Shown here piece after piece: positions 1 through 64,000 of a stretch of DNA of 64,000 nt. The position numbers and the translations under genes were made by a program. The notes under the pieces were generated by a model. It was not told the DNA's origin, did not search any database, and saw only the letters and a program-made list of their open reading frames with translations. Location: positions 62,001 to 126,000 of the forward strand of contig NZ_JAHFUW010000005.1 in assembly GCF_023264855.1 (NCBI RefSeq), read 5' to 3'. The first letter of the stretch is position 1. Each line of letters opens with the position of its first letter. The stretch comes from Herbiconiux sp. Its GTDB lineage: Bacteria; Actinomycetota; Actinomycetes; Actinomycetales; Microbacteriaceae.

Positions 1-1871
1 CCGACCTGGTGCGCATCCTGGCGGGCGCCCGATGGCGGATCGGCACGAAAGACCTGATGGCCCTGCGCTCGGTCGCCTCGTGGATCTCGCAGCGCGACCA
101 CCGGTTCCAGAAGCTCGATCCCGCGGTGGCCGCCCAGGTGCGCGGCTCGGTGGTGGCCGACGAAGACCGCTCCATCATCGACGCGCTCGACTTCGTGGCC
201 ACGGCGCCGGCCGACCACAGCACGCTCGCCGGTTTCACCGAGGTCGGGCTCGCGCGCCTGCGCGACGCCGCCCGCCAGTTCTCCGACCTGCGCCGGCGAG
301 CGGGCCTGGGCCTGGTCGACTACGTCGACCTCGTGCAGCAGGAGCTGCTGCTCGACATCGAGGTGCTGGCGAGCCCGCACGCCGCCTCCGGCCGCGCGAG
401 TCTGGAGGCGTTCTCCGAGCAGCTGGTCTCCTTCCTGGCGCTGGATCCGGCCGCGGGCCTCGGCGAGTTCCTCTCCTGGCTCGAAGAGGCCGAGAAGCGC
501 GACCGCCTGGAGCCGCGCACCGAGGCGCCCGAGCCCGGCACCGTGCAGATCCTCACCATCCACGGTGCGAAGGGCCTGGAGTGGGACGTGGTGGCGATCC
601 CGCGGATGGTCGACGGCGAGCTGCCGGGCGACCCGCGCTCCAACCTCGGCTGGCTGGCCTTCGGCGAACTGCCGTTCGAGTTCCGCGGCGATGCGGCCGA
701 GTTGCCGCAGCTGGCCTGGCGCGGCATCGAGAAGCAGAACGAGTTCAAGGGCGTTCTCGACGACTTCAAGCGGGCGAACGCCGCGCACTACGCGGCCGAG
801 CAGCGCCGGCTGATCTACGTGGCCGTCACCCGGGCGCGCTCGCAGCTCCTGTTGTCGGGCTCGTACTGGACCACCGGCGTCAAGAAGCTGCGCGCCCCCG
901 GCCTGTACCTGCGTGAGCTGGCCGAGGAGGGCGTCATCGCCGAGGGTCTGCTGCCCGAGGCGTCGACCTTCGACGAGAACCCGCTCGCCGAGTCGGAGAA
1001 CTGGACGGTCTGGCCGCGCGATCCGCTCGGCGCGCGGCGGCCCCGGGTCGCAGCGGCGGCCGAACTCGTCATCGCCGCCGATCCGGGAGCGACCACGCCC
1101 TGGGACCACGAGGTCGAGCTGCTGCTGGCCGAGCGGGCCGCCAAGAACGGCGAGCGGATGCTCGAACTGCCCGTGCGCATCCCGGCCTCGCGCTTCAAAG
1201 ACTACGTGGCCGACCCGCAGGCCGTGGTGCGCGGGCTGCAGCGTCCGATGCCCGAGCGGCCGTTCCGGCAGACCCGGCTCGGCACCCGGTTCCACACCTG
1301 GGTCGAGGAACGGTTCCGGCAGGGTGGCCGCACCGAGTTGCTCGGCGAGCCGGTAGGGGCCGGCTTCGGCGACTCGATCGACGTGTTCGACGACGAGTTC
1401 GAGGCGATCGAGCCCGATGAGCTGACGCCGTCGGGAACGCTGCCGGACGACGCGGGGCTGGATCCGGATGCTGCGGCCGAGAACGACGACCTGGCCGAGA
1501 TCGCGGGGCTGATCTCCGCTTTCGAAGCCTCGGAGTTCGGCGACCGGCAGCCCGCCGAGGTCGAACTCGAGATCCACCTCGTGCTGGCCGGGCGGATCGT
1601 GATCTGCAAGATCGACGCGATCTTCGTCGACGGCGACCGGGTGGAGGTGGTCGACTGGAAGACGGGCAAGGCGCCGGCCGACGCCGCCGACCTCGAGCTG
1701 AAGCAGCTGCAGCTGGCGCTCTACCGCCTGGCCTACGCCCGGTGGAAGGGCATCGACGTCGACCGCGTGGGCGCCTCGTTCTACTTCGTGGCCGAGGACC
1801 GCGTCATCCGCCCCGAGCGCCTGCACACCGAGGCCGAACTCGAGCACCTCATCCGCACCTCGATGCTCTGA
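1..1871 (+). CDS. adnB: AdnB-type UvrD-like helicase with C-terminal nuclease (5' partial)
   Basis: This is the C-terminal half of a superfamily 1A helicase-nuclease; the frame is open to the left edge, so the start lies outside. It carries helicase motif V (ILTIHGAKGLEW near 545-590) and motif VI (LIYVAVTRAR near 810-840). A PD-(D/E)XK RecB-type nuclease follows: RLGTRFHTW near 1280, the metal-binding KIDAIF and VVDWKTGK at 1607-1670, and QLQLALYRLAY near 1705. In actinobacteria the AdnAB complex resects double-strand breaks. AdnB rather than AdnA is inferred from position, because nudC and uvrD2 follow closely as in mycobacteria. The missing N-terminal half would hold the Walker A motif. 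Confidence 0.85.
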   Translation, partial: DLVRILAGARWRIGTKDLMALRSVASWISQRDHRFQKLDPAVAAQVRGSVVADEDRSIIDALDFVATAPADHSTLAGFTEVGLARLRDAARQFSDLRRRAGLGLVDYVDLVQQELLLDIEVLASPHAASGRASLEAFSEQLVSFLALDPAAGLGEFLSWLEEAEKRDRLEPRTEAPEPGTVQILTIHGAKGLEWDVVAIPRMVDGELPGDPRSNLGWLAFGELPFEFRGDAAELPQLAWRGIEKQNEFKGVLDDFKRANAAHYAAEQRRLIYVAVTRARSQLLLSGSYWTTGVKKLRAPGLYLRELAEEGVIAEGLLPEASTFDENPLAESENWTVWPRDPLGARRPRVAAAAELVIAADPGATTPWDHEVELLLAERAAKNGERMLELPVRIPASRFKDYVADPQAVVRGLQRPMPERPFRQTRLGTRFHTWVEERFRQGGRTELLGEPVGAGFGDSIDVFDDEFEAIEPDELTPSGTLPDDAGLDPDAAAENDDLAEIAGLISAFEASEFGDRQPAEVELEIHLVLAGRIVICKIDAIFVDGDRVEVVDWKTGKAPADAADLELKQLQLALYRLAYARWKGIDVDRVGASFYFVAEDRVIRPERLHTEAELEHLIRTSML

Positions 1872-1881
1872 GGTCGCCCGG

Positions 1882-2928
1882 TCAGTCTTCGGAGATGCGG
1901 TTCGCGTGCTCCGAGGCGCCGGCGCGCACGCCCGGGAGGGGGGTGCGGTCGAGCATGGCCTCGACGTCTTCGACGGCCATCACCTGCCCGGTGTCGGTGG
2001 AGAGCGGATTGAGCAGGTCGTGCTCGACCGTGCTGCGGAGGCTGCCGAGCATGGCCTCGGCGTCGGCCACGATCGACGCGTCACGGCTGTCGACGCCGTG
2101 CAGCAGCCAGCGGGCGATCTCGAGTTCGGCGTAGAGCCGCGCGCGCTTGCGCAACTGCCGGTCGGCGGGCTTGGTGAGCGCGTGCTCGTAGCCCTCGTAC
2201 ACCCGATCGGCGCTGGACGCGCTCGAGGCCGAGTTCAGCCAGAACAGGTCGAGGGCCGGATCGCCGACCCGCAGGTTCTGCCAGCCGATGATGCCGGTGA
2301 CCTGCGAGTTCACGAGCAGGAACGACTCCGGGGCCAGCGCGCCGTTCACGACCGTGGGCTGGAACTGCCAGAGCGCGCTGTCCTCCAGCGCCAGTGACCA
2401 GCGGGTCAGCAGCTCGGTGGGCACCTTGCCCGAGGCGGCGGCGCGGTCGGCGAGCTTGCGCGAGGTGGCGGCGATCTGGGTGGCCGTGTGGGCGGTGAGC
2501 CCCGCATCCGACACCACGGAGGTGGGCAGCGAATGAACCGCGGCGATGGCCCGGCCGATCGAGTCGGAGGCGCTCTGCTCGCCCCCGACGTCGTGCAGGG
2601 TGCCCGGGGTGCCCTGGATGTAGTCGTAGACCACGGCGCGGGTCTCGCCGATCGGCGCCTGGCCGACGAACGAGGGGATGTGGAAGGGCAGCCGCGAGCG
2701 CACGCCCGAGGTGAGCGCGTTCAGGGCCACGAGGTCGCGGGACTGCTCCGACTCAGCATCCGAATTCACCGGAACCCGCACCACGTATTCTTCGCCCGAC
2801 CGCAACGTGACGACCGCGGAATCGAAGCGGGCGACGCCCGGACCGGTGAGCGCGCGGGTCGTCACGATGTCCGCCCCGGCGACGGCGGAGGTCGCGAGCG
2901 CGGCTAGAGTGAGTGGGGATCTGACCAT
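1882..2928 (-). CDS. Degenerate aminoglycoside/macrolide phosphotransferase-fold protein (likely pseudokinase)
   Basis: A 348-residue protein with the APH/choline-kinase fold. It has an N-lobe (RFDSAVVTLRSGEEYVVRVP), the central VVYDYIQGTPG segment and a C-lobe ending in GDPALDLFWL. The active site is eroded. Where active enzymes have HGDLHPGN-type catalytic Asp and Asn, this reads NGALAPESFLL, and the usual I-D-W metal ligand reads IIGWQNL. It is therefore probably unable to transfer phosphate and may act as a scaffold or sensor. The ATG at 2928 is chosen because the N-lobe begins there and upstream codons look non-coding. It sits convergent to adnB and divergent from nudC. Its true ligand is unknown. 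Confidence 0.75.
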   Translation of the reverse strand: MVRSPLTLAALATSAVAGADIVTTRALTGPGVARFDSAVVTLRSGEEYVVRVPVNSDAESEQSRDLVALNALTSGVRSRLPFHIPSFVGQAPIGETRAVVYDYIQGTPGTLHDVGGEQSASDSIGRAIAAVHSLPTSVVSDAGLTAHTATQIAATSRKLADRAAASGKVPTELLTRWSLALEDSALWQFQPTVVNGALAPESFLLVNSQVTGIIGWQNLRVGDPALDLFWLNSASSASSADRVYEGYEHALTKPADRQLRKRARLYAELEIARWLLHGVDSRDASIVADAEAMLGSLRSTVEHDLLNPLSTDTGQVMAVEDVEAMLDRTPLPGVRAGASEHANRISED

Positions 2929-2988
2929 ACCCCTAGGGTAGGGCGGCTCCGTCCGGCCACGGCTTTCGCCACGCACGATTGGGCAACC

Positions 2989-4020
2989 ATGTCACGCGCT
3001 TTCTCGTCCACTCTGCCGCTCTCCCGTCACCGGGTGGATCGCGATCACGAGTCCCGTCGCGACGACGCCCTGCTCGAGGAGTACTTCGCCCGCGCCGACG
3101 CCCGCGTGCTCCTGCTGCACCGTGGTCAGGCGCTCGCGACCGGGGGCGGTCTCCCCGCCGGCTACGACGGTTTCGGCCCGCGTCCCGATGTGGCGATCGA
3201 GCAGCAGGCGGTGCTGGCCCTGCGGGCGTCCGCCGAGCTGCCGGAGGGCATCCTCGCGGCGATCGGTCAGGGCGACCTCGTGCGCATCTATCTCGGTGTG
3301 GCTCTGGATGATTCCCCCGCGCTCGCCGCCGGAGCTCCCGTGTTCGCGATCGCGGTGGGCGACTCCGAGGCCGAGCAGCTGGCGACGGACGGCGCGACCT
3401 GGGTGAACCTGCGCCTGGTCGCCGCCGACCTCGACGACACGATGGCCGGCATCTTCACCGAGGCCGTGGCCATCGCCAACTGGCACGCCACGCACACGCA
3501 CTGCCCGCGCTGCGGGGCGGCCACCGTGGTGGAGAGCGGCGGCTGGGTGCGCTGGTGCCCGGTGCAGGACATCGAGCTCTTCCCCCGCACCGACGCCGCC
3601 GTGATCGTGGGGATCGTCGATCACGACGACCGCCTGCTGCTCGGCTCCAACGCCCTCTGGGAGAACAACCGCTACTCGCTGCTGGCCGGCTTCGTGGAGC
3701 CCGGCGAGTCGCTCGAGGCCGCCGCGGTGCGCGAGATCGCGGAGGAGTCCGGCGTCGTGATCGACGAGCCCGTCTACCTCGGATCGCAGCCGTGGCCGTT
3801 CCCGGCCTCTCTCATGGTCGGCTTCATGGCGACCGTGTCGGCCGAGCATCCGGCCGTGCTGCGCCCGGACGGCGACGAGATCCTCGACCTGCGCTGGTTC
3901 ACCCGCGCCCAGATCGCCGATCCGGCCAGCGACGTGCTGCTGCCCGGATCGTCCTCCATCGCCCGCGCCATCATCGAGCACTGGTACGGCGGGCCGCTGC
4001 CGGAGCGCGCGCAGGCGTGA
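2989..4020 (+). CDS. nudC: NAD(+) diphosphatase NudC
   Basis: A 343-residue Nudix hydrolase. The Nudix box is intact (GFVEPGESLEAAAVREIAEE at 3690-3750) and is followed by the NADH-pyrophosphatase signature SQPWPFP near 3784-3804. A zinc-ribbon region precedes it (CPRCG, then WCPVQ), but only three of the four usual cysteines are visible. The family cleaves NAD(H) to NMN(H) and AMP, and in E. coli also removes NAD caps from RNA. The gene overlaps uvrD2 by four bases (GTGA), so the two are probably translationally coupled. Adjacency to adnB and uvrD2 is a conserved actinobacterial arrangement. Confidence 0.93.
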   Translation: MSRAFSSTLPLSRHRVDRDHESRRDDALLEEYFARADARVLLLHRGQALATGGGLPAGYDGFGPRPDVAIEQQAVLALRASAELPEGILAAIGQGDLVRIYLGVALDDSPALAAGAPVFAIAVGDSEAEQLATDGATWVNLRLVAADLDDTMAGIFTEAVAIANWHATHTHCPRCGAATVVESGGWVRWCPVQDIELFPRTDAAVIVGIVDHDDRLLLGSNALWENNRYSLLAGFVEPGESLEAAAVREIAEESGVVIDEPVYLGSQPWPFPASLMVGFMATVSAEHPAVLRPDGDEILDLRWFTRAQIADPASDVLLPGSSSIARAIIEHWYGGPLPERAQA

Positions 4021-5786
4021 GCGACGGCACCTCCGACGACCTGCTCGACGCCCTCGACCCGCAGCAGCGGGTCGCGGCCCGCTCGCTGCTCGGCCCGGTC
4101 TGCATCCTCGCCGGCGCCGGAACCGGCAAGACCCGGGCCATCACGCACCGCATCGCGTACGGAGTGGCGACCGGGGTGTACTCGCCGAACCGGGTGATGG
4201 CGCTCACCTTCACCTCGCGGGCGGCGGCCGAGCTGCGCACGCGCCTGCGGCCGCTCGGCGCCGGCGGGGTGGCGGCGCGCACCTTCCACTCGGCGGCCCT
4301 CGCTCAGCTGAACTACTTCTGGCCGCAGGTGATCGGGGGAGAGGCACCCCGCATCGTCGACAACAAGGCGAAGGCCATCGCGCACGCCGCCGAGTTGTTG
4401 AAGCTGCGACTGGACACGGCGACGCTGCGCGACGTGGCCGGCGAGATCGAGTGGCGCAAGGTCTCGAACATGAGCATCGCCGACTACGCGGTGGCGGCGC
4501 GCTCGTCGCGGGTGCTGCCGCCCTCGCTCTCGGTCGACCAGATGATCGAGCTGCAGGAGCGGTACGAGGCCCTGAAGGACGAGCGCCGGCAGCTCGACTT
4601 CGAAGACGTGCTGCTGGTGACCGCCGGCATGATCGAGACCGAGGCCTCGGTCGCGTTCCAGGTGCGCGAGCAGTACCGCTTCTTCGTGGTGGACGAATAC
4701 CAGGACGTCTCGCCGCTGCAGCAGCATCTGCTCGACCAGTGGCTGGGCGACCGGCGCGACCTCTGCGTGGTGGGTGACGCCAGCCAGACCATCTACTCCT
4801 TCGCCGGGGCGAGTGCGGGCTACCTGCTGGAGTTCGGCAGCCGGCATCCGAACAGCACCGTGGTGACCCTCGAGCAGAACTACCGCTCCCGGCCTCCGAT
4901 CGTCGCAGCGGCCAACCGCCTGATGCGCGGCCGCGCGGGCGCGCTGACCCTGCACGCGGTCGAGCAGGCGGCTCCGGAGGTCACGACCGCCGCCGCGGTC
5001 GACCAAGGGGCTCCGGATGCCACGACCTCCGTTCCCGCGCTGGAGCCCACGGTCACCGCCTACCCGAACGACTTCGCCGAGGCGGAGGGCGTCGCCGCAG
5101 CGATCGCCCGGCTGATCGCCGAGGGCACGCCTCCGCAGGACATCGCGGTGCTCTACCGCCTCAACGCCCAGTCGGCTCCGCTGGAACGCGCGCTCGCCGA
5201 CGCGGGCGTGGTCTACCAGCTGCGCGGCGCCACCCGGTTCTTCGACCAACCCGACATCAAGCGCGCCGTGATGGAGCTGCGCGCCGCCTCGGTGTCGATC
5301 AGCGACGAACCCCTGTTCAAATCGGTCAGCGACGTGCTGCGCTCGCGCGGCTGGGCGCAGGAGGCGCCCGAGGGCACCGGCGCTGTGCGGGATCGCTGGG
5401 AAGCGCTGAACGCCCTGATGGGCCTGGCCGAGGGGATGCCCCCGGGCACGACCTTCCGTCAGTTCACCGACGAGCTGATGGAGCGCCAGTCGTCGCAGCA
5501 CGAACCCACGGTGCGCGCCGTGACCTTGGCCACCCTGCACTCCTCGAAGGGTCTGGAGTGGCCGGCCGTGTTCATCCTCGGAGTCGCCGAAGGCCTGCTC
5601 CCGATCAGTCACGCCGAGGGACTGGCGGGCGTCGACGAAGAGCGCAGGCTGCTCTACGTGGGCATCACCCGCGCCCGCGATCGACTGGCCCTCTCTTGGG
5701 CGGCGGTCGGCTCCCGCCGGAACACCGAGCGTCAGCCGTCTCGTTTTCTGGAAGAGACCGGCATCCGCAGTCAGGGTGCACGCTGA
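4017..5786 (+). CDS. uvrD2: ATP-dependent DNA helicase UvrD2 (short form)
   Basis: A 589-residue SF1A helicase. Visible motifs are Walker A GAGTGKT (near 4110), motif Ia TFTSRAAAELR, motif II DEYQDVSP with GDASQTIYSFAG (near 4693-4810), LEQNYRSRPPI, TLHSSKGLEWPAV (near 5533) and LLYVGITRARDRLALSW (near 5650). The GTG at 4017 overlaps the nudC stop and is the start chosen. Mycobacterial UvrD2 continues into a tetracysteine zinc module and an HRDC domain. This protein ends soon after motif VI and shows neither, so it is a minimal form. Its last 122 bases overlap the 3' end of the opposite-strand ThiF-like gene. Confidence 0.9.
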   Translation: MSDGTSDDLLDALDPQQRVAARSLLGPVCILAGAGTGKTRAITHRIAYGVATGVYSPNRVMALTFTSRAAAELRTRLRPLGAGGVAARTFHSAALAQLNYFWPQVIGGEAPRIVDNKAKAIAHAAELLKLRLDTATLRDVAGEIEWRKVSNMSIADYAVAARSSRVLPPSLSVDQMIELQERYEALKDERRQLDFEDVLLVTAGMIETEASVAFQVREQYRFFVVDEYQDVSPLQQHLLDQWLGDRRDLCVVGDASQTIYSFAGASAGYLLEFGSRHPNSTVVTLEQNYRSRPPIVAAANRLMRGRAGALTLHAVEQAAPEVTTAAAVDQGAPDATTSVPALEPTVTAYPNDFAEAEGVAAAIARLIAEGTPPQDIAVLYRLNAQSAPLERALADAGVVYQLRGATRFFDQPDIKRAVMELRAASVSISDEPLFKSVSDVLRSRGWAQEAPEGTGAVRDRWEALNALMGLAEGMPPGTTFRQFTDELMERQSSQHEPTVRAVTLATLHSSKGLEWPAVFILGVAEGLLPISHAEGLAGVDEERRLLYVGITRARDRLALSWAAVGSRRNTERQPSRFLEETGIRSQGAR

Positions 5787-6609
5787 ACCGCAGCCGATCC
5801 AGCGGACGGGGATCGAGCGACGGCAGCCCCGGCGGCCTGGCCCCGTTCGCGTTGCCGTACTCGGGCCGCCGGATGCGCACGGCCTCCTGAGCCCATCGCA
5901 GCCCCGCCCCACCGCTGAGGAACTCGCCCAGGAGGCGTGCCGCCACCGTGGCGGCCGTGCTGATGCCCAGGGTGTCGGCACTCGGCGCACGGCGCAGGAA
6001 CAACTGGGAGGCCAGAGCCGGCCACGCCGGATCGGCATCGACCCGATGCATCTCGATGCACTGCGCGCACGGGCCGCCGCCCGGCCGCACCACCGGCCCG
6101 ACCCGCACCGAGCGGTCGCCGAACTCCACCAGGAGATGCGGCAGGTCTGCCCGCAGCCACTCGCCCGCCCGCCGCGGCGCCACCGCGTAATGGGCGATCA
6201 CCACCGCGGCCACGGTGTCGGGCGAAGGACGCGACACGACGCGCGCGCCCAGCCGGTGCAGCAGCTCGTGCATCACGCCGGCCGCCGACCCGACTCCGTC
6301 GACGGCGATGACCGCTCCGGCCAGCGGAGAGGCATGACTCTCCGCGCCACCGTCGGCATCGCGGGGCTGAACCGCGAGCACTCCCGCCACTTCACCGAGC
6401 AGGCGGTCGACCGCCTCCGGCCCGGCACCGACGCTCGCCGCGACCGCGTCGAGCACGCCCCGCGACGAGCCCCGGGCGAGCACGCCCAGCAGCAGCTCGC
6501 GTGCCGCATCCACCCCTTCGAGCACCGCCACGGGCGGTTCCACGCCGAACTGCACGCAGTGCGGCGTGCGCCAGATCAGCGGGCGGTCGGAATCGAGATG
6601 CAGAACCAT
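5665..6609 (-). CDS. ThiF/cyclodehydratase-like zinc protein (Rv3196 position)
   Basis: A 314-residue protein beginning with the strand-rich segment MVLHLDSDRPLIWRTP. It has a Rossmann-like middle (VIAVDGVGSAAGVMHELL) and a zinc site formed by GPCAQCIEMHR and, near the C-terminus, HPDCGCRSL. This layout matches actinobacterial proteins related to ThiF/E1-like and TOMM cyclodehydratases, found beside uvrD2 and the DUF2342 gene in many genomes. Substrate and reaction are unknown. Homologues normally end just after the HPDCGC motif. Here about 30 more residues (Arg/Pro-rich) run on antisense to uvrD2, probably through loss of an earlier stop codon. Confidence 0.7.
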   Translation of the reverse strand: MVLHLDSDRPLIWRTPHCVQFGVEPPVAVLEGVDAARELLLGVLARGSSRGVLDAVAASVGAGPEAVDRLLGEVAGVLAVQPRDADGGAESHASPLAGAVIAVDGVGSAAGVMHELLHRLGARVVSRPSPDTVAAVVIAHYAVAPRRAGEWLRADLPHLLVEFGDRSVRVGPVVRPGGGPCAQCIEMHRVDADPAWPALASQLFLRRAPSADTLGISTAATVAARLLGEFLSGGAGLRWAQEAVRIRRPEYGNANGARPPGLPSLDPRPLDRLRFSVHPDCGCRSLPENETADARCSGGSRPPPKRGPVDRGRG

Positions 6610-6657
6610 GCGGGCATCCTGCCCGACGGGTCACCGCCCGGACGGGTTATCCACAGC

Positions 6658-8004
6658 TCACGGCACGGGAGGCTGGTCGTCCCCATCTTTGGTCTGCTCT
6701 TCACGGAGAAGATCTTCCAGCGCCTGATCCATCTCGTCGGGCTCCGGGTCACCGGCGAGCAGGCGTGCCACGAATGCCGCCGGGTCGTCGAGGTCGGCGG
6801 AGGTGGGTACCAGGTCGGGGTGCGACCAGAGGGCGTCTCTCTGCTCCTGGCCCACCGCATCCGTCACCGCCTGCCACAGGGCGGCGGCGTCACGGAGGCG
6901 CCGGGGCCGAAGCTCCAGGCCGATCAGGGCGCCGAACGCCGACTCCGCCGGGCCGCCGGTCGCGCGGCGACGGCGCACCGTCTCGGCGATCGCGTTCCAG
7001 CGCGGCAGGCGCGACGAGGCCTGCGCGGTGACCACGTCGACCCAGCCCTCGATCAGCGCGAGCGTGGTCTCCAGACGGGCGAGCGCATGCAGCTGCTGCT
7101 CGGTCTTCGGCGGAATCAGCGCACCGCTGGCCATCGCGTTGCGAAGCTCTTCGGGGTTGGACGGGTCGAAGCTCGAGGCCAGCTCCTCGAGCCGGCTGGT
7201 GTCGATCGAGATGCCGCGGGCGAACTCGGTGATCGACGAGATGACGTGCAGCCGCAGCCACCGGGCGTGCCGGAACAGCCGGGCATGGGCGAGCTCGCGG
7301 ATGGCCAGGTACAGCTGCACCTCGTCGAGCGGGATGTCGAGCCCCTCGCCGAAGTCGGCGATGTTCTGCGGCACGAGGGCCGCCTGCCCCTCTTCGAGCA
7401 ACGGGATGCCGACGTCGCCGCCGGACACCACCTCTTGCGAGAGCTGGCCCACGATCTGGCCGAGCTGCATCGCGAACAGCGTGCCGCCGAGGTTGCGCAT
7501 CAGCTGCGAGGCGCCGGCGATCATGCCGGCCATCTCCTCCGGCGCCTGATCGCGCAGCACCTCGGTGAGGGCATCCGAGATGCTCACGGCGACCGGCTCG
7601 GCGAGCTGCGTCCACACCGGCACGGTGGCCGTGGCCCACTCGGTGCGGGTGATCAGGCGCGGGGCGACCGCCGAATCCGACAGCGCGGTCACCTCGTCCA
7701 GCCACAGGGTGGCCACGTGCAGAGCCTGCTCGAGCGAGGCGCGGCTCTGATCGGTGATGGAGAGGTTCGCCTTGCCGGCGATCTCCTGCGCCTGCGTGCG
7801 CGCCGCATCCCAGTTCACGCCCTCGGTGCTGGACTGCATGGCGTTCTGCAACTGCGCCATCAGCTGCTGCACGGCGGCCGGATCAGACGGCAGACCGGCC
7901 GCACTCGCCAGCTTCGAGGGGTCGATGTCGGAGTTGCCGGCGAGGAACTGGCGCAGCATGTCACGGAACTCGTCCTCGGGTTCGTCGCGGGGCTCGTCGC
8001 TCAC
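6658..8004 (-). CDS. DUF2342 zinc-dependent metalloprotease-like protein
   Basis: A soluble 448-residue protein of the DUF2342 (Zincin_2) family. The family signature is present as IRELAHARLFRHARWL (near 7245-7295). This is not a textbook HExxH site, so protease activity is a family assignment rather than something seen. The N-terminus is acidic and the C-terminus (EPDEMDQALEDLLREEQ) is charged. The GTG at 8004 is preferred because AGAAGGA lies six to eight bases upstream; an in-frame ATG at 8058 lacks that support. The gene faces the PDZ-Lon gene across a 236-base divergent spacer holding the -10-like sequences TAGCGT (minus) and TAAGCT (plus, 8122). Confidence 0.85.
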   Translation of the reverse strand: MSDEPRDEPEDEFRDMLRQFLAGNSDIDPSKLASAAGLPSDPAAVQQLMAQLQNAMQSSTEGVNWDAARTQAQEIAGKANLSITDQSRASLEQALHVATLWLDEVTALSDSAVAPRLITRTEWATATVPVWTQLAEPVAVSISDALTEVLRDQAPEEMAGMIAGASQLMRNLGGTLFAMQLGQIVGQLSQEVVSGGDVGIPLLEEGQAALVPQNIADFGEGLDIPLDEVQLYLAIRELAHARLFRHARWLRLHVISSITEFARGISIDTSRLEELASSFDPSNPEELRNAMASGALIPPKTEQQLHALARLETTLALIEGWVDVVTAQASSRLPRWNAIAETVRRRRATGGPAESAFGALIGLELRPRRLRDAAALWQAVTDAVGQEQRDALWSHPDLVPTSADLDDPAAFVARLLAGDPEPDEMDQALEDLLREEQTKDGDDQPPVP

Positions 8005-8240
8005 GGTGCGTCCTTCTCTCTCAGCAGACAGCCGCCGGAAGCTCTCCAGAATCTCCATGCGGGCTGTCAGATTGTGCTTCTACGCTAACTGCTGCCCCGC
8101 CGCCCAGGCTGGGTTTTCCCATAAGCTTGAGCACCGTGCCGTGCGCCCGTGGCGAACATCAGCGCCGCGATGGCCCGCAACGTTTCCTACTGACCGGCAC
8201 GACCACCACAGCCCGCACCGGTGTGCGGCGAGAGGATCCC

Positions 8241-9359
8241 GTGAGCCTGTTCGAACCCGAGGATGCTCGCGGCCCCGTCCCGAGACGCGTGCGCGCCGGC
8301 TGGACGGTGCTGCTGATCGCGCTGGTGCTCGCCCTCGTGATGAGCTTCCTCCCCGCTCCCTACGTGATCGAACAGCCCGGCCCCGTCTACAACACGCTGG
8401 GCTCCCAGGAGCAGGACGGCGAAGACGTGCCGCTGATCGCCATCTCCGGGGCCCAGACCTACCCCACCGCCGGAACCCTCGACATGCTCACCGTCTCGGT
8501 GCGCGGCACCCCCGAGCAGCGGCCCTCGTGGGCTGAGATCATCGGTGCGTGGCTGGACTCCAGCAAGGCCGTGCTGCCCATCGACGCCGTGTACCCGCCA
8601 TCCGTCACCACCGATCAGCGCAACGAGCAGAACGCCGCCCTGATGGTCGACAGCCAGCAGGAGGCCATCGCCGCCGCCCTCACCGAACAGGGCATCGCCT
8701 TCGACACCGTGGTGTCGGTGGCGGCCGTCGACCCCGACGGGCCCGCCGCCGACAGCCTCGTGACCGGCGATCTCGTGCTCTCCGTGAACGGCACCGAATC
8801 GGCCACGGTCGAGCAGCTGCGGGCGGCGCTCGCGGCCAACGGCACCGACACCCCCGCCCAGGTTCTGGTGCAGCACGCCGACGGTACCCAGGAGACGATC
8901 GCCATCACGCCGGTGATCTCGGCGCAGACGGATGCGCCGGCCCTCGGCATCAGCGCCGGCTACAGCTACACCTTCCCCTTCGACGTGGAGATCCAGCTGA
9001 ACGACGTCGGAGGCCCGAGCGCCGGCATGATGTTCGCCCTCGGCATCATCGACATGCTCACCCCGGGCGAACTGAACGGCGGCCAGAACGTGGCCGGCAC
9101 AGGCACGATCGACCCGGCCGGCACCGTGGGACCGATCGGCGGCATCCGCCAGAAGATGGTCGGCGCCGTGAACGCGGGCGCCACCTACTTCCTGGCCCCG
9201 GCCAGCAACTGCGACGAGGTCGTGGGTCATGTGCCCGACGGCATCCAGGTGTTCGCGGTGTCGACCCTCTCCGAGTCGATGACCGCGCTGGAGACGATCG
9301 CCGACGGCGGCGACACCTCTGCGCTGCCGAGCTGCGACACGGTGACCGCTGCGCCGTGA
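8241..9359 (+). CDS. Membrane-anchored PDZ-domain Lon-type (S16) serine protease, YlbL-like
   Basis: A 372-residue protein with one N-terminal signal anchor (residues about 20-40), a PDZ domain (about 155-225, containing DPDGPAADSLVTGDLVLSVN) and a Lon proteolytic domain. The Ser-Lys dyad is intact: GGPSAGM places Ser260 and GIRQKMVGA places Lys305. There is no AAA+ module, so it acts without ATP-driven unfolding, outside the membrane. The GTG at 8241 is chosen because AGAGGA lies five bases upstream and the anchor follows directly. It precedes the UPF0182 gene, as in many actinobacteria, which suggests a shared envelope role. Confidence 0.9.
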   Translation: MSLFEPEDARGPVPRRVRAGWTVLLIALVLALVMSFLPAPYVIEQPGPVYNTLGSQEQDGEDVPLIAISGAQTYPTAGTLDMLTVSVRGTPEQRPSWAEIIGAWLDSSKAVLPIDAVYPPSVTTDQRNEQNAALMVDSQQEAIAAALTEQGIAFDTVVSVAAVDPDGPAADSLVTGDLVLSVNGTESATVEQLRAALAANGTDTPAQVLVQHADGTQETIAITPVISAQTDAPALGISAGYSYTFPFDVEIQLNDVGGPSAGMMFALGIIDMLTPGELNGGQNVAGTGTIDPAGTVGPIGGIRQKMVGAVNAGATYFLAPASNCDEVVGHVPDGIQVFAVSTLSESMTALETIADGGDTSALPSCDTVTAAP

Positions 9360-9423
9360 CCGCCGGCGCGGTGCTGTGACCGCACCGTGACGTGACTCCC
9401 TGAAGGCTCCCAGACGGCCTTGC

Positions 9424-9446
9424 CTAAGATTCTGTTGTCTAAGATT
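9424..9446 (+). promoter_or_regulatory. Direct repeat CTAAGATT, possible promoter of the UPF0182 gene
   Basis: The octamer CTAAGATT occurs at 9424-9431 and again at 9439-9446, in the 134-base gap before the UPF0182 gene. Each copy contains TAAGAT, which fits an actinobacterial -10 (TANNNT). The 15-base period suggests either two start sites or a regulator bound on one face of the helix. No convincing -35 was found. Confidence 0.35.
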
Positions 9447-9493
9447 GACGGACATCGGCAGCTAGCACAGCACCCATTAGCGCAGAGGCATAA

Positions 9494-12448
9494 GTGACTT
9501 CCCAAACAGCAGAGAAGCCCGCACGACGTTCGAGAGTGACTCTCGCGATCGCCATAGCGATCGTGGTGGTGCTGGCGATCCTGTTCTTCGTGTTCTCGAC
9601 CCTCTACACCGAGATCCTCTGGTACGACCAGCTCGGCTTCCTCAATGTGCTCACCACGCAGTGGCTGGCGGGCGGCGTGATGTTCGTCGTCGGGTTCCTG
9701 GCCATGGGCATCCCCGTGTGGGCCTCGATCGAGGTCGCGTTCCGCTGGCGCCCCGTCTACGCCAAGCTCAACTCGCAGCTCGACCGCTACCAGCAGGTCA
9801 TCGAACCGCTGCGCCGTCTCGCCACCTTCGGCGTTCCCGCCGTGCTCGGCCTCTTCGCCGGTGTCGCCACCGCTTCGCGCTGGCAGCTCACCCTGCAGTA
9901 CCTCAACCGCACCGCGTTCGGCCAGACCGACCCACAGTTCGGCATGGACATCTCGTTCTACATCTACGACCTGCCGTTCTGGCGCGGAGTCGTGGGCTTC
10001 GCCTCGGCCGTGGTCATCGTCTCGGGCCTCGCCGCCATCGCCACGAGCTACCTGTACGGCGCCATCCGTTTCAGCCAGCGCGAGGTGCGGATCTCCAAGA
10101 CCGCGCGCATCCAGATGGCCATCACGGCCGCCGTCTACCTGCTGCTGCAGGCGGTCAGCATCTGGCTCGACCAGTTCGCCACCCTCGCCGACAGTTCGGG
10201 CATCATCACGGGTGCCTCCTACGCCGACGTGAACGCCACGATCCCCGGTCTGCAGATCCTGGCCGGCATCGCGGCCATCGTCGCCATCCTGTTCCTCGTC
10301 GCCGCCGTCATCGGCCGCTGGCGCCTGCCCATCATCGGTACGGCCCTGCTGGTGGTCAGCGCCCTCATCCTCGGCTCGCTCGCCCCCTGGGTGGTGCAGC
10401 GTTTCCAGGTCGACCCGAGCGAGCGAACGCTCGAACAGGAGTACATCCAGCGCAACATCGACATGACGCGCGACGCCTACGGGGTCTCCGACGTGGAGGA
10501 GACGCCCTACGACGCCACCACAACGGCCGAGCAGGGAGCGCTGCGCAACGATGCGGCCACCACGGCCAACATCCGCATCCTCGACCCCGCTCTGGTGACG
10601 AAGTCGTTCCAGCAGCTGCAGCAGTTCCGCCAGTACTACCAGTTCCCCGACCACCTCGACGTCGACCGGTACACGATCGACGGCCAGGTTCAGGATGCCG
10701 TGGTCACCGTGCGCGACATCAACATCGACCAGCTCGGTTCCTCGGCCACCTGGTACAACCAGACCGTCGTCTACACCCACGGGTACGGCGTGGTGGCGGC
10801 TTACGGCAACCAGCGCTCGGCCGACGGACAGCCTGTGTTCATCGAGTCGGGCATCCCTTCGGTGGGCTCGCTCGGCGACTTCGAGCCGCGCATCTACTTC
10901 GGTGAGAACTCACCGGCCTACTCGATCGTCGGCGGCCCCGAGGGCAGCTCGAAGATCGAGCTCGACTACCCCTCGGGCGAAGACGGCGCCTCGCAGACCT
11001 ACACGACCTTCGAGGGCGACGGCGGGCCCAAGCTCGACAACATCTTCAAGCGGCTCGTCTACGCGCTGAAGTTCCAGTCCGAGCAGATCTTCCTGTCGGA
11101 TGCGGTGAACGACGACTCGCAGATCCTCTACGACCGCGATCCGGCCGAGCGCGTGTCGAAGGTCGCGCCCTACCTCACGATCGACTCGGATCCGTATCCC
11201 TCGGTGGTCGACGGCCAGGTCGTCTGGATCGTCGACGGCTACACCACGTCGGCGAACTACCCGTACTCGAAGGTGCAGTCCCTGAGTTCGTCGATCGCCG
11301 ACACCTACACGCCCACGCCGGCGTATCCGGTCGACGACATCAACTACATCCGCAACTCGGTGAAGGCCACCGTCAACGCGTACGACGGCAAGGTCACGCT
11401 CTACGCCTGGGATGCCGAAGACCCGCTGCTGCAGACCTGGGAGAAGATCTACCCGGCTACGGTCAAGCCGATCAGCGAGATGAGCGGCGAGCTGATGAGC
11501 CACGTGCGCTACCCGGCCGACATGTTCAAGGTGCAGCGCTCGATCCTGGGTCAGTACCACGTGACGGATGCGGGTTCCTTCTACTCGCAGGAAGACGCCT
11601 GGACGACGCCGAACGACCCTACCTCCTCGTCGACCAGCCCCACCCTGCAGCCGCCGTACTACCTGACGCTGCAGATGCCCACGCAAGACGATCCGTCGTA
11701 CTCGCTGTACTCGACGTTCATCCCGCTCTCGCAGCAGGGGGAGTCGTCGCGGAGCGTGCTCACCGGATACCTCGCCGTGGACGCGAACGCAGGATCGGGC
11801 GCGGGGGAGAAGTCCGCCGACTACGGCAAGCTGAGGCTGCTCACGCTGCCGAAGGACGACACCGTGCCCGGCCCCGGTCAGGTGCAGAACAGCTTCTCGT
11901 CCGATCCAGCCGTCTCGTCGGCGCTGAACCTGCTGCGGCAGGGTGAGAGCCAGGTGATCAGCGGAAACCTGCTGACACTGCCGGTGGGCGGCGGCCTGCT
12001 GTACGTGCAGCCGGTCTACGTGCAGTCCCGTGGTGAGACCAGCTTCCCGCTGCTGCAGAAGGTGCTGGTGTCGTTCGGCAACAAGATCGCCTTCGAGAGC
12101 ACGCTCGACGGAGCGCTCGACTCGCTGTTCGGCGGCGACTCGGGAGCGGTGGCCGGAGACGGCGACCTGCCCACCGACGGCACCGGGGGCACGAGCACCA
12201 CCGACCCGGTCGACGGCTCGGGCACCGGCACCACGGATGGTTCCGGGACGACGGATGGCTCGGGCAGTACGCCGGCCCCGACGACCGCGCCCACCGGTGA
12301 CCCGACGCTGACGCAGGCCCTGGCTGACGCCCAGCAGGCGCTGGCCGACAAGGAGGCCGCGCTCAAGGCCGGTGACTGGACGGCGTACGGCGAGGCTGAC
12401 CAGCGTCTGAAGGACGCCGTGGATCGGGCGATCGCCGCATCCAACTAG
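9494..12448 (+). CDS. UPF0182 family large integral membrane protein
   Basis: A 984-residue protein. The N-terminal third has about seven membrane segments (first at residues 16-40, last ending near 305). A long extracytoplasmic domain follows, with the conserved YIQRNIDMTRDAYGV start. A Gly/Ser/Thr/Asp-rich linker (about 890-935) leads to a short amphipathic helix (TLTQALADAQQALADKEAAL) likely to form a coiled coil. Function is not established for the family. The GTG at 9494 puts the basic cap KPARRSR directly before the first membrane helix. It probably shares a role with the upstream PDZ-Lon protease. Confidence 0.9.
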   Translation: MTSQTAEKPARRSRVTLAIAIAIVVVLAILFFVFSTLYTEILWYDQLGFLNVLTTQWLAGGVMFVVGFLAMGIPVWASIEVAFRWRPVYAKLNSQLDRYQQVIEPLRRLATFGVPAVLGLFAGVATASRWQLTLQYLNRTAFGQTDPQFGMDISFYIYDLPFWRGVVGFASAVVIVSGLAAIATSYLYGAIRFSQREVRISKTARIQMAITAAVYLLLQAVSIWLDQFATLADSSGIITGASYADVNATIPGLQILAGIAAIVAILFLVAAVIGRWRLPIIGTALLVVSALILGSLAPWVVQRFQVDPSERTLEQEYIQRNIDMTRDAYGVSDVEETPYDATTTAEQGALRNDAATTANIRILDPALVTKSFQQLQQFRQYYQFPDHLDVDRYTIDGQVQDAVVTVRDINIDQLGSSATWYNQTVVYTHGYGVVAAYGNQRSADGQPVFIESGIPSVGSLGDFEPRIYFGENSPAYSIVGGPEGSSKIELDYPSGEDGASQTYTTFEGDGGPKLDNIFKRLVYALKFQSEQIFLSDAVNDDSQILYDRDPAERVSKVAPYLTIDSDPYPSVVDGQVVWIVDGYTTSANYPYSKVQSLSSSIADTYTPTPAYPVDDINYIRNSVKATVNAYDGKVTLYAWDAEDPLLQTWEKIYPATVKPISEMSGELMSHVRYPADMFKVQRSILGQYHVTDAGSFYSQEDAWTTPNDPTSSSTSPTLQPPYYLTLQMPTQDDPSYSLYSTFIPLSQQGESSRSVLTGYLAVDANAGSGAGEKSADYGKLRLLTLPKDDTVPGPGQVQNSFSSDPAVSSALNLLRQGESQVISGNLLTLPVGGGLLYVQPVYVQSRGETSFPLLQKVLVSFGNKIAFESTLDGALDSLFGGDSGAVAGDGDLPTDGTGGTSTTDPVDGSGTGTTDGSGTTDGSGSTPAPTTAPTGDPTLTQALADAQQALADKEAALKAGDWTAYGEADQRLKDAVDRAIAASN

Positions 12449-12507
12449 GAGTACCGCATAAAGGGTAGATTGTTGCCCTTAGCATTGCATTCCCCGTCTA
12501 AGGTGCA

Positions 12508-12536
12508 GGATAATGCACGTATGGACTTCATTATCC
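12508..12536 (+). promoter_or_regulatory. Inverted repeat over the hipB start codon (candidate autoregulatory operator)
   Basis: GGATAATG at 12508-12515 and CATTATCC at 12529-12536 form a perfect 8-base inverted repeat with a 13-base spacer holding the hipB ATG (12521). E. coli HipB binds half-sites built on TATCC/GGATA, so the base content fits, although order and spacing differ here. It could act as a DNA operator or as an mRNA hairpin hiding the start. A second weaker repeat, AAGGG/CCCTT, lies at 12461-12480. Confidence 0.5.
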
Positions 12537-12871
12537 GGCACGACGACGAGGCTGGAACGGAGGCGATCACCACCGAGGAGCTCGAGCAGCGCTTGGGTGA
12601 TCGCCTCCGCTCCCTCCGCCTGTCGAAGAACCTCGATCAGGCCACCGTGGCCTCTCGCGCCGGTGTGAGCCTTCGTACCGTGAAGAACCTCGAACACGGA
12701 CGAGGATCGAGTGTCTCCACGCTCGCGGCCGTGGTGAGGGCGCTCGGGCGCCTGGACTGGTTCGAGCAACTCGATCCTCCTGTGGCCGTGAGTCCGCTGC
12801 GGATGCTGGCGCAGGATCGCCGCGAAGCGGTTCCGCGCCGCGCCTCCAAGCCCCGTGGAACGGGGAGCTGA
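12521..12871 (+). CDS. hipB: HipB-like antitoxin, Xre-family HTH
   Basis: A 116-residue DNA-binding protein. The Xre helix-turn-helix spans residues about 25-80 (LGDRLRSLRLSKNLDQATVA, then AGVSLRTVKNLEHGRG), followed by a basic tail ending KPRGTGS. The ATG at 12521 follows AGGA by ten bases and starts the conserved part. Its TGA shares one base with the hipA ATG (TGATG), the usual antitoxin-first arrangement. It should neutralise HipA and repress the operon, probably through the inverted repeat over its own start. Confidence 0.85.
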   Translation: MDFIIRHDDEAGTEAITTEELEQRLGDRLRSLRLSKNLDQATVASRAGVSLRTVKNLEHGRGSSVSTLAAVVRALGRLDWFEQLDPPVAVSPLRMLAQDRREAVPRRASKPRGTGS

Positions 12872-14157
12872 TGGTCTACACGCCGGTCGCGGTGATCGAG
12901 GTGAGGGCCTGGGACCGCACGGTCGGCGCGCTCGTCGCCGATCCGGCATCCGGGTCGTACGCCTTCGAATACGACCCCGGATGGATCGCGTCCGGCATCG
13001 AGCTCTCGCCGCTCAGCACCCCTTTGGGGGAGCGGGTGCGGGTGTATCCGGGGTTGCCCGAGGCCACCTACCATCGCTTGCCGCCGTTCGTGGCGGATGC
13101 CCTGCCCGACGACTTCGGCAACGCGCTGGTGACGGCGTACCTCGCCTCACAGGGTGTGGAGCGCTCGGCCATCACGGCGCTGGACAGGCTCGGCTACCTC
13201 GGTAGCCGAGGGATGGGGGCGCTGGAGTTCCGGCCGACCCGCGGGCCGCAGCGCCGCCGGCCCACGGCGCTCGAACTCTCCGAACTGGTGACCGGCGCCC
13301 GCAGCGCCCTCTCCGGCCGCATCGAGGGCGACCGGGAGTCGGCCGCCGCTCTGGCCAACCTCATCCAGGTCGGCACCTCGGCCGGCGGGGCGCGGGCGAA
13401 GGCGATCATCGCGTGGAACCCGTCGACCGACGAGATCCGGTCGGGTCAGCTGCCCTCCGAGGCGGGTTTCGAGCAGTGGATGATCAAGCTCGACGGCGTG
13501 GGGCGGGATGCCGAGCTCGGCAGCAGCGCCGGCTACGGCCGGATCGAATACGCCTACTACCTGATGGCCACGGCCGCGGGCATCGAGATGTCGCCGTCGC
13601 GCCTCCTTGAGGAGAACGGCCGGGCGCACTTCATGACCAAGCGCTTCGACCGCGCGCCCGACGGGCGAAAGATCCATCTGCAGACGCTCTGCGCGGTGGC
13701 CGAGCTCGACTACAAGCAGCGCGGCACGCATGACTACGCCCAGTACTTCCAGGTGATCGGTGCGCTCGGTCTCGGCGATGCGGCGCTCACCGAGGCGTTT
13801 CGCCGGATGGTGTTCAACGTGCTGGCGCGCAACTGCGACGACCACACGAAGAACTTCTCGTTCCTGCTCGATCCGGAGGGCGGTGGGTGGCGGCTGGCGC
13901 CGGGGTACGACATCACGTACGCCTACAACCCGCAGGGGCAGTGGACGTACCAGCACCTGATGTCGGTGAACGGGGAGTTCGCGGGCATCACGCGGGCGGA
14001 TCTGCTCGCGGTGGCGGACCGGTTCCAGGTACCGGGACGGTTCGAGGTGATCTCGGCGGTGGAGGATGCTCTCAGCGGGTGGGGCGAGTTCGCCGCTCAG
14101 GCGGGGCTGTCCGGGGAGGATGCGGAGCGCATCCGCTCGGAGTTCCCGTCGCTGTGA
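12871..14157 (+). CDS. hipA: HipA-family serine/threonine kinase toxin
   Basis: A 428-residue HipA-like kinase. It has the N-terminal couple-hipA domain (VRAWDRTVGALVAD and LSPLSTPLGER), the glycine-rich loop GTSAGGARAKAII, the catalytic NCDDHTKNFSFLLD and the metal-binding APGYDITYAY. All key catalytic positions look intact. E. coli HipA phosphorylates GltX and causes persistence; the target here is unknown. GGGGAG lies just before the ATG. The gene ends 41 bases before an initiator tRNA, a common setting for horizontally acquired modules, though its base composition is like its neighbours'. Confidence 0.9.
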   Translation: MVYTPVAVIEVRAWDRTVGALVADPASGSYAFEYDPGWIASGIELSPLSTPLGERVRVYPGLPEATYHRLPPFVADALPDDFGNALVTAYLASQGVERSAITALDRLGYLGSRGMGALEFRPTRGPQRRRPTALELSELVTGARSALSGRIEGDRESAAALANLIQVGTSAGGARAKAIIAWNPSTDEIRSGQLPSEAGFEQWMIKLDGVGRDAELGSSAGYGRIEYAYYLMATAAGIEMSPSRLLEENGRAHFMTKRFDRAPDGRKIHLQTLCAVAELDYKQRGTHDYAQYFQVIGALGLGDAALTEAFRRMVFNVLARNCDDHTKNFSFLLDPEGGGWRLAPGYDITYAYNPQGQWTYQHLMSVNGEFAGITRADLLAVADRFQVPGRFEVISAVEDALSGWGEFAAQAGLSGEDAERIRSEFPSL

Positions 14158-14198
14158 GCGTGGGCTGCTCATAGGCGTGCTAGAGTAGATTCTCGTGC

Positions 14199-14272
14199 CG
14201 CGGGGTGGAGCAGTTCGGTAGCTCGCTGGGCTCATAACCCAGAGGTCGCAGGTTCAAATCCTGTCCCCGCAA
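14199..14272 (+). tRNA. Initiator tRNA-fMet (CAT), copy 1
   Basis: A 74-base cloverleaf with no encoded CCA. The acceptor arms CGCGGGG and CCCCGCA leave a C-A mismatch at 1:72. The anticodon stem has three G-C pairs flanking CTCATAA, and the T arm has GGTTCAAATCC. The 1:72 mismatch and the GGG/CCC stem are initiator hallmarks. A -10-like TAGAGT ends 13 bases upstream. It is identical to copy 2 at 32807-32880. Confidence 0.97.
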
Positions 14273-14281
14273 CGAAAACGA

Positions 14282-14313
14282 GAAGGCCCGGTCATCGACC
14301 GGGCCTTCTTTTT
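14282..14313 (+). terminator. Rho-independent terminator of tRNA-fMet copy 1
   Basis: GAAGGCCCGGTC and GACCGGGCCTTC form a perfect 12-bp stem with a 3-base ATC loop, followed by five T residues (14309-14313). The stem core is shared with the terminator of tRNA copy 2. Confidence 0.93.
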
Positions 14314-14344
14314 GCGTTCTCGGGGGAGTCTTCGGGCTGTCGCT

Positions 14345-14492
14345 GGGGCTGCCGCGCGCTTCGCGCTTGCCTTCGATGGGTGTGGCTGGGTTGTCGGGGT
14401 CGGTTGCCTTGTCGTCATCGTCCTTGAATGGTGACGGATGCGCGTGGCTTGGCCGGTCCATCGAGGGCAAGCGCGGAGCGCGCGGCAGCCCC
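14345..14492. repeat. REPIN-like long inverted repeat, copy 1
   Basis: Two 35-base arms (14345-14379 and 14458-14492) are inverted copies with only two differences, both of which would be G-U pairs in RNA read from the plus strand. They enclose a 78-base spacer. Each arm itself contains a small palindrome around GCGCGCTTCGCGC, the nested layout of paired REP elements. The same arm sequence recurs in copy 2 at 40491-40616. It occupies most of the gap between the tRNA terminator and the DUF222/HNH gene at 14542. Confidence 0.8.
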
Positions 14493-14541
14493 GACGGCTT
14501 CCAAGGCCTCAATGTCGGTGGTCGCTGATTGAATTAATCTC

Positions 14542-15945
14542 ATGATAGAGATGACGGATGCGACGGATGCCGGGCCCCGGCGTCAATTCGACGCGCGCGC
14601 CGCCTTCGATGCTGATCTCGATTACGTCCACGACATCACCCGTCGGCAGGCGTCGCTCGAGGCGGACAAGATGGTGGCGGTCGCCCGGTTGTCCCGCCGT
14701 GCTCGGGGGCGCACCCTGGGGCTGGATGCGGAGGAATCCGCGGTGTGTGGGTTCGCCCACACGGAGGAAGAGAAGCGGCTGCTGGTCGCCGAGATCGGCA
14801 CGACACTGCGGGTGCCGGAGTGCACGGTGGGCAGCATGGTGACGGACGCGGAAACCCTCGTCACCTCGCTCCCGTTGACGTTGGCCGCCCTGCAAGCGGG
14901 GGAGATCACGGGTCGGCACGCGCATGTGATGGTGGCGCAGTGCTCAACGGTCCCGGTGGAAGCGCACGGGGAATTCGAGGCGGCGTTGCTTCCGGTGGCG
15001 TCCCGGTTGACGGTGGCGCAGTTCACCCAACGCGCCCGCATCTACCGGGAACGAGTCCACCCGGAGACGCCTCGCAAGCGACATGTGGAAGCTCTTGCTC
15101 ATCGCGGTGTGTGGGTGGATCCCGCGGCGGATGGGATGGCGCAGCTGAGCGTGCTGCTGCCGGCCGCGGAGGCGATCGCGATCGATGAGAAACTCGACCA
15201 GATCGCCCGCTCCCAGCGCGGCCCCGACGAGCCCCGCACCCACGCCCAACGCCGCTGCGATGCCGCTATCGCGCTGCTCCTCGACCCCGAGGGTGACCTT
15301 GCTACTGCTGCGCAGCGGATCCGCCCGCAGGTGATCCTCACTGTTCCCGCCCTGTCGCTCCTGGGCCACACGGAGGAGCCGGCCGAGTTGCACGGGTATG
15401 GTCCGATCGACCCGGTGACGGCCCGCCGCCTGACCGCAGACGCACCGAGCGTGACCCGTTGGTTGACCGACCCGGTCACCGGGCACACCCTGTCCGTGGG
15501 GCGGGAGAGTTACCGCATCCCCGCTGACCTGCGGTTGGCGCTCACGATTGAGGATGAGACGTGCCGGTTCCCCGGCTGCCGACGCCGGGCACAACGCTGC
15601 GAACTCGACCACGTCCACGCCTGGGCGGACGGTGGCGAAACCTCCCACGCGAACCTCGCGAGCCTGTGCTCGAAGCATCACCACTTGAAGCACGAATCCG
15701 ATTGGACAGTGAAGGCGTTGCCCGGGCGGGAGTTGCGGTGGACGTCCCCGATCGGCAGGGTTCACATCACCGAACCCGCCAACCCGGCACACCCACCCTG
15801 GCCCGAATGCGGCCCAGAATCTGAAGGCGAACCACCACCAACCCGGCCGGAACGCTCACCAGCTGACCTCGAATCACGACCGAAGCGCCCTAGCTTTCAG
15901 CCCGTGAGTGAGACGCACTGCCCATTCGAAGAAGTGCTGTTCTGA
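14542..15945 (+). CDS. DUF222 / HNH endonuclease (13E12 repeat family), copy 1
   Basis: A 467-residue protein. An N-terminal helical DUF222 region (about 1-330) precedes a C-terminal HNH nuclease: CRFPGCRRRAQRCELDHVHA, WADGGETSHANLASLC and KHHHLKH, with the zinc cysteines and catalytic His present. The family is multi-copy in Microbacteriaceae and mycobacteria; its function is not established. The ATG at 14542 has no ribosome site. CTGATTGAAT just upstream resembles the CTGATAGAAT before copy 2, so a near-leaderless transcript is possible. An in-frame ATG at 14551 is the alternative. The tail after HNH is Pro/Glu-rich and ends in a tandem-repeat tract. Confidence 0.88.
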   Translation: MIEMTDATDAGPRRQFDARAAFDADLDYVHDITRRQASLEADKMVAVARLSRRARGRTLGLDAEESAVCGFAHTEEEKRLLVAEIGTTLRVPECTVGSMVTDAETLVTSLPLTLAALQAGEITGRHAHVMVAQCSTVPVEAHGEFEAALLPVASRLTVAQFTQRARIYRERVHPETPRKRHVEALAHRGVWVDPAADGMAQLSVLLPAAEAIAIDEKLDQIARSQRGPDEPRTHAQRRCDAAIALLLDPEGDLATAAQRIRPQVILTVPALSLLGHTEEPAELHGYGPIDPVTARRLTADAPSVTRWLTDPVTGHTLSVGRESYRIPADLRLALTIEDETCRFPGCRRRAQRCELDHVHAWADGGETSHANLASLCSKHHHLKHESDWTVKALPGRELRWTSPIGRVHITEPANPAHPPWPECGPESEGEPPPTRPERSPADLESRPKRPSFQPVSETHCPFEEVLF

Positions 15946-16017
15946 TCCGAACCGGTGCTGTTCTGATTCGACGTGGTGCTGTCCTGATTCGACGTGGTGC
16001 TGCTCTGATCGGCGTGC
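15934..16017 (+). repeat. Four 21-base tandem repeats at the 3' end of the HNH gene
   Basis: Units at 15934-15954, 15955-15975, 15976-15996 and 15997-16017 share GTGCTGTTCTGATTCGA with a few changes. Because 21 bases is seven codons, the gene frame is kept and each unit repeats the VL(F/S/L)-stop ending, giving four in-frame TGA stops in a row. The rest of the gap to 16108 shows nothing clear. Confidence 0.85.
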
Positions 16018-16108
16018 CCGGCTCGGTTTCCGCACCTCAACACGCTGATGTTGCCGTCCTTTACGCGAGCCTCCGGTCCGTGGGCGCGCGCTGTTTGGCT
16101 CGCGGCTC

Positions 16109-17419
16109 GTGAGCGCTCGAGCGGACCGACCCGCCATCCGACTGGCCCTGAACTACTTTCCTGCGGGCTGGCACGAGGGCATCTGGCACGGTGCCGGCGA
16201 TCCCGCCTCGTTGCTGACCGACATCGACTACTTCGTGTGGCTGGCCCTGGCGGCCGAAGCCGCGAAGCTCGACGCCCTCTTCTTGGCCGACACCATCGGC
16301 GGGCTGCAGCTGCGATCGCACCGCGCCCTCTGGGGTGGCCAGGATCCGACCGTGCTGCTCGCCGCCATCGCGAGCCGCACGAGCAACATCGGCCTGGTCT
16401 CCACCGTCTCGGGACTGTTCGGCAACCCGGTGGAGGTCGCCCGCAAAGTCGCGACCCTCGACCACGCGTCGCGGGGCCGCGCCGCCTGGAACATCGTGAC
16501 CAGTCAGGGCGAGACCACCCGGACGGTTTTCGGCGTGGACGAGCACTTCTCCGACGAGGTGCGCTACCGCCGGGCGGGGGAGTTCGCGACGCTGGTCGAC
16601 GCCTACTGGGACTCGCTGCCGCGCGAGGCGATCGTGGCCGACGAGTCACGCGGGGTCTACCTCGACGCCGCCCGTACGCGACCGGTGAACTTCGAGGGGG
16701 AGCACTTCCGCTCCAGTGGCGTGCTCCCGGTTCCGGTGAGCGTGCACGGCAAGCCACTCGTCTTCCAGGCCGGCAGCTCGGAGGCGAGCATCGACTTCGG
16801 CGTCACCCAGGCGGACGCCCTGTTCACCGCGCGCCGCGACCTGGCGGGCTCGCAGACGTTCTACGCCGACGTGCACGCCAAAAGCGCAGCAGCCTCACGC
16901 CGGCCGCCGCTGGTGCTGCCGGGGGTGTTCATCTACCCCGGGGCCACCGAGGCCGAAGCCGTCGCCCGCAAGGCCGAACTCGACGAACGGGTGAACGTCG
17001 ATCTCGGCCTGCCCCTGCTCGCGGCCCGCCTCGGACTGCCGCCGGAGTCATTGCGGCTGGACGCGGAACTGCCGTACGAGCTGCTCGCGACCGTCGTCGG
17101 TGACTCGCACGTCGCCGACCTTCCGGAGCAGATCGTGGACGAGGCCCGCCGCAACCGCTGGACCGTGTGTCAGATCCTCACCCACAACGGCTTGGGCGCG
17201 CACCGGGTGCTCGTGGGCGCCGGCGAGCAGATCGCCGACCAATTGCTGGATTGGGTCGACGCACGAGGTGCCGACGGGTTCGTGCTGAGCTTCGGCGACT
17301 ACCGGCACGACGTGCCGATCTTCGCCGAGACGGTCATTCCGCGCCTGCAGCAGCTCGGCCGGTTCCGCACGGAGTACGACGGGCCGACGACGACACTCCG
17401 GCAGAACCTCGGCCTCTGA
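16109..17419 (+). CDS. NtaA/SnaA/DszA-family FMN-dependent monooxygenase
   Basis: A 436-residue flavin monooxygenase of the bacterial luciferase fold, NtaA subgroup. Typical segments are IRLALNYFPAGWHEGIWHG at the N-terminus, LDALFLADTIGG, IGLVSTVSGLFGNPVEVARK, RAAWNIVTSQGE, the long DEVRYRRAGEF insertion and LVFQAGSSEASIDFG. Relatives oxidise nitrilotriacetate, dibenzothiophene sulfone or S-modified cysteine derivatives using FMNH2 from a separate reductase, which is not seen here. The GTG at 16109 has no good ribosome site. It is convergent with the next monooxygenase gene. Substrate unknown. Confidence 0.88.
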   Translation: MSARADRPAIRLALNYFPAGWHEGIWHGAGDPASLLTDIDYFVWLALAAEAAKLDALFLADTIGGLQLRSHRALWGGQDPTVLLAAIASRTSNIGLVSTVSGLFGNPVEVARKVATLDHASRGRAAWNIVTSQGETTRTVFGVDEHFSDEVRYRRAGEFATLVDAYWDSLPREAIVADESRGVYLDAARTRPVNFEGEHFRSSGVLPVPVSVHGKPLVFQAGSSEASIDFGVTQADALFTARRDLAGSQTFYADVHAKSAAASRRPPLVLPGVFIYPGATEAEAVARKAELDERVNVDLGLPLLAARLGLPPESLRLDAELPYELLATVVGDSHVADLPEQIVDEARRNRWTVCQILTHNGLGAHRVLVGAGEQIADQLLDWVDARGADGFVLSFGDYRHDVPIFAETVIPRLQQLGRFRTEYDGPTTTLRQNLGL

Positions 17420-17452
17420 GCGATCGGCTGATCGACAGGTGGGTGCCGATCA

Positions 17453-17506
17453 GACCGCCGCCGACTATCAGGCCGCCGCCGACTACCTGACCGCCGCCGA
17501 TGACCC
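17453..17506. repeat. Three 18-base tandem repeats at a convergent gene boundary
   Basis: Units at 17453-17470, 17471-17488 and 17489-17506 share the core CCGCCGCCGA. They cover the end of the minus-strand monooxygenase gene (stop at 17483) and the short spacer. They encode its last residues and probably shifted its stop codon. Confidence 0.7.
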
Positions 17507-18868
17507 GACGGATGACCGTCCCTGCGCTCCGATGAGGTCGCGGAGGGTGGCGCCCTCGTCATAGGAGCGCCGGTACACCCCGCGCTCCTGCAACTCGGGC
17601 ACGACCGTGTCGACGAACTCGTCGAGCCCGTAGGGATTCGTGTGGCCCACGATCACGAAGCCGTCGGAGGCGCGCTCTTGCACGAAACGGTCGATCTCCG
17701 CCGCCACCTGGGCGGGAGTGCCGACCAGACCGTGACGGGCCGTGAGTGCGATGACGAGCTCCCGGATGCTCAGCCTCTCGGCCTCGGCCCGCTCGCGCCA
17801 GGCGTCGGCGGTGGCCTTCGGATCGGCCGCGTTGTTCGCTCGGCCCTGCGTGATGCCGGCCCCTGCCGGATCGGGGTCGATCGGGGGGAGCGGCCCATCC
17901 GGATCGTACTCGGTGAGGTCTCGGCCCCAGACCCGCTCCAGGAAGGCGATCGCGGTGGCCCCCGAGGTCTGCGCCAGAGCGATCTCGCGAGCCTTCTCCT
18001 CGGCCTCGGCCCGGCTGTCGCCGAGCGCGAAGCCGATGGCCGGCAGCACCTTGAGTGAGTCCTCGTCGCGCCCGTGCCCGGGGAGTCGCCCCTTCACATC
18101 GGCGTAGAACCTCTGGGCATCGGCGAACTCGCTGTGCAGCGAGAAGATCACGTCGGCGTGCTCGGCGGCGAAGTCCCGGCCCGCGGCCGAGTCTCCGGCC
18201 TGCACGATCAGCGGGCGCCCCTGCGGACCTCCCGGCAGGGTGGCGCGGCCGGTCACGTCGAAGTGCAGTCCGTGGTGCTCGACCTCACCGACACCGCCGT
18301 CGGCGAGGAAGCGGCCGCTCGCCTTGTCGGCGACCACGGCATCCGGAGCCCAGCTGCTCCAGAACCGGTCAGCCACCTCGAGGAACTCGGCCGCGCGCAC
18401 ATAGCGCTGATCGCGGTCGAGGAAGGCACCCCGGCGGAAGTTCGCACCGTGGAAGGCGTCGGAGGTGGTGACGATGTTCCAGCCGATCCGGCCGCCACTC
18501 AGGTGGTCGGCGGTGGCGAGTTGGCGCGCGAGCTCGTAGGGCTCGTTGAACGTGGCGCTGAGGGTGCCGACGAGACCGATGTGCTCTGTGACGGCGGCCA
18601 CGGCGGCGAGGATGGCCAGCGTGTTCGGCCGGCCCGCCACATCCGCCTCGTAGATGCGGCCTTTGTGCTCGCGCACCCGGAGGCCCTCGGCCAGGAAGAG
18701 GTAGTCGAAGAAGCCGCGCTCGGCGTTCTGCGCGAAGTGCCGGAACGACGAGAAGGCGATCTGGCTCTCGGAACGCGGATCGCTCCAGAGGGTCGTGTTG
18801 TTCACCCCGGGGAAGTGCGCGGCCAGGTGCACCTGGCGTCGGGCGTCGAGGGAGGACGGAGTGGTCAT
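17483..18868 (-). CDS. NtaA/DmoA-family FMN-dependent monooxygenase
   Basis: A 461-residue luciferase-fold monooxygenase. It shows FPGVNNTTLWSDPRSESQIA, FFDYLFLAEGLRVREH, IGLVGTLSATFNEPYELARQ, GRIGWNIVTTSDAFHGANF, RYVRAAEFLEVADRFWSSW, LIVQAGDSAAGRDFAAEHAD and GFVIVGHTNPYGLDEFV, the standard order for this subgroup. The start ATG at 18868 overlaps the TGA of the upstream monooxygenase (18865-18868), so both are read from one transcript. The last residues (SVGSSAAVR) derive from the 18-base tandem repeats. Likely substrate class is an S- or N-substituted amino acid derivative, inferred from the neighbouring importer. Confidence 0.88.
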   Translation of the reverse strand: MTTPSSLDARRQVHLAAHFPGVNNTTLWSDPRSESQIAFSSFRHFAQNAERGFFDYLFLAEGLRVREHKGRIYEADVAGRPNTLAILAAVAAVTEHIGLVGTLSATFNEPYELARQLATADHLSGGRIGWNIVTTSDAFHGANFRRGAFLDRDQRYVRAAEFLEVADRFWSSWAPDAVVADKASGRFLADGGVGEVEHHGLHFDVTGRATLPGGPQGRPLIVQAGDSAAGRDFAAEHADVIFSLHSEFADAQRFYADVKGRLPGHGRDEDSLKVLPAIGFALGDSRAEAEEKAREIALAQTSGATAIAFLERVWGRDLTEYDPDGPLPPIDPDPAGAGITQGRANNAADPKATADAWRERAEAERLSIRELVIALTARHGLVGTPAQVAAEIDRFVQERASDGFVIVGHTNPYGLDEFVDTVVPELQERGVYRRSYDEGATLRDLIGAQGRSSVGSSAAVR

Positions 18869-20115
18869 GCGGAGACCTCCGAATCGCGGAGTGCCGGCTG
18901 GTGGGTGAAGAGGTTCGCCGGGCGCTCCAGGCCGAGCGTGTCGCGGAGCGTGCGGGGAGCGGTTCCGGGGGCGACACCGTCGGGGGCGGGCGCGCGCAGA
19001 CCGGCCTGCTCGAGTGCGGGCACGACCGAACGGGTGATCGTGTCGAGATCGGCGGGCAGGCGAGCCGGGCGCAGCCGGAAGCCGTCGAGGCCGAGGCGCT
19101 GACCCTCGCGGAGGCGCTCGACCAGCGCGGCCGGCGTGGATGCCACGACGAGAGCATCGGATGCGAGTGTGTCGCCGGCCTGATCGTCGAGGCGCTCCAG
19201 GGCGGCCGCCGCATCCTCGGCGTTGTCCTCGAGCAGCACCACGAGGTCGGCGTAGACGAGCAGCGGAGGCAGCGAGGTCGGCCGCAGGCGGGCCTCGGCG
19301 TCGTGCACTTCGGCCAGGATCTCGCGCAGCTGCTCGGGGGTGTGCGGGGTGATGCACACGGCGTCGGCATGCGCGGCCGCGAACTCGAACGGCACGGTGG
19401 CGTGCGCCAGCGCGATCACCGGCGGCTGGCCCTGCGGGGAGCGCGGCGTGATGGAGGCGCCCTTGATCCGCACGTACCGGCCCTCGAATTCCGTGTAGTG
19501 CACCTTCTCGCCGTCCAGGAACCGGCCGGAGTCGACGTCGCGGACGATGGCGTCGTCCTCCCAGCTGTCCCAGACCCGGCGGACGGCATCCACCACCTCG
19601 CCGGCCTCGTCGAAGAGCTCGTGCACGATCGCCTGGCCCTCGCCACGGCGGTAGGCCTCGAGGTCGAGGGCCGGAACGGTGCGACGGCCCACCGATGCGG
19701 CGTCGTCGGGCGAGGCCGAGATGCGCGGCTGCCAGCCGGCACGGCCCTCGCTCACGTGATCGAGGGTCTGCAGCGCCGTCGCCACGTGGAAGGGTTCGGT
19801 GTGCGTAGTGGTGACCGTGGGCACGAGCCCGATCCGGGAAATTCGCGGGGCCACGTAGGAGGCGATCAGCAGCGCGTCGAGCCGGCCGCGCAGCTGATCG
19901 ACGCGGTCGTCGGCGGCACCGAAACGCGAGGACTGCAGCCCGAAGGAGTCCTCGATCGTGACGAAGTCGACGCCGCCGGCTTCGGCGGCGCGCACCAGGT
20001 CGAGCCAATAACCGGGAGTGAAGATCTCGGTCGGCCGGGCCGCGGGCTCGCGCCAGGACGCCGGATGCCAGCCCGTCCCTTCCAGAGCGACCGCCAGATG
20101 CAGATTCCGTGTCAT
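18865..20115 (-). CDS. Luciferase-like (LLM) flavin-dependent oxidoreductase
   Basis: A 416-residue luciferase-fold protein starting MTRNLHLAVALEGTGWHPAS. It contains EAGGVDFVTIEDSFGLQ, RIGLVPTVTTTHTEPFHVAT, GRAGWQPRISASPDDAASVG and PPVIALAHATVPFEFAAAHA. It is first in a two-gene minus-strand operon and overlaps the next gene by four bases. The ATG at 20115 begins the first beta strand; upstream in-frame codons are non-homologous. A 122-base divergent spacer separates it from the monooxygenase at 20238, so one regulator could control both directions. Confidence 0.85.
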   Translation of the reverse strand: MTRNLHLAVALEGTGWHPASWREPAARPTEIFTPGYWLDLVRAAEAGGVDFVTIEDSFGLQSSRFGAADDRVDQLRGRLDALLIASYVAPRISRIGLVPTVTTTHTEPFHVATALQTLDHVSEGRAGWQPRISASPDDAASVGRRTVPALDLEAYRRGEGQAIVHELFDEAGEVVDAVRRVWDSWEDDAIVRDVDSGRFLDGEKVHYTEFEGRYVRIKGASITPRSPQGQPPVIALAHATVPFEFAAAHADAVCITPHTPEQLREILAEVHDAEARLRPTSLPPLLVYADLVVLLEDNAEDAAAALERLDDQAGDTLASDALVVASTPAALVERLREGQRLGLDGFRLRPARLPADLDTITRSVVPALEQAGLRAPAPDGVAPGTAPRTLRDTLGLERPANLFTHQPALRDSEVSA

Positions 20116-20237
20116 GCGACCAGCCGAACACGCCGCGGCGCGGGCGGGACAGCCGCGCCGTAACGAGACGGAACACAACGCCACAGAGTGAAACATTCCG
20201 GCATCGGACGCCTCGCCGCGCGCATGCTCGACACACG

Positions 20238-21713
20238 ATGACCGACTCCGTTCCCCGCGCGCGCGGCCTGCTCCTCGGAGCGGCCGTCCGGCCCCTCGGA
20301 GCCTTTCCTTCGGGCTGGCGCATCGACGGAGCCCATCACGACCCGCTCGCCGAGCCGGCAGCCCTGCGCCGCCTGGCCGCGGAGGCCGAGCGGGCGCACC
20401 TGCACCTGCTGTTCTTCGGCGACTGGCTCGCCACCGGGCCCGAGCTCGAGTTCACCGATCCGTACCTGCTGGCGCGCGTCGATCCGCTCTCCGCCGTCGC
20501 CTACCTGGCGGCTCTCACCGAGCGGATCGGGCTGATCGCCACAGTCAGCACGAGCCACAGCGATCCGTTCGCCGTCGCCCGCTCGGCCTCATCGATCGAT
20601 CAGCTCAGCGCCGGACGTCTCGGCCTGAACCTGGTGGCGGGCTCCGAACCGGGGGCCGAGGCCAATCAGCGCATCAACGGAGCGGGGCTGGGCCGCCACG
20701 AGGTCGCCGAGGAGTACCTCGAGGTGCTGCGAGGGCTCTGGGACAGCTGGGACGACGAGGCCGTCGTCGCCGACGCGGCCGGCGGCGTGCTGCTGGATCA
20801 CACGCTGATCCGCACACTCGACCAGACGGAGGGCGCCTTCCGGGTGGCCGGCCCCGCGCTGACTCCGCGCCCGGTGCAGGGCCAGATCCCGATCGTGCAC
20901 GCCGATGTCTCGGCCAGGGCGCGGCGGTTCTCGGCGACGCACGCCGACGTGCACCTCGTGTCGCCGGCCGGGGTGGAGGACGGCATCCGGATCGTCTCCG
21001 AGGTGCGCGCCGCCGCGCGCGACCGAGGGCGCGATCCCGCCGACCTCGCAGTGCTGGTACCCGTGCTGCCGATCATCGCTCCGACCCGCGAGGAGGCCTG
21101 GGCGCTCTACGACCGGTTGGTCGAGCTGGTGCCCGTGTCCGGTCCGGGCGCCCCGGCGGGGGTTCCGGATGATCGCACCGACACCGCGATCCGGCGCGTC
21201 GTCGGGGTTCCCATGCTGGTACGAGGGCTCGACGACGTCGTCAGCGAGAGCGATGCCGGGCGGTTCACCGCTGCTGGAGTGCGACTCCTGGAGATCGTGC
21301 GGCAGCGCTCGGGACGGGTTCCCGGCGGGCACCGGCCGGTCACCTACCGGCACCTGCTGATCGCCCGCCTGTTCACGATGCCGGTGATCGTCGGGTCGCC
21401 CGCCGACGTGGCCGATCATCTCGCGACCTGGTTCGCCCGCGGTGCCGCTGACGGCTTCCTGGTGCAGAGCGCCTTCCTGCACGAGCAGTTCGAGGCCTTC
21501 ACCCGCACGGTCGTGCCGATCCTGGTGGAGCGCGGGCTGTTCCGGGCGGAGTACACGGCGACGACCCTGCGCGGGCACCTCGGCCTGTCCCGGCCGGAGC
21601 GGCAGCAGCACCCGGCGCGCGACCGGAGCGTCGCACCGCGCCCCTCCCTGAACGACCGCACCCCGCCGGTGGCCAGTGCCTTCGACGGGGTGGTGGGTCT
21701 GTTCACGAACTGA
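20238..21713 (+). CDS. NtaA-family FMN-dependent monooxygenase
   Basis: A 491-residue luciferase-fold monooxygenase with GLLLGAAVRPLGAFPSGWR, LHLLFFGDWLATG, IGLIATVSTSHSDPFAVARS, GRLGLNLVAGSEPGAEANQR and EVAEEYLEVLRGLWDSWDDE. The C-terminal region has FARGAADGFLVQSAFLHEQF and ends with about 40 extra residues (Arg/Pro-rich, then FDGVVGLFTN). The ATG at 20238 is chosen because the conserved GLLLGAAV strand begins ten residues later. It is transcribed away from the 20115 gene and converges on the binding-protein gene, leaving only 14 bases between stops. Substrate unknown. Confidence 0.85.
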   Translation: MTDSVPRARGLLLGAAVRPLGAFPSGWRIDGAHHDPLAEPAALRRLAAEAERAHLHLLFFGDWLATGPELEFTDPYLLARVDPLSAVAYLAALTERIGLIATVSTSHSDPFAVARSASSIDQLSAGRLGLNLVAGSEPGAEANQRINGAGLGRHEVAEEYLEVLRGLWDSWDDEAVVADAAGGVLLDHTLIRTLDQTEGAFRVAGPALTPRPVQGQIPIVHADVSARARRFSATHADVHLVSPAGVEDGIRIVSEVRAAARDRGRDPADLAVLVPVLPIIAPTREEAWALYDRLVELVPVSGPGAPAGVPDDRTDTAIRRVVGVPMLVRGLDDVVSESDAGRFTAAGVRLLEIVRQRSGRVPGGHRPVTYRHLLIARLFTMPVIVGSPADVADHLATWFARGAADGFLVQSAFLHEQFEAFTRTVVPILVERGLFRAEYTATTLRGHLGLSRPERQQHPARDRSVAPRPSLNDRTPPVASAFDGVVGLFTN

Positions 21714-21727
21714 GCTCGTTCAGGGCC

Positions 21728-22741
21728 TCAGCTGTTGTCCAGCGGCAGTCCGGGCGGGTTCACCAGCGAAGTCTCGACGGCCTCGTCCTGCAGGCCCCAG
21801 GCATCCAGCCACTGCTCGTACTGACCGTTCTCGATCAGGTAGTTGATGGCGGCGGCGACCGGCTCGGCCAGGCCGGAATCCTTCTTGACCGTCGCGGCGA
21901 TCAGGCCGTCGAGGGTCTCGCCGGCGCCGGAGAAGATGCCCGCGGTGCGGGTGGGGTTTGCGCCGTCCTCGGACTGCTTGTTCTGGTAGGCGATTCCGGG
22001 GTTCGGATTGAACTGCGCGTCGATCTGGCCGGAGTTCAGCGCCAGCGTGATGGAGTTCGCATCGGGGAAGTACACCACGTCGAGCGTCTTGCCCTCGGCC
22101 TCGAGCTTGCTCTTCCACTCCAGCAGGATCTTCTCCTGGTTGGTTCCCGAGCTCGTCGCCACCGTCAGGCCGGCGAGGTTCTCGTAGTCGTCGTCGAACT
22201 CCCAGTCGTTCGAGGCGAGCACCTGGAAGGCCAGGTTGTCGCCGCGGTAGGAGGCGAAGTCGTACTTCTCCTTGCGCTTCTCGGTGTCGGTGATGTTCGA
22301 GAAGCCGACATCCGTGGCCCCGGTGTCGATGCCGACGAACAGGTTGTCCCAGGTGGCGTTGCTGACGACCGGCTTCAGGCCGAAGACGGCGGCGACGAGG
22401 CGGCCGAGGTCGGGCTCGGAGCCGGTGAGGGTCTCGTTGTCGTCACCGGTGAAGGCGAGCGGCGGGAAACCGGCCGGCAGGGCGCCGATGCCGATGGTGA
22501 GCTCACCGCTGTCCAGCACCTCCTGGGGCAGCGTGGTGCGGATCTCGTCGACGGTCGAGACCTCGATCTGGGTCTCGGTGCCGGCGCCGTTGGAGAAGGC
22601 GCCCACCGTGACGGTGCCGGAGGCGGCCGCGGTGTCGGTGGCGTCGGCACTCGTGGTGCAGGCGGCGAGGCCCGCGGTCAGGATCGCCGCGGTGGCGAGG
22701 GCTCCGATCGTGCGCAGCCGCTTGGCGGTGGGAGTGGTCAT
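21728..22741 (-). CDS. Amino-acid-type ABC transporter substrate-binding lipoprotein
   Basis: A 337-residue extracytoplasmic binding protein. A signal peptide ends in the lipobox LTAGLAAC. The mature part has the SBP_bac_3 layout: LTIGIGALPAGFPPLAF, SEPDLGRLVAAVFGLKPVV, WDNLFVGIDTGATDVGFSNI, LAGLTVATSSGTNQEKIL and SGQIDAQFNPNPGIAYQN. The family binds polar amino acids, cystine or their derivatives. It is the last gene of a five-gene minus-strand operon, 70 bases after the ATPase gene, so it may have its own ribosome loading or an extra promoter. The fold class supports an amino-acid-like ligand rather than a simple alkanesulfonate. Confidence 0.9.
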   Translation of the reverse strand: MTTPTAKRLRTIGALATAAILTAGLAACTTSADATDTAAASGTVTVGAFSNGAGTETQIEVSTVDEIRTTLPQEVLDSGELTIGIGALPAGFPPLAFTGDDNETLTGSEPDLGRLVAAVFGLKPVVSNATWDNLFVGIDTGATDVGFSNITDTEKRKEKYDFASYRGDNLAFQVLASNDWEFDDDYENLAGLTVATSSGTNQEKILLEWKSKLEAEGKTLDVVYFPDANSITLALNSGQIDAQFNPNPGIAYQNKQSEDGANPTRTAGIFSGAGETLDGLIAATVKKDSGLAEPVAAAINYLIENGQYEQWLDAWGLQDEAVETSLVNPPGLPLDNS

Positions 22742-22811
22742 GGTGGTTCCTAGCTGTGTGAGTGGATGTGATGGGTGGAAGGGTGGAGCGGGTGGGGGAG
22801 GAGCGCGGTGC

Positions 22812-23569
<758 letters not shown>

Positions 23570-23573
<4 letters not shown>

Positions 23574-24568
23574 GCGATCGTGTTTCCCTGCGGGGTGCTG
23601 CGGATGCCGGCCACGGTGCGGCGGATCCGTTGCAGCGGCGTGAGCGGCAGCTCCCGCACCGAGCCGCGGGCGTAGAAGCGCTCGATGTAGAACTGCACGA
23701 TCGAGATCGCGCTGGTGAGGATGAGGTACCAGAGCGTGGCCACCACCAGCAGCGGGATGATGTCGGTGGGGTAGGTGCTGCCGAGGTTCTGCGCCACGCC
23801 GAACAGGTCGAGCAGCGACACGTAGAACAGCAGCGAGCTGGCCTTGATCAGCCCGATGATCTGGTTCACGAAGGCCGGCACGATGGAGCGCAGCGCCTGC
23901 GGCAGCACGATCCGGAAGAACTGGCGGCGCTGCGGGATGCCGAGCGCCTTGGCGGCCTCGTGCTGGCCCTGGTCGACGGCGAGCACGCCGGCCCGCACGA
24001 TCTCGGCGCAGTAGGCGATCTCGCTCAGGCTGAGCCCGATCACACCCAGCACCAGCGGCGAGAGCAGGGTGAAGGTGGGCACCGCGAGCTGCGGGCCGAA
24101 CGGCACCCCGATGCCGACCGAGGGGTAGAGGTTGCCGAGGTTGAACAGGAAGATCAGTACCAGGATGAGCGGCACCGAGCGGAACAGCCAGATGTAGAGC
24201 CAGCTCAGGGTGCTGAGCACCGGGTTGCCGGAGAGCCGGGCGAGGGCCACCACGATGCCGCCGAGAAAGCTCACGACCGCGCTGATCGCCGTGGCCAGCA
24301 GGGTCAGTTGCAGGCCCTTCAGGATGGCGGGGCTGAAGAACCACTGGCTGACCTTCGCCCATTCCCAGGAGGGATTCGTGAAGAGGGTCTGCGCGAAGTT
24401 CGCCAGCAGCACGAGCACGAGGGCCGTGATGACCCAGCGCACCGGATGCCGCAGAGGCAGCACCTTGCGCTCGGCGAGCTGCTTGAGGTCGATGCCCGGG
24501 GGCAGCCCGGTCACGGCGGTGCCGTCGGCGGGCGGGGCCTGGTCGGGACGGTGGGTCACGGCGGTCAT
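23570..24568 (-). CDS. Amino-acid-type ABC transporter permease
   Basis: A 332-residue inner-membrane protein with an N-terminal cytosolic stretch of about 45 residues and five or six membrane segments. The HisM/GlnP-type features are [16 protein letters not shown] near the start of the permease domain and the EAA loop [20 protein letters not shown] that docks the ATPase. Only one permease gene is present, so it should work as a homodimer. It overlaps both neighbours by four bases (ATGA), placing it firmly in the operon with the acetyltransferase and monooxygenase. Confidence 0.93.
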
Positions 24569-25218
24569 CCTCGGAGCCCTTCGTCGGCACCCGGGTGGGA
24601 TCGGTAGAAGTCGACCAGCGACTCGTCGTGCCGGCGCTGCACCTCGGCCGTGTTCAGCGGCTCGCTGGTCAGCGACTTGGCGAAGCCGTGGATGATCACC
24701 TGCTCAGGGGCGAGGGTCGGGTCGAACAGCGGGGTGTAGCCGGCGGAGAAGTAGAGCCGCAGGGCTTCGGGCTGCCGCGGCCCGGTGGTGAGATATGCCA
24801 CGGCGATACCGCGCCGGCGTGCCTCGGCTTCGAGCTCGGCCACGACCCGGCCGGCCAGGCCCTGCCGGCGGTGCTCCGACGAGGTCCAGATCCGCTTCAG
24901 CTCGACGGCGTCGTCACCGAAGGGTTTGAAGGCCCCGCCGGCGATGGGCACACCATCTCGCAGCAGCAGCACGAAGGCGCCGCGGGGTGCCGCGAAGTCG
25001 GCCACCGGGTACCGGCTGAGTTCGGCGGCGGCGGGCTCGCCGAACGCCTCGCCGTAGCGCGAGTCGTATTCGCGGGTGAGGTCGTCGAGCAGCGGAGCCG
25101 CCCGCGGATCGTCGGCAGAGACGTACACGAACTCGTCTGTGCTTCCCTGGTGTCCGGTGCTTCCCTGGCGTCCTGTGCTTCCCGGGCGCTCGGCGGTGGA
25201 GTTCTCACGCAGCGACAC
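24565..25218 (-). CDS. GNAT-family N-acetyltransferase
   Basis: A 217-residue GNAT enzyme. The acetyl-CoA loop reads [20 protein letters not shown] and is followed by [20 protein letters not shown]. Its C-terminal tail ([20 protein letters not shown]) is unusual for the family. The N-terminus carries a low-complexity QGSTG repeat from an 18-base DNA repeat. The GTG at 25218 has AAAGGAG seven to nine bases upstream; the gene overlaps the monooxygenase by 14 bases and the permease by four. In B. subtilis yxe/ytm operons a GNAT enzyme N-acetylates S-modified cysteine before the monooxygenase acts, and the same role is inferred here. Confidence 0.85.
25139..25192 (-). repeat. Three 18-base tandem repeats inside the GNAT gene 5' end
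   Basis: Units at 25139-25156, 25157-25174 and 25175-25192 share GTGCTTCCC plus GG. They encode the repeated QGSTG-type segment before the catalytic fold, and copy-number change would lengthen or shorten the N-terminus by six residues without a frameshift. Confidence 0.75.
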
Positions 25219-26338
25219 GGGCTGCTCCTTTCAGGGTCGTCTGGGCCGCGGCGGCCGCATCCCGCTTGGCGACCTCGTCGCGCACGAGCGGGATGACGTA
25301 CCGCCCGAAGTCGATGGTGTCGTCGACGAAGTCGTAGCCACGGGCTGAGATGATGTCGACGCCGAGGTCGACGTAGTCGAGCAGGGCGGCCGCCACGGTC
25401 TCCGGGGTGCCCACCAGGGCGTTGGAGTTGCCGCGCCCGCCCGAGGCGGCGCTCACCGAGGTCCAGAGCGCCCGGTCGAAGCGGTCGCCCTGCTCGGCGA
25501 TCGACAGCAGTCGCTGCGATCCGGCGTTCTCGGGATTCTTCAGGTCGTCGATCGCCGCGGCCGGCAGAGCGCCCGTGCGCTCGCGCACCCGGCCGAGGAT
25601 CTGCTCCGCCTTCTGCCAGGCCAGCTCCTCGGTGGCGCCGAGGATCGGCCGGAAGGCCACCTGGATGCGCGGCCGCTCGCTGCGGCCGGCGGCGGTGGCG
25701 GCATCCGTGATCGTGGCGATCTGCTCGGCCGTGTTCGCGAGAGGCTCACCCCAGAGCGCGTAGATGTCGCTCTCCGCCGCGCCGATGGCGTAGGCGGCCG
25801 CCGACGATCCGCCGAACGACACCTGCGGGCGGGGCTGCTGCACGGGCCATACGTCGCTGACGAAGTCCTCGAAGCGGTAGTGCTCGCCGGCGAAGTCGAA
25901 GCGCTCGCGTGAGGTCCAGGCCTGCTTCAGGATGCGGATGTACTCGCCCGTGCGGGCGTAGCGCTCGTCTTTGCCGAGGTGGTCGCCCTCGGCCGCCTGA
26001 TCGGCCGTGGAGCCGCCCGTGATGATGTGCACGTTGACGCGGCCGTCGCTGATCTGGTCGAGGGTGGCCACGACCTTGGCGGCGTAGGTGGGCGCCGAGA
26101 CGTTGGGGCGGTGTGCCAGCAGCAGCTTGAGCCGGTCGAGCTTGGAGGCCACGAAGGCCGCCACGGTCGCCGGATCGGGGGAGCCGGAATGGTAGGCGAA
26201 GAGCACGCGGTCCCAGCCGTTGTCTTCGTGAGCGCGGGCCAGCCGAAGCGTGTAGTCCTTGTCGAAGCTCGCCCCGGAGCGTGCACGGGTCTCGCTGCCG
26301 TCGTTCGTGGCGGCGATGCCGAGGAATTCGATGGGCAC
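25205..26338 (-). CDS. SsuD-like FMNH2-dependent monooxygenase
   Basis: A 377-residue luciferase-fold enzyme close in length and layout to alkanesulfonate monooxygenase SsuD. It has the N-terminal VPIEFLGIAATNDGSE, DNGWDRVLFAYHSGSPDPAT, LLLAHRPNVSAPTYAAKVV, GRVNVHIITGGSTADQAAEG, YARTGEYIRILKQAWTS and the C-terminal LGVDIISARGYDFVDDTIDF. The GTG at 26338 is supported by AAGGA about eight bases upstream. It is the first gene of the importer operon, and the importer is of amino-acid type rather than SsuABC type. A sulfonated or S-oxygenated amino acid derivative is therefore a better guess than a plain alkanesulfonate. Confidence 0.87.
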   Translation of the reverse strand: MPIEFLGIAATNDGSETRARSGASFDKDYTLRLARAHEDNGWDRVLFAYHSGSPDPATVAAFVASKLDRLKLLLAHRPNVSAPTYAAKVVATLDQISDGRVNVHIITGGSTADQAAEGDHLGKDERYARTGEYIRILKQAWTSRERFDFAGEHYRFEDFVSDVWPVQQPRPQVSFGGSSAAAYAIGAAESDIYALWGEPLANTAEQIATITDAATAAGRSERPRIQVAFRPILGATEELAWQKAEQILGRVRERTGALPAAAIDDLKNPENAGSQRLLSIAEQGDRFDRALWTSVSAASGGRGNSNALVGTPETVAAALLDYVDLGVDIISARGYDFVDDTIDFGRYVIPLVRDEVAKRDAAAAAQTTLKGAARVAA

Positions 26339-26519
26339 GGATGAGTCCTTCCGGGAGTTCGGCGACCACCGGGATGAGGCCGGCGGCCGAGGGAGGTCGA
26401 TGGGGCGACGGTAACCAGCACGTTCCGCGCCGGGCAACGCGGGAGGTTCACAATTCGTCATCCGCGTCACGCTCTGTCACAAAGGGGCGCGCTGCCGTCG
26501 GGATGGTGACGCTGGGGGG
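26339..26519. promoter_or_regulatory. Divergent promoter region of the importer operon and the FAD operon
   Basis: This 181-base spacer separates the minus-strand importer operon from the plus-strand FAD/NAD(P) operon. It holds GCGTCAC (26464-26470) and GTGACGC (26506-26512) as an inverted pair, plus a further GTCAC at 26476-26480. These could be regulator half-sites, but no clear -10 or -35 was identified. No regulator gene lies nearby. Confidence 0.35.
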
Positions 26520-28661
26520 ATGTCTGCCGCCCTTGCTGTTCCCTCCCTCGCCGTGATCGGTGCCGGGCCGCGCGGCGTCGGTGTGCTGGAGCGCCTCGCC
26601 GCCAACCTCGACGAGCTGTGGCCTGAGCGCACCCCGCTGGTGGTGCACCTGATCGACCCGCATCCCGCCGGGCCCGGCCGGATCTGGCGCCACGAGCAGT
26701 CGCCGCTGCTGAAGCTCAACTCGATGGCGGCCGACGTGACCATGTTCACCGACGAGAGCTCGACGATCGACGGACCCGTGCGACCCGGCCCCTCGCTGAT
26801 CGACTGGGTGGGGCAGGTGAACGAGGGCCGCATCCGGATCGACGAGTCGAAGCTGGATGCCGCGCTCCGCGCCGAACTGCGCCAGCTCGGCCCGGCGAGT
26901 TTTCCGACCCGGCGGCTGCAGAGCCTGTACCTGCGCTGGTTCCACGAGGAGGCGCTCGCCCTGCTCGGCGACCGGGTGCAGGTGGTCGAGCACGCGGCGC
27001 GCGCCCAGAACGTGACGGACCTGCCCGACGGCAGCCAACGGGTCGAACTAGACACCGGCCAGCGGATCGAGGTCGACCTCGTGCTCTATTCGCTCGGCCA
27101 CACCGGCACCGATCCCGACCCGCGGCACGCGGCCCTGATCGACTTCGCGAAGCGCCGCGAGCTGTACTACCTGCCGCCCGCTTTCACCGCGGATGCCGAC
27201 ACCCGGGCCATCGTGCCCGGGCAGCGGGTGCTGGTGCGCGGCTTCGGTCTCGCGGCGGTCGACCTCGTTGTGCTGCTCACCGAGGGGCGCGGCGGCCGCT
27301 TCGACCGGGTCGACGGCCGGTTGCGCTACGAGGCTTCGGGCAAGGAGCCGACGATCGTGATCGGATCCCGCCGCGGGGTGCCCTACCACTCCAAGATCGG
27401 CTCGACGCTGGCGGGCGAGCCGCCCGCGCCACGGTTCTTCACCGCCGCGATCGCGGCGCAATTGGAGGCAGAGAAGGAGAGCCTCGACTTCGCCACCGAC
27501 ATCTGGCCGCTGATCGCGCAGGAGATGCTCTGGGGCTATTACCGGGAACTGTTCACGGGGCATCCGGAGCGCGTCTCGCTGCCTTGGGAGGAGTTCGCCG
27601 AGCGTTTCGCCGCGCTCGACCCGCGGGCCTGCATCGTGGCCGATTCGACACCGGATGCCGCGGCAGCACTGTCCGCACCCGAGGGCCCGCGCACCCGGGG
27701 TCACGCGCTGCCGGAGTGGAGCGCCGCCGACCGGGAGCGGATCGAAGCCGACGCCCGTCTGCTCACCGCGCTGATCGAATCCGCGGTGCCCGAGGAGATC
27801 GATCGGCTCTTCCTGCCCGCCCTCGACCGCCCACTGGCGGGCGCCCGCTTCGCCGGGATCGACGACCTGCAGGCGGCCGTGCGCGACTACATCCAGCGCG
27901 ACCTGTGGCTGCGCACGCTCCCCGAGCACAGTGCCACGCTCGGCCTGTTCTTCGCGCTGCTGACCGCGCTGTTCGCCTTCGCCGACCTGGTGGCCTCGCC
28001 CAAGTGGACCGCGCGCTCACGGGTGGAGGACATCAACGGCTGGTGGCTGGGCTACTTCAGCTTCATCGCCAGCGGGCCGCCCGCGCACCGGCTCGAGGAG
28101 CTGCTCGCACTCTCCGAGGCCGGCGTCGTGCGCTTTCTCGGCGGCGAGATGTGGCTGGAGGCCGACGAGCAGCAGGGCGTCTTCCGCGCCGGCAGCGCGA
28201 ACCACGACGAGCAGGTCACCGCCACGGCGCTCGTCGACGCCTGGCTGCCCGACACGAGCATCGCCCGCAGCGACAACGAGCTGCTGCGGGTGCTGCTGGC
28301 CTCGGGCTCGGCCCTGGAAGAGGTGGCGCGCGACGAACAGTACAGCGGGCCGACCGGCCGGCTCACCGTGCGGCAGCACGACCGGCGCGTGGTGCACGGC
28401 TCGGGCGAGGCATCCGGACGCAGCTACGCCGTCGGGCCGTACACGAACTCGCCGTTCGTCGGCGCCTTCTCGCGGCCGCGCACGAACGCGGTCTCGTTCC
28501 GCGAGAACGACCGGGTGGCGCGCGCCCTGCTCACCCACCTCGCCGAGCTCGACGAGTCGCGCCGTGCGAGCGAGCAGTGGCTGCCCGAACCGGGCCGTTT
28601 CTCCGACCGGCTGTGGTTCGAGTTCGCGGCCGAGCCGTACCGGTGGGATCGTCGGGCATGA
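26520..28661 (+). CDS. Large FAD/NAD(P)-binding protein (HpaE-like, NAD_binding_9 type)
   Basis: A 713-residue protein. The N-terminus is a dinucleotide-binding fold with VIGAGPRGVGVLERL (residues about 12-26), LKLNSMAADVTMF, and a second nucleotide-site segment VLVRGFGLAAVDLVVLLTEG near 240. The rest (about 330-713) is mostly helical and not recognised, except for a C-terminal stretch YAVGPYTNSPFVGAFSRPRT. Such proteins cluster with monooxygenases and amino acid importers in actinobacteria, but their reaction is not known. The ATG at 26520 follows a GGGGGG tract. Its stop overlaps the next ATG by four bases. Confidence 0.8.
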   Translation: MSAALAVPSLAVIGAGPRGVGVLERLAANLDELWPERTPLVVHLIDPHPAGPGRIWRHEQSPLLKLNSMAADVTMFTDESSTIDGPVRPGPSLIDWVGQVNEGRIRIDESKLDAALRAELRQLGPASFPTRRLQSLYLRWFHEEALALLGDRVQVVEHAARAQNVTDLPDGSQRVELDTGQRIEVDLVLYSLGHTGTDPDPRHAALIDFAKRRELYYLPPAFTADADTRAIVPGQRVLVRGFGLAAVDLVVLLTEGRGGRFDRVDGRLRYEASGKEPTIVIGSRRGVPYHSKIGSTLAGEPPAPRFFTAAIAAQLEAEKESLDFATDIWPLIAQEMLWGYYRELFTGHPERVSLPWEEFAERFAALDPRACIVADSTPDAAAALSAPEGPRTRGHALPEWSAADRERIEADARLLTALIESAVPEEIDRLFLPALDRPLAGARFAGIDDLQAAVRDYIQRDLWLRTLPEHSATLGLFFALLTALFAFADLVASPKWTARSRVEDINGWWLGYFSFIASGPPAHRLEELLALSEAGVVRFLGGEMWLEADEQQGVFRAGSANHDEQVTATALVDAWLPDTSIARSDNELLRVLLASGSALEEVARDEQYSGPTGRLTVRQHDRRVVHGSGEASGRSYAVGPYTNSPFVGAFSRPRTNAVSFRENDRVARALLTHLAELDESRRASEQWLPEPGRFSDRLWFEFAAEPYRWDRRA

Positions 28662-29806
28662 CCGGTTTCATCGACACCGTCGTGGTCGGCGGCGGGGCGA
28701 TGGGTTCGGCCGCCGCCTACGCCCTCGCCCGGCGTGGCACCGAGGTGGCCCTGTTCGAGCGCTTCGGCCCGGGCCACGTGCAGGGCGCCTCGCACGGCGC
28801 CTCGCGCAACTTCAACCTCTCCTACGGCGATGCGGTGCACCTGCGGATGCTCGAGCGGGCTCTTCCCGCCTGGCGTGAGCTCGAGGCGGTCACCGGCCGC
28901 CGGCTGCTCGACCAGGTGGGCATCGTGAACCACGGTCGCATCCCCGATCTCGATCGGATCGCGGGCCTGCTGCCGGAGTTCGGTTTCGAGGCCGAGCTGC
29001 TGCCCGCCGAGGAAGCGGGCCGGCGCTGGCCGGGCATCCGGTTCGACGGGCAGGTGCTGCACACTCCGCAGGCGGGCCGGCTCGACGCCGACGCCGCCGT
29101 GGCCGCCTTCCAGAGTGCGGCGGCGGCGCTCGGCGCCTCGGTGAACCACCACGCACGGGTCGTCGACATCCGGATCCTGGATGACGACCGGGCCCGCATC
29201 GAGCTGCAGCGCACCGATGCGGCGGGGGAGCCGCGCGGCGATCGCGAGGTGATCGAGTGCCGCCGGCTGGTGGTGACCCTCGGTGCCTGGACCGCGAAGC
29301 TGCTCGGCGGCCGGATCGCCCTGCCGCAGCTCACCGTCACCCAGGAGCAGCCGGCGCACTTCGCCGAGCGGGAGCCGGAGGCGGCGAGCCCCTGGCCGGG
29401 GTTCAACCATGCTCCGGATGCGGCGCACTCCCGCTACGGCTACTGGCGGTCGCCCGTCTACGGCATGCAGACGCCCGGTCAGGGCATCAAGGCCGGCTGG
29501 CACGGTGTGGGGCCGGTGACCGATCCGGATGCCCGCAGCTTCGTCAGCGAGGCCGGGCAGCTCGAGGCGCTGCGCCGCTACGTGCGGGAGTGGCTGCCCG
29601 GGGCGGATCCCGACGACTTCACCGAGATCAGCTGCACGTACACGACGACGGTGGACAGCGCCTTCGTGATCGACCGCGTCGGCCCGGTCGCCGTGGGCGC
29701 CGGCTTCTCGGGCCACGGCTTCAAGTTCACGCCCGTGGTGGGGGAGCTGCTCGCCGGTCTGACGGAGGGGGCCGGGGCGCCGCCGGTGTTCTCTCTGAGC
29801 CGATAG
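28658..29806 (+). CDS. Monomeric sarcosine oxidase / N-methyltryptophan oxidase-like flavoenzyme
   Basis: A 382-residue FAD amine oxidase of the MSOX/MTOX family. It shows the N-terminal FAD motif VVVGGGAMGSAAAYALA, the ASHGASRNFNLSYGD active-site loop, and the C-terminal GFSGHGFKFTPVVGELLA. The Cys in EISCTYTTTVDSAFVIDRVG aligns with the cysteine that binds FAD covalently in MSOX. The family oxidises secondary amino acids to the primary amine, an aldehyde and H2O2. It overlaps the upstream FAD/NAD(P) gene by ATGA, forming a two-gene operon opposite the importer operon. Its substrate may be an N-alkyl amino acid made or imported by the neighbours. Confidence 0.88.
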   Translation: MTGFIDTVVVGGGAMGSAAAYALARRGTEVALFERFGPGHVQGASHGASRNFNLSYGDAVHLRMLERALPAWRELEAVTGRRLLDQVGIVNHGRIPDLDRIAGLLPEFGFEAELLPAEEAGRRWPGIRFDGQVLHTPQAGRLDADAAVAAFQSAAAALGASVNHHARVVDIRILDDDRARIELQRTDAAGEPRGDREVIECRRLVVTLGAWTAKLLGGRIALPQLTVTQEQPAHFAEREPEAASPWPGFNHAPDAAHSRYGYWRSPVYGMQTPGQGIKAGWHGVGPVTDPDARSFVSEAGQLEALRRYVREWLPGADPDDFTEISCTYTTTVDSAFVIDRVGPVAVGAGFSGHGFKFTPVVGELLAGLTEGAGAPPVFSLSR

Positions 29807-29853
29807 CGGAGCGGCCGGAGCGGCCCTTCCGCAGCGGCGCGGACGAACGCAGA

Positions 29854-29892
29854 ACCACCGAACACGGTGCGCTCGCGGTCGCGTTCGGTGGT
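29854..29892. terminator. Hairpin between convergent genes, probable bidirectional terminator
   Basis: ACCACCGAAC (29854-29863) and GTTCGGTGGT (29883-29892) form a perfect 10-bp stem around a 19-base GC-rich loop. It lies between the oxidase stop (29806) and the kinase stop (29905). No T-tract follows on either strand, so efficiency is uncertain. Confidence 0.55.
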
Positions 29893-29904
29893 GCTCGACC
29901 GCGA

Positions 29905-32073
29905 CTACTCGCCCTGCACGATGTTCGCCGCGCCCTGAAACTCGGTGTGCTGCCCGTCGACCGTCACGCCGGCGACGGCCTCGCGGCCCGCCGGCAGCAG
30001 GCGGCCGACGGCCCGTTCGCGGGCGCCGGCGATCGCGTCGGCCATCCAACGCAGCACGGGCTCGACCTGCGCGTCGGCGAGGCTGCCGCCGCTGTCGTCG
30101 AGCAGCACCACGTCGACTCCGCGGTCGCGGGCCGCGGCCACCACCCCGACCAGCGGATCGCGCGCGAGCGATCCCGCCCGCAGACTGTCGCGCAGCTCGC
30201 CCTCCCAGCTGGCGTACTCGCGCCGCTCGGCGGGCGTCGGGTCACCGCCGGCGGCGATCCGCTCGAGCAACGGCACGACGGTTCGCCCGAGTTCGGCCAC
30301 GCGGATCGCGAGCTCGGAGCGGGCCGCGAGCGTCCAGCTGCGCCGCTCGGCCTGGTCGACCGCCTCGTGGTGCAGCGCGGCGATCCGCCGGTGTAGCCGC
30401 TCGGCCACCATCAGCAGGGCCGCGGCCAGGGTGATCAGCACCACGGGCCGTACCGTGACCTGCACCAGCTCGCCGGCGCTCACCCCCGCAGCCAGGCCCG
30501 TGACCACCAGCACGGCCACGATCATCGCGCCGCCCGTCACGGCCACGCCGATCCGGCCGCGCAGTGCGAAGGCCACGAACACGAAGGCGAAGGCCACCGA
30601 GAACCAGGTCGTGCCGTAGCCGAAGGGCAGGGTCAGGGCCCCCGCGACCAGCCCGCCGAGTACGAGCGCGACCACCGGCGCGGTTCGGCCGGGACCGGGC
30701 CGGCGCGACGGGGTGCGGCGCAGGATCTCGGCCGCCAGCAGCGCGGTGGCGAGCACCGCGAGATTCAGCGGCCAGGTTCCGGCCACGGCGAGAGAGGCGA
30801 GCACGGCGCACGCGGTCTGGGTGAGCACGTACACGACTGCGACCGCGCCGAGACCGGAGCGCAGAGCACGCCGGTCGCCCGAGGAGTCGAGCACGCGCAC
30901 GAGCTCGGCGGCGCAGCGGAGCATCACCTCGGTACCCCCGCCCGGCTGGGAGCAGACCTCGGCGGCGCCGCCGTTCACGCGGGACATCCGGCCCACGATG
31001 CTCTGCCGGATGCCCAGGCGGTCGTCGGCGATCCCGTCGAGGTCGAAGCCCGGCCCGTCGTCGGCGATCCGCACGAGGATCGCCGATCCGGTGGCCTCCT
31101 GGTGACGGATTTCGAGGGTCACCTCGACGTTCGCACCCGGTGCGTGCTGGCGGCTGTTGAGCAGGGCCTGCCGGGTGGCGCCGAGCAGGGCCTCCTGGGT
31201 GGCGGCGGGCAGCACCGTCACCGGTCCGCCGAGCACCGCGAAGGCGGCGCCGTGCCGTCGGGCCTCCTCGGCCAGGGCACGGCGCAGCAGCACCGGCTCC
31301 TCGGCCTGTTCGTCGACCATCCGGGAGAGGGCGGATGCCGCCCGGCCGGCCTGCTCGGCGAGCCGGTCGCGCGGGATCGGCAGGTCGGAGGCCGCGAGAT
31401 TCAGGGTGGCCAGCACCTCGTCGTGCACCAGTGCCGCCGCCCGGGTTCGTGCGGCGAGGCGGCCGCGTTCGGCGGATTCGCGGGCCGCGGCGGCCGAGAT
31501 CGAGGCGGCCGCGGCATCCAGCCCGCGCCCGACCGAGATGATGTGGCCGCCGATGACGCAGATCACGGCTCCGGTCAGGAGCGCCTGCAGGTCGTTCACC
31601 ACCCCGGTGAGGTCGAGGCCGCCGTAGACCGCCCGGAACCCGAAGCCGGCCGTCGTGCCGGCCAGCACGGTCAGCCAGGCGAGCCGGCGGCCGCCGCCCA
31701 CCAGTGCCGCGGCCGCGGCGGCGCCCGACGCGGTGAGGGTCCACGGGATGCGGTCGATGCCCTGGTCGGGCACGGCGAAGGGGAACGTGATGAGGGTGAG
31801 CCCGTAGGCGGCCACCGCGATCAGGGCCGCCGTGCGGAGGGCGGCATCCGGCAGCCATCGTGCCGCGACTCCCGTGGCGATGGTGAAGACGGCCGCGAGC
31901 CAGCCGAGCGCCAGCGCCCAGAGGGGGAACGAGGGCTGGTCGGGTCGCGTGACCATCGCGATGTGCACGGCGAGCACGACGACGATCAGGAGGGCCGCCG
32001 CGGCCGCGAGGATCTGTCGCGCCGACCGTTCGCCGGCACCGATCCGCGGTCGGTCCTGAGCGGGCTCAGCCAC
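29905..32073 (-). CDS. NarL-type sensor histidine kinase with a second membrane module
   Basis: A 722-residue sensor kinase. The first membrane block (about residues 20-180) is followed by the phospho-acceptor helix ALVHDEVLATLNLAAS (His about 217). An HATPase domain comes next, with the N-box LLNSRQHAPGANV and ADDGPGFDLDGIADDRLGI. Unusually the protein then continues with a second set of membrane helices (about 400-560) and a second cytosolic helical region. That region has an RRSWTLAARSELAIRVAELG helix but no second ATPase motifs. The GTG at 32073 overlaps the response regulator stop by eight bases. The signal is unknown. Confidence 0.85.
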   Translation of the reverse strand: MAEPAQDRPRIGAGERSARQILAAAAALLIVVVLAVHIAMVTRPDQPSFPLWALALGWLAAVFTIATGVAARWLPDAALRTAALIAVAAYGLTLITFPFAVPDQGIDRIPWTLTASGAAAAAALVGGGRRLAWLTVLAGTTAGFGFRAVYGGLDLTGVVNDLQALLTGAVICVIGGHIISVGRGLDAAAASISAAAARESAERGRLAARTRAAALVHDEVLATLNLAASDLPIPRDRLAEQAGRAASALSRMVDEQAEEPVLLRRALAEEARRHGAAFAVLGGPVTVLPAATQEALLGATRQALLNSRQHAPGANVEVTLEIRHQEATGSAILVRIADDGPGFDLDGIADDRLGIRQSIVGRMSRVNGGAAEVCSQPGGGTEVMLRCAAELVRVLDSSGDRRALRSGLGAVAVVYVLTQTACAVLASLAVAGTWPLNLAVLATALLAAEILRRTPSRRPGPGRTAPVVALVLGGLVAGALTLPFGYGTTWFSVAFAFVFVAFALRGRIGVAVTGGAMIVAVLVVTGLAAGVSAGELVQVTVRPVVLITLAAALLMVAERLHRRIAALHHEAVDQAERRSWTLAARSELAIRVAELGRTVVPLLERIAAGGDPTPAERREYASWEGELRDSLRAGSLARDPLVGVVAAARDRGVDVVLLDDSGGSLADAQVEPVLRWMADAIAGARERAVGRLLPAGREAVAGVTVDGQHTEFQGAANIVQGE

Positions 32074-32707
32074 GCCGGGGCGCGGGCACGTAGCCGTCTT
32101 CGATGCCGCGCTGGTAGAGCTCCACCTTGGTCGCCGCGGGGCGGCCGAGCCGGTGGTAGAGCGAGCGGATGCGGCGCAGGTGGTCGTTCACGGTGTTCTC
32201 GGAGATGAACAGCCGGGTCGCCACCTCGCGGGCGACGAGGCCGGAGGCGTACAGGCCGAGCACCTCGCGCTCGCGGGCGCTGAGCGGTGCGCCGTTCAGC
32301 AGCGGGTCGGTATCCAGAGCGGACGCCCACTCGGTGGTCGGCACGAGCTCGCCGCGGGCGGCGGCCTGGATGGCGGCCACGAGCACCTGCTGCGGCACCG
32401 ACTTGCGCACGATGCCGAGCACCTCGGCGCGGGACGCCGAGCGCACCAGGAACGGATCTTCGCCCGAGGTGAGCACGAGCACGTCGGCTCCCCAGGCGCG
32501 CAGGCGGCGCACGTTCTCGCCGGGCTCGGAGCCGTCGCGCAGGCTCAGATCCAGCAGCACCAGGTCGGCGTCACGCATCCGCCGCACCAATTCGTCCACC
32601 GTCGCCGCATGCCGGGCGAAGCTCAATCCCTCGGCGCCGTCGACCACGCTCTGCACCGCCAGGGCCACCAGCTGATGATCGTCGACGATCGCCACTCTCG
32701 CTGCCAT
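32066..32707 (-). CDS. NarL/LuxR-family response regulator
   Basis: A 213-residue regulator. The receiver domain has VAIVDDHQ, the phosphorylated Asp in LVLLDLSL, and VLTSGE. The C-terminal LuxR-type helix-turn-helix reads LSAREREVLGLYASGLVARE followed by FISENTVNDHLRRIRSLYHR. The ATG at 32707 begins the receiver strand; an in-frame ATG at 32731 would add eight basic residues without support. It is the first gene of the operon, with a -10-like TAGCGT on the minus strand about 40 bases upstream, and is partnered with the kinase that overlaps its 3' end. Confidence 0.92.
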   Translation of the reverse strand: MAARVAIVDDHQLVALAVQSVVDGAEGLSFARHAATVDELVRRMRDADLVLLDLSLRDGSEPGENVRRLRAWGADVLVLTSGEDPFLVRSASRAEVLGIVRKSVPQQVLVAAIQAAARGELVPTTEWASALDTDPLLNGAPLSAREREVLGLYASGLVAREVATRLFISENTVNDHLRRIRSLYHRLGRPAATKVELYQRGIEDGYVPAPRRG

Positions 32708-32806
32708 CGGCCCCCGCCTTCTCCCGCGCATCCGCTCGTGTTCTCACGCTAGCGGAGCGGACTGGGACGGACCTCCCCCCAGGATGGGGTAGGCTTGGGG
32801 ATGCAT

Positions 32807-32880
32807 CGCGGGGTGGAGCAGTTCGGTAGCTCGCTGGGCTCATAACCCAGAGGTCGCAGGTTCAAATCCTGTCCCCGCAA
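32807..32880 (+). tRNA. Initiator tRNA-fMet (CAT), copy 2
   Basis: Identical over all 74 bases to copy 1 at 14199-14272, including the C-A mismatch at 1:72 and the three G-C pairs in the anticodon stem. No CCA is encoded. A -10-like TAGGCT lies about 13 bases upstream. Confidence 0.97.
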
Positions 32881-32900
32881 CGAAAGAACAGCACGAAGTG

Positions 32901-32929
32901 AAGGGGCCCGGTCATCGACCGGGCCCCTT
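32901..32929 (+). terminator. Terminator of tRNA-fMet copy 2
   Basis: AAGGGGCCCGGTC and GACCGGGCCCCTT form a 13-bp stem with the same ATC loop as copy 1. Only TTC follows, so the T-tract is shorter. It also lies just beyond the stop of the convergent ABC-F gene. Confidence 0.88.
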
Positions 32930-32951
32930 TCTCGTTCTCGGAATCGGGTCG

Positions 32952-34550
32952 TCAGAGACTCCCGGGGTCGAGCCGGCCGGCCGTGCCGAGTTCGAGTTGG
33001 GTCTGGATGCCCAGGCGCGCGAGGAACGCGTGGTCGTGGCTCACGATCAGCAGGGCGCCCCGATAGGAGTCGAGGGCTTCCGCGAGCTGTTCGACACTGG
33101 CGATGTCGAGGTTGTTCGTCGGCTCGTCGAGCACGAGCAGTTGCACGGGCGGGTCGGCCAGCAGGAGCGTGGCGAGGCTCACCCGGAACCGTTCGCCGCC
33201 GGAGAGCGTGCCGACCGGGCGATCCGCCGCCGTACCCCGGATCAGGAGCCGTGCGAGCTGGTTGCGGATGTCTCCCGGCGCCGAGTCCGGTGCCGCATCC
33301 CGAACGTTCTGCACCGCCGAGCGGGCGTCGTCGAGCGTGTCGAGTCGCTGCGGGAGGTAACCGACGCGCTCGGTCAGCAGTGTGCCGGACGGTGTGCCCG
33401 GCTTAGCCGGCGCCCGGCCGACGAGCTGGTCGAGAAGGGTCGACTTGCCGGAGCCGTTCGGGCCGACCAGGGCGACCCGCTCGGGGCCCTGGATGACCAC
33501 GGTGCGGCCTCCGGCGGTCAGTTCGGCGAGCCGCCGGCCGCGTGCGACATCCGGATCGGGCAGGTCGAGATGGATATGCTCCTCCTCGCGCACGCGGGCA
33601 TCGGCGGCATCGACGGCGGCCTGCGCCGACTGCACTCTGTCGTCGAGGGTGGAGCGCATCACTCCGGCCGACACCTGGGCGTTGTTCGCGCGCTTGCCGG
33701 CCAGGATCTTCGGGATGCCGCCGCTCGCCTGCGCCTTCTTGCCCGTGCGTTCGCGGCGGGCGAGCTTGGTCTCGGCCTCGACGCGCGTCTTCTTCTCGGC
33801 AGTGAGCGCCTGCTGCGCGCTGCGGGCCGCCTGCGTGGCTGCGGCCTGCTCCTGCTGGAGGTGTTCGGTGAACAGGCTGTACGGCCCGCCGAACACCTCG
33901 AGCCGCCCCGCGTGCAGCTCGGCCGTGGCCTCCATGTGCTCGAGCAGCTCGAGGTCGTGGCTGACGACCACGAGGGTGCCCGGCCAGCGGTCGATGAAGG
34001 AGGCGAGTCTCGCGCGGGTGGGCCGATCGAGGTTGTTCGTGGGCTCGTCGAGCAGGGTGATGGCCGGGCGGCGGATGCGCAGGCCCGTGATCGCGATGAG
34101 CATCGCCTCGCCGCCGGAGACCTCGCCGACCCGACGGCCGAGGTCGGCCGCCGAGAACCCGATCTCGTGCAGGGCTTCGTCGGCGCGCGACTCGATGTCC
34201 CAGTCGTCGCCGACGGCGTCGAAGTGGCGTTGGTCGACGTCGCCGTTCTCGATGGCATGCAAGGCGGCCAGGATGCCGCCGATGCCGAGCAGGTCGGCCA
34301 CCGTCGTGTCGTGGCCGAGGGTGAGGGTCTGCGGCAGGTGACCGACGTCGCCGGCGGTGTCGATCCGGCCGGTGGTCGGGGTCAGGATACCGGCCACGAG
34401 TTTCAGCAGGGTGGACTTCCCGGCGCCGTTCGGGCCGACGAGGCCGGTGCGGCCGGTGCCGAAGGTGCCGCTGAGACGGTGGAGGGCGGGTGTCCCGTCC
34501 GGCCACTCGAAGGAGACGTCGTGCAGGGTGATCGCTGAGGGAGCGGACAT
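32952..34550 (-). CDS. ABC-F family ATP-binding protein
   Basis: A 532-residue protein with two ABC ATPase domains and no membrane segments. Domain 1 has GPNGAGKSTLLKLVAGIL, VSGGEAMLIAI and LLDEPTNNLD. A charged linker (about residues 235-330) follows, and domain 2 has [32 protein letters not shown] and LVLDEPTNNLD. ABC-F proteins act on the ribosome, either as translation factors or by protecting it from antibiotics. The sequence alone does not say which. The 156-base leader contains a strong hairpin at 34649-34668 but no clear attenuator peptide. Confidence 0.93.
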   Translation of the reverse strand: MSAPSAITLHDVSFEWPDGTPALHRLSGTFGTGRTGLVGPNGAGKSTLLKLVAGILTPTTGRIDTAGDVGHLPQTLTLGHDTTVADLLGIGGILAALHAIENGDVDQRHFDAVGDDWDIESRADEALHEIGFSAADLGRRVGEVSGGEAMLIAITGLRIRRPAITLLDEPTNNLDRPTRARLASFIDRWPGTLVVVSHDLELLEHMEATAELHAGRLEVFGGPYSLFTEHLQQEQAAATQAARSAQQALTAEKKTRVEAETKLARRERTGKKAQASGGIPKILAGKRANNAQVSAGVMRSTLDDRVQSAQAAVDAADARVREEEHIHLDLPDPDVARGRRLAELTAGGRTVVIQGPERVALVGPNGSGKSTLLDQLVGRAPAKPGTPSGTLLTERVGYLPQRLDTLDDARSAVQNVRDAAPDSAPGDIRNQLARLLIRGTAADRPVGTLSGGERFRVSLATLLLADPPVQLLVLDEPTNNLDIASVEQLAEALDSYRGALLIVSHDHAFLARLGIQTQLELGTAGRLDPGSL

Positions 34551-34648
34551 GGAGGTTCTCGGATTCTGCCCGAGATCGGGCGATGGAAGAGGAGTGTCGA
34601 CCTCGCCGGGGCGGATGGGCGCGTCGGAATGCGCGCCTGGCCCGGCGG

Positions 34649-34668
34649 AGCCACCGTGGACGGTGGCT
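34649..34668. promoter_or_regulatory. Nine-bp hairpin between two minus-strand genes
   Basis: AGCCACCGT and ACGGTGGCT pair perfectly around a 2-base centre. On the minus strand it lies 39 bases past the histidine kinase stop and about 100 bases before the ABC-F start. It could be a terminator for the flavin operon or a leader structure; no T-tract follows. The direct repeat GTGTCGACCTCG occurs on both sides (near 34595 and 34674). Confidence 0.45.
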
Positions 34669-34706
34669 AGATTGTGTCGACCTCGATCTCCATGCCTCCC
34701 ACGCTA

Positions 34707-35969
34707 TCAGCCGGGGAGCGGGAACGTGCAGACGACGGCCGCTCCGGCGGGCGGCTGGTCCACCCGCACGGTGCCGTGGTGGCGGTGCACGATCTCGGCG
34801 ACCAGGGCGAGTCCGAGGCCGTAGTGACGGCTGCCCTCCGTGCCCGTGGCGCTCCGCCCGCCGGCGAATCGGTCGAACGCGGTGGCGGCGACCTCCGGAG
34901 TGAACCCCGGCCCGTCGTCGGTGACGCGCACGACCGCCCGGCCGTTCGCCACGGAGACGGTGACCGTCACCGCGGAACGGGCGTGGTCGATCGCATTGGT
35001 CGCCAGGGCGATCACCAGCCGCAGCAGCGCCGCCCTCGAGCCCACGATGCCGGCCGGCCCCGTGGTGCCCGCCCGGGTGAGGTCGATGCCGCGCTCGACG
35101 GCGGCGTCCCGCAGCAGCCCGACCGCCTCGTCGGCGACGGCTGCGAGGTCGACCGGCACCGGATCCGGCACGCTGCGCGGGTCGGCGGCGATCAGCAGGT
35201 CATCCAGGATGTCGGTGAGCGCGCGGGTGTCGGTGACGATGTCGTCGACGGATGCCGTGACGTCCGGGGGCAGTCCAGGCCCGCTGCGGCGCTTGAGCAT
35301 CTGGGCCCGGGTGCTCAGCAGCGTCAGCGGCGTGCGGAGCTCGTGGCTCGCGTCCGCCACGAAGCGGCGCTGCAGGGCCAGGGCGTCGGCCAAGGGACGG
35401 ATGGCGCGACGGGCCATCAGATACGCCGCGGCGAAGGCGAGCACCGCGGCGATCGCGCCGCCGAGCACGAGCGCCGTCGCGAGCCGCGCGAGCTCCTCGC
35501 CGCTCTCGTGCAGGTCGAGTGCCACCTGCACGACCCGATCGCGATTGCGGTCACCGGTCGACGAGGTGGTGAGCAGGAGGTAGTCGTGCCCGTCGATCGT
35601 TCGTCGCTCCTGCACGTCGGCTCCGCCGGCCGCGACCGACTCGATGGCCTCCGTGTCGAGCAGACCCGCGGGCAGGCCGTCGGAGGAGATGAGCTGGCCG
35701 CCCGACCGCCCGTCGACCAGGGAGAGGTAGGTACCGCTCGGCGCATCCTGAGGGGAATCCAGCTGGGTGGCGGCGACGAGCGCGCGCTGGTCGGATTCGG
35801 CGACGCTCGCGCTGACGAGGCCGTAGACCACGGCGCCCACCACCGCGAGGATGACGAGCACGAGCGCGGTGAATTGCGCGGTGAGGCGGAGCGCCGCGCG
35901 CCGCAGGTCGCCGCCGGCCGGTGCCCCGCGCAGCCGCGGCCCGCGCTCCCGCTCCCGCCGGGCCGTCAT
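34707..35969 (-). CDS. OmpR-class sensor histidine kinase
   Basis: A 420-residue kinase. It has two membrane segments (about residues 30-55 and 160-185) with an extracytoplasmic sensor between them, and no obvious HAMP. The HisKA site is FVADASHELRTPLTLLSTRA. The ATPase domain has ALATNAIDHARSAV (N box), RVTDDGPGFTPEVAATAFDR and GLGLALVAEIVHRHHG. It overlaps the regulator gene by ATGA and is the last gene of the flavin operon. It probably senses a condition, such as iron, redox or oxygen status, that calls for the electron-transfer proteins made by the same transcript. Confidence 0.92.
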   Translation of the reverse strand: MTARRERERGPRLRGAPAGGDLRRAALRLTAQFTALVLVILAVVGAVVYGLVSASVAESDQRALVAATQLDSPQDAPSGTYLSLVDGRSGGQLISSDGLPAGLLDTEAIESVAAGGADVQERRTIDGHDYLLLTTSSTGDRNRDRVVQVALDLHESGEELARLATALVLGGAIAAVLAFAAAYLMARRAIRPLADALALQRRFVADASHELRTPLTLLSTRAQMLKRRSGPGLPPDVTASVDDIVTDTRALTDILDDLLIAADPRSVPDPVPVDLAAVADEAVGLLRDAAVERGIDLTRAGTTGPAGIVGSRAALLRLVIALATNAIDHARSAVTVTVSVANGRAVVRVTDDGPGFTPEVAATAFDRFAGGRSATGTEGSRHYGLGLALVAEIVHRHHGTVRVDQPPAGAAVVCTFPLPG

Positions 35970-36673
35970 CGAAGCGGCCCGAGCCGGTAGCCGATGCCGC
36001 GCACGGTCTTCACGGTGTCGCGCCCCAGCTTCTTGCGCAGGTAGTGCACGTAGGTGTCGACGACACCGGGGTCGTCGGCATCCGGGAACACGACGGAGAG
36101 GAGGTCGTCGCGTTCGAAGACCTGACTCGGCCGGCGGGCGAGGCGTTCGAGCAGCTGGGATTCGCGCTCGGAGAGGGTCACGGCCGCTCCCTCCGAGGTC
36201 GTGACCGTTCGGCTCGCCGTGTCGAGGGACCCGCCGGGCAGAGCCAGCACGGGCACGTCGCTGCGATGGCGGCGCAGCAGCGCGCGGATGCGGGCGAGCA
36301 GCTCGTCGATGTCGAACGGCTTCGCGAGGTAGTCCTCCGCACCCCGGTCCAGGCCTTCGACGCGGTCGGCGGGGTTGCCGAGGGCCGAGAGGATGAGAGC
36401 CGGCGTCAGGATGCCGCGGCTCCGGAGGCGGTCGAGCACGTCGAGCCCCTCGAGCAGCGGGAGACCGCGGTCCAGCACCAGGGCGTCGAACGGCTGGGTC
36501 AGCCCTTCGTGCAGCGCGCGCTGCCCGTCGCGCGCGAGAACCGTGACGTACCCCTCGTCGGCGAGCAGCTGTTCGAGCATGCTCGCCAATCGCGCGTCGT
36601 CTTCGACGAGCAGAATCCGTGCGCGGTCCGGCATGGTCGAAGTATAGGGAGCAGGCGCGGTGTCCGGGCTCAT
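35966..36673 (-). CDS. OmpR/PhoB-family response regulator
   Basis: A 235-residue regulator. Its receiver has ILLVEDDARLASML, the acceptor in ALVLDRGLPLLEGLDV, and YLAKPFDIDELLARIRALLR. The winged helix has LSERESQLLERLARRPSQVF and VDTYVHYLRKKLGRDTVKTV. The start at 36673 is used because its ATG overlaps the apbE TGA by four bases. The ATG at 36634 begins the receiver strand directly and would give 222 residues. It should control this same operon together with the kinase. Confidence 0.92.
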   Translation of the reverse strand: MSPDTAPAPYTSTMPDRARILLVEDDARLASMLEQLLADEGYVTVLARDGQRALHEGLTQPFDALVLDRGLPLLEGLDVLDRLRSRGILTPALILSALGNPADRVEGLDRGAEDYLAKPFDIDELLARIRALLRRHRSDVPVLALPGGSLDTASRTVTTSEGAAVTLSERESQLLERLARRPSQVFERDDLLSVVFPDADDPGVVDTYVHYLRKKLGRDTVKTVRGIGYRLGPLR

Positions 36674-37431
36674 GCGGGCATCAGCCCCCGTGCGCGTTGC
36701 AGACCGGGGGTGGCGGTGATGCTGCCGTCATCGTCGATCGCGACGACATCGATGTCGAAGCGATCGAGCATCTCCTGGCAGCGGCCGGGCCCGCCGGCCA
36801 GGAGCGCGGTTGCCAGCACGTCGGCCGTGACGATGTCGCCGGCCCAGACGCTCACCTGGCGGTAGTGCGGCTGCGCCAGGCCGCCGGTGCGCCAGATGTG
36901 CTCACCGCGTTCGGCGGTTCCCGAGGTCGCCAGCGCCCTTCGGGTGCCCGTGAAGCCGATCGTGCAGATGAGTGCTCCGCGGTCGTCGGGGTCGACGACA
37001 CCGGCCGCCCAGGGCTGGCCGTGGAAGGTGCCCCGGGTGAGGATGTCGCCGCCGACGCCCAGCATCCAGTGCGCCTCGCCGGCGTTCTCGAGCACCCGGG
37101 CGGCCGCATCCATCGCCTGCGCCTTCACGATGCCCGAGAGGTCGACGACGCCGTCGGGGCGGTGCGGCGTGAAGGCGCCGCCGGTGCTGCGGGCCCAGTC
37201 CAGCGCGTCGGCATAGGCGCTGCGTACGGCTGCGCCGGCCCTCGTGAGCGACAGGTCGCCGCGCGCCACCCGGCTGAGTTCGGAGTCGGCCCGGTACAGG
37301 CTGAAGCGGTGGTCGAACTCGCGGAACACGGCCTCGATCCCGTCGAGAACGGATGCCGCGGCGACCTCGTCGGCGAAGCGCAGGCTGACGGTGGTGCCCA
37401 TCGTGTCGAACACGTGCACGCCCACGGTCAC
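36670..37431 (-). CDS. apbE: FAD:protein FMN transferase ApbE
   Basis: A 253-residue ApbE enzyme, short for the family. It shows VFDTMGTTVSLRF at the N-terminus, GVVDLSGIVKAQAMDAAARV, WMLGVGGDILTRG, ATSGTAERGEHIW and GDIVTADVLATALL. No signal peptide is visible, so it may act in the cytoplasm or use an unrecognised export route. The family transfers FMN from FAD onto a Thr/Ser of partner proteins. The FMN-binding protein encoded immediately upstream in the operon carries a matching acceptor motif. It overlaps both neighbours by four bases. Confidence 0.92.
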   Translation of the reverse strand: MTVGVHVFDTMGTTVSLRFADEVAAASVLDGIEAVFREFDHRFSLYRADSELSRVARGDLSLTRAGAAVRSAYADALDWARSTGGAFTPHRPDGVVDLSGIVKAQAMDAAARVLENAGEAHWMLGVGGDILTRGTFHGQPWAAGVVDPDDRGALICTIGFTGTRRALATSGTAERGEHIWRTGGLAQPHYRQVSVWAGDIVTADVLATALLAGGPGRCQEMLDRFDIDVVAIDDDGSITATPGLQRARGLMPA

Positions 37432-37958
37432 AGCCCCGCCTGGTCGAGTGCGGACTGCAGCGAGGAGAGGTAGCCATCGCTCGTGTAGGTGGCGCCCGAG
37501 ACGCCCTGCACGTTCGCCGACTGCGCCGTGAGAACCTCCTGCCGCAGCACCGGCGCGGCCCGGTTGCTGATCGACACCGAGCGCTGATCCTTGTCGGTCA
37601 GCTGCAGTGCCGTGACATCCGTGATCGTGCCGTCCGCGACGGTGATCTGCACCTGCACCGGACCGAACCGGGTCTGCACCGAGGTTCCGGTGAACGTGCC
37701 CGAGACGCCGCCGGCCACCGTAGGAGTGGGGGTGGCAGCGGGAGCTGCGGTGGCTGCCGCGCTCGCGCTCGCGCTCGGTGCGGGTGTCGATGTCGCATCC
37801 GGCGTCACCGTCGGGGTGCCGGGCGTCGAGGTGCCGGCGGTGCTCGCGGCGACCGCATCCGGAGCCGGCTGCGTCTCGCCCTGGGTGCCGAGCTGCCAGC
37901 CGACGGCGAGAACGGCCGTCGACGACAGGATGCCGAGAACCAGTGCGCGCGCTCTCAC
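37428..37958 (-). CDS. Membrane-anchored FMN-binding domain protein (ApbE substrate)
   Basis: A 176-residue protein with an N-terminal hydrophobic anchor (ALVLGILSSTAVLAVGWQL). A long Ala/Thr/Pro/Ser-rich linker (about 30-90) leads to a C-terminal FMN-binding domain. The flavinylation motif SGATYTS (Thr157) sits near the end and should receive FMN from ApbE. The GTG at 37958 overlaps the upstream reductase stop (GTGA) and has GAGAGG about eight bases upstream. The linker would hold the flavin domain outside the membrane, where it can take electrons from the reductase-like protein. Confidence 0.9.
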   Translation of the reverse strand: MRARALVLGILSSTAVLAVGWQLGTQGETQPAPDAVAASTAGTSTPGTPTVTPDATSTPAPSASASAAATAAPAATPTPTVAGGVSGTFTGTSVQTRFGPVQVQITVADGTITDVTALQLTDKDQRSVSISNRAAPVLRQEVLTAQSANVQGVSGATYTSDGYLSSLQSALDQAGL

Positions 37959-39379
37959 CAGTCGAACCTCTCGACGTGGATCTGCGCCTCGGGCAGCCCG
38001 GCCGCCCGGGCGTCGCGGATCACCAGGTCGGTCCAGCTCTGCGGGCCGCAGACGTACAGGTCGGAGTTCAGCAGGTCGGGGAACGCCGTGGAGATGGTGA
38101 CTCCCCGGCTCAAGGCCTCCGCCGACATCCAGGTGGCGAGACCGTGCGGCCGTGCCCCCATCATCGTGTAGACCGCGTTGCCCCGCATGCCGGGCAGATC
38201 GCCGATCTCGTTCCAGAGGTAGCTCTGCGTGGGGTCGGTGCCGCGCAGGATGACCGTGGCCTCGCCGGGCCGCAACCCGGAGTGCTCGAGCAGCGAGCGG
38301 ATCGGGGTGATGCCGATCCCGGCTGCGACGACGGCGAGCTTCGGGGCCACGCGGTGCGCCTCGGTGAAGACGCCGTACGGTCCTTCGATCGACACCCGCG
38401 TTCCGGGCCGCACGCGGCCGATCGCCGCGCTGCCGGTTCCGAGGTCGCGCACCGTGATACGGGCCGAGGTGGCCGTGGGAACGGCCGAGAAGGAGATCGG
38501 ATGCGCGTGCCACCAGGTCACGCCCGTCCAGAAGCGCCAGATCGCGTACTGCCCGCCCGCGGTGCCCAGCCTGTTGAGTTCCCGCCCCTCGAGATGGATC
38601 GAGACCACTCCGGGGGCGATCTGCTCGACGCCGGCCACGCGGATGCCGTGACGGGCGCTGCGGAGCGCCGGCACCGCGAAGCGGAAGACGGCGATGGCGC
38701 CGAACGCGAGCACGTACAGCCCGATCCAGTACACCCGCTGCAGGGTGCCGTCGGCCAGCACCCCACCGGCGCTCAGCTGGTGCGGCAGTGCGACGAGCAC
38801 CGCGGCGTAGCTCAGGAGGTGCACGAGGTGCCAGGCCTCGTAGGAGAAGCGGCGGCGCACGGCGACGACCGAGGTGATCACGACGGCGACCAGCAGTCCG
38901 AGCCCGAGATAGGCGAGCGCCATGTCCGGGCCCTGGAACAGGCTGATCGTCTCGGTGACGACGTTCGACCCGTCGGCCATCGCGTAGCCCACGGTGAGGA
39001 GCGCGCCGTGGGCGAGGATCAGGTAAAGCGCCGGTTTGCCCAGCTGCCGGTGGAAGGCGATGGCACGGTCTTGGCCGACCACCCGGTCGATCGCGGGGAT
39101 CCGCGCGGCGAGCACGAGCATCACCAGGATCAAGTCGGTGCCGATCAGCCCGGTCACGATACCGGCGGCGGTCAGGGCCGAGGCCGCATCCGTGACCGCG
39201 TTCAGCCCGCCGGAGGCGAGCCAGAGCGCGACGGCGGCGGCCACCGAGGCCCACACCAGCGCGACCATCAGGTCGGCGGCACGCAGCCTCCGACGGGTGC
39301 GGATGCGCCGGGCGCGGTCGACGGGGCCGGGCGCGCGGCGGGTGCGCGAGCCGGGCGAGGGAGCGGTTCGGAGGGTCAA
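37955..39379 (-). CDS. Ferric-reductase-like transmembrane protein with FNR module
   Basis: A protein of about 474 residues. The N-terminal half has six or so membrane helices with the His residues expected for heme binding (FHRQLGKPALYLILAHGALL, YEAWHLVHLLSYAAVLVALP). The C-terminal half is a ferredoxin-NADP reductase-like module with YAIWRFWTGVTWWHAHPISF, IEGPYGVF, VAAGIGITPIRSLLEHS and LYVCGPQSW. It should carry electrons from cytosolic NAD(P)H across the membrane. The start is uncertain: TTG at 39379 gives a short basic N-terminus before helix 1. ATG at 39268 would begin inside the helix, and ATG at 39496 is also in frame. Confidence 0.85.
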   Translation of the reverse strand: MTLRTAPSPGSRTRRAPGPVDRARRIRTRRRLRAADLMVALVWASVAAAVALWLASGGLNAVTDAASALTAAGIVTGLIGTDLILVMLVLAARIPAIDRVVGQDRAIAFHRQLGKPALYLILAHGALLTVGYAMADGSNVVTETISLFQGPDMALAYLGLGLLVAVVITSVVAVRRRFSYEAWHLVHLLSYAAVLVALPHQLSAGGVLADGTLQRVYWIGLYVLAFGAIAVFRFAVPALRSARHGIRVAGVEQIAPGVVSIHLEGRELNRLGTAGGQYAIWRFWTGVTWWHAHPISFSAVPTATSARITVRDLGTGSAAIGRVRPGTRVSIEGPYGVFTEAHRVAPKLAVVAAGIGITPIRSLLEHSGLRPGEATVILRGTDPTQSYLWNEIGDLPGMRGNAVYTMMGARPHGLATWMSAEALSRGVTISTAFPDLLNSDLYVCGPQSWTDLVIRDARAAGLPEAQIHVERFDW

Positions 39380-39548
39380 CGTCTGCTCGATTCGGGTGGC
39401 CGGGTGTCTATGCTCCCTACGATCGTCCGGAATTCTTCCAGCTTTCTTAGCCCCCGCCCTCGGCCGCCGCCCGTTCTGCCGCCTGACACCGGGCATGCTG
39501 AGGCTCACCAACGTTGAACCGCCGAGGGATCGGTGCTTGAGTGAGCGC

Positions 39549-40286
39549 ATGTCGACCGAGGGCACCACCACCGATCCCCAGCCGCACGCTAACGAGCCCC
39601 ATCGGGGCGGCATCGCCCAGCGCCTGAACTGGCTGCGCGCCGGCGTGCTGGGCGCGAACGACGGCATCGTCTCGGTCGCCGCGATCGTCGTGGGCGTCGC
39701 CGGAGCCAGCAGCGCGACCGGCCCGATCCTCACTGCCGGGGTGGCGGGCCTGGTCGGCGGCGCGATCTCGATGGCGCTGGGGGAGTACGTGTCGGTGAGC
39801 AGCCAGAGCGACAGCGAGCGAGCGCTGATCGCCAAGGAGCGTGCCGAATTGCGCGACATGCCCGAGGAGGAGCTCGACGAGCTCACCGCCCTTTACCGGG
39901 CCAAGGGTCTGAGCGAGAGCACCGCCCGGCAGGTGGCCGTCGAGCTCACCGAGCACGACGCCCTGTCGGCGCACCTCGCGGCCGAGCTGAACATCGACCA
40001 GGACGACGTGGTGAGCCCCTGGCACGCGGCGGCGGCCTCGGCGGCGGCGTTCACGATCGGTGCCATCCTGCCGATGCTCGCCATCCTGTTGCCCCCGCCC
40101 GACTGGCGGATCCCGGTCACGTTCATCGCCGTGCTGATCGCGCTGGCGATCACGGGCATGCTGTCGGCGACGATCGGGGGCAGCTCCCGGCTGCGGGCGA
40201 CTCTCCGGGTGGTGATCGGCGGTGCGCTGGCCCTCGCCGCGACGTACGGCATCGGCACCCTGCTCGGAGCCTCGGGCGCGGTCTAG
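39549..40286 (+). CDS. VIT1/CCC1-family iron/manganese transporter
   Basis: A 245-residue membrane protein. It has the VIT1 N-terminal helix LNWLRAGVLGANDGIVSVAA, then AISMALGEYVSVSSQSDSER, a charged cytosolic segment rich in Glu (RAELRDMPEEELDELTALYR) that would bind metal, and three C-terminal helices. The family exports Fe(II) or Mn(II) from the cytosol. An in-frame TTG at 39537 has GAGGG about seven bases before it and may be the real start. It is divergent from the ferric-reductase-like operon across 170 bases, which suggests joint iron-related control. Confidence 0.9.
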   Translation: MSTEGTTTDPQPHANEPHRGGIAQRLNWLRAGVLGANDGIVSVAAIVVGVAGASSATGPILTAGVAGLVGGAISMALGEYVSVSSQSDSERALIAKERAELRDMPEEELDELTALYRAKGLSESTARQVAVELTEHDALSAHLAAELNIDQDDVVSPWHAAAASAAAFTIGAILPMLAILLPPPDWRIPVTFIAVLIALAITGMLSATIGGSSRLRATLRVVIGGALALAATYGIGTLLGASGAV

Positions 40287-40290
40287 GCCA

Positions 40291-40455
40291 CTACATCGAG
40301 GGCGTGTCTCCGAATGCGCGGGACCAGTTGCTGATGGTTCCCAGGATGGCGTCTCGTCGGTAGGTGTGGTCGAGTGTGCCGTAGGGCGTCGCGACGGCAA
40401 AGTTCCGTTCGACGACGTTGCGCGAATAGCCGACCTCATCGAACTTTGGCGAATC
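40291..40455 (-). pseudogene. C-terminal remnant of an unidentified protein
   Basis: On the minus strand an open stretch of 54 codons ends at a TAG (40291-40293). Its product is protein-like: FDEVGYSRNVVERNF, then AVATPYGTLDHTYRRDA, then ILGTISNWSRAFGDTPSM. An in-frame TGA at 40456-40458 cuts it off upstream and no start codon is available. It is unlikely to be expressed and looks like the tail of a deleted gene. GC3 is lower than in the neighbouring genes, hinting at foreign origin. I do not recognise the family. Confidence 0.55.
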
Positions 40456-40490
40456 TCAACTGACCCAGATACGAGCAGGCTTTTGTCGTC

Positions 40491-40616
40491 CCGGCCATGG
40501 TCATCGTTGGCAAGCGCGGAGCGCGCGGCAGCCCGGTGAGGTTCGGTGCCTGGATGCTTGGCTCGGCGACGGGTCTGCCGCGCGCTTCGCGCTTGCCCTC
40601 GATGACTATGCCCGGT
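40491..40616. repeat. REPIN-like long inverted repeat, copy 2
   Basis: The core arms 40500-40534 and 40571-40606 are inverted copies with a few mismatches. Weaker pairing (CCGGCCAT with TATGCCCGG) extends them to 40491 and 40616. The spacer is 36 bases. The core matches copy 1 at 14345-14492 (GGCAAGCGCGGAGCGCGCGG), but outer flanks and spacer differ. The element ends about 25 bases from the stop of the second DUF222/HNH gene. Confidence 0.8.
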
Positions 40617-40638
40617 TCGCGGAGGCGGGCGCGCTTGG

Positions 40639-42036
40639 TCAGGCGGCTGGGCGGTGGGTGGTGCGTCGGCGGGTGGTCGGGATCGGCGTCTGAGCGATGT
40701 CGATCCACCGCGGTGGGATGAGGTGGGGCACACCCTCCTGCATGATCAACTTCCACGACGACTTATGCAGATGCGAGTGATGGAAGTGACAGAGCAACAC
40801 GCCGTTGTCGATATCGGTACGACCCGGTGGATGATCGGCCGAAACCCATTCATCTGCATGATGTGTTTCGCAAAACGACGGTGGCCGGTCGCAGTCGGGC
40901 CACACACATCCGCCGTCTCGCGCTGCGAGTGCCCGGTTCTGGGCCGGAGTGAAGAGGCGCTCCGTCTTGCCGTGGTAGAGCACCGCACCCCGGTCGTTGA
41001 ACAGGGTTACGGCGGTGGGGGAGCTGCACCGCAGCTGCGCGATCGTGGAAGCGGGAACGGGCTCGTCGATGCCGTCAATCCACCCGACCCCATGGCCGGC
41101 CTCGATGTTGTCGAGGGTGATGTGCACGTTGAGGGTGGTGGTAGCCCCGTTGAGGCGGGGCATATCAGGGGCGCCGGCCGCGCGAGCGATGAGTTCGGTG
41201 ATCGTATCGGCGTTCTTCTGCACCTGCGAACGGATATCAGCGGTGGCGGTGTGCGCCATGAACTCCTCTTCGCTGAGGAACCGCGGCCCTCCGCCCGGTG
41301 AACCTGCGACGCGGGGGCTCTGCATCGCTTGGATGCTGGCCAGCCACACCGCGCCTTGCTCGGGGGTGAGCGCGAACCGGCCGCGGATCATCCCGTCACT
41401 GGCCTGGCCGATGGTAAGCGAGCGCTGCTGCTGGAGCCGCTCATCCCGAGGCTCAGCACCATCCGGGTCGATGACCTCACGAAGATGAATGGCGAGCCGG
41501 GAGGCCTGATCCGCAGTCAGGTGCTTCGTGAGGGTCTCGTCGACGAGGGTCTGCTCGGCGCTAGCCACCACATCGGGGGAGCATCCGCGTTCCGTGAGCT
41601 CGGCGCACCGGGTCACGATGATCGACGCCGTCTCGACGGCGAGGACACCCTCATCCATAGCCCGGTCGACGATCGGGAACGGGGCAGGCCCTTCACTGCC
41701 ACCCAACAGCACGGCCCCGCGCAGTTTGCGCCCGAGACTGAGGCGCGACTTGCTCTCCCGCACCGAGGTGCCCGTGACGGTCGAGACGAGCTTGACCGGG
41801 CTGGTGAAGTTCTGCGACCTGCTCAACCCTTCGTCACCGAGCTCGCTGCGGGACAGAACACCGACCTCCCCGGCGACCCGAACCTGCCCCGCCGAAACCA
41901 CCCGCCCCACCGCCTCAAATGCAGCCATCACCTCCAGCACTTCGTCACCGCGAAGCCCCGCCCACTGCGTGCTGATCTCGCCCACGACACCGCGACCATC
42001 GTCGGCGATCCCTTGGAGTCGAGCTACCGTCTGCAT
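40639..42036 (-). CDS. DUF222 / HNH endonuclease (13E12 repeat family), copy 2
   Basis: A 465-residue protein only distantly similar to copy 1. A helical DUF222 region (about 1-350) is followed by the HNH domain: FTPAQNRALAARDGGCVWPD, then CDRPPSFCETHHADEW, then DNGVLLCHFHHSHLHKS. The canonical His pair is ETHH here versus ELDH in copy 1. Upstream TAGAAT is six bases before the ATG, which fits a leaderless -10. GC is lower than in the flanking genes, consistent with transfer. Confidence 0.87.
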   Translation of the reverse strand: MQTVARLQGIADDGRGVVGEISTQWAGLRGDEVLEVMAAFEAVGRVVSAGQVRVAGEVGVLSRSELGDEGLSRSQNFTSPVKLVSTVTGTSVRESKSRLSLGRKLRGAVLLGGSEGPAPFPIVDRAMDEGVLAVETASIIVTRCAELTERGCSPDVVASAEQTLVDETLTKHLTADQASRLAIHLREVIDPDGAEPRDERLQQQRSLTIGQASDGMIRGRFALTPEQGAVWLASIQAMQSPRVAGSPGGGPRFLSEEEFMAHTATADIRSQVQKNADTITELIARAAGAPDMPRLNGATTTLNVHITLDNIEAGHGVGWIDGIDEPVPASTIAQLRCSSPTAVTLFNDRGAVLYHGKTERLFTPAQNRALAARDGGCVWPDCDRPPSFCETHHADEWVSADHPPGRTDIDNGVLLCHFHHSHLHKSSWKLIMQEGVPHLIPPRWIDIAQTPIPTTRRRTTHRPAA

Positions 42037-42042
42037 ACTGAG

Positions 42043-42064
42043 ATTCTATCAGAAACACCTGATG
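42043..42064 (-). promoter_or_regulatory. Likely leaderless promoter with a small inverted repeat
   Basis: On the minus strand TAGAAT (42048-42043) ends six bases before the ATG at 42036, the spacing of a leaderless promoter. It abuts ATCAG-AAACAC-CTGAT, a 5-base inverted repeat that could be an operator. The sequence CTGATAGAAT resembles CTGATTGAAT before DUF222/HNH copy 1. Confidence 0.45.
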
Positions 42065-42141
42065 AAAGCTCGATTAGTTTGCGGAGGAAGAGCCCCGCGG
42101 AGTGGCTGAGCCGATCGAGTCAGGGCCCTCGTCGATCTGGG

Positions 42142-42507
42142 TCACTCCTCAGCGACCACGGCCTGCATGAACGACCAGAGTCCGCCCTCGCTGTCGCGGG
42201 CGCCGTATTCGCGCACCCCGTACGGCATCAGCTCCGGTTCGTAGACGATCTCCGCGCCTGCCGCTCGCGCGTAGTCGAAGTGCGCGTCGACATCGGGAAC
42301 ATCGATGGCCATGCAATGCGCGGCGCCGCCGAGGGCCTGCGGTGACGCGAGGCCGAGATCGTCGGACTCCGGATGCAGCCAGATCACCCCGTCTCCTGCG
42401 TAGACCTCAGCGTTAACGACCCTGCCCGCGGGATCGACCGTCACGGGCCCGGCACGCAGCCCGAACGTCCCGACGAGGAACCGCTGAGCCGAGACCAGAT
42501 CCCGGCA
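42142..42507 (-). pseudogene. VOC/glyoxalase-like domain lacking its start
   Basis: The minus-strand frame encodes a VOC fold from RDLVSAQRFLVGTFGLRAG through VYAGDGVIWLHPESDD, AAHCMAIDVPDVDAHFDYA and YGARDSEGGLWSFMQ. The first start codon in frame is a GTG at 42444, about 20 residues inside the fold. The true beginning has no start and overlaps the decayed MerR frame. Either it was a MerR-VOC fusion broken by a frameshift or a VOC gene that lost its start. The truncated 100-residue product might still be made but would lack the first strand. Confidence 0.65.
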
Positions 42508-42835
42508 TCTGTCGGCGGGACACCCGCCACGAGTCGATCGTCGACCGCGCGCACCCGTTCACGGTGCCGGAGCAGGTCGGCCACCTGCCGACCGACGTCG
42601 ATGAGGTGGGACCTCGTGAGCGTCTGCAGATCGGCGTGCTCGACACGCACCTCGGCGAGCGGCGTGCCGAGCGCTCGGAGGCAGCGCACTCGATAGAGCT
42701 GACTGATCGCATCCGCATCGTAGAGCCGCCGGCCCCCGGTATCGCGGGACGGCGTCAGGAGGCCGGCTCCTCGTAATACCGGATCGTTCGAATCGAGACC
42801 CCGGTCTCGGCCGCAACCTGTGCACGGCGCGACAG
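42441..42835 (-). pseudogene. MerR-family regulator broken by a single-base deletion
   Basis: The minus strand reads EQLSRRAQVAAETGVSIRTI then RYYEE, the MerR helix-turn-helix, and then stops (42755). Shifting by one base restores AGLLTPSRDTGGRRLYDADA, VRCLRALGTPLAEVRVEHAD and LTRSHLIDVGRQVADLLRHR. The lesion is GAGGAGCCGGCC where GAGGAGGCCGGCC is expected, a one-base deletion near 42766. No ATG or GTG start is in frame upstream; GGAGG lies ten bases before a CTG at 42835. Confidence 0.7.
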
Positions 42836-42852
42836 CTGCTCGGCGCCTCCGG

Positions 42853-43524
42853 CTAGGAGCTCGCGCCGTTCATCAGGCGCAGCGAGAGGGCCCGGATGCG
42901 CCGGGTGATGAGCGCGAATGCGTTGTCGAAGGCCTCGGCGGTGCCGATCGGGGCCGGGTCGGGGATCGACCAGTGCAGGTCGTCGAGACCGGGCAGCTGC
43001 TCGTGGGCGCTGTCGCAGACGGTGATCACGAGATCGTGGTCGGCGAGCACCGTGTCGATGTGCTGGGGACTCCGGCGGCCGTCGATGTGCAGACCGTGCC
43101 GGGCAGCCACCTCCACGGCTCCCGGGTTCACCCGCGAGCCGGGCTGCACGCCGGCGGAGGCGGCGGGGATCGGGCTCGACTCCCGCCAGATGGCCTCGGC
43201 GAGCTGCGATCGAGCGGAGTTGGCGGTGCAGACGAACACCACCCGCTCGGGCACCTCGACGCTGCCCGGAGTGAGGGTGTCGAAGACCTCGGGCCGCAGG
43301 CTGATGTAGCTGCGGCGCTTGTCGGACTCGGAGCGGGTGCGGGAGACGATCCCGGCCCTCTCGAGAACCCGCAGGTGGTGCGCCACGAGGTTCGACCGGA
43401 GCTCGAGCAGCAGCTCGATCTCGGAGGAGGAGAGGTCGCCGAGGGTGAGCAGATCGACGATGCGCAGTCGAGTCGGATCGGCCAGGGCAGCGAAGACTCC
43501 GACCCGGCGTTTCAGATCGGTCAT
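42853..43524 (-). CDS. ArsR-family regulator fused to ArsC/LMW-phosphatase domain
   Basis: A 223-residue two-domain protein. The N-terminal winged helix is ArsR-type (FAALADPTRLRIVDLLTLGD, LRSNLVAHHLRVLERAGIVS). From about residue 94 it continues as an arsenate reductase of the low-molecular-weight phosphatase fold, with the P-loop VFVCTANSARSQLAEAIW and the Asp-bearing WSIPDPAP. The usual ArsR metal-binding CxC motif is not apparent. Such fusions occur in actinobacteria and would couple arsenic sensing to arsenate reduction. No arsenite efflux gene is adjacent. A candidate operator lies upstream at 43543-43569. Confidence 0.88.
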   Translation of the reverse strand: MTDLKRRVGVFAALADPTRLRIVDLLTLGDLSSSEIELLLELRSNLVAHHLRVLERAGIVSRTRSESDKRRSYISLRPEVFDTLTPGSVEVPERVVFVCTANSARSQLAEAIWRESSPIPAASAGVQPGSRVNPGAVEVAARHGLHIDGRRSPQHIDTVLADHDLVITVCDSAHEQLPGLDDLHWSIPDPAPIGTAEAFDNAFALITRRIRALSLRLMNGASS

Positions 43525-43542
43525 GACTGTCTGCCCATCGAT

Positions 43543-43569
43543 AGTGACTCAATCGCTATTGACTCAATC
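43543..43569. promoter_or_regulatory. Candidate ArsR operator
   Basis: TGACTCAATC occurs at 43545-43554 and 43560-43569, a 15-base direct repeat. The second copy forms a perfect palindrome ATTGACTCAAT (43558-43568), which resembles the ATTGA/TCAAT half-sites of ArsR/SmtB regulators. It lies 20-45 bases before the ArsR-ArsC start, where repressor binding would block transcription. Confidence 0.55.
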
Positions 43570-43693
43570 ATGGTAGGCATGTTTGCAGACGGCGACCCGG
43601 ACCGATCGATCATCAGGTGACTTTCAGTCCAGATCATCATCCCCGGGGCGCCGTGTCGTGGCGAAGATGTCGCTGCGAGGATCGGAGGAGATC

Positions 43694-43954
43694 ATGGGTA
43701 TCGGCACAGGAATCGCGCTGTTCGTCATCGGAGCCATCCTGGCGTTCGCTGTCAACATCGACCTCGGCGGTGTGGTGAACCTCGCGTTGATCGGCTACAT
43801 CCTGATGGGCGCCGGAGTCGTGGTGTTCCTGATCAGTCTGATCTTCGTCCTGCGCCGCCGCCAGACGGTCGCCACGACCCGCACCGCGGTGGATCCGGCC
43901 AGCGGCGAGCAGGTCACCCGCAGCACGCGCGACAGCAACGACCCGCTGGTCTGA
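43694..43954 (+). CDS. DUF6458 small membrane protein
   Basis: An 86-residue protein with two membrane helices (GIGTGIALFVIGAILAFAV and LALIGYILMGAGVVVFLISL) and a hydrophilic C-terminal tail (DPASGEQVTRSTRDSNDPLV). GGAGGAG lies directly upstream of the ATG at 43694, fixing the start; upstream in-frame codons are not conserved-looking. This matches the small actinobacterial DUF6458 family, whose role is unknown. Five bases separate it from the Ser/Thr kinase gene, so they are probably co-transcribed. Confidence 0.85.
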   Translation: MGIGTGIALFVIGAILAFAVNIDLGGVVNLALIGYILMGAGVVVFLISLIFVLRRRQTVATTRTAVDPASGEQVTRSTRDSNDPLV

Positions 43955-43959
43955 ACACG

Positions 43960-45240
43960 GTGACGATGTCCGACCTCAAGCCCGCCAGTTCGCCCGAGAC
44001 GGGTGAGCTGCTCGACGGCCGCTACCTTCTCGACGAGAAGGTCGGCGTCGGCGGCATGGGCATCGTCTACCGTGCACGGGACGAGTCGCTCGGCCGCACG
44101 GTGGCCGTCAAGATCTTCCGGGAATCCGCCGCGGACGCGGCCCGGAGCACCTCGGAGACCCGGCTGCTCGCCTCTCTCAACCACCCGTCGCTGGTGACGC
44201 TCTTCGACGCGCAGACCGCCTCGGACCGGCCGAACTACCTGGTGATGGAATACGTCGACGGGCCGACGCTGCGACAGCGCCTGGCCGAGGCGCCTCTGCG
44301 GCCGGACGATGTGGCTGCGATGGCCCGCGATCTGGCCGACGCGCTGCACATCGTGCACCAGGCCGGCATCGTGCACCGGGACATCAAGCCCTCGAACGTG
44401 CTGCTGCGCCCCTCGCACGTGCCCGGTGAGGAGTTCCGGGCGAAACTGGCCGACTTCGGCATCGCCTACCTCATCGACTCGACACGCCTCACCACGCCGG
44501 GAACGCTCGTCGGCACCGCCGCCTATCTCAGCCCGGAGCAGGTGCGCGGCGTCGAACCGGCTCCGGCCAGCGACATCTACGCCCTAGGGTTGGTGCTGCT
44601 CGAGGCACTCACCGGCGAACGCGCTTTTCCGCAGACGGGCACGCACGAGGCCGCCCTCGCGCGGCTCTCCCGCGATCCGGTCGTCCCGGGGGAGTTCGGG
44701 TATCCGTGGCGGTCGTTGCTCGCCGCGATGACGGCCCGGGATCCCGGGGAACGCCCATCCGCACTCGACGTGCTCGTGGCCGCGCGCGCTCTCGACCGGG
44801 CCGATCCGGCACCCGACACCGGCGCGATCACGGCCGTGGGCGAGATGGCGGCGGAAGACGCGCTGTCTGCCGTGACCGCCACCCTGATCATGACGCAGCC
44901 GGGCGCGACCGGGGCCGAGACCGCCGTGCTGCCCGCCGACACCACCGAATACGGGGCCGAGACCGCCGTGCTCCCCGCCGAGACCGTGGGCGGGACGGCG
45001 ACGACGGGGGAGCCGTCGAGACGGACCGGCCGGTCCGCTGCTGCCGCCGGAGAACCGCTTCGGCGACGCCGGGTGCAGCTGATAGCGATCGTCGTGGCGC
45101 TGATCGTGCTCGCGACCATCGTCGGGATCCTCATCTGGGCCCTCAGAGCCTCGAGCCCCGCGCCCGCACCGCAGCTCCCTCAGGTGACCGAGCCGCTGGG
45201 CACCCACCTGCAGCAGCTGCTGGACTCGGTGACCCGATGA
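43960..45240 (+). CDS. Membrane-anchored eukaryotic-like Ser/Thr protein kinase without PASTA domains
   Basis: A 426-residue kinase. The catalytic domain (about 20-280) has the glycine loop GVGGMGIVYRARD, the catalytic Lys in TVAVKIF, HRDIKPSNVLL, ADFGIAYLID and the APE-region substitute LSPEQVRG. A flexible Thr/Glu/Ala-rich juxtamembrane segment with the repeat GAETAVLPA (about 310-345) precedes one membrane helix (VQLIAIVVALIVLATIVGIL). Only about 30 residues lie outside. There are no PASTA repeats, so ligand sensing may need a partner such as the lipoprotein encoded next. The start is GTG 43960 or ATG 43966. Confidence 0.92.
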   Translation: MTMSDLKPASSPETGELLDGRYLLDEKVGVGGMGIVYRARDESLGRTVAVKIFRESAADAARSTSETRLLASLNHPSLVTLFDAQTASDRPNYLVMEYVDGPTLRQRLAEAPLRPDDVAAMARDLADALHIVHQAGIVHRDIKPSNVLLRPSHVPGEEFRAKLADFGIAYLIDSTRLTTPGTLVGTAAYLSPEQVRGVEPAPASDIYALGLVLLEALTGERAFPQTGTHEAALARLSRDPVVPGEFGYPWRSLLAAMTARDPGERPSALDVLVAARALDRADPAPDTGAITAVGEMAAEDALSAVTATLIMTQPGATGAETAVLPADTTEYGAETAVLPAETVGGTATTGEPSRRTGRSAAAAGEPLRRRRVQLIAIVVALIVLATIVGILIWALRASSPAPAPQLPQVTEPLGTHLQQLLDSVTR

Positions 45241-45713
45241 GGCGCCGCACACCCCTGATCCTGAGCGCGATCGTGCTGGCCACGGCCCTCGGTGCGGGCG
45301 GATGCTCCGCAGCGGCCCCCGACATCACCGTCGGCACCAGCGAACTCATGCAGTCCACGATCGTGGCCGCCGCCGATCGCGCCGCCGCGGGAGACAGCGC
45401 CGGAGCGCTCTCGACCCTCGACTCCCTCCAGACGCAGCTGGACACGGCCATCGGATCGGGCGAGGTGTCGGCGGCGCGCGCGGCCCGCATCCAGGAGTCC
45501 CTCGACCTCGTGCGAGCAGACCTGCAGCCGGCTCCCGCGCCGGCGGAGACGACCGCACCCGCCGAGACCGTGGCGCCGGTCGAGACCGTTCCGGCCGACA
45601 CCGCTGTTCCCGCGGAGACGGGCACGGAGGACAGCGGGAACGGCGACGGCAATAGCGGCAACGGCAACAACGGCAACAAAGACAAAGACAAAGACAAAGG
45701 CAAGAACGAATAA
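45237..45713 (+). CDS. Small lipoprotein encoded with the Ser/Thr kinase
   Basis: A 158-residue predicted lipoprotein. The signal peptide ends in a lipobox-like LGAGGC, followed by a helical domain (LMQSTIVAAADRAAAGDSAG to about residue 98) and a long disordered tail. The tail has PAET/PVET repeats, then Gly/Asn-rich and Lys/Asp-rich stretches (KDKDKDKGK) from a 6-base AAAGAC repeat. The ATG at 45237 overlaps the kinase stop by four bases, so expression is coupled. It could present the extracytoplasmic signal to the short-tailed kinase. Confidence 0.8.
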   Translation: MRRRTPLILSAIVLATALGAGGCSAAAPDITVGTSELMQSTIVAAADRAAAGDSAGALSTLDSLQTQLDTAIGSGEVSAARAARIQESLDLVRADLQPAPAPAETTAPAETVAPVETVPADTAVPAETGTEDSGNGDGNSGNGNNGNKDKDKDKGKNE

Positions 45714-45777
45714 GCGTCCGCCCCTCGGGCGGCGACAGCGGCCGAAGGCCGTCATCACCGACAAAAGGAGAAATACC

Positions 45778-45942
45778 GTGAACATCCTGCTCATCGTCAT
45801 CGCCGTCATCGCGATCGTCCTGTTGTTCACCGGCGGCTTCGTCTCGTCGCTGAACTTCCTGCTCTGGGTCGGCGTCATCCTGCTGGTGCTCGCCGTCATC
45901 GTGTTCCTGGTGCGCATGCTCACCGGCAACCGCCGCGTCTGA
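45778..45942 (+). CDS. Two-helix small membrane protein
   Basis: A 54-residue protein made almost wholly of two membrane helices (NILLIVIAVIAIVLLFTGGF and LLWVGVILLVLAVIVFLVRM) with a short basic end. The ribosome site AAAAGGAG lies eight bases before the GTG at 45778. It resembles short DUF-type membrane proteins common near stress genes. Function is unknown; it lies 64 bases after the lipoprotein gene in the same direction. Confidence 0.75.
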   Translation: MNILLIVIAVIAIVLLFTGGFVSSLNFLLWVGVILLVLAVIVFLVRMLTGNRRV

Positions 45943-46004
45943 CGCCCGCGCGACCGAGACAGACCACCCGATGAGAGGGTTCAGCCGATGAAGGAGTTCG
46001 GGCG

Positions 46005-46481
46005 ATGACCGAAGCGAAGCACAGCGAGGCGATCGACGCACCGATCGCCGCCGTCTACCAGCAGTGGCTCGACGTCGGATCGTTCGCGAGCTACATGCCC
46101 GCGGTGCACGACGTGACGGTCACGTCCGACTTCTACAGTCACTGGACCCTCTCGATCGGAAGGATCACGCGCTCCTTCGACGCCGAGGTCATCGAGCAGC
46201 TCCCCGAAGAGCGCGTGCGCTGGCGTGCGATCACGGGGGACATCGCGTTCGAGGGTTCGGCCGTGTTCGAGGCGACGACGGATCAGCAGACATCCGTCAC
46301 GGTGACGGTCACGTGGACCCCTTCCACCGCGGCCGAACGCGCGGGAGCGGCGTTGGGGGCGGACGACCGCGCGCTGGCAGCGGCCCTCACCGCATTCAAA
46401 CGCCATGTGGAGACGAGCGATGCTCCCTCCGGTCACTCGTACGTGACCCTGCGCTCGGTCGATCCCAAACCCGCCGACTAG
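46005..46481 (+). CDS. SRPBCC/START-like fold protein
   Basis: A 158-residue protein with the polyketide cyclase/START-like pattern. It begins EAIDAPIAAVYQQWLDVGSF, and the middle has RITRSFDAEVIEQLPEERVR and WRAITGDIAFEGSAVF. It ends in a long helix (LAAALTAFKRHVETSD). The fold binds hydrophobic ligands in a cavity; the ligand is unknown. AAGGAG lies eight bases before the ATG. It follows the small membrane protein by 62 bases and converges on chrA. Confidence 0.8.
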   Translation: MTEAKHSEAIDAPIAAVYQQWLDVGSFASYMPAVHDVTVTSDFYSHWTLSIGRITRSFDAEVIEQLPEERVRWRAITGDIAFEGSAVFEATTDQQTSVTVTVTWTPSTAAERAGAALGADDRALAAALTAFKRHVETSDAPSGHSYVTLRSVDPKPAD

Positions 46482-46502
46482 GGTCCGGCACGCGAACCCG
46501 AC

Positions 46503-47723
46503 TCAGGTCACGATCCCCAGCAGGATCCCGCCCAGAGCGCCCACGATCACGACCGCCCAGGCCGGCAGCCGCCAGGCGATCAGCAGCACGAAGCACAGCA
46601 GTGCCAGCACGAACGGGCCGGGCCCCGTGATCGCGGTGATGAAGACCGGGTCGTACAGGGCCGCCGCCAGGATGCCCACCACGGCCGCATTGGCACCGCG
46701 CATGAGCGCCTGAGCCCAGGCGCGCGAGCGGAAGGTGTTCCAGAACGGCAGCACCCCCACCAGCAGCAGGAAGCCGGGGAGGAACACTCCGGCGAGCGCG
46801 ATCGCGGCTCCGGCGATCCCGCCGGGACCGACCGTCGAGAGCGTGCCCAGGTAGGCCGCGAAGGTGAACAGCGGGCCCGGAACGGCTTGCGCGGCGCCGT
46901 AGCCGGCCACGAACTGCTCCGGCGTCACCCAGCCGGGATCGACGACTCCCGCCTGCAGCAGGGGGAGCACGACGTGGCCGCCCCCGAAGACCAGGGCGCC
47001 GGCGCGGTAGAACGCATCGAAGAGCTGGATGGCGCCCGATCCGGTTGCGGCGGCGAGGACGGGGAGCCCGGCCAGAAGCACCGCGAACAAACCCAGGCAG
47101 ATCACACCGGCTGTGCGCGACACCGGGAATCGGATCAGATGGGCTGTGCCGGCCACGGGTGCCCGGCACAGCAGCAGGCCGAGTACCGCGCCGAGGGCGA
47201 TCGCCGCGACCTGGCCGATCGATCCGGCGAGCAGCAGCGCGCTGAGCGCCGCGACGACGGCGATGGAGGCGCGTGTGCGATCGGGTGCGAGGGTGCGGGC
47301 CATGCCCCAGACGGCCTGCGCCACGATGGCCACGGCCACGATCCCTAGACCGGCCAGCACGCCCGACCCGATCACACCGTCGAAGAGCGGGGCGCCGTAG
47401 GCGAAGGCCACCAGCAGGGCTGCGGAGGGCAGGGTGAAGGCGAGGAAGGCGGTGATCGCACCGAGCGCTCCCGCCCGCTGCAGTCCGAGGCCGAAGCCGA
47501 CCTGGCTCGAGGCCGGCCCGGGCAGGAACTGGCTCAGGGCGACGAGATCGCCGTACTCGTCGTCGCGCAGCCACGACCGGCGCTGCACGAGTTCGTCGCG
47601 GAAGTACCCGAGGTGCGCGATCGGGCCCCCGAACGAGGTCACCCCCAGCTTGGCGAAGGCGCCGAGCACCTCCGGCACCGATCCGCGCGGAGGCTCACCC
47701 GCCCCGCCGGTCGGTTCGGTCAC
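46503..47723 (-). CDS. chrA: Chromate transporter ChrA
   Basis: A 406-residue two-domain CHR transporter with about twelve membrane helices. Each half repeats the family pattern: FAKLGVTSFGGPIAHLGYFR with LVALSQFLPGPASSQVGFGL in the first half, and FYRAGALVFGGGHVVLPLLQ with EQFVAGYGAAQAVPGPLFTF in the second. The family exports chromate, sometimes sulfate. The GTG at 47723 overlaps the arsC stop by four bases (GTGA), so oxyanion reductase and exporter are co-translated. Confidence 0.93.
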   Translation of the reverse strand: MTEPTGGAGEPPRGSVPEVLGAFAKLGVTSFGGPIAHLGYFRDELVQRRSWLRDDEYGDLVALSQFLPGPASSQVGFGLGLQRAGALGAITAFLAFTLPSAALLVAFAYGAPLFDGVIGSGVLAGLGIVAVAIVAQAVWGMARTLAPDRTRASIAVVAALSALLLAGSIGQVAAIALGAVLGLLLCRAPVAGTAHLIRFPVSRTAGVICLGLFAVLLAGLPVLAAATGSGAIQLFDAFYRAGALVFGGGHVVLPLLQAGVVDPGWVTPEQFVAGYGAAQAVPGPLFTFAAYLGTLSTVGPGGIAGAAIALAGVFLPGFLLLVGVLPFWNTFRSRAWAQALMRGANAAVVGILAAALYDPVFITAITGPGPFVLALLCFVLLIAWRLPAWAVVIVGALGGILLGIVT

Positions 47724-48142
47724 CGCGTCGGTGCGAGCTCGTCGACGAGCGCGCGCACGCGGGCCTCGATGTCGTCGCGGATCGGGCGCACCTGCTCGAG
47801 CGGCTTGCCCGCCGGGTCGACGAGCTCCCAGTCCTCGTAGCGCTTGCCCGGGAAGATCGGGCAGGCGTCGCCGCAGCCCATCGTGATGACCACGTCGGCG
47901 GCGCGCACGTCATCCGTGCGCAGGATCTCGGGGGTGCGCGAGGCGATGTCGATCCCGGCCTCGCGCATGGCCTCCACGGCGACCGCGTTGATGGTGTCGG
48001 CTGGTTCGCTGCCGGCCGAGCGCACGTCGATCCGGTCTCCGGCGAGGTGCTGGAGGAATCCGGCGGCCATCTGAGAGCGCCCGGCGTTGTGCACGCAGAC
48101 GAACAGCACGACCGGACGAGGCGTTTCGGGCAGACCACTCAT
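47720..48142 (-). CDS. arsC: Arsenate reductase, LMW-phosphatase type
   Basis: A 140-residue ArsC. The P-loop is VLFVCVHNAGRSQMAAGFLQ, followed by VITMGCGDACPIFPGKRYED, which has the two resolving cysteines of thioredoxin-coupled ArsC, and then WELVDPAGKPLEQVRPIRDD. The ATG at 48142 is chosen; an in-frame GTG at 48151 would add three residues. TATCGT seven bases before the ATG suggests a near-leaderless transcript. Pairing with chrA instead of an arsenite pump is unusual. The window also holds the ArsR-ArsC fusion at 42853. Confidence 0.93.
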   Translation of the reverse strand: MSGLPETPRPVVLFVCVHNAGRSQMAAGFLQHLAGDRIDVRSAGSEPADTINAVAVEAMREAGIDIASRTPEILRTDDVRAADVVITMGCGDACPIFPGKRYEDWELVDPAGKPLEQVRPIRDDIEARVRALVDELAPTR

Positions 48143-48215
48143 GGCGCACACGATAGCCGGAGTGGGTGAACAGCCGGCAAACAGACGTCACATCTCGCGA
48201 TGAGAGCATGGGTCA

Positions 48216-50822
48216 ATGAACACCGACCACGGCCACCCGACCGCAACACGATTCGACGGCGTGAGCGTGCGCGGCGCGCGCGAGCACAACCTCCGTGAGA
48301 TCGACGTCGACATCCCGCGGGACGCTCTCGTGGCCTTCACCGGCGTGTCGGGATCGGGGAAGAGCTCGCTCGCCTTCGGCACCGTCTACGCCGAGGCGCA
48401 GCGGCGCTTCTTCGAATCCGTGGCCCCCTATGCGAGGCGCCTCATCGACCAGGTGGGCGCGCCGGACGTGGATTCGATCGAGGGCCTGCCGCCGGCGGTC
48501 GCTCTTCCGCAGCGCCGATCGGGCGGCAGCGCACGTTCGACGGTCGGGAGTGCGACCACGGTCGCGAACGTCGTCCGGATGCTGTTCTCGCGTGTGGGGA
48601 CGTACCCCGCCGGCGCGCCGATGCTGCTGGCCGAGGACTTCTCGACCAACACGGTCCAGGGCGCCTGCCCCACCTGCCACGGTCTCGGCCGGGTCTACGA
48701 CGTGCCGGAGGAGCTGATGGTTCCCGACGACTCGCTGTCGATCCGCGATCGGGCCCTCGCGGCCTGGCCGACCGCGTGGCACGGCAAGCAGCTGCAGGAC
48801 AGCCTGATCTCGCTCGGCTACGACATCGACGTGCCCTGGGCCGAGATCCCCCGCGAGAAGCGGGACTGGGTTCTCTTCACCCAGGAATCACCGCAGGTGC
48901 CCGTGTTCACCGACCGCTCGCCCAGCGAGGTGCGCAAGGCGGTGGCGGCGGGGGAGGACCCGAGGTACATGAGCACCTTCCTCGGGGTCAGGCGCTACGT
49001 GCTCGACACCTTCGCGAACTCCAAGAGTGCGCGGATGCGCCAGAAGGCCGCCGAGTTCATGGTCAGCGTGCGGTGCCCCGACTGCCACGGCAAGCGGCTC
49101 AAGCCGGAAGCCCTCGCCGTCACGTTCGAGGGCGCCGACATCACCGAGATCTCCTCGATGCCGTTGAACGAGGTCGCCCGGCTGATGGAGGCCGTGCTGC
49201 AGCCGGACTGGAGATCGCCCTCGCAGACGCATGGATCGGCGGAGCACGGAGAGCTCCCGCCGGAGAAGCGTCTGGCCGCCCAGCGCCTGGCCTCCGAGCT
49301 GCTCGGCCGGCTGTCGCCGATCATCGACCTCGGGCTCGGCTATCTCACCCTCGACCGTACGACGACCACGCTGTCGTCGGGGGAGCTCCAGCGCATGCGG
49401 CTGGCGACCCAGGTTCTCTCGCGGCTGTTCGGCGTCGTGTTCGTGCTCGACGAACCGTCCGCCGGGCTCCACCCCGCCGACACCGAAGCGCTGCTGCGCA
49501 TTCTGCGAAGCCTCCGGGACTCGGGCAACACCGTCTTCTACGTCGAACACTCCCTCGACGTCATCCGCGAGGCGGACTGGATCGTCGACATCGGTCCCGG
49601 GGCGGGCACGGCCGGAGGCACCGTCGTGTACTCCGGCCGGATCGACGGGCTCCGCGAGGTGGAGGCATCCGTCACCCGCCGCTACCTCTTCGGCAGCCCG
49701 GAGGCGGCGCCGGCACCGGATCGAGCGGCCCGGCGCCGCAGCGGTGACGCGCACCTCGTGCTCCGCGGAGTCTCGCGGAACAATCTGGCGGATGTCTCGG
49801 TGAGCTTCCCCTTGGGCGCCTTCACCGCCGTCACGGGTGTCTCCGGATCCGGCAAATCGACGCTGATCAACCACGGCATCCCCGACCTGCTCCGCGCCGA
49901 CCTCTCCAGCGTCGCCGACGAGGTCGAGGCCGAATCGGAGCCGGCCGCGGAGGATCCGCTGGTCTCCGGGTCGCCGGCCGCCACATCCGGCCACGCGACA
50001 GGTCCGGCGGATCGCCTTCGGCGCATCGTGCAGGTGACGCAGAAGCCGATCGGGCGCACGCCCAGGTCGAACGTGGCCACCTACACGGGTGTCTTCGACC
50101 AGATCCGCAGCCGCTTCGCGGCGACCCCCGAAGCGCGCCGGCGGCACTACGGCGCCGGCCGGTTCTCGTTCAACCTCCCCAGCGGCCGGTGCCCGGTCTG
50201 CAAGGGCGAGGGCATGATCGAGGTCGAGCTGCTGTTCCTGCCCACCGTGCACGCCCCGTGCACCGCCTGCGCGGGAACGCGCTACAACGCCGAGACGCTG
50301 GAGATCCGCCTGCGCGGCAAGACCGTCGCCGACGTGCTCGCGATGAGTGTGGGCGACGCGCGAGAGTTCTTCGACGGCGACGCCGACGTGCTGCAGCACC
50401 TCGACGCGCTCCTGGACGTCGGTCTCGGCTACATCTCGCTCGGCCAGTCGGCCACCGAGCTGTCCGGCGGTGAGGCGCAACGCGTCAAGCTGGCCTCCGA
50501 GCTGCGGCGTGCCCAGCGCGGCGACACCCTCTACCTGCTCGACGAGCCGACCTCCGGCCTGCACCCCGCCGATTCCGATCGGCTGATCGGGCACCTGCAA
50601 CGCCTCGTCGATGGCGGCAACACCGTCATCGTGGTCGAGCACGACATGCGCGTCGTCGCCGAAGCCGACTGGGTGATCGATCTGGGGCCCGGGGCCGGAG
50701 ATGCAGGCGGACAGGTGATCGCGGCGGGCACGCCGGAGGAGGTCGCCGACCACTCGGCGAGCCGGACGGCCCCGTTCCTCAAGGCCGCCCTGGTGGGCCG
50801 AGAGGTCAGTGCTCCCTCTTGA
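48216..50822 (+). CDS. UvrA-like ABC ATPase (short UvrA paralogue)
   Basis: An 868-residue UvrA-family protein. ATPase I has GVSGSGKSSLAFGTVYAEAQ, LSSGELQRMRLATQVL and VFVLDEPSAGLHP. ATPase II has [37 protein letters not shown] and LYLLDEPTSGLHP. Zinc pairs are CPTCHG, CPDCHG, CPVCKG and CTAC. It is shorter than the usual 950-residue UvrA, and the region for UvrB contact appears reduced, as in UvrA2/drug-resistance-type paralogues. It may bind damaged or drug-modified DNA, or export-related complexes, rather than act in standard excision repair. Its 3' end overlaps the converging gene by 17 bases. Confidence 0.9.
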   Translation: MNTDHGHPTATRFDGVSVRGAREHNLREIDVDIPRDALVAFTGVSGSGKSSLAFGTVYAEAQRRFFESVAPYARRLIDQVGAPDVDSIEGLPPAVALPQRRSGGSARSTVGSATTVANVVRMLFSRVGTYPAGAPMLLAEDFSTNTVQGACPTCHGLGRVYDVPEELMVPDDSLSIRDRALAAWPTAWHGKQLQDSLISLGYDIDVPWAEIPREKRDWVLFTQESPQVPVFTDRSPSEVRKAVAAGEDPRYMSTFLGVRRYVLDTFANSKSARMRQKAAEFMVSVRCPDCHGKRLKPEALAVTFEGADITEISSMPLNEVARLMEAVLQPDWRSPSQTHGSAEHGELPPEKRLAAQRLASELLGRLSPIIDLGLGYLTLDRTTTTLSSGELQRMRLATQVLSRLFGVVFVLDEPSAGLHPADTEALLRILRSLRDSGNTVFYVEHSLDVIREADWIVDIGPGAGTAGGTVVYSGRIDGLREVEASVTRRYLFGSPEAAPAPDRAARRRSGDAHLVLRGVSRNNLADVSVSFPLGAFTAVTGVSGSGKSTLINHGIPDLLRADLSSVADEVEAESEPAAEDPLVSGSPAATSGHATGPADRLRRIVQVTQKPIGRTPRSNVATYTGVFDQIRSRFAATPEARRRHYGAGRFSFNLPSGRCPVCKGEGMIEVELLFLPTVHAPCTACAGTRYNAETLEIRLRGKTVADVLAMSVGDAREFFDGDADVLQHLDALLDVGLGYISLGQSATELSGGEAQRVKLASELRRAQRGDTLYLLDEPTSGLHPADSDRLIGHLQRLVDGGNTVIVVEHDMRVVAEADWVIDLGPGAGDAGGQVIAAGTPEEVADHSASRTAPFLKAALVGREVSAPS

Positions 50823-51270
50823 TCACGAAGTAGGAGCCGCGGATGGTGCCGGCCAGCTTGGACTTCTGGCGCGCGAACTTGAACCTGTCGGCCAGCTCCT
50901 CCGGAACATCCATGCCGTCGGAGAGCTTAAAGCCGACCGCGCGCTTGCCGCCGTCTTCGAGGCTGTACAGCACGTTGATCGAGAGGCCGCTCTCGTAGAA
51001 GACGTAGGCCCAGCGGGTGCCCTCGACCTCGAACTCGGTCGCCTCCAGGGGCGGTGAAGCGATCACCAGGTCGCGCTCGTCTTTGAGGATGCCCGCCACC
51101 CAGTCGACGATCGCTGTGGCCTCACTCGCGGGCTCGGTCGTGAACACGTGGTCGTACTTGTTCTTGAAGTAGCGCGCCTCGTTCGCGCGGAGGCCGGCCA
51201 GGGCGTCGACGACGGGCGACGACTCCAGCCCGATGGGGGAGACGGTGACGAAGTCCACGGCGTACGACAT
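50806..51270 (-). CDS. Hypothetical protein of about 154 residues
   Basis: Begins MSYAVDFVTVSPIGLESSPV and is soluble, mixed alpha/beta. It has YFKNKYDHVFTTEPASEATA, a helix plus strand VDWVAGILKDERDLVIASPP and GTRWAYVFYESGLSINVLYS. The ATG at 51270 has AAAGGA about ten bases upstream. It overlaps the UvrA-like gene tail-to-tail by 17 bases and diverges from sufS across 167 bases. I do not recognise a family or function. Confidence 0.75.
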   Translation of the reverse strand: MSYAVDFVTVSPIGLESSPVVDALAGLRANEARYFKNKYDHVFTTEPASEATAIVDWVAGILKDERDLVIASPPLEATEFEVEGTRWAYVFYESGLSINVLYSLEDGGKRAVGFKLSDGMDVPEELADRFKFARQKSKLAGTIRGSYFVIKREH

Positions 51271-51437
51271 GGTGAGCAGTCCTTTCGCGACCCGCGAGTG
51301 CGGCTCTGGCTCCAATGTAGCGATCGCCCCGCGCCCAGGTCTTCTCCGTAACTGCTCGATCGCCCGTCTGCGGCGACATCGGGGTCGGACGACGGTGATC
51401 TAATGGAGGGACACCGAAAACGACGTATGAGGCTGCT

Positions 51438-52763
51438 GTGACGATTGACCTGAACCACCCGATGAGCTCGGCGACACTGGAGGAGGCGGAGGTCGAACGC
51501 ATCCGCGCCGACTTCCCGATCCTGTCGCGGTCGGTGAACGGGCATCCGCTGGTCTATCTCGACTCGGGCGCCACCTCGCAGAAACCGCAGAGCGTGATCG
51601 ACGTCGAGCGGGCCTACTACGAAGAGAGCAACGCGGCCGTGCACCGTGGCGCGCACACGCTGGCCGGCGAGGCCACCGAGCTGTTCGAGAACGCCCGCGC
51701 CACCGTGGCCCGCTTCGTGGGAGCGGAGGACGACGAGATCGTCTGGACCTCCAACGCCACCGAGGGCATCAACCTGATCGCGTACGGGATGTCGAACGCC
51801 ACCGCGGGGCGAGGTGGGGCGGCCGCCGAGCGGTTCCGCCTGGGCGAGGGCGACGAGATCGTCGTCACCGAACTCGAGCACCACGCGAACCTCGTGCCGT
51901 GGCAGGAGCTCGCGCTGCGCACGGGCGCCACGCTGAAGGTGATCGGCCTCGACGACGACGGGCGCATCCGCCTCGACGAGGCCGCTCAGCTGATCGGGCC
52001 GCGCACGAAGGTCGTCGCCTTCGCGCACGTCTCCAACGTTCTCGGGGCCGTGAACCCGGTGGCCGAACTCGTGGCGCTCGCACACGCGCACGGTGCCCTG
52101 GTAGTGCTCGACGCCTGCCAGTCGGCCCCGCACATGCCGCTGAACCTGCACGAGCTGGACGTCGACTTCGCCGTGTTCTCCGGCCACAAGATGCTCGGGC
52201 CCACCGGCGTCGGCGTGCTCTACGGCCGCTCCGAGCTGCTGAACGCGCTGCCCCCGTTCCTCACCGGCGGCTCGATGATCACCACGGTCGGGCTCACCGA
52301 GTCCGCCTTCCTGCCCGCGCCCATGCGGTTCGAGGCGGGCACCCAGCGGGTATCGCAGGCCATCGCCCTGGCGAGCGCCGTCGACTACCTCTCCGCCGTG
52401 GGCATGGCGCAGATCAACGGGTGGGAGGCCACACTCGGCCGCCGCCTCTACGACGGACTCAGTGCGATCCCGGGCGTCCGCGTACTCGGCCCGGCCGGCG
52501 CGCCCGCCGGAACCGACGGAATCGAGCGCGTCGGCCTCGCCAGCTTCGTGGTCGACGGAGTGCACGCGCACGACGTGGGCCAGTTCCTCGACGACCGCGG
52601 CATCGCCGTGCGGGTCGGCCACCACTGCGCGCAGCCCGTGCACCGTCGCTTCGGCATCACCGCCACCACCCGCGCCAGCGCCTACCTCTACAACACGCCC
52701 GCCGACGTCGATGCGGCCGTCGAGGCCGTCGCCGAGGTCCGATCCTTCTTCCGGGTCGCCTGA
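51438..52763 (+). CDS. sufS: Cysteine desulfurase SufS
   Basis: A 441-residue class V aminotransferase-fold enzyme. It has YLDSGATSQKPQSVID, ESNAAVHRGAHTLAGEAT, the PLP-binding Lys in VFSGHKMLGPTGVGVLYG and the catalytic Cys in RVGHHCAQPVHRRFG. It releases sulfur from cysteine for Fe-S assembly. GAGG lies five bases before the GTG. Its stop shares one base with the sufU ATG, and the pair lacks SufBCD here, so the scaffold genes must lie elsewhere. Confidence 0.96.
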   Translation: MTIDLNHPMSSATLEEAEVERIRADFPILSRSVNGHPLVYLDSGATSQKPQSVIDVERAYYEESNAAVHRGAHTLAGEATELFENARATVARFVGAEDDEIVWTSNATEGINLIAYGMSNATAGRGGAAAERFRLGEGDEIVVTELEHHANLVPWQELALRTGATLKVIGLDDDGRIRLDEAAQLIGPRTKVVAFAHVSNVLGAVNPVAELVALAHAHGALVVLDACQSAPHMPLNLHELDVDFAVFSGHKMLGPTGVGVLYGRSELLNALPPFLTGGSMITTVGLTESAFLPAPMRFEAGTQRVSQAIALASAVDYLSAVGMAQINGWEATLGRRLYDGLSAIPGVRVLGPAGAPAGTDGIERVGLASFVVDGVHAHDVGQFLDDRGIAVRVGHHCAQPVHRRFGITATTRASAYLYNTPADVDAAVEAVAEVRSFFRVA

Positions 52764-53203
52764 TGGCCTCGCGCGAGCTCGAAGGGCTCTACCAGCAGGT
52801 CATCCTCGACCACGCCAAAGAGAAGCACGGCTACGGGCTGCGCGACGCGGCATCCGGAACCTCGCATCAGATCAACCCCACCTGCGGCGACGAGGTCACC
52901 CTCAACGTGCACCGCGGTGAGGCGGGACGGATCGCCTCGATCAGCTGGGAAGGACAGGGTTGCTCCATCTCCACGGCCTCGGCCTCGCTGCTGGCCGACC
53001 TGGTGGACGAGCTGACGGCGGACGAGCTGGAGCAGCGGATCGGCGCGTTCCGCGAGCTGATGCAGTCCAAGGGCGCCCTCGAGGGCGACGAGGAGCTGCT
53101 CGGCGACGCGGTCGCCCTCGGCGGCGTCTCGCGCTACATCACGCGCATCAAGTGCGCGATGCTGCCCTGGGTGGCGCTCGAAGACGCGCTGGCCAAGGGC
53201 TGA
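52763..53203 (+). CDS. sufU: Sulfur carrier/zinc-dependent sulfurtransferase SufU
   Basis: A 146-residue SufU. The zinc ligands are present: Cys and Asp in NPTCGDEV, Cys in GQGCSIS and Cys in IKCAMLPW. The SufU-specific insertion between the first two is present. It accepts persulfide sulfur from SufS. The start ATG overlaps the sufS stop by one base. Confidence 0.95.
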   Translation: MASRELEGLYQQVILDHAKEKHGYGLRDAASGTSHQINPTCGDEVTLNVHRGEAGRIASISWEGQGCSISTASASLLADLVDELTADELEQRIGAFRELMQSKGALEGDEELLGDAVALGGVSRYITRIKCAMLPWVALEDALAKG

Positions 53204-53223
53204 CTGCGCCCTAGACTGCGAGC

Positions 53224-55923
53224 GTGACCCGCAATCCCGAGCCCGATGACGACCGGCACGACGGAGCCGAACGCCGGCGCCTGGCCGAGGCCGACGCCCA
53301 GTCCGCCCGCACCGGAAAGATCACCGGCGGTGACTGGCGCGACTGGGGGCCCTACCTGGCCGAGCGCGCCTGGGGCACCGTGCGCGAGGACTACAGCGCC
53401 GACGGCGACGCCTGGCGCTTCTTCCCGCACGACCACGCCCGTTCCCGCGCCTACCGCTGGAACGAAGACGGCATGGCCGGCTTCTGCGACCGCGACCAGA
53501 GCTGGTGCCTGGGCCTCGCGCTCTGGAACGGCGCCGACCCCATCCTGAAAGAGCGGATGTTCGGCCTCTCCGGCCCCGAGGGCAACCACGGCGAAGACGC
53601 GAAAGAGTACTGGTGGTACCTCGACGGCACGCCCACGCACTCCTTCCAGCGCTGGCGTTACCACTACCCGCAGGCGGCGTTCCCCTACGAGCAGCTGATC
53701 GAGGTGAACGGCGCCCGCTCGAAGGAGGAGGGCGAGTTCGAGCTCGTCGACACCGGCGTGTTCGACGACGGCCGCTACTGGGTCGTCACCGTCGACTACG
53801 CCAAGGCCGGCCCGCACGACCTCACGATGACGATCACGCTCGAGAACGCGGGACCCGACGATGCGACGCTGCACGTGCTGCCGAGCTTCTGGTTCCGGAA
53901 CGTGTGGTCGTGGGAGCTCGACCCCGCGCCGAAGCCCGTCGTGCGCGCCCACGACGGCGGCATGCTCGCGCACCGGCCGGGCGCCGACGACCTGGTGCTG
54001 CGGATGCTCGGGGACGATGACTCCCCGGTCGAGATGCTCTTCTGCGAGAACGAGAGCAACGTCGAGAAGCTCTTCGGAGCGCCGGCGGGCAGCGTGGCGC
54101 AGACGCCTTATCCGAAAGACGGCATCAACGACCTCCTCATCGACGGCGCCTCCACGGTCAACCCGCAGCAGGAGGGGACCAAGGCGGCCTTCCACCAGGC
54201 CGTCACCGTGCCGGCGGGCGAGCAGCGCGTCATCCGGCTGCGTCTGAGTGCGGCTCAGGATGCTCCGGAGGCGGCGTCGGCGTTCGAGGATGCCGAGGCC
54301 GTTCGGGCCCGCCGCGAGGCCGAGGCCGACGAGTTCTACGCCGGTGTCATCCCGGACGAGTCCAGCGACCAGGAGAAGGCGATCGCCCGCCAGGCCTTCG
54401 CCGGCCTCACCTGGTCGAAGCAGTTCTACCACTTCGACGTGCGCCGCTGGCTCGACGGCGACCCCACCTCTCCGCCGCCTCCCGCCGGTCGCCCGGCGGT
54501 GCGCAACGGCGACTGGCGGCACCTCTCCGGCCACGACGTCATCCTGATGCCCGACCCGTGGGAGTACCCCTGGTTCGCGGCCTGGGACCTCTCGTTCCAC
54601 TGCGTCACGATGGCGCACATCGATCCCGAGTTCGCCAAGGCGCAGCTCGTGCTGATGCTGCGCGAGTGGTACATGCATCCGAACGGCCAGTTGCCGGCCT
54701 ACGAATGGGACTTCGGCGACGTCAACCCGCCCATCTCGGCCTGGGCGGCCCTGCGGGTGTTCGAGATCGACGGATCGCGCGACTTCCACTTCCTCGGCCG
54801 CACCTTCCACAAGCTGCTGATGAACTTCACCTGGTGGACCAACAACAAGGACCACGGCGACAACAACCTGTTCGAGGGCGGGTTCATGGGTCTGGACAAC
54901 ATCGCGCCGCTGGACAGGTCGACGCTGCCGCCGGAGGTGGGCGTGCTCGAGCAGGCCGACTCCACGGCGTGGATGGCGACCTACGCGCTGCACCTGCTCG
55001 ACATCGCGCTGCTGCTGAGCGACCACGACCTCGCCTACCAAGACGTGGCGACGAAGTTCTTCGAGCACTTCCTGGCGATCGCAGGGTCGGCGAACGACGC
55101 CGGGCTGTGGGACGACGAAGACGCGTTCTACTACGACATGCTGCACCTGGCCGACGGCCGGGTGGTGCCGATGAAGGTGCGCTCGCTGGTGGGCCTGGTC
55201 CCCGTGGCCGCCGCGCTGGTGTACGTACGCGAGCAGGACGGGCGGCTCGCGGAGTTCGTGATGCGCGGGCTCGCCTACCTCGAGCGCAACCCCTCGCTGG
55301 CGAAGTTCGTGCAGGTGCGCAGCGTCGACGAGGGCGGCGAGGTGACGAGCCTGCTCGCCTTGGTCGAGCCCGAACGGCTCGAACGGGTGCTGGCGAAGGC
55401 ACTCGACCCTGAAGGCATGCTCTCGCCGCACGGCATCCGGGGCATCTCGGCGTGGCACCGCGAGCACCCGTTCCGGGTGGAGGTCGACGGCGTCGAGGCA
55501 GTCGTGGACTACGAACCGGGGGAGTCGACCTCCGGGCTGTTCGGCGGCAACTCGAACTGGCGCGGGCCGGTGTGGTTCCCGCTGAACGTGCTGATCATCG
55601 AGTCGCTGCGCGGCTACGACTCCAGCCTGGGTGAGCGGCACACGGTCGAGTACCCGGCCGGATCGGGGCGGCAGCACAGCTTCGGCGAGATCGCCGACGA
55701 CCTCTCGAAGCGGCTGATCTCGCTCTTCGTCGAGCCTGACGACGGGGGACCGCGGCCCTCGGATGCGCGCTACCCGCTGCTCTCGGCCGATCCGCGCTGG
55801 CGGCACAACATCGCGTTCTACGAGTACTTCCACGGCGACACCGGGCAGGGGCTCGGCGCCTCGCACCAGACGGGGTGGACCGCGCTGGTGGCCCACCTCA
55901 TCGTCACGCGACGGCCGTCCTGA
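53224..55923 (+). CDS. MGH1-type (GH63-like) glycoside hydrolase
   Basis: An 899-residue cytosolic protein. The N-terminal part is beta-rich (WGTVREDYSADGDAWRFFPH, WNEDGMAGFCDRDQSWCLG). The C-terminal (alpha/alpha)6 barrel has HVILMPDPWEYPWFAAWDLS-like residues (DPWEYPWFAAWD), NGQLPAYEWDFGDVNPPISA, GGNSNWRGPVWFPLN and GASHQTGWTALVAHL, matching mannosylglycerate-type or mannosyl-oligosaccharide glucosidase relatives. Candidate catalytic acids are the Asp in AAWDLS and a Glu in the YEWDFGD region. No signal peptide. A TAGACT six bases before the GTG suggests a leaderless transcript. It abuts the converging EamA gene with no spacer. Confidence 0.87.
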   Translation: MTRNPEPDDDRHDGAERRRLAEADAQSARTGKITGGDWRDWGPYLAERAWGTVREDYSADGDAWRFFPHDHARSRAYRWNEDGMAGFCDRDQSWCLGLALWNGADPILKERMFGLSGPEGNHGEDAKEYWWYLDGTPTHSFQRWRYHYPQAAFPYEQLIEVNGARSKEEGEFELVDTGVFDDGRYWVVTVDYAKAGPHDLTMTITLENAGPDDATLHVLPSFWFRNVWSWELDPAPKPVVRAHDGGMLAHRPGADDLVLRMLGDDDSPVEMLFCENESNVEKLFGAPAGSVAQTPYPKDGINDLLIDGASTVNPQQEGTKAAFHQAVTVPAGEQRVIRLRLSAAQDAPEAASAFEDAEAVRARREAEADEFYAGVIPDESSDQEKAIARQAFAGLTWSKQFYHFDVRRWLDGDPTSPPPPAGRPAVRNGDWRHLSGHDVILMPDPWEYPWFAAWDLSFHCVTMAHIDPEFAKAQLVLMLREWYMHPNGQLPAYEWDFGDVNPPISAWAALRVFEIDGSRDFHFLGRTFHKLLMNFTWWTNNKDHGDNNLFEGGFMGLDNIAPLDRSTLPPEVGVLEQADSTAWMATYALHLLDIALLLSDHDLAYQDVATKFFEHFLAIAGSANDAGLWDDEDAFYYDMLHLADGRVVPMKVRSLVGLVPVAAALVYVREQDGRLAEFVMRGLAYLERNPSLAKFVQVRSVDEGGEVTSLLALVEPERLERVLAKALDPEGMLSPHGIRGISAWHREHPFRVEVDGVEAVVDYEPGESTSGLFGGNSNWRGPVWFPLNVLIIESLRGYDSSLGERHTVEYPAGSGRQHSFGEIADDLSKRLISLFVEPDDGGPRPSDARYPLLSADPRWRHNIAFYEYFHGDTGQGLGASHQTGWTALVAHLIVTRRPS

Positions 55924-56853
55924 TCACGCGCCGGCCAGGGCGGCCCGCCGCCGCCCGGGGAACGCCAGGATGACGAGCCCCGCGGCGAGCACGATCAGGC
56001 CCGCCACGGCCTGACCGGAGAGCAGCTCACCGAGCACGAGCGTGCCGAGCACCGTCGCGGTCAGCGGCTCGGCGAGGGTGAGTGTGGAGACCGTCGCCGC
56101 CGGCAGCCGGGCGAGGCCCCAGCCGAACAGCAGGTAGGCGAGCGCGGTGGTGACGACACCCAGCCACAGCGCCAGCGCGAGGCCGTCGGCGGTGAGGAGC
56201 CAGGCGGCGTCGCTCGCCAGCAGCAGCGGAATGCTACCGAGCGCGGCCACGCCGAACAGGGTGCCCATCGTGGAGGTGGCCCCCCAGCCGCGCTGCAGAA
56301 GGGCCTTGGCGGCGAGGGTGTAGACCGCGTAGGAGGCGCCGGCGCCCAGCGAGGCGAGGATGCCGGGAAGGCTGACCGTGCTGGTTCCCGCCCCCACGAG
56401 CCCGCTGATCAGCACCACGCCCGCCGTGGCGACGATCGTGGCGAGCAGCCAGCGCCGGCCGGGGAAGCGTCGGCGCAGCGCCCAGTCGAGCAGGCCCGTG
56501 AGCACGGGCGCCGATCCGAGGGCCACGACCGTGCCCACCGCGACCCCGTTCGCGCTCGTCCCGGCGAAGAACGCGGGCTGATAGGTGAGCACCCCCAGGG
56601 CGCCGACGGCGACGAGCAACCACGAGGGGACACCGTGCCTCAGGCGGCCGCCGCCTGCCTCGCCGGGCCGTATGGTGCGCGATCGCGCCCGGAGCTGCAG
56701 CACGATCGCGACGATCCCGAGCAGGCCGCCGCCGATCAGGATGCGCGCGGCACCCACCGATCCGGCACTCGCATCGGCGGGCCCGAACGCCTGGGCCGTG
56801 CCGGTGGTGCCGAAGCAGATCGCGGCGAGCAGGACGGCGAAGACGGGCATCAT
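55924..56853 (-). CDS. EamA/DMT-superfamily permease
   Basis: A 309-residue membrane protein with ten helices in two EamA repeats. Repeat 1 begins FAVLLAAICFGTTGTAQAFG. Repeat 2 begins LPGILASLGAGASYAVYTLA and ends with ATVSTLTLAEPLTATVLGTL. The family exports small metabolites; the cargo is unknown. The ATG at 56853 gives a helix immediately; an upstream ATG at 56871 would add MCNNYR. Confidence 0.9.
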   Translation of the reverse strand: MMPVFAVLLAAICFGTTGTAQAFGPADASAGSVGAARILIGGGLLGIVAIVLQLRARSRTIRPGEAGGGRLRHGVPSWLLVAVGALGVLTYQPAFFAGTSANGVAVGTVVALGSAPVLTGLLDWALRRRFPGRRWLLATIVATAGVVLISGLVGAGTSTVSLPGILASLGAGASYAVYTLAAKALLQRGWGATSTMGTLFGVAALGSIPLLLASDAAWLLTADGLALALWLGVVTTALAYLLFGWGLARLPAATVSTLTLAEPLTATVLGTLVLGELLSGQAVAGLIVLAAGLVILAFPGRRRAALAGA

Positions 56854-56890
56854 GCGGTAATTGTTACACAATCCGTCCCGGCGGTCGTCG

Positions 56891-57214
56891 TCAGGCCGGG
56901 AACGCCTCGAAGGTGCCGATCGCGATCACGGCCGCCAGCGCCACCAGGGCTATGGCGCCGAACACTACCGCCATCAGCAGCAGGCGCGGGCGAAGGGTGC
57001 GCACCAGCAGCCGGATCTCGACCATCGCCACGTAGAGCAGCAGGATGACGGCGATGCCGAGCAGGGCGATGCCGCGCGAGTCCAGCTGCTGCATGGTCCA
57101 GAGCAGCACCACGCTGATCGCGGCCATCAGGCCGCCCGTCACCAGCCAGATCGTGCCCTGCGAGGTGGTGAGCGAGGACTGCGTGTTCATCTTGGTGGGG
57201 TCGTCGTCGTGCAT
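56891..57214 (-). CDS. Small integral membrane protein
   Basis: A 107-residue protein with a polar N-terminus (HDDDPTKMNTQSSLTTSQ) and three membrane helices (IWLVTGGLMAAISVVLLWTM, GIALLGIAVILLLYVAMVEI, LLLMAVVFGAIALVALAAVI). The ATG at 57214 has GGGAGG about ten bases upstream; an ATG at 57190 is an alternative. It diverges from the M28 peptidase. Function unknown. Confidence 0.75.
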   Translation of the reverse strand: MHDDDPTKMNTQSSLTTSQGTIWLVTGGLMAAISVVLLWTMQQLDSRGIALLGIAVILLLYVAMVEIRLLVRTLRPRLLLMAVVFGAIALVALAAVIAIGTFEAFPA

Positions 57215-57377
57215 CCGCCGTTCGCCTCCCTGCCGTCTCTGACTTCGAGTGTACGGCGATCCGGATGCCGTGTTTCGGTCACGTGCTGCCCCCGTTTCGA
57301 TTGCATTAAGGCTTGCGGAATGACCCCCGAAGGCGGGTAGTCTTCCACAAACGTTCACGGAGCAAGGGGAGAACCAC

Positions 57378-59078
57378 GTGCACAGACGTCATCGGAGACT
57401 CGCAGCGATCGGAACCGGAACGGGGGTGATGATCGCCGCCGTCGTGGGGCTGGGTTCGCAAGCCGCCTTCGCCGTGGATCCCGACGATCTCGAGAGCCGC
57501 GTCACGGTCGCCGGAGTCACCGCCCACCTCGAGGCCCTGCAGTCGATCGCGGAGGCCAATGACGGCAACCGTGCGATCGGCACCTCGGGCTACGAGGCCA
57601 GCGGCGAGTACATCGAACAGGTGCTCACCGACGCCGGTTACGCGCCGGTACGACAAGACTTCCAGGCCACCACACAGTCGATCGACGCCTTCTCGATCAC
57701 GCTGCTCGGCAGCACGACCGACCTCGAGCCGCCGGCCGAGGGCGAGCCCGCCGAGCCCGAGCGCATTCCGATGGAGGGCACGACGGCCACACCCGCCGAC
57801 GGGATCGTGGGCGCCGCGGTCAGCGTTCCGGTCACGCCCACGGGCTGCGATGCCGCCGAGTGGGGCGGCACGGATGCCACCGGCACGGTCGCCGTGGTCA
57901 GCCGTGGAGTCTGCCCGTTCTCCGACAAGGCGATCGCGGCCGCCGAGGCCGGCGCCGTGGCCCTGCTGGTCTACAACAACGAGGACGGCCCGCTGAACGG
58001 CACCCTCGGCGAGCAGCTGCCCGAGTTCGTGCCGTCGGTGGGCATCACGCAGAGCGAGGGCGCCGCCGTGCTGGCCGCGCTCGAGGCGGGCGACCCGGTG
58101 ACGGTCGACCTGCAGCTGCAGGAGACCACCACCACGGTCGACACCTTCAACATCATCGCCGAGACGCCCACGGGCGATCCCACCAACACCGTGATGCTCG
58201 GAGCGCACCTCGACTCGGTGCCCGAAGGCCCCGGCATCAACGACAACGGCAGCGGATCGGCCGCCATCCTCGAGACCGCGGTGCAGCTGGCCGCCTCCGG
58301 CCCGCTGAACAACCAGGTGCGCTTCGCCTGGTGGGGCGCCGAGGAGGTCGGACTCGTCGGCTCGACGTACTACGTCGAAGACCTGGCCGAGAACGACCCG
58401 GTAGCACTGGACGAGATCGCGACCTACCTCAACTTCGACATGGTCGCGTCGCCCAACTACGTGATCAGCGTCTACGACGCCGACCAGTCGACCTATGAGG
58501 CACCGGTCGAGGTGCCGGAGGGCTCGATCGCCACCGAGAAGGCCCTCACCGACTACTTCGACGCCACGGGTCAACCGTGGATCGACACGGCCTTCGACGC
58601 CCGCAGCGACTACGACGCCTTCATCGCCTACGGCGTGCCGGCCTCCGGCCTGTTCACGGGTGCGGATGACGTGAAGACCGATGAGGAAGTGGCGCTGTTC
58701 GGCGGGACGGCGGGTATCACGCACGACCCGAACTACCACTCGGCCGCCGACGACATCACGAACGTGAACGCCGAGGCGCTGGGCATCATGATCGGCGCGA
58801 TCTCCTCGGTCACCGGATCGTTCGCGAACGACACCTCGGCGATCAACGGGGTGCTGCCTCCGGTGGAGCCGACCCCCACTCCGACGCCCGCGCCGACGGT
58901 GGCGCCGACCGCACCTCCGGTGGCCGACCCCGCCGGCTCCGGGCCGGCACTGGCCGCCACGGGCGCAGGATCCGGGCCGATCGACCCGCTGGTCGTACTG
59001 CCGATCGCTGTGCTGCTGCTCGGCGCGGGAGTCGTCGTCACCGTGTTGCGCCGGCGTGAGGGGGCCGCCCGCAAATAG
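57378..59078 (+). CDS. Secreted M28 aminopeptidase with PA domain and sortase-type tail
   Basis: A 566-residue exported peptidase. A signal peptide ends near AAFAVDP. A protease-associated insert (about 155-250: VAVVSRGVCPFSDKAIAAAE) precedes the M28 zinc core: HLDSVPEGPGINDNGSGSAA, AWWGAEEVGLVGSTYY, LNFDMVASPNY and the final HDPNYHSAADD ligand. A Pro/Thr-rich linker then leads to LAATGAGSG, a hydrophobic helix and RRREGAARK, a sortase sorting signal of the LAXTG type. The enzyme is thus probably attached to the wall. AAGGGGAG lies upstream of the GTG start. Confidence 0.92.
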   Translation: MHRRHRRLAAIGTGTGVMIAAVVGLGSQAAFAVDPDDLESRVTVAGVTAHLEALQSIAEANDGNRAIGTSGYEASGEYIEQVLTDAGYAPVRQDFQATTQSIDAFSITLLGSTTDLEPPAEGEPAEPERIPMEGTTATPADGIVGAAVSVPVTPTGCDAAEWGGTDATGTVAVVSRGVCPFSDKAIAAAEAGAVALLVYNNEDGPLNGTLGEQLPEFVPSVGITQSEGAAVLAALEAGDPVTVDLQLQETTTTVDTFNIIAETPTGDPTNTVMLGAHLDSVPEGPGINDNGSGSAAILETAVQLAASGPLNNQVRFAWWGAEEVGLVGSTYYVEDLAENDPVALDEIATYLNFDMVASPNYVISVYDADQSTYEAPVEVPEGSIATEKALTDYFDATGQPWIDTAFDARSDYDAFIAYGVPASGLFTGADDVKTDEEVALFGGTAGITHDPNYHSAADDITNVNAEALGIMIGAISSVTGSFANDTSAINGVLPPVEPTPTPTPAPTVAPTAPPVADPAGSGPALAATGAGSGPIDPLVVLPIAVLLLGAGVVVTVLRRREGAARK

Positions 59079-59128
59079 GTGGAAAGTACTCACGGAGGGC
59101 GGTGGCCGCCCGAGCTTAATGTGAGTGG

Positions 59129-60673
59129 ATGCTCCTTCGATCCGCTCTCAGAACAGGGCTCGCCGTCGCGGCCGCCGCCCTCTCCGTGTCCGCCCTCGTC
59201 GCCCTCCCGGCGACGGCTCCCTCCGCCCACGCCGCCGGTGCCGCCCGCTCCGTGAACGTGATGGCACCGCTGTTCATCGACGACTGGGCGAGCGGCGGGC
59301 CGCAGTGGCGCGACTTCACCTCCTCGCTCGCGGTGGCCGACGCCCAGGGCGCCGACGCTGTGGCGGTCGACGTCTGGTGGGGCAAGGCCGAACCCGCCCT
59401 AGGCAGTTTCGACTGGGCCTACTACGACAAGGTGTTTGCCGCCGTCACGGCTGCGGGCCTCGACCTGGTACCGGTCATGTCGTTCCACCAGTGCGGCGGC
59501 AACGTCGGTGACACCTGTGACATCCCGATCCCCTCGTTCGTCTGGGAGCCGTTCCAGATCTGCGGGTTCGCAGGCTGGTGCACCTCCACCCCGGTCGAGA
59601 ACTACTGGGTGAGCGAGTACGGCAACACCGACCGCGAGTCGCCGTCGCCCTGGGGCATCGGCAACGATCGCACGCTGCTCGAGATGCGCGACTTCATGAA
59701 CGCCTTCGAGGGGCACTACACCAGCGGTGCCACCGATTACCGCGGCCGCATCCAGGAGATCACCGTCGGCACGGGCCCCGCGGGCGAGCTGCGCTATCCC
59801 TCCTACGCCGCGCACGACTCGAAGGTGGCGGGCAACCCCGCCGGCTACCCGAACCGCGGCACCTTCCAGAGCTACACGCCCGCCGCCGTGCGCTCGTTCG
59901 CCGACTGGGCCGTGGCGAAGTACGGCTCGGTCGCGGGTGTCGGCAGTGCCTGGGGCATCCCCGGGCTGGTCTACACGGCCATCTCACCGCCCACCGACCA
60001 CGAGCGCTTCATCGACTCGGGCTCCTACTCTTCGCTGCAGTACGGCCGCGACTTCACGCGCTGGTACGCCGACAGCCTGCTGCAGCACGGTCGCGAGGTC
60101 GTCTCGGCGGCGATCGGCGCCTTCGACGAGGGCTTCTCGGCGGTGCCGCTGGGCCTCAAGATCCCCGGGGTGCACTGGCAGACCATGTCGAGCAGCCCCA
60201 TCCGCCGCGCACCCGAGATCGCGGCCGGTCTGATCTCGACCGATGGCGCCTACAACGACGCCTCCACCTCGCACGGCTACGACGGCATCCTGGGCCTCGT
60301 GCACGATCTCGACGTGAACGGCGATGGGCACTCCACCTCCCACCGGGTGATCCTGCACTTCACCGCGCTCGAGATGCCCGACGGCCGGGAGTGGGACGGC
60401 GGCGCGCATGCCTACTCGGATTCGGCCTCGCTGGTCTCCTGGGTCGGCTCGGCCGCCGCGAAGGCCCACGTCACGCTGAAGGGCGAGAACGCCCTCAGCT
60501 CGGGCCTAGGCAGCGTCGGCTCCTCCACCACCGTGGGCTGGTCGCACATCCGCGATGCCTTCTCGGGTTCGACCGCCTATTCGGGCCTGACCCTGCTGCG
60601 GCTGTCCGACGTGGTGGTTCCGGCCTCGACGGGGCGGACCGAGTTCGAACGGTTCCTCCGCGACTTCCACTGA
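59129..60673 (+). CDS. Secreted beta-amylase (GH14)
   Basis: A 514-residue exported enzyme. The signal peptide ends in APSAHAAGA. GH14 landmarks are all present: GADAVAVDVWWGKAEP, VPVMSFHQCGGNVGD, the acid Glu in TVGTGPAGELRYPSY, KIPGVHWQTMSSS, and the second Glu in LKGENALSSG. It releases maltose from starch ends, outside the cell. TAATGT six bases before the ATG and the lack of a ribosome site suggest a leaderless mRNA. A weak GGGCGG/CCGCCC hairpin (59097-59111) separates it from the peptidase gene. Confidence 0.95.
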   Translation: MLLRSALRTGLAVAAAALSVSALVALPATAPSAHAAGAARSVNVMAPLFIDDWASGGPQWRDFTSSLAVADAQGADAVAVDVWWGKAEPALGSFDWAYYDKVFAAVTAAGLDLVPVMSFHQCGGNVGDTCDIPIPSFVWEPFQICGFAGWCTSTPVENYWVSEYGNTDRESPSPWGIGNDRTLLEMRDFMNAFEGHYTSGATDYRGRIQEITVGTGPAGELRYPSYAAHDSKVAGNPAGYPNRGTFQSYTPAAVRSFADWAVAKYGSVAGVGSAWGIPGLVYTAISPPTDHERFIDSGSYSSLQYGRDFTRWYADSLLQHGREVVSAAIGAFDEGFSAVPLGLKIPGVHWQTMSSSPIRRAPEIAAGLISTDGAYNDASTSHGYDGILGLVHDLDVNGDGHSTSHRVILHFTALEMPDGREWDGGAHAYSDSASLVSWVGSAAAKAHVTLKGENALSSGLGSVGSSTTVGWSHIRDAFSGSTAYSGLTLLRLSDVVVPASTGRTEFERFLRDFH

Positions 60674-60685
60674 GTTCCGGGGTCA

Positions 60686-60726
60686 CGGACTGGCCCGGTT
60701 CTGGCCCTCAGAACCGGGCCAGTCCG
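60686..60726. terminator. Perfect 18-bp hairpin at the convergent beta-amylase/GAP boundary
   Basis: CGGACTGGCCCGGTTCTG (60686-60703) and CAGAACCGGGCCAGTCCG (60709-60726) pair perfectly around a 5-base loop. The right arm includes the last codons of the minus-strand GAP gene. It is probably a bidirectional terminator; there is no T-tract on either side. Confidence 0.75.
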
Positions 60727-61442
60727 CTGCCGATGATGACCGTGCCGAGCACGAGCAGCACGAGGGTGGTCACGGTCGCGCTGTTGCGTTCGATCCAGAC
60801 CCGCGTCTCCTCGAGCGGTTTGCGCATCCGGGCCGGATCGGCCACCGCGACGATGATCGGGGCGGCCAGTGTCGAGATGCCGAGCACCACGAAGATCGCG
60901 ATCGCCACCACCGTCGGGCCGAACGGCACGTTGCCCGCGGCGATCGCCACGCCGGCGGTGATGGTGAGCAGCAGGTTCTTGGGGCGCAGCATCAGCACGA
61001 AGCCCACGCCCAGCGAGGGGAGGGGGCCGAGGCTCGTGACCTTGGTCATCCACGCGGGCGGTCCCTCGGTGGTGTCGGCGGCGAGCGCGGCAAGATCGCC
61101 GGTCTCGCTCGAGGCCGCCGGGGAAGCGGCCGCTGCGCGGTGACGCCGCCGGGCCGAGCGCCAGCGGATGGCGGTCAGCACGAGCAGCGCCGCACCGAGC
61201 ACGAGCTCGATGGTCGCGAACAGCGGGCTCTTCTGATCGGTGGAGACGGGAGGCAGCAGCGAGGCGATCGCCGTGAACAGCGCGGTCAGGCCGACCAGGC
61301 CGACCGTGGCGCCGATCAGGTAGGTGAGGCTCGACCAGCGGCCGCGCGGGGAGAGCAGGATGAGCACCATCACCACGATCGGCACCGAGCTGAGTGCCAC
61401 GCCCAGCGCGAGCGGCAGGATGTGTCCGATGATGGCCGCCAT
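60708..61442 (-). CDS. GAP/Sap family membrane protein
   Basis: A 244-residue protein with six membrane helices. It has the start GHILPLALGVALSSVPIVVM, a cytosolic basic loop (RWRSARRRHRAAA) and PSLGVGFVLMLRPKNLLLTI, typical of the mycobacterial Gap/Sap group related to LysE exporters. Mycobacterial members help move glycopeptidolipids or sulfolipids to the surface; the cargo here is unknown. Its last codons lie within the 18-bp hairpin. Confidence 0.82.
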   Translation of the reverse strand: MAAIIGHILPLALGVALSSVPIVVMVLILLSPRGRWSSLTYLIGATVGLVGLTALFTAIASLLPPVSTDQKSPLFATIELVLGAALLVLTAIRWRSARRRHRAAAASPAASSETGDLAALAADTTEGPPAWMTKVTSLGPLPSLGVGFVLMLRPKNLLLTITAGVAIAAGNVPFGPTVVAIAIFVVLGISTLAAPIIVAVADPARMRKPLEETRVWIERNSATVTTLVLLVLGTVIIGSGLARF

Positions 61443-61513
61443 CTGGCCAGTCTAGGAGTCCGCCGAAGCCCCTCACGATCCCTCGGCCGCCATGGCCCGC
61501 GTATTCTGGCGGG

Positions 61514-62959
61514 GTGACTCGGCCGCCGATGGGAGACAGCGCCCGGGCCCGCGGACTGGTCGCGGTGCTGCTCGGGCGTTTCGTGCGGGTGCGGTGGGGG
61601 TACCGCTTCCGCTCGCGGTCGCGCCTGGAGGCGTGGCAGAGGCGGCGCATCCGGAGCTTTCTCCGCCGCGACCTGCCGAAGGCGCCTTTCTACGCGGAAC
61701 GGACGTCGGCCACACCCCGGCGTGCGCGCCGGCTCGAAGCCCTGCCTGTCGTCGGCAAGAGCGTGCTGCTCGAGCACTTCGACGGGCTGAACACCCGCGG
61801 CGTGCGTCTCGCCGACGCCCTCGGTGTCGCGCTGGAGGCCGAGCACACCCGCGACTTCCGTGCGCTGGTCGACGGCGACGTGACGGTCGGGCTGTCCAGC
61901 GGCACGTCGGGCCGGCGCGGCGCGTTCCTGGTGAGCCCGCGCGAACGGATGCTGTGGGCCGGCACCGTGCTCGGCCGGATGCTGGACGGGCCGATGCTCG
62001 TGCGCCTCGTGCAGCCGTGGCGGCCGCCGCTGCGGATCGCGTTCTTCCTGCGCGCCGGCGGCAACCTCTACGAGTCGGTGGCGAGCTCGCGGGTGCGGTT
62101 CGGCTTCTTCGACCTCACGGAGCCGCTCGAGGTGCATCGCCGCGAACTCGCGCGGCTGACCGCGGCGGGGCACGGACCCGACATCCTGGTCGCACCCGCC
62201 TCCGTGCTGCGGGCGCTGGCGCTGGCCGATCGTGAGGGCCGTGACGATCGCGGGATGCTCGACGGTGGCCCCGGCGCGGCCTCTGCGGCCCGTCCGTTCG
62301 CGCCCGGGCTGGTGATCTCGGTGGCCGAGGTGCTCGAACCCGACACGGCCGAGCTCATCCGCAGCGTCTGGGGCGCTCCGCTGCGCCAGGTGTACCAGGC
62401 GACCGAGGGCCTGCTGGCCCTGACGTGCGAGGCCGGGGCGCTGCACCTGAATGAGGAGTCGGTGCACATCGAACGGGAGTGGCTCGACGCCGAGCACACC
62501 CGCTTCACCCCGGTGGTGACCGACTTCGACCGGCGCACCCAGATCATCGCCCGCTACCGCCTCGACGACGTGCTGCGGGTCGACCCCACCGCGCCGGAGC
62601 GGTGCGCCTGCGGCCGGGTGAGCGCGGTGATCGCCGCGGTCGACGGGCGCCATGACGCGGTGCTGCGCCTGCCGCATCGCGACGGCCGCCGCCTGGTCGA
62701 CGTGTTCCCGGATGCGGTGCGCCAGGCCCTGATGCTCGGTTCGGAGTCGTATGCCGATTGGCGCATCCGTCAGCGCGGCCTCGACGTGCACCTCGCGCTG
62801 GACGAGCCGGCAGCCGATGGCGCCGAGCGGGCCGTGGCCGCCCTCGAGGGGCTGTTCGAGCGCTACGAGTGCCGCGCGACCGTCGTGCTCGACGAGTGGG
62901 TGGAGCCCGATCCCGGCGTGAAGGTGCGGCGGATCGTGCACGAGGAGGGCGTGCGGTGA
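61514..62959 (+). CDS. PaaK-like adenylate-forming enzyme
   Basis: A 481-residue adenylate-forming protein of the CoA-ligase superfamily, phenylacetate-CoA-ligase/F390-synthetase-like. The phosphate loop is VGLSSGTSGRRGAFLVS, and LRQVYQATEGLLALTCEAG, FDRRTQIIARYRLDDVLRVD and a CACGR cysteine pair follow. It should activate a carboxylic acid as an acyl-adenylate; the acid is unknown. TATTCT six bases before the GTG fits a leaderless start. It overlaps the epimerase gene by GTGA. Confidence 0.83.
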   Translation: MTRPPMGDSARARGLVAVLLGRFVRVRWGYRFRSRSRLEAWQRRRIRSFLRRDLPKAPFYAERTSATPRRARRLEALPVVGKSVLLEHFDGLNTRGVRLADALGVALEAEHTRDFRALVDGDVTVGLSSGTSGRRGAFLVSPRERMLWAGTVLGRMLDGPMLVRLVQPWRPPLRIAFFLRAGGNLYESVASSRVRFGFFDLTEPLEVHRRELARLTAAGHGPDILVAPASVLRALALADREGRDDRGMLDGGPGAASAARPFAPGLVISVAEVLEPDTAELIRSVWGAPLRQVYQATEGLLALTCEAGALHLNEESVHIEREWLDAEHTRFTPVVTDFDRRTQIIARYRLDDVLRVDPTAPERCACGRVSAVIAAVDGRHDAVLRLPHRDGRRLVDVFPDAVRQALMLGSESYADWRIRQRGLDVHLALDEPAADGAERAVAALEGLFERYECRATVVLDEWVEPDPGVKVRRIVHEEGVR

Positions 62960-63981
62960 GGTCGGGGCCCCCGGTGGCGGTGCTCGTGACGGGCGCGTCC
63001 GGCTTCGTCGGCGGGGCTCTGCTCCGGCGACTGACGGGCGACTCCGCCTTCGCGCCGCTCGGGATCGGACGCCGGGCGCTCGACGACCCCGACTACCGCC
63101 CGGTCGACCTGGCGGCTCCGGATGCGGCGCGCGCCCTGGGCGCGGCCTGGGCGAGCGCGCATCCGGGAGTGCCCGGCGGCCCATCGGTGATCGTGCATGC
63201 CGCCGCGCACAGCTCGCCGTGGGGGAGCCGCGCCGAGTTCGAGCGCGCCAACGTCGGCACCACGCGCGCCGTGCTCGACTACGCCCGCTCGCTGCCTGCG
63301 CCACCGCGCGTCGTGTTCGTCTCCACGGCATCCGTTCTCTACCGGGCACGCGATCAGGCCGGAGTGCCCGACGACGCGCCCGCCGACGGGCCCTTCGTCA
63401 ACGCCTACGCCGCCTCCAAGCGCGCCGCCGAGCGGCTGGTCGAGCAGTACCCGGGCGAGTGGGTGGTGCTGCGCCCCCGGGCCGTGTTCGGTGCGGGCGA
63501 CACCACCCTGCTGCCGAGGATCGTGGCCGCGGCCCGGGCCGGCCGGCTCCCGCGCATCCGCCCGCCGCGGTCGGGACCGGTGCTCTCCGACCTGGTGGTG
63601 ATCGAGACCCTGGTCGAGCATTTGGTGACGGCCCTGACGAGCCCGGCCCTGAACCGACGCACGCTCACGGTCACCAACGGGGAGCCGCTCGCGTTGCAGC
63701 CGGCGGTCTTCGCCCTGCTCGAGCGGATGGGCATCCCCGTGCCCGCTCGCACGGTCTCCCGCCGGGGCGCACTGCTCGCCGCCACCGTGCTCGAAGCGGC
63801 GTGGCGGATGCTGCGGCCGGGCATCGAGCCGCCGATCACGAGATACTCGGTGATCGTGTACGCCTTCACCAAGACCTTCGACGCCCGGCTGTGCCGCGAG
63901 CTGCTCGGTGCGCCCGCGGTGACGGTGGCCGAGGGGCTGGAGCGGGTCGTGGCCGAGTCGCAGGCGGGAGGCCCCGGATGA
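62956..63981 (+). CDS. NAD-dependent epimerase/dehydratase (extended SDR)
   Basis: A 341-residue extended SDR. It has the NAD motif VLVTGASGFVGGALLRRL, VIVHAAAHSSPWG, VFVSTASVLY, the catalytic pair in NAYAASKRAAERLVEQY (YxxxK) and VVLRPRAVFGAGD. 3-beta-hydroxysteroid dehydrogenase/epimerase relatives act on sterol- or lipid-like alcohols. It is the second gene in the cluster and overlaps both neighbours by four bases. Confidence 0.9.
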   Translation: MRSGPPVAVLVTGASGFVGGALLRRLTGDSAFAPLGIGRRALDDPDYRPVDLAAPDAARALGAAWASAHPGVPGGPSVIVHAAAHSSPWGSRAEFERANVGTTRAVLDYARSLPAPPRVVFVSTASVLYRARDQAGVPDDAPADGPFVNAYAASKRAAERLVEQYPGEWVVLRPRAVFGAGDTTLLPRIVAAARAGRLPRIRPPRSGPVLSDLVVIETLVEHLVTALTSPALNRRTLTVTNGEPLALQPAVFALLERMGIPVPARTVSRRGALLAATVLEAAWRMLRPGIEPPITRYSVIVYAFTKTFDARLCRELLGAPAVTVAEGLERVVAESQAGGPG

Positions 63982-64000
63982 GCACGCACCTCGACGCGTC
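63978..64000 (+). CDS. Start of the next gene in the adenylate-forming cluster (3' partial)
   Basis: An ATG at 63978 overlaps the epimerase TGA by four bases, and seven codons (MSTHLDA) are visible before the window ends. The ATGA overlap and shared direction indicate a third operon member. Family cannot be told. Confidence 0.6.

What the first reader, a model, noticed from the sequence alone, without database searches (positions are those of the whole stretch)
16109..29806. Candidate salvage system for S-modified amino acids with five different luciferase-like monooxygenases
Five LLM monooxygenases (16109, 17483, 18865, 20238, 25205), an amino-acid-type ABC importer, a GNAT acetyltransferase, a 713-residue FAD/NAD(P) protein and a sarcosine-oxidase-like enzyme lie in 14 kb. 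The order monooxygenase - GNAT - permease - ATPase - binding protein, all but the last gene overlapping, parallels B. subtilis yxe/ytm operons, where GNAT acetylation precedes flavin-dependent C-S cleavage. The deacetylase and flavin reductase of those pathways are missing here, and the FAD pair is an extra, so the route may be new. Function is inferred from order and family; no substrate is visible.
Basis: partly seen in the sequence, partly recalled or inferred. Interest (0 to 1): 0.75.

Follow-up and report, generated by a model that had tools for sequence, protein, structure and literature searches.

The report
Actinobacterial amino-acid oxygenation salvage module
A group of actinobacteria shares an uncharacterised six-gene set that appears to import an odd, probably sulfur-containing, amino acid and take it apart with two different oxygen-using flavin enzymes; the other monooxygenases noticed nearby are optional neighbours.

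Summary
The genes are there as described, but the natural unit is smaller. Of 16 genomes of the genus searched, the same 8 have the 713-aa flavoprotein and LLM_E, and in all 8 the core is flavoprotein <> LLM_E-GNAT-permease-ATPase-binding protein, read from one divergent promoter region with a conserved GTCAC-repeat site that the window's genome holds once. LLM_A-D and the sarcosine-oxidase-like gene come and go. The flavoprotein is not an extra: it is a full-length homologue of L-aspartate N-hydroxylase FzmM. In the 80 best GTDB relatives the catalytic Asn is kept (80 of 80) but three residues of the substrate chamber (R412, N413, R416) are not (0 of 80), so it probably oxygenates something else. 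LLM_E is SsuD-like but has lost both sulfonate-binding arginines. FMN reductases, rhodanese, thioredoxin and M20 genes lie near the flavoprotein in some relatives; the host genome has the 'missing' reductase and deacetylase families elsewhere. Best reading: salvage of an S-substituted amino acid by N-acylation, S-oxygenation by the flavoprotein and C-S cleavage by LLM_E. Sulfur and the order of steps are inferred; a nitrogen-centred pathway is the main rival. A new variant of a known kind.

The parts
26520..28661 (+). Core. 713-aa class-B-type flavin monooxygenase, homologue of L-aspartate N-hydroxylase FzmM, with a changed substrate chamber
   Evidence: PF13454; only phmmer match in the PDB is 8cp2/8cp5, E 4e-76, profile E 6e-157 with the next hit at 0.003; model pLDDT 91.9; VIA-align Z 38.4, 2.4 A over 587 residues, next entry Z 17; chamber residues
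25205..26338 (-). Core. LLM_E, SsuD/SfnG-like two-component FMN monooxygenase without the two sulfonate-binding arginines (longest ORF to 26470)
24565..25218 (-). Core. GNAT N-acyltransferase, overlaps LLM_E by 14 bases
   Evidence: PF00583; orthologues aligned
23570..24568 (-). Core. Amino-acid-type ABC permease
   Evidence: TIGR01726 over cut-off, 54 vs 42 bits
22812..23573 (-). Core. ABC ATPase, best NCBIfam model TcyN (cystine), below its cut-off
   Evidence: 325 vs 406 bits
21728..22741 (-). Core. Family-3 solute-binding protein; carboxylate Arg156 kept, Pro246 at the place of the usual Asp ligand of the alpha-ammonium
26446..26481 (+). Conserved divergent-promoter site GTTCACAATTCGTCATCCGCGTCACGCTCTGTCACA, direct repeats of (G/T)TCAY; putative operator of an unknown regulator
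   Evidence: one copy in the genome
28658..29806 (+). Accessory. Sarcosine / N-methyl amino acid oxidase-like FAD enzyme, overlaps the flavoprotein gene by 4 bases
   Evidence: PF01266; below MTOX and SoxA cut-offs; in 5 of 8 genus loci (window)
17483..18868 (-). Accessory. LLM_B, NtaA/DmoA family; best PDB match YtnJ (CmoJ), nearly tied with 7e36_B
18865..20115 (-). Accessory. LLM_C, divergent NtaA-like partner of LLM_B
   Evidence: mostly next to LLM_B in relatives
20238..21713 (+). Accessory. LLM_D, NtaA/DmoA family; best PDB match YtnJ (CmoJ), 212 vs 167 bits for the next family
16109..17419 (+). Accessory; no close orthologue (E 1e-130) in the other 15 genus genomes. LLM_A, NtaA/DmoA family; best PDB match 5tlc (DszA type), nearly tied with YtnJ

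Best explanation
A six-gene core (flavoprotein, divergent from LLM_E-GNAT-permease-ATPase-binding protein) imports and dismantles an S-substituted amino-acid-like compound. The ABC importer brings it in; the GNAT acylates its amine; the flavoprotein, an NADPH- and O2-using class-B-type monooxygenase, oxygenates the thioether sulfur, perhaps more than once as its relative FzmM does on nitrogen; LLM_E, with FMNH2 from a reductase encoded elsewhere, cleaves the C-S bond of the oxidised intermediate. Deacetylation and reduction are done by enzymes encoded elsewhere. LLM_B/C, LLM_D, LLM_A and the SOX-like enzyme are optional additions that may widen the substrate range. Shown by computation: gene order, conservation of the core, shared promoter site, FzmM-type fold with the catalytic Asn kept and chamber residues lost, loss of the two sulfonate-binding arginines in LLM_E. 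Inferred: sulfur as the oxygenated atom, order of the steps, role of the GNAT, identity of the substrate, role of the accessory genes.
For: Flavoprotein and LLM_E occur in the same 8 of 16 genus genomes with the same core order in all 8 (window). All 11 close LLM_E orthologues (76% identity or more, window's included) in 150 family genomes lie within 10 kb of the flavoprotein gene; the three next-best genomes (52-55%) have no flavoprotein match; hypergeometric 9e-10 for genome co-occurrence, relatedness ignored. In 80 GTDB loci across Actinomycetota an LLM lies within the up to 10 kb of flank in 59, LLM_E in 33, GNAT in 40, binding protein in 30; LLM_E, GNAT and part of the importer together in 22. 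Fold and chamber. LLM_E: the two sulfonate-binding arginines are Ala and Ser/Thr, the Trp is kept; each of the three is needed in MsuD (PMC8234197, section 7 read); SfnG-type proteins, whose named substrate dimethylsulfone is neutral, also lack both arginines. Sulfur-linked genes near the flavoprotein: MsuE over cut-off in L100, SsuE in L116, Flavin_Reduct plus FMN_red in L141, rhodanese in L062 (Pfam; tblastn also L065, L101), thioredoxin-like and DUF4395 in L061, M20 in L060 and L075, O-acetylhomoserine sulfhydrylase in L113, metE and MTHFR in L154. LLM_B and LLM_D have YtnJ/CmoJ as best solved match.
Against: The only characterised relative of the flavoprotein oxygenates nitrogen, not sulfur. 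No gene in the core is sulfur-specific by curated cut-off. 17 of 80 GTDB loci, 13 of them Amycolatopsis, have none of the other ten genes over threshold within the flank. The nine more distant flavoprotein loci of the family lack the core genes, seven of them with a CMD peroxidase; seven distant proteins keep Arg412 but lose Arg577. LLM_E has an Arg at the second-shell His of the sulfonate site (11 of 11 LLM_E and paralogues), so it may still bind an anion. Pro246 in the binding protein hints at a ligand without a free alpha-ammonium, which fits import of free S-alkylcysteine poorly. The sulfur-linked neighbours are each in few loci, several of which (L100, L113, L116, L154, L060, L075) lack LLM_E over threshold, and no background frequency was measured. 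No regulator or transcription data tie the promoter site to sulfur.
Confidence: 0.43

Rival explanations
1. Nitrogen route: the flavoprotein N-oxygenates the amine of an imported N-substituted or unusual amino acid, as FzmM does with aspartate, and LLM_E and the NtaA-like LLMs cleave C-N bonds; the SOX-like oxidase removes N-methyl groups. The module supplies nitrogen or carbon.
For: Closest characterised relative of the flavoprotein is an N-hydroxylase. LLM_A, B and D belong to the NtaA/DmoA family, whose members NtaA and EmoA cleave C-N bonds (activity recalled). SOX-like gene in 5 of 8 genus loci (window). Pro246 in the binding protein.
Against: R412, N413 and R416 of the substrate chamber are kept in 0 of 80. 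LLM_E is nearest the SsuD/SfnG C-S group. MsuE/SsuE reductases, rhodanese and sulfhydrylase appear as neighbours in some relatives. An N-acylated amine would not need N-hydroxylation, so the GNAT is hard to place.
Confidence: 0.23
2. An ordinary member of the B. subtilis yxe/ytm type pathway: GNAT acetylates an S-alkyl or S-succino cysteine, an LLM cleaves it, an M20 enzyme elsewhere deacetylates, and the flavoprotein takes the place of the CmoO sulfoxidase.
For: LLM_B and LLM_D closest to YtnJ/CmoJ in the PDB. CmoO-CmoJ logic of sulfoxidation then C-S cleavage (PMC10863075, section 2 part 1 read).
Against: The CmoJ-like LLMs are not in the constant core: 3 of 8 genus loci lack all of LLM_A-D in the 20 kb fetched. 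The core LLM is SsuD-like. No M20 in the cluster; YxeQ not tested.
Confidence: 0.18
3. A sulfonate utilisation operon in which LLM_E is an SsuD/MsuD-type sulfonatase.
For: LLM_E's best solved relatives are MsuD and SsuD; the Trp is kept and an Arg stands at the second-shell His, which might compensate.
Against: Both arginines of the sulfonate site are replaced in all 8 LLM_E proteins compared; 212 bits vs cut-off 518; importer of the amino-acid type.
Confidence: 0.06
4. No joint pathway: the genome is simply rich in LLMs (48) and these genes are neighbours by chance.
For: 48 LLM genes genome-wide, some in other small groups; LLM_A has no close orthologue in the other 15 genus genomes.
Against: Conserved order and promoter site across genera; co-occurrence of LLM_E and the flavoprotein. 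It remains likely for LLM_A.
Confidence: 0.05

Closest known systems
L-aspartate N-hydroxylase FzmM type (PDB 8cp2, Streptomyces sp. V2; PMC10404684)
   Same: Full-length fold; catalytic Asn62 and Arg577 in 80 of 80 GTDB relatives, Arg13 in 75 of 80
   Different: R412, N413 and R416 of the substrate chamber in 0 of 80, R266 replaced by Lys in 80 of 80; encoded beside an importer operon
B. subtilis yxe/scm (S-succinocysteine) and ytm/cmo (S-alkylcysteine) operons
   Same: LLM, GNAT and three-part amino-acid ABC importer together
   Different: Core LLM is SsuD-like rather than YxeK/CmoJ-like; adds a class-B-type flavoprotein; no M20 deacetylase or PF01613 flavin reductase in the cluster
Alkanesulfonate / dimethylsulfone monooxygenases SsuD, MsuD, SfnG
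   Same: LLM_E belongs nearest this group; Trp of the SsuD site kept; MsuE/SsuE-type reductases near the flavoprotein in some relatives
   Different: Both sulfonate-binding arginines lost; below SsuD and SfnG cut-offs; Arg at the second-shell His; loop matches neither

Membership tests
L-aspartate N-hydroxylase (FzmM) | FzmM fold over full length | tested here: met
   VIA-align Z 38.4, 2.4 A, 587 residues
L-aspartate N-hydroxylase (FzmM) | Catalytic Asn62 over the flavin | tested here: met
   26 of 26 family proteins, 80 of 80 GTDB proteins
L-aspartate N-hydroxylase (FzmM) | Aspartate contacts N413 and R416, and R412 of the overlapping sulfate site | tested here: not met
   0 of 80; window L, F, A. 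R409, R266 and R276 were aligned differently in the two calls and are not relied on, except Lys at 266 in 80 of 80
Alkanesulfonate monooxygenase SsuD/MsuD (LLM_E) | Sulfonate-binding arginines R225 and R296 of MsuD | tested here: not met
   Ala, and Ser or Thr, in 8 of 8 LLM_E
Alkanesulfonate monooxygenase SsuD/MsuD (LLM_E) | W195 of MsuD | tested here: met
   kept in 8 of 8 LLM_E and 3 of 3 paralogues
Dimethylsulfone monooxygenase SfnG (LLM_E) | TIGR04021 cut-off 382.95 bits | tested here: not met
   153.2 bits
NtaA/DmoA family (LLM_A, B, D) | TIGR03860 cut-off 279.7 bits | tested here: met
   A 352.7, B 411.5, D 302.6
NtaA/DmoA family (LLM_C) | TIGR03860 cut-off 279.7 bits | tested here: not met
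   205.1 bits
CmoJ/YtnJ (LLM_B, LLM_D) | C-S cleavage of N-acetyl-S-alkylcysteine sulfoxide | not testable with these tools
   best PDB match only; for LLM_B nearly tied with another entry
yxe/scm locus | at least three of YxeK, YxeL, YxeMNO, YxeP, YxeQ clustered (definition in PMC9706529, section 4) | tested here: inconclusive
   family-level match for acetyltransferase and transporter; LLMs not shown orthologous to YxeK; no M20 in the cluster; YxeQ not tested
Sarcosine / N-methyl-tryptophan oxidase (SOX) | NCBIfam cut-offs (MTOX 257, soxA_mon 479.65) | tested here: not met
   202.6 and 191.8 bits; DAO superfamily only

The most novel reading that the evidence does not exclude
A third flavin route for breaking C-S bonds in amino acids, spread through Actinomycetota: an FzmM-type flavoprotein that has changed from N- to S-oxygenation, making a sulfoxide or, by repeated oxidation, a sulfone, paired with a non-sulfonate SsuD-like LLM that cleaves it, under a dedicated promoter site.
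Probability: 0.32. Interest if true: 0.75.

Novelty: new variant of a known kind. Interest (0 to 1): 0.55.

Why it matters
If right, the FzmM family, known from the paper read here for making nitro compounds, has a second branch with another substrate: one capped scan of GTDB genomes gave 583 relatives, of which the best 80 were examined. A small conserved module with two oxygenases, one importer and one promoter site makes the substrate question directly testable, and would add to the few known ways by which bacteria recover sulfur from modified amino acids.

Tried and rejected
Five-LLM unit: rejected, because LLM_A-D vary among genus members. Sulfonatase reading of LLM_E: set low on the lost arginines, not to zero, because an Arg stands at the neighbouring His. 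Aspartate N-hydroxylase reading of the flavoprotein: rejected on the chamber residues. The first alignment put R266 and R276 in or next to gaps; the larger one puts Lys at 266 and mostly Pro or Leu at 276 and loses R409 to a gap, so I rely on 412, 413, 416, 577, 62 and 13.

Regulon by promoter site: two searches of the genome gave only the one copy, so no wider regulon could be read. The scan of related loci (only the window and L056-L113 were scanned, not the 62 loci L114-L175) gave a similar site before the oppA-like operon of L070 (score 16.8) and weaker ones elsewhere; not followed. Several scanned loci, such as L061, L111 and L113, gave no site at the flavoprotein start. The matrix was built from sequences it then found again, some near-duplicates, so those scores are circular; the contrast of 1.79 versus about 0.5 bits per column (22 sequences) is descriptive. 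A consensus promoter and terminator scan of 26300-26560 found nothing.

Binding-protein structure: the model (pLDDT 82) ranks polar-amino-acid binding proteins in general (Z 19-23) and does not choose a ligand.

Literature: the searches listed no paper that I could see to be about this module; two searches returned none at all. Only open-licence PMC papers are searched, so this is weak evidence of absence.

Searches were made for the check.
Full report
WHAT IS THERE. The host genome is 4.37 Mb in 97 contigs. Two handles of its own genus, G350 and G351, have the flavoprotein on contigs of exactly the lengths of the named records Herbiconiux ginsengi NZ_FNPZ01000003.1 and H. oxytropis NZ_JANLCK010000007.1, so the window's genus is most likely that of Herbiconiux, family Microbacteriaceae. 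The genome holds 48 LLM genes; five in 13.7 kb is more than uniform placement gives (p about 0.0006), although LLMs also cluster elsewhere.

THE UNIT IS SMALLER. The flavoprotein occurs in 8 of 16 genomes of the genus and LLM_E in the same 8. In all eight the flavoprotein is divergent from LLM_E-GNAT-permease-ATPase-binding protein (window; L056 and L206-L211). The other genes vary in the roughly 20 kb looked at: LLM_B with LLM_C in 5 of 8 (in L207 LLM_B lies beyond the fetched edge and is seen in the same record's locus L096), the SOX-like gene in 5 of 8, LLM_D in 4 of 8 (window added). LLM_A has no match at E 1e-130 in the other 15 genomes. In three genomes (L056, L210, L211) the stretch holds the core without any of LLM_A-D or SOX.

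RECIPROCAL TEST. Among 150 genomes drawn from the family, 27 have a flavoprotein match at E 0.001 and 14 an LLM_E match at E 1e-100 (the same handles). LLM_E identities fall into 76-100% (11 genomes, the window's included) and 52-55% (3 genomes). All 11 of the first group have the flavoprotein within 10 kb; none of the three has a match. The chance of 11 of 11 falling within 27 of 150 is 9e-10 if genomes were independent, which they are not.

BREADTH. By tblastn within the flank (up to 10 kb; shorter at contig ends; identity 60% or more for LLM_E, 40% for others, half the query covered): any LLM 59 of 80, LLM_E 33, GNAT 40, permease 46, ATPase 47, binding protein 30, LLM_B 30, LLM_C 16, SOX-like 5; LLM_E with GNAT and some part of the importer 22. 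17 of 80, 13 of them Amycolatopsis, have none of the ten other genes over threshold. Some of the 80 are the same genomes as family handles (for instance L105, L107, L109). Of the family loci, 20 with closer flavoproteins show any LLM in 18, LLM_E in 10, GNAT in 13; nine more distant ones show only one SOX-like hit; seven of the nine have a CMD peroxidase (cluster c5) and five a peptide-type importer with an SDR (family names from representatives). So the core is one of several settings of this flavoprotein family.

THE FLAVOPROTEIN. By phmmer its only PDB relative is 8cp2/8cp5 (E 4e-76); with the alignment profile E is 6e-157 over almost the whole length and the next hit 0.003. This is the L-aspartate N-hydroxylase of Streptomyces sp. 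V2 (PMC10404684: outline and abstract, passages, section 8 read). The AlphaFold2 model (pLDDT 91.9) aligns to it with Z 38.4 and 2.4 A over 587 residues; the next entry has Z 17 (Foldseek ranking). The catalytic Asn62 is kept in 26 of 26 family proteins and 80 of 80 GTDB proteins. In the 80, Arg577 is kept in 80, Arg13 in 75, R412, N413 and R416 in none, and 412 is L, M, F, V, Y or I in all; R266 is Lys in 80. In the 26 family proteins N413 and R416 are kept in none, while the seven most distant keep Arg412 and lose Arg577. In the paper aspartate is held by Arg13, Arg276, Arg416, Arg577 and Asn413, R412 belongs to the overlapping sulfate site, and N413E abolishes hydroxylation. Hence oxygenase chemistry is probably kept and aspartate is probably not the substrate. 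That the new substrate is a thioether is inference.

LLM_E. Closest solved relatives are MsuD and SsuD. The sulfonate site of this group is W195, R225 and R296 in MsuD, each needed for activity (PMC8234197, section 7 and passages read). In LLM_E the Trp is kept, the first Arg is Ala and the second Ser or Thr in 8 of 8 proteins compared with E. coli SsuD; the three 52-55% paralogues have Thr at both places. The His next to the first Arg, a second-shell residue in MsuD, is Arg in all 11, so an anionic group may still be bound there. Three SfnG-type proteins over the SfnG cut-off lack both arginines too, and differ from LLM_E in the Trp and the loop. LLM_E is therefore not a sulfonatase by its site and not SfnG by its score.

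GNAT, IMPORTER. The GNAT and the binding protein keep many invariant residues across loci (9 and 15 proteins). In the binding protein Arg156, the usual carboxylate ligand (role recalled), is invariant in 15 of 15, and the place of the Asp that usually holds the alpha-ammonium (role recalled; placed by the alignment to AncQR) is Pro246 in 15 of 15. This hints at a ligand without a free alpha-ammonium and is a point against plain S-alkylcysteine import.

SHARED PROMOTER SITE. Between LLM_E and the flavoprotein lies GTTCACAATTCGTCATCCGCGTCACGCTCTGTCACA (window 26446-26481). In the scan of the window and L056-L113, 21 loci (three of them duplicates of others) have such a site with score 18 or more before the flavoprotein; its first base is 74-75 bases before the called flavoprotein start in 15 of the 21 (window start taken as 26520). 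They include Herbiconiux, Agreia, Cryobacterium, Compostimonas, Glaciihabitans and Mycetocola records. Column information is 1.79 bits over the first 16 positions against about 0.5 in flanks (22 sequences, training set included). The genome has no other copy with up to one mismatch in the first part, nor an exact copy of the repeat pattern.

SULFUR OR NITROGEN. For sulfur, near the flavoprotein: MsuE over its curated cut-off in L100 and SsuE in L116, FMN_red and Flavin_Reduct in L141; MsuE-like also in L065, L102, L103 by tblastn; rhodanese in L062 (Pfam) and by tblastn in L065, L101 and L107, the last the same locus as L062; thioredoxin-like and DUF4395 in L061; M20 in L060 and L075; O-acetylhomoserine sulfhydrylase in L113; metE and MTHFR in L154. 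Of these L061, L062, L065, L101 and L141 have LLM_E; L060, L075, L100, L113, L116 and L154 do not in the annotation rows. Each gene is in few loci and no background rate was measured. For nitrogen: FzmM itself, the NtaA family of the accessory LLMs, the SOX-like gene. I put sulfur at roughly twice nitrogen or a little more, the yxe/ytm-like rival counted with sulfur.

MISSING PARTNERS. The genome has 8 Flavin_Reduct matches, 9 M20 matches, one MsuE-like match below cut-off next to an LLM gene on contig C16, and an M20 gene next to an LLM gene on contig C17 together with GntR, amidase, aminotransferase and MFS genes. B. subtilis has three redundant N-acetylcysteine deacetylases (PMC12757645, abstract and outline). 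So absence from the cluster is no sign of a new route.

COMPARISON. The yxe/scm pathway is acetylation, LLM cleavage, deacetylation (PMC9706529, abstract and section 4); the cmo pathway is acetylation, sulfoxidation by CmoO, C-S cleavage by CmoJ, reduction, deacetylation (PMC10863075, outline and section 2 part 1). The present core works like these in outline but uses an FzmM-type oxygenase and an SsuD-like LLM. LLM_B and LLM_D, with YtnJ/CmoJ as best solved match (for LLM_B nearly tied), could be true cmo-type enzymes added in some genomes. Sulfur-source-dependent expression of two genes called nitrilotriacetate monooxygenase, and expression of one N-acetyltransferase gene, in Gordonia is described in PMC7661421 (passages), without a link to this module.

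VERDICT. A real, conserved and, in the searches made, undescribed module; a new variant of flavin-dependent salvage of modified amino acids, with the substrate unproven.

Noticed in passing
G000 contig C17 (36.6 kb; loci L085, L086): Five LLM genes on a small contig, with an M20 peptidase, amidase, aminotransferase, GntR/FCD regulator and MFS gene: a second candidate organosulfur or amino-acid salvage cluster of this genome.
   Followed up: partly
L077, L078, L080-L084: More distant FzmM-family flavoproteins sit with a CMD peroxidase (representative near but below TIGR04030) and, in five of them, an opp/nik-type importer (cluster c1; representative from L063 below TIGR04028) plus an SDR: another conserved setting of unknown function.
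   Followed up: partly
L066, L111-L113, L116, L149, L152, L154, L157, L163, L166-L168, L170: A DUF1684 protein recurs near the flavoprotein: tblastn hits in 14 loci including the query's own L152.
   Followed up: no
L070:18553: A GTCAC-repeat site like that of the core lies before the oppA-like gene of an importer-LLM_C-LLM_B-flavoprotein cluster (score 16.8), hinting that one regulator may serve both importer types.
   Followed up: no
window 15940-16020: Short imperfect repeats (CTGATTCGACGTGGTGCTG and variants) just before LLM_A, at the end of the 14542-15945 ORF.
   Followed up: no
window 26386-26445: Upstream of the site a GGCAAC-like block is also fairly conserved and resembles a block before LLM_E in Amycolatopsis; possibly part of the LLM_E promoter on the minus strand.
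   Followed up: no
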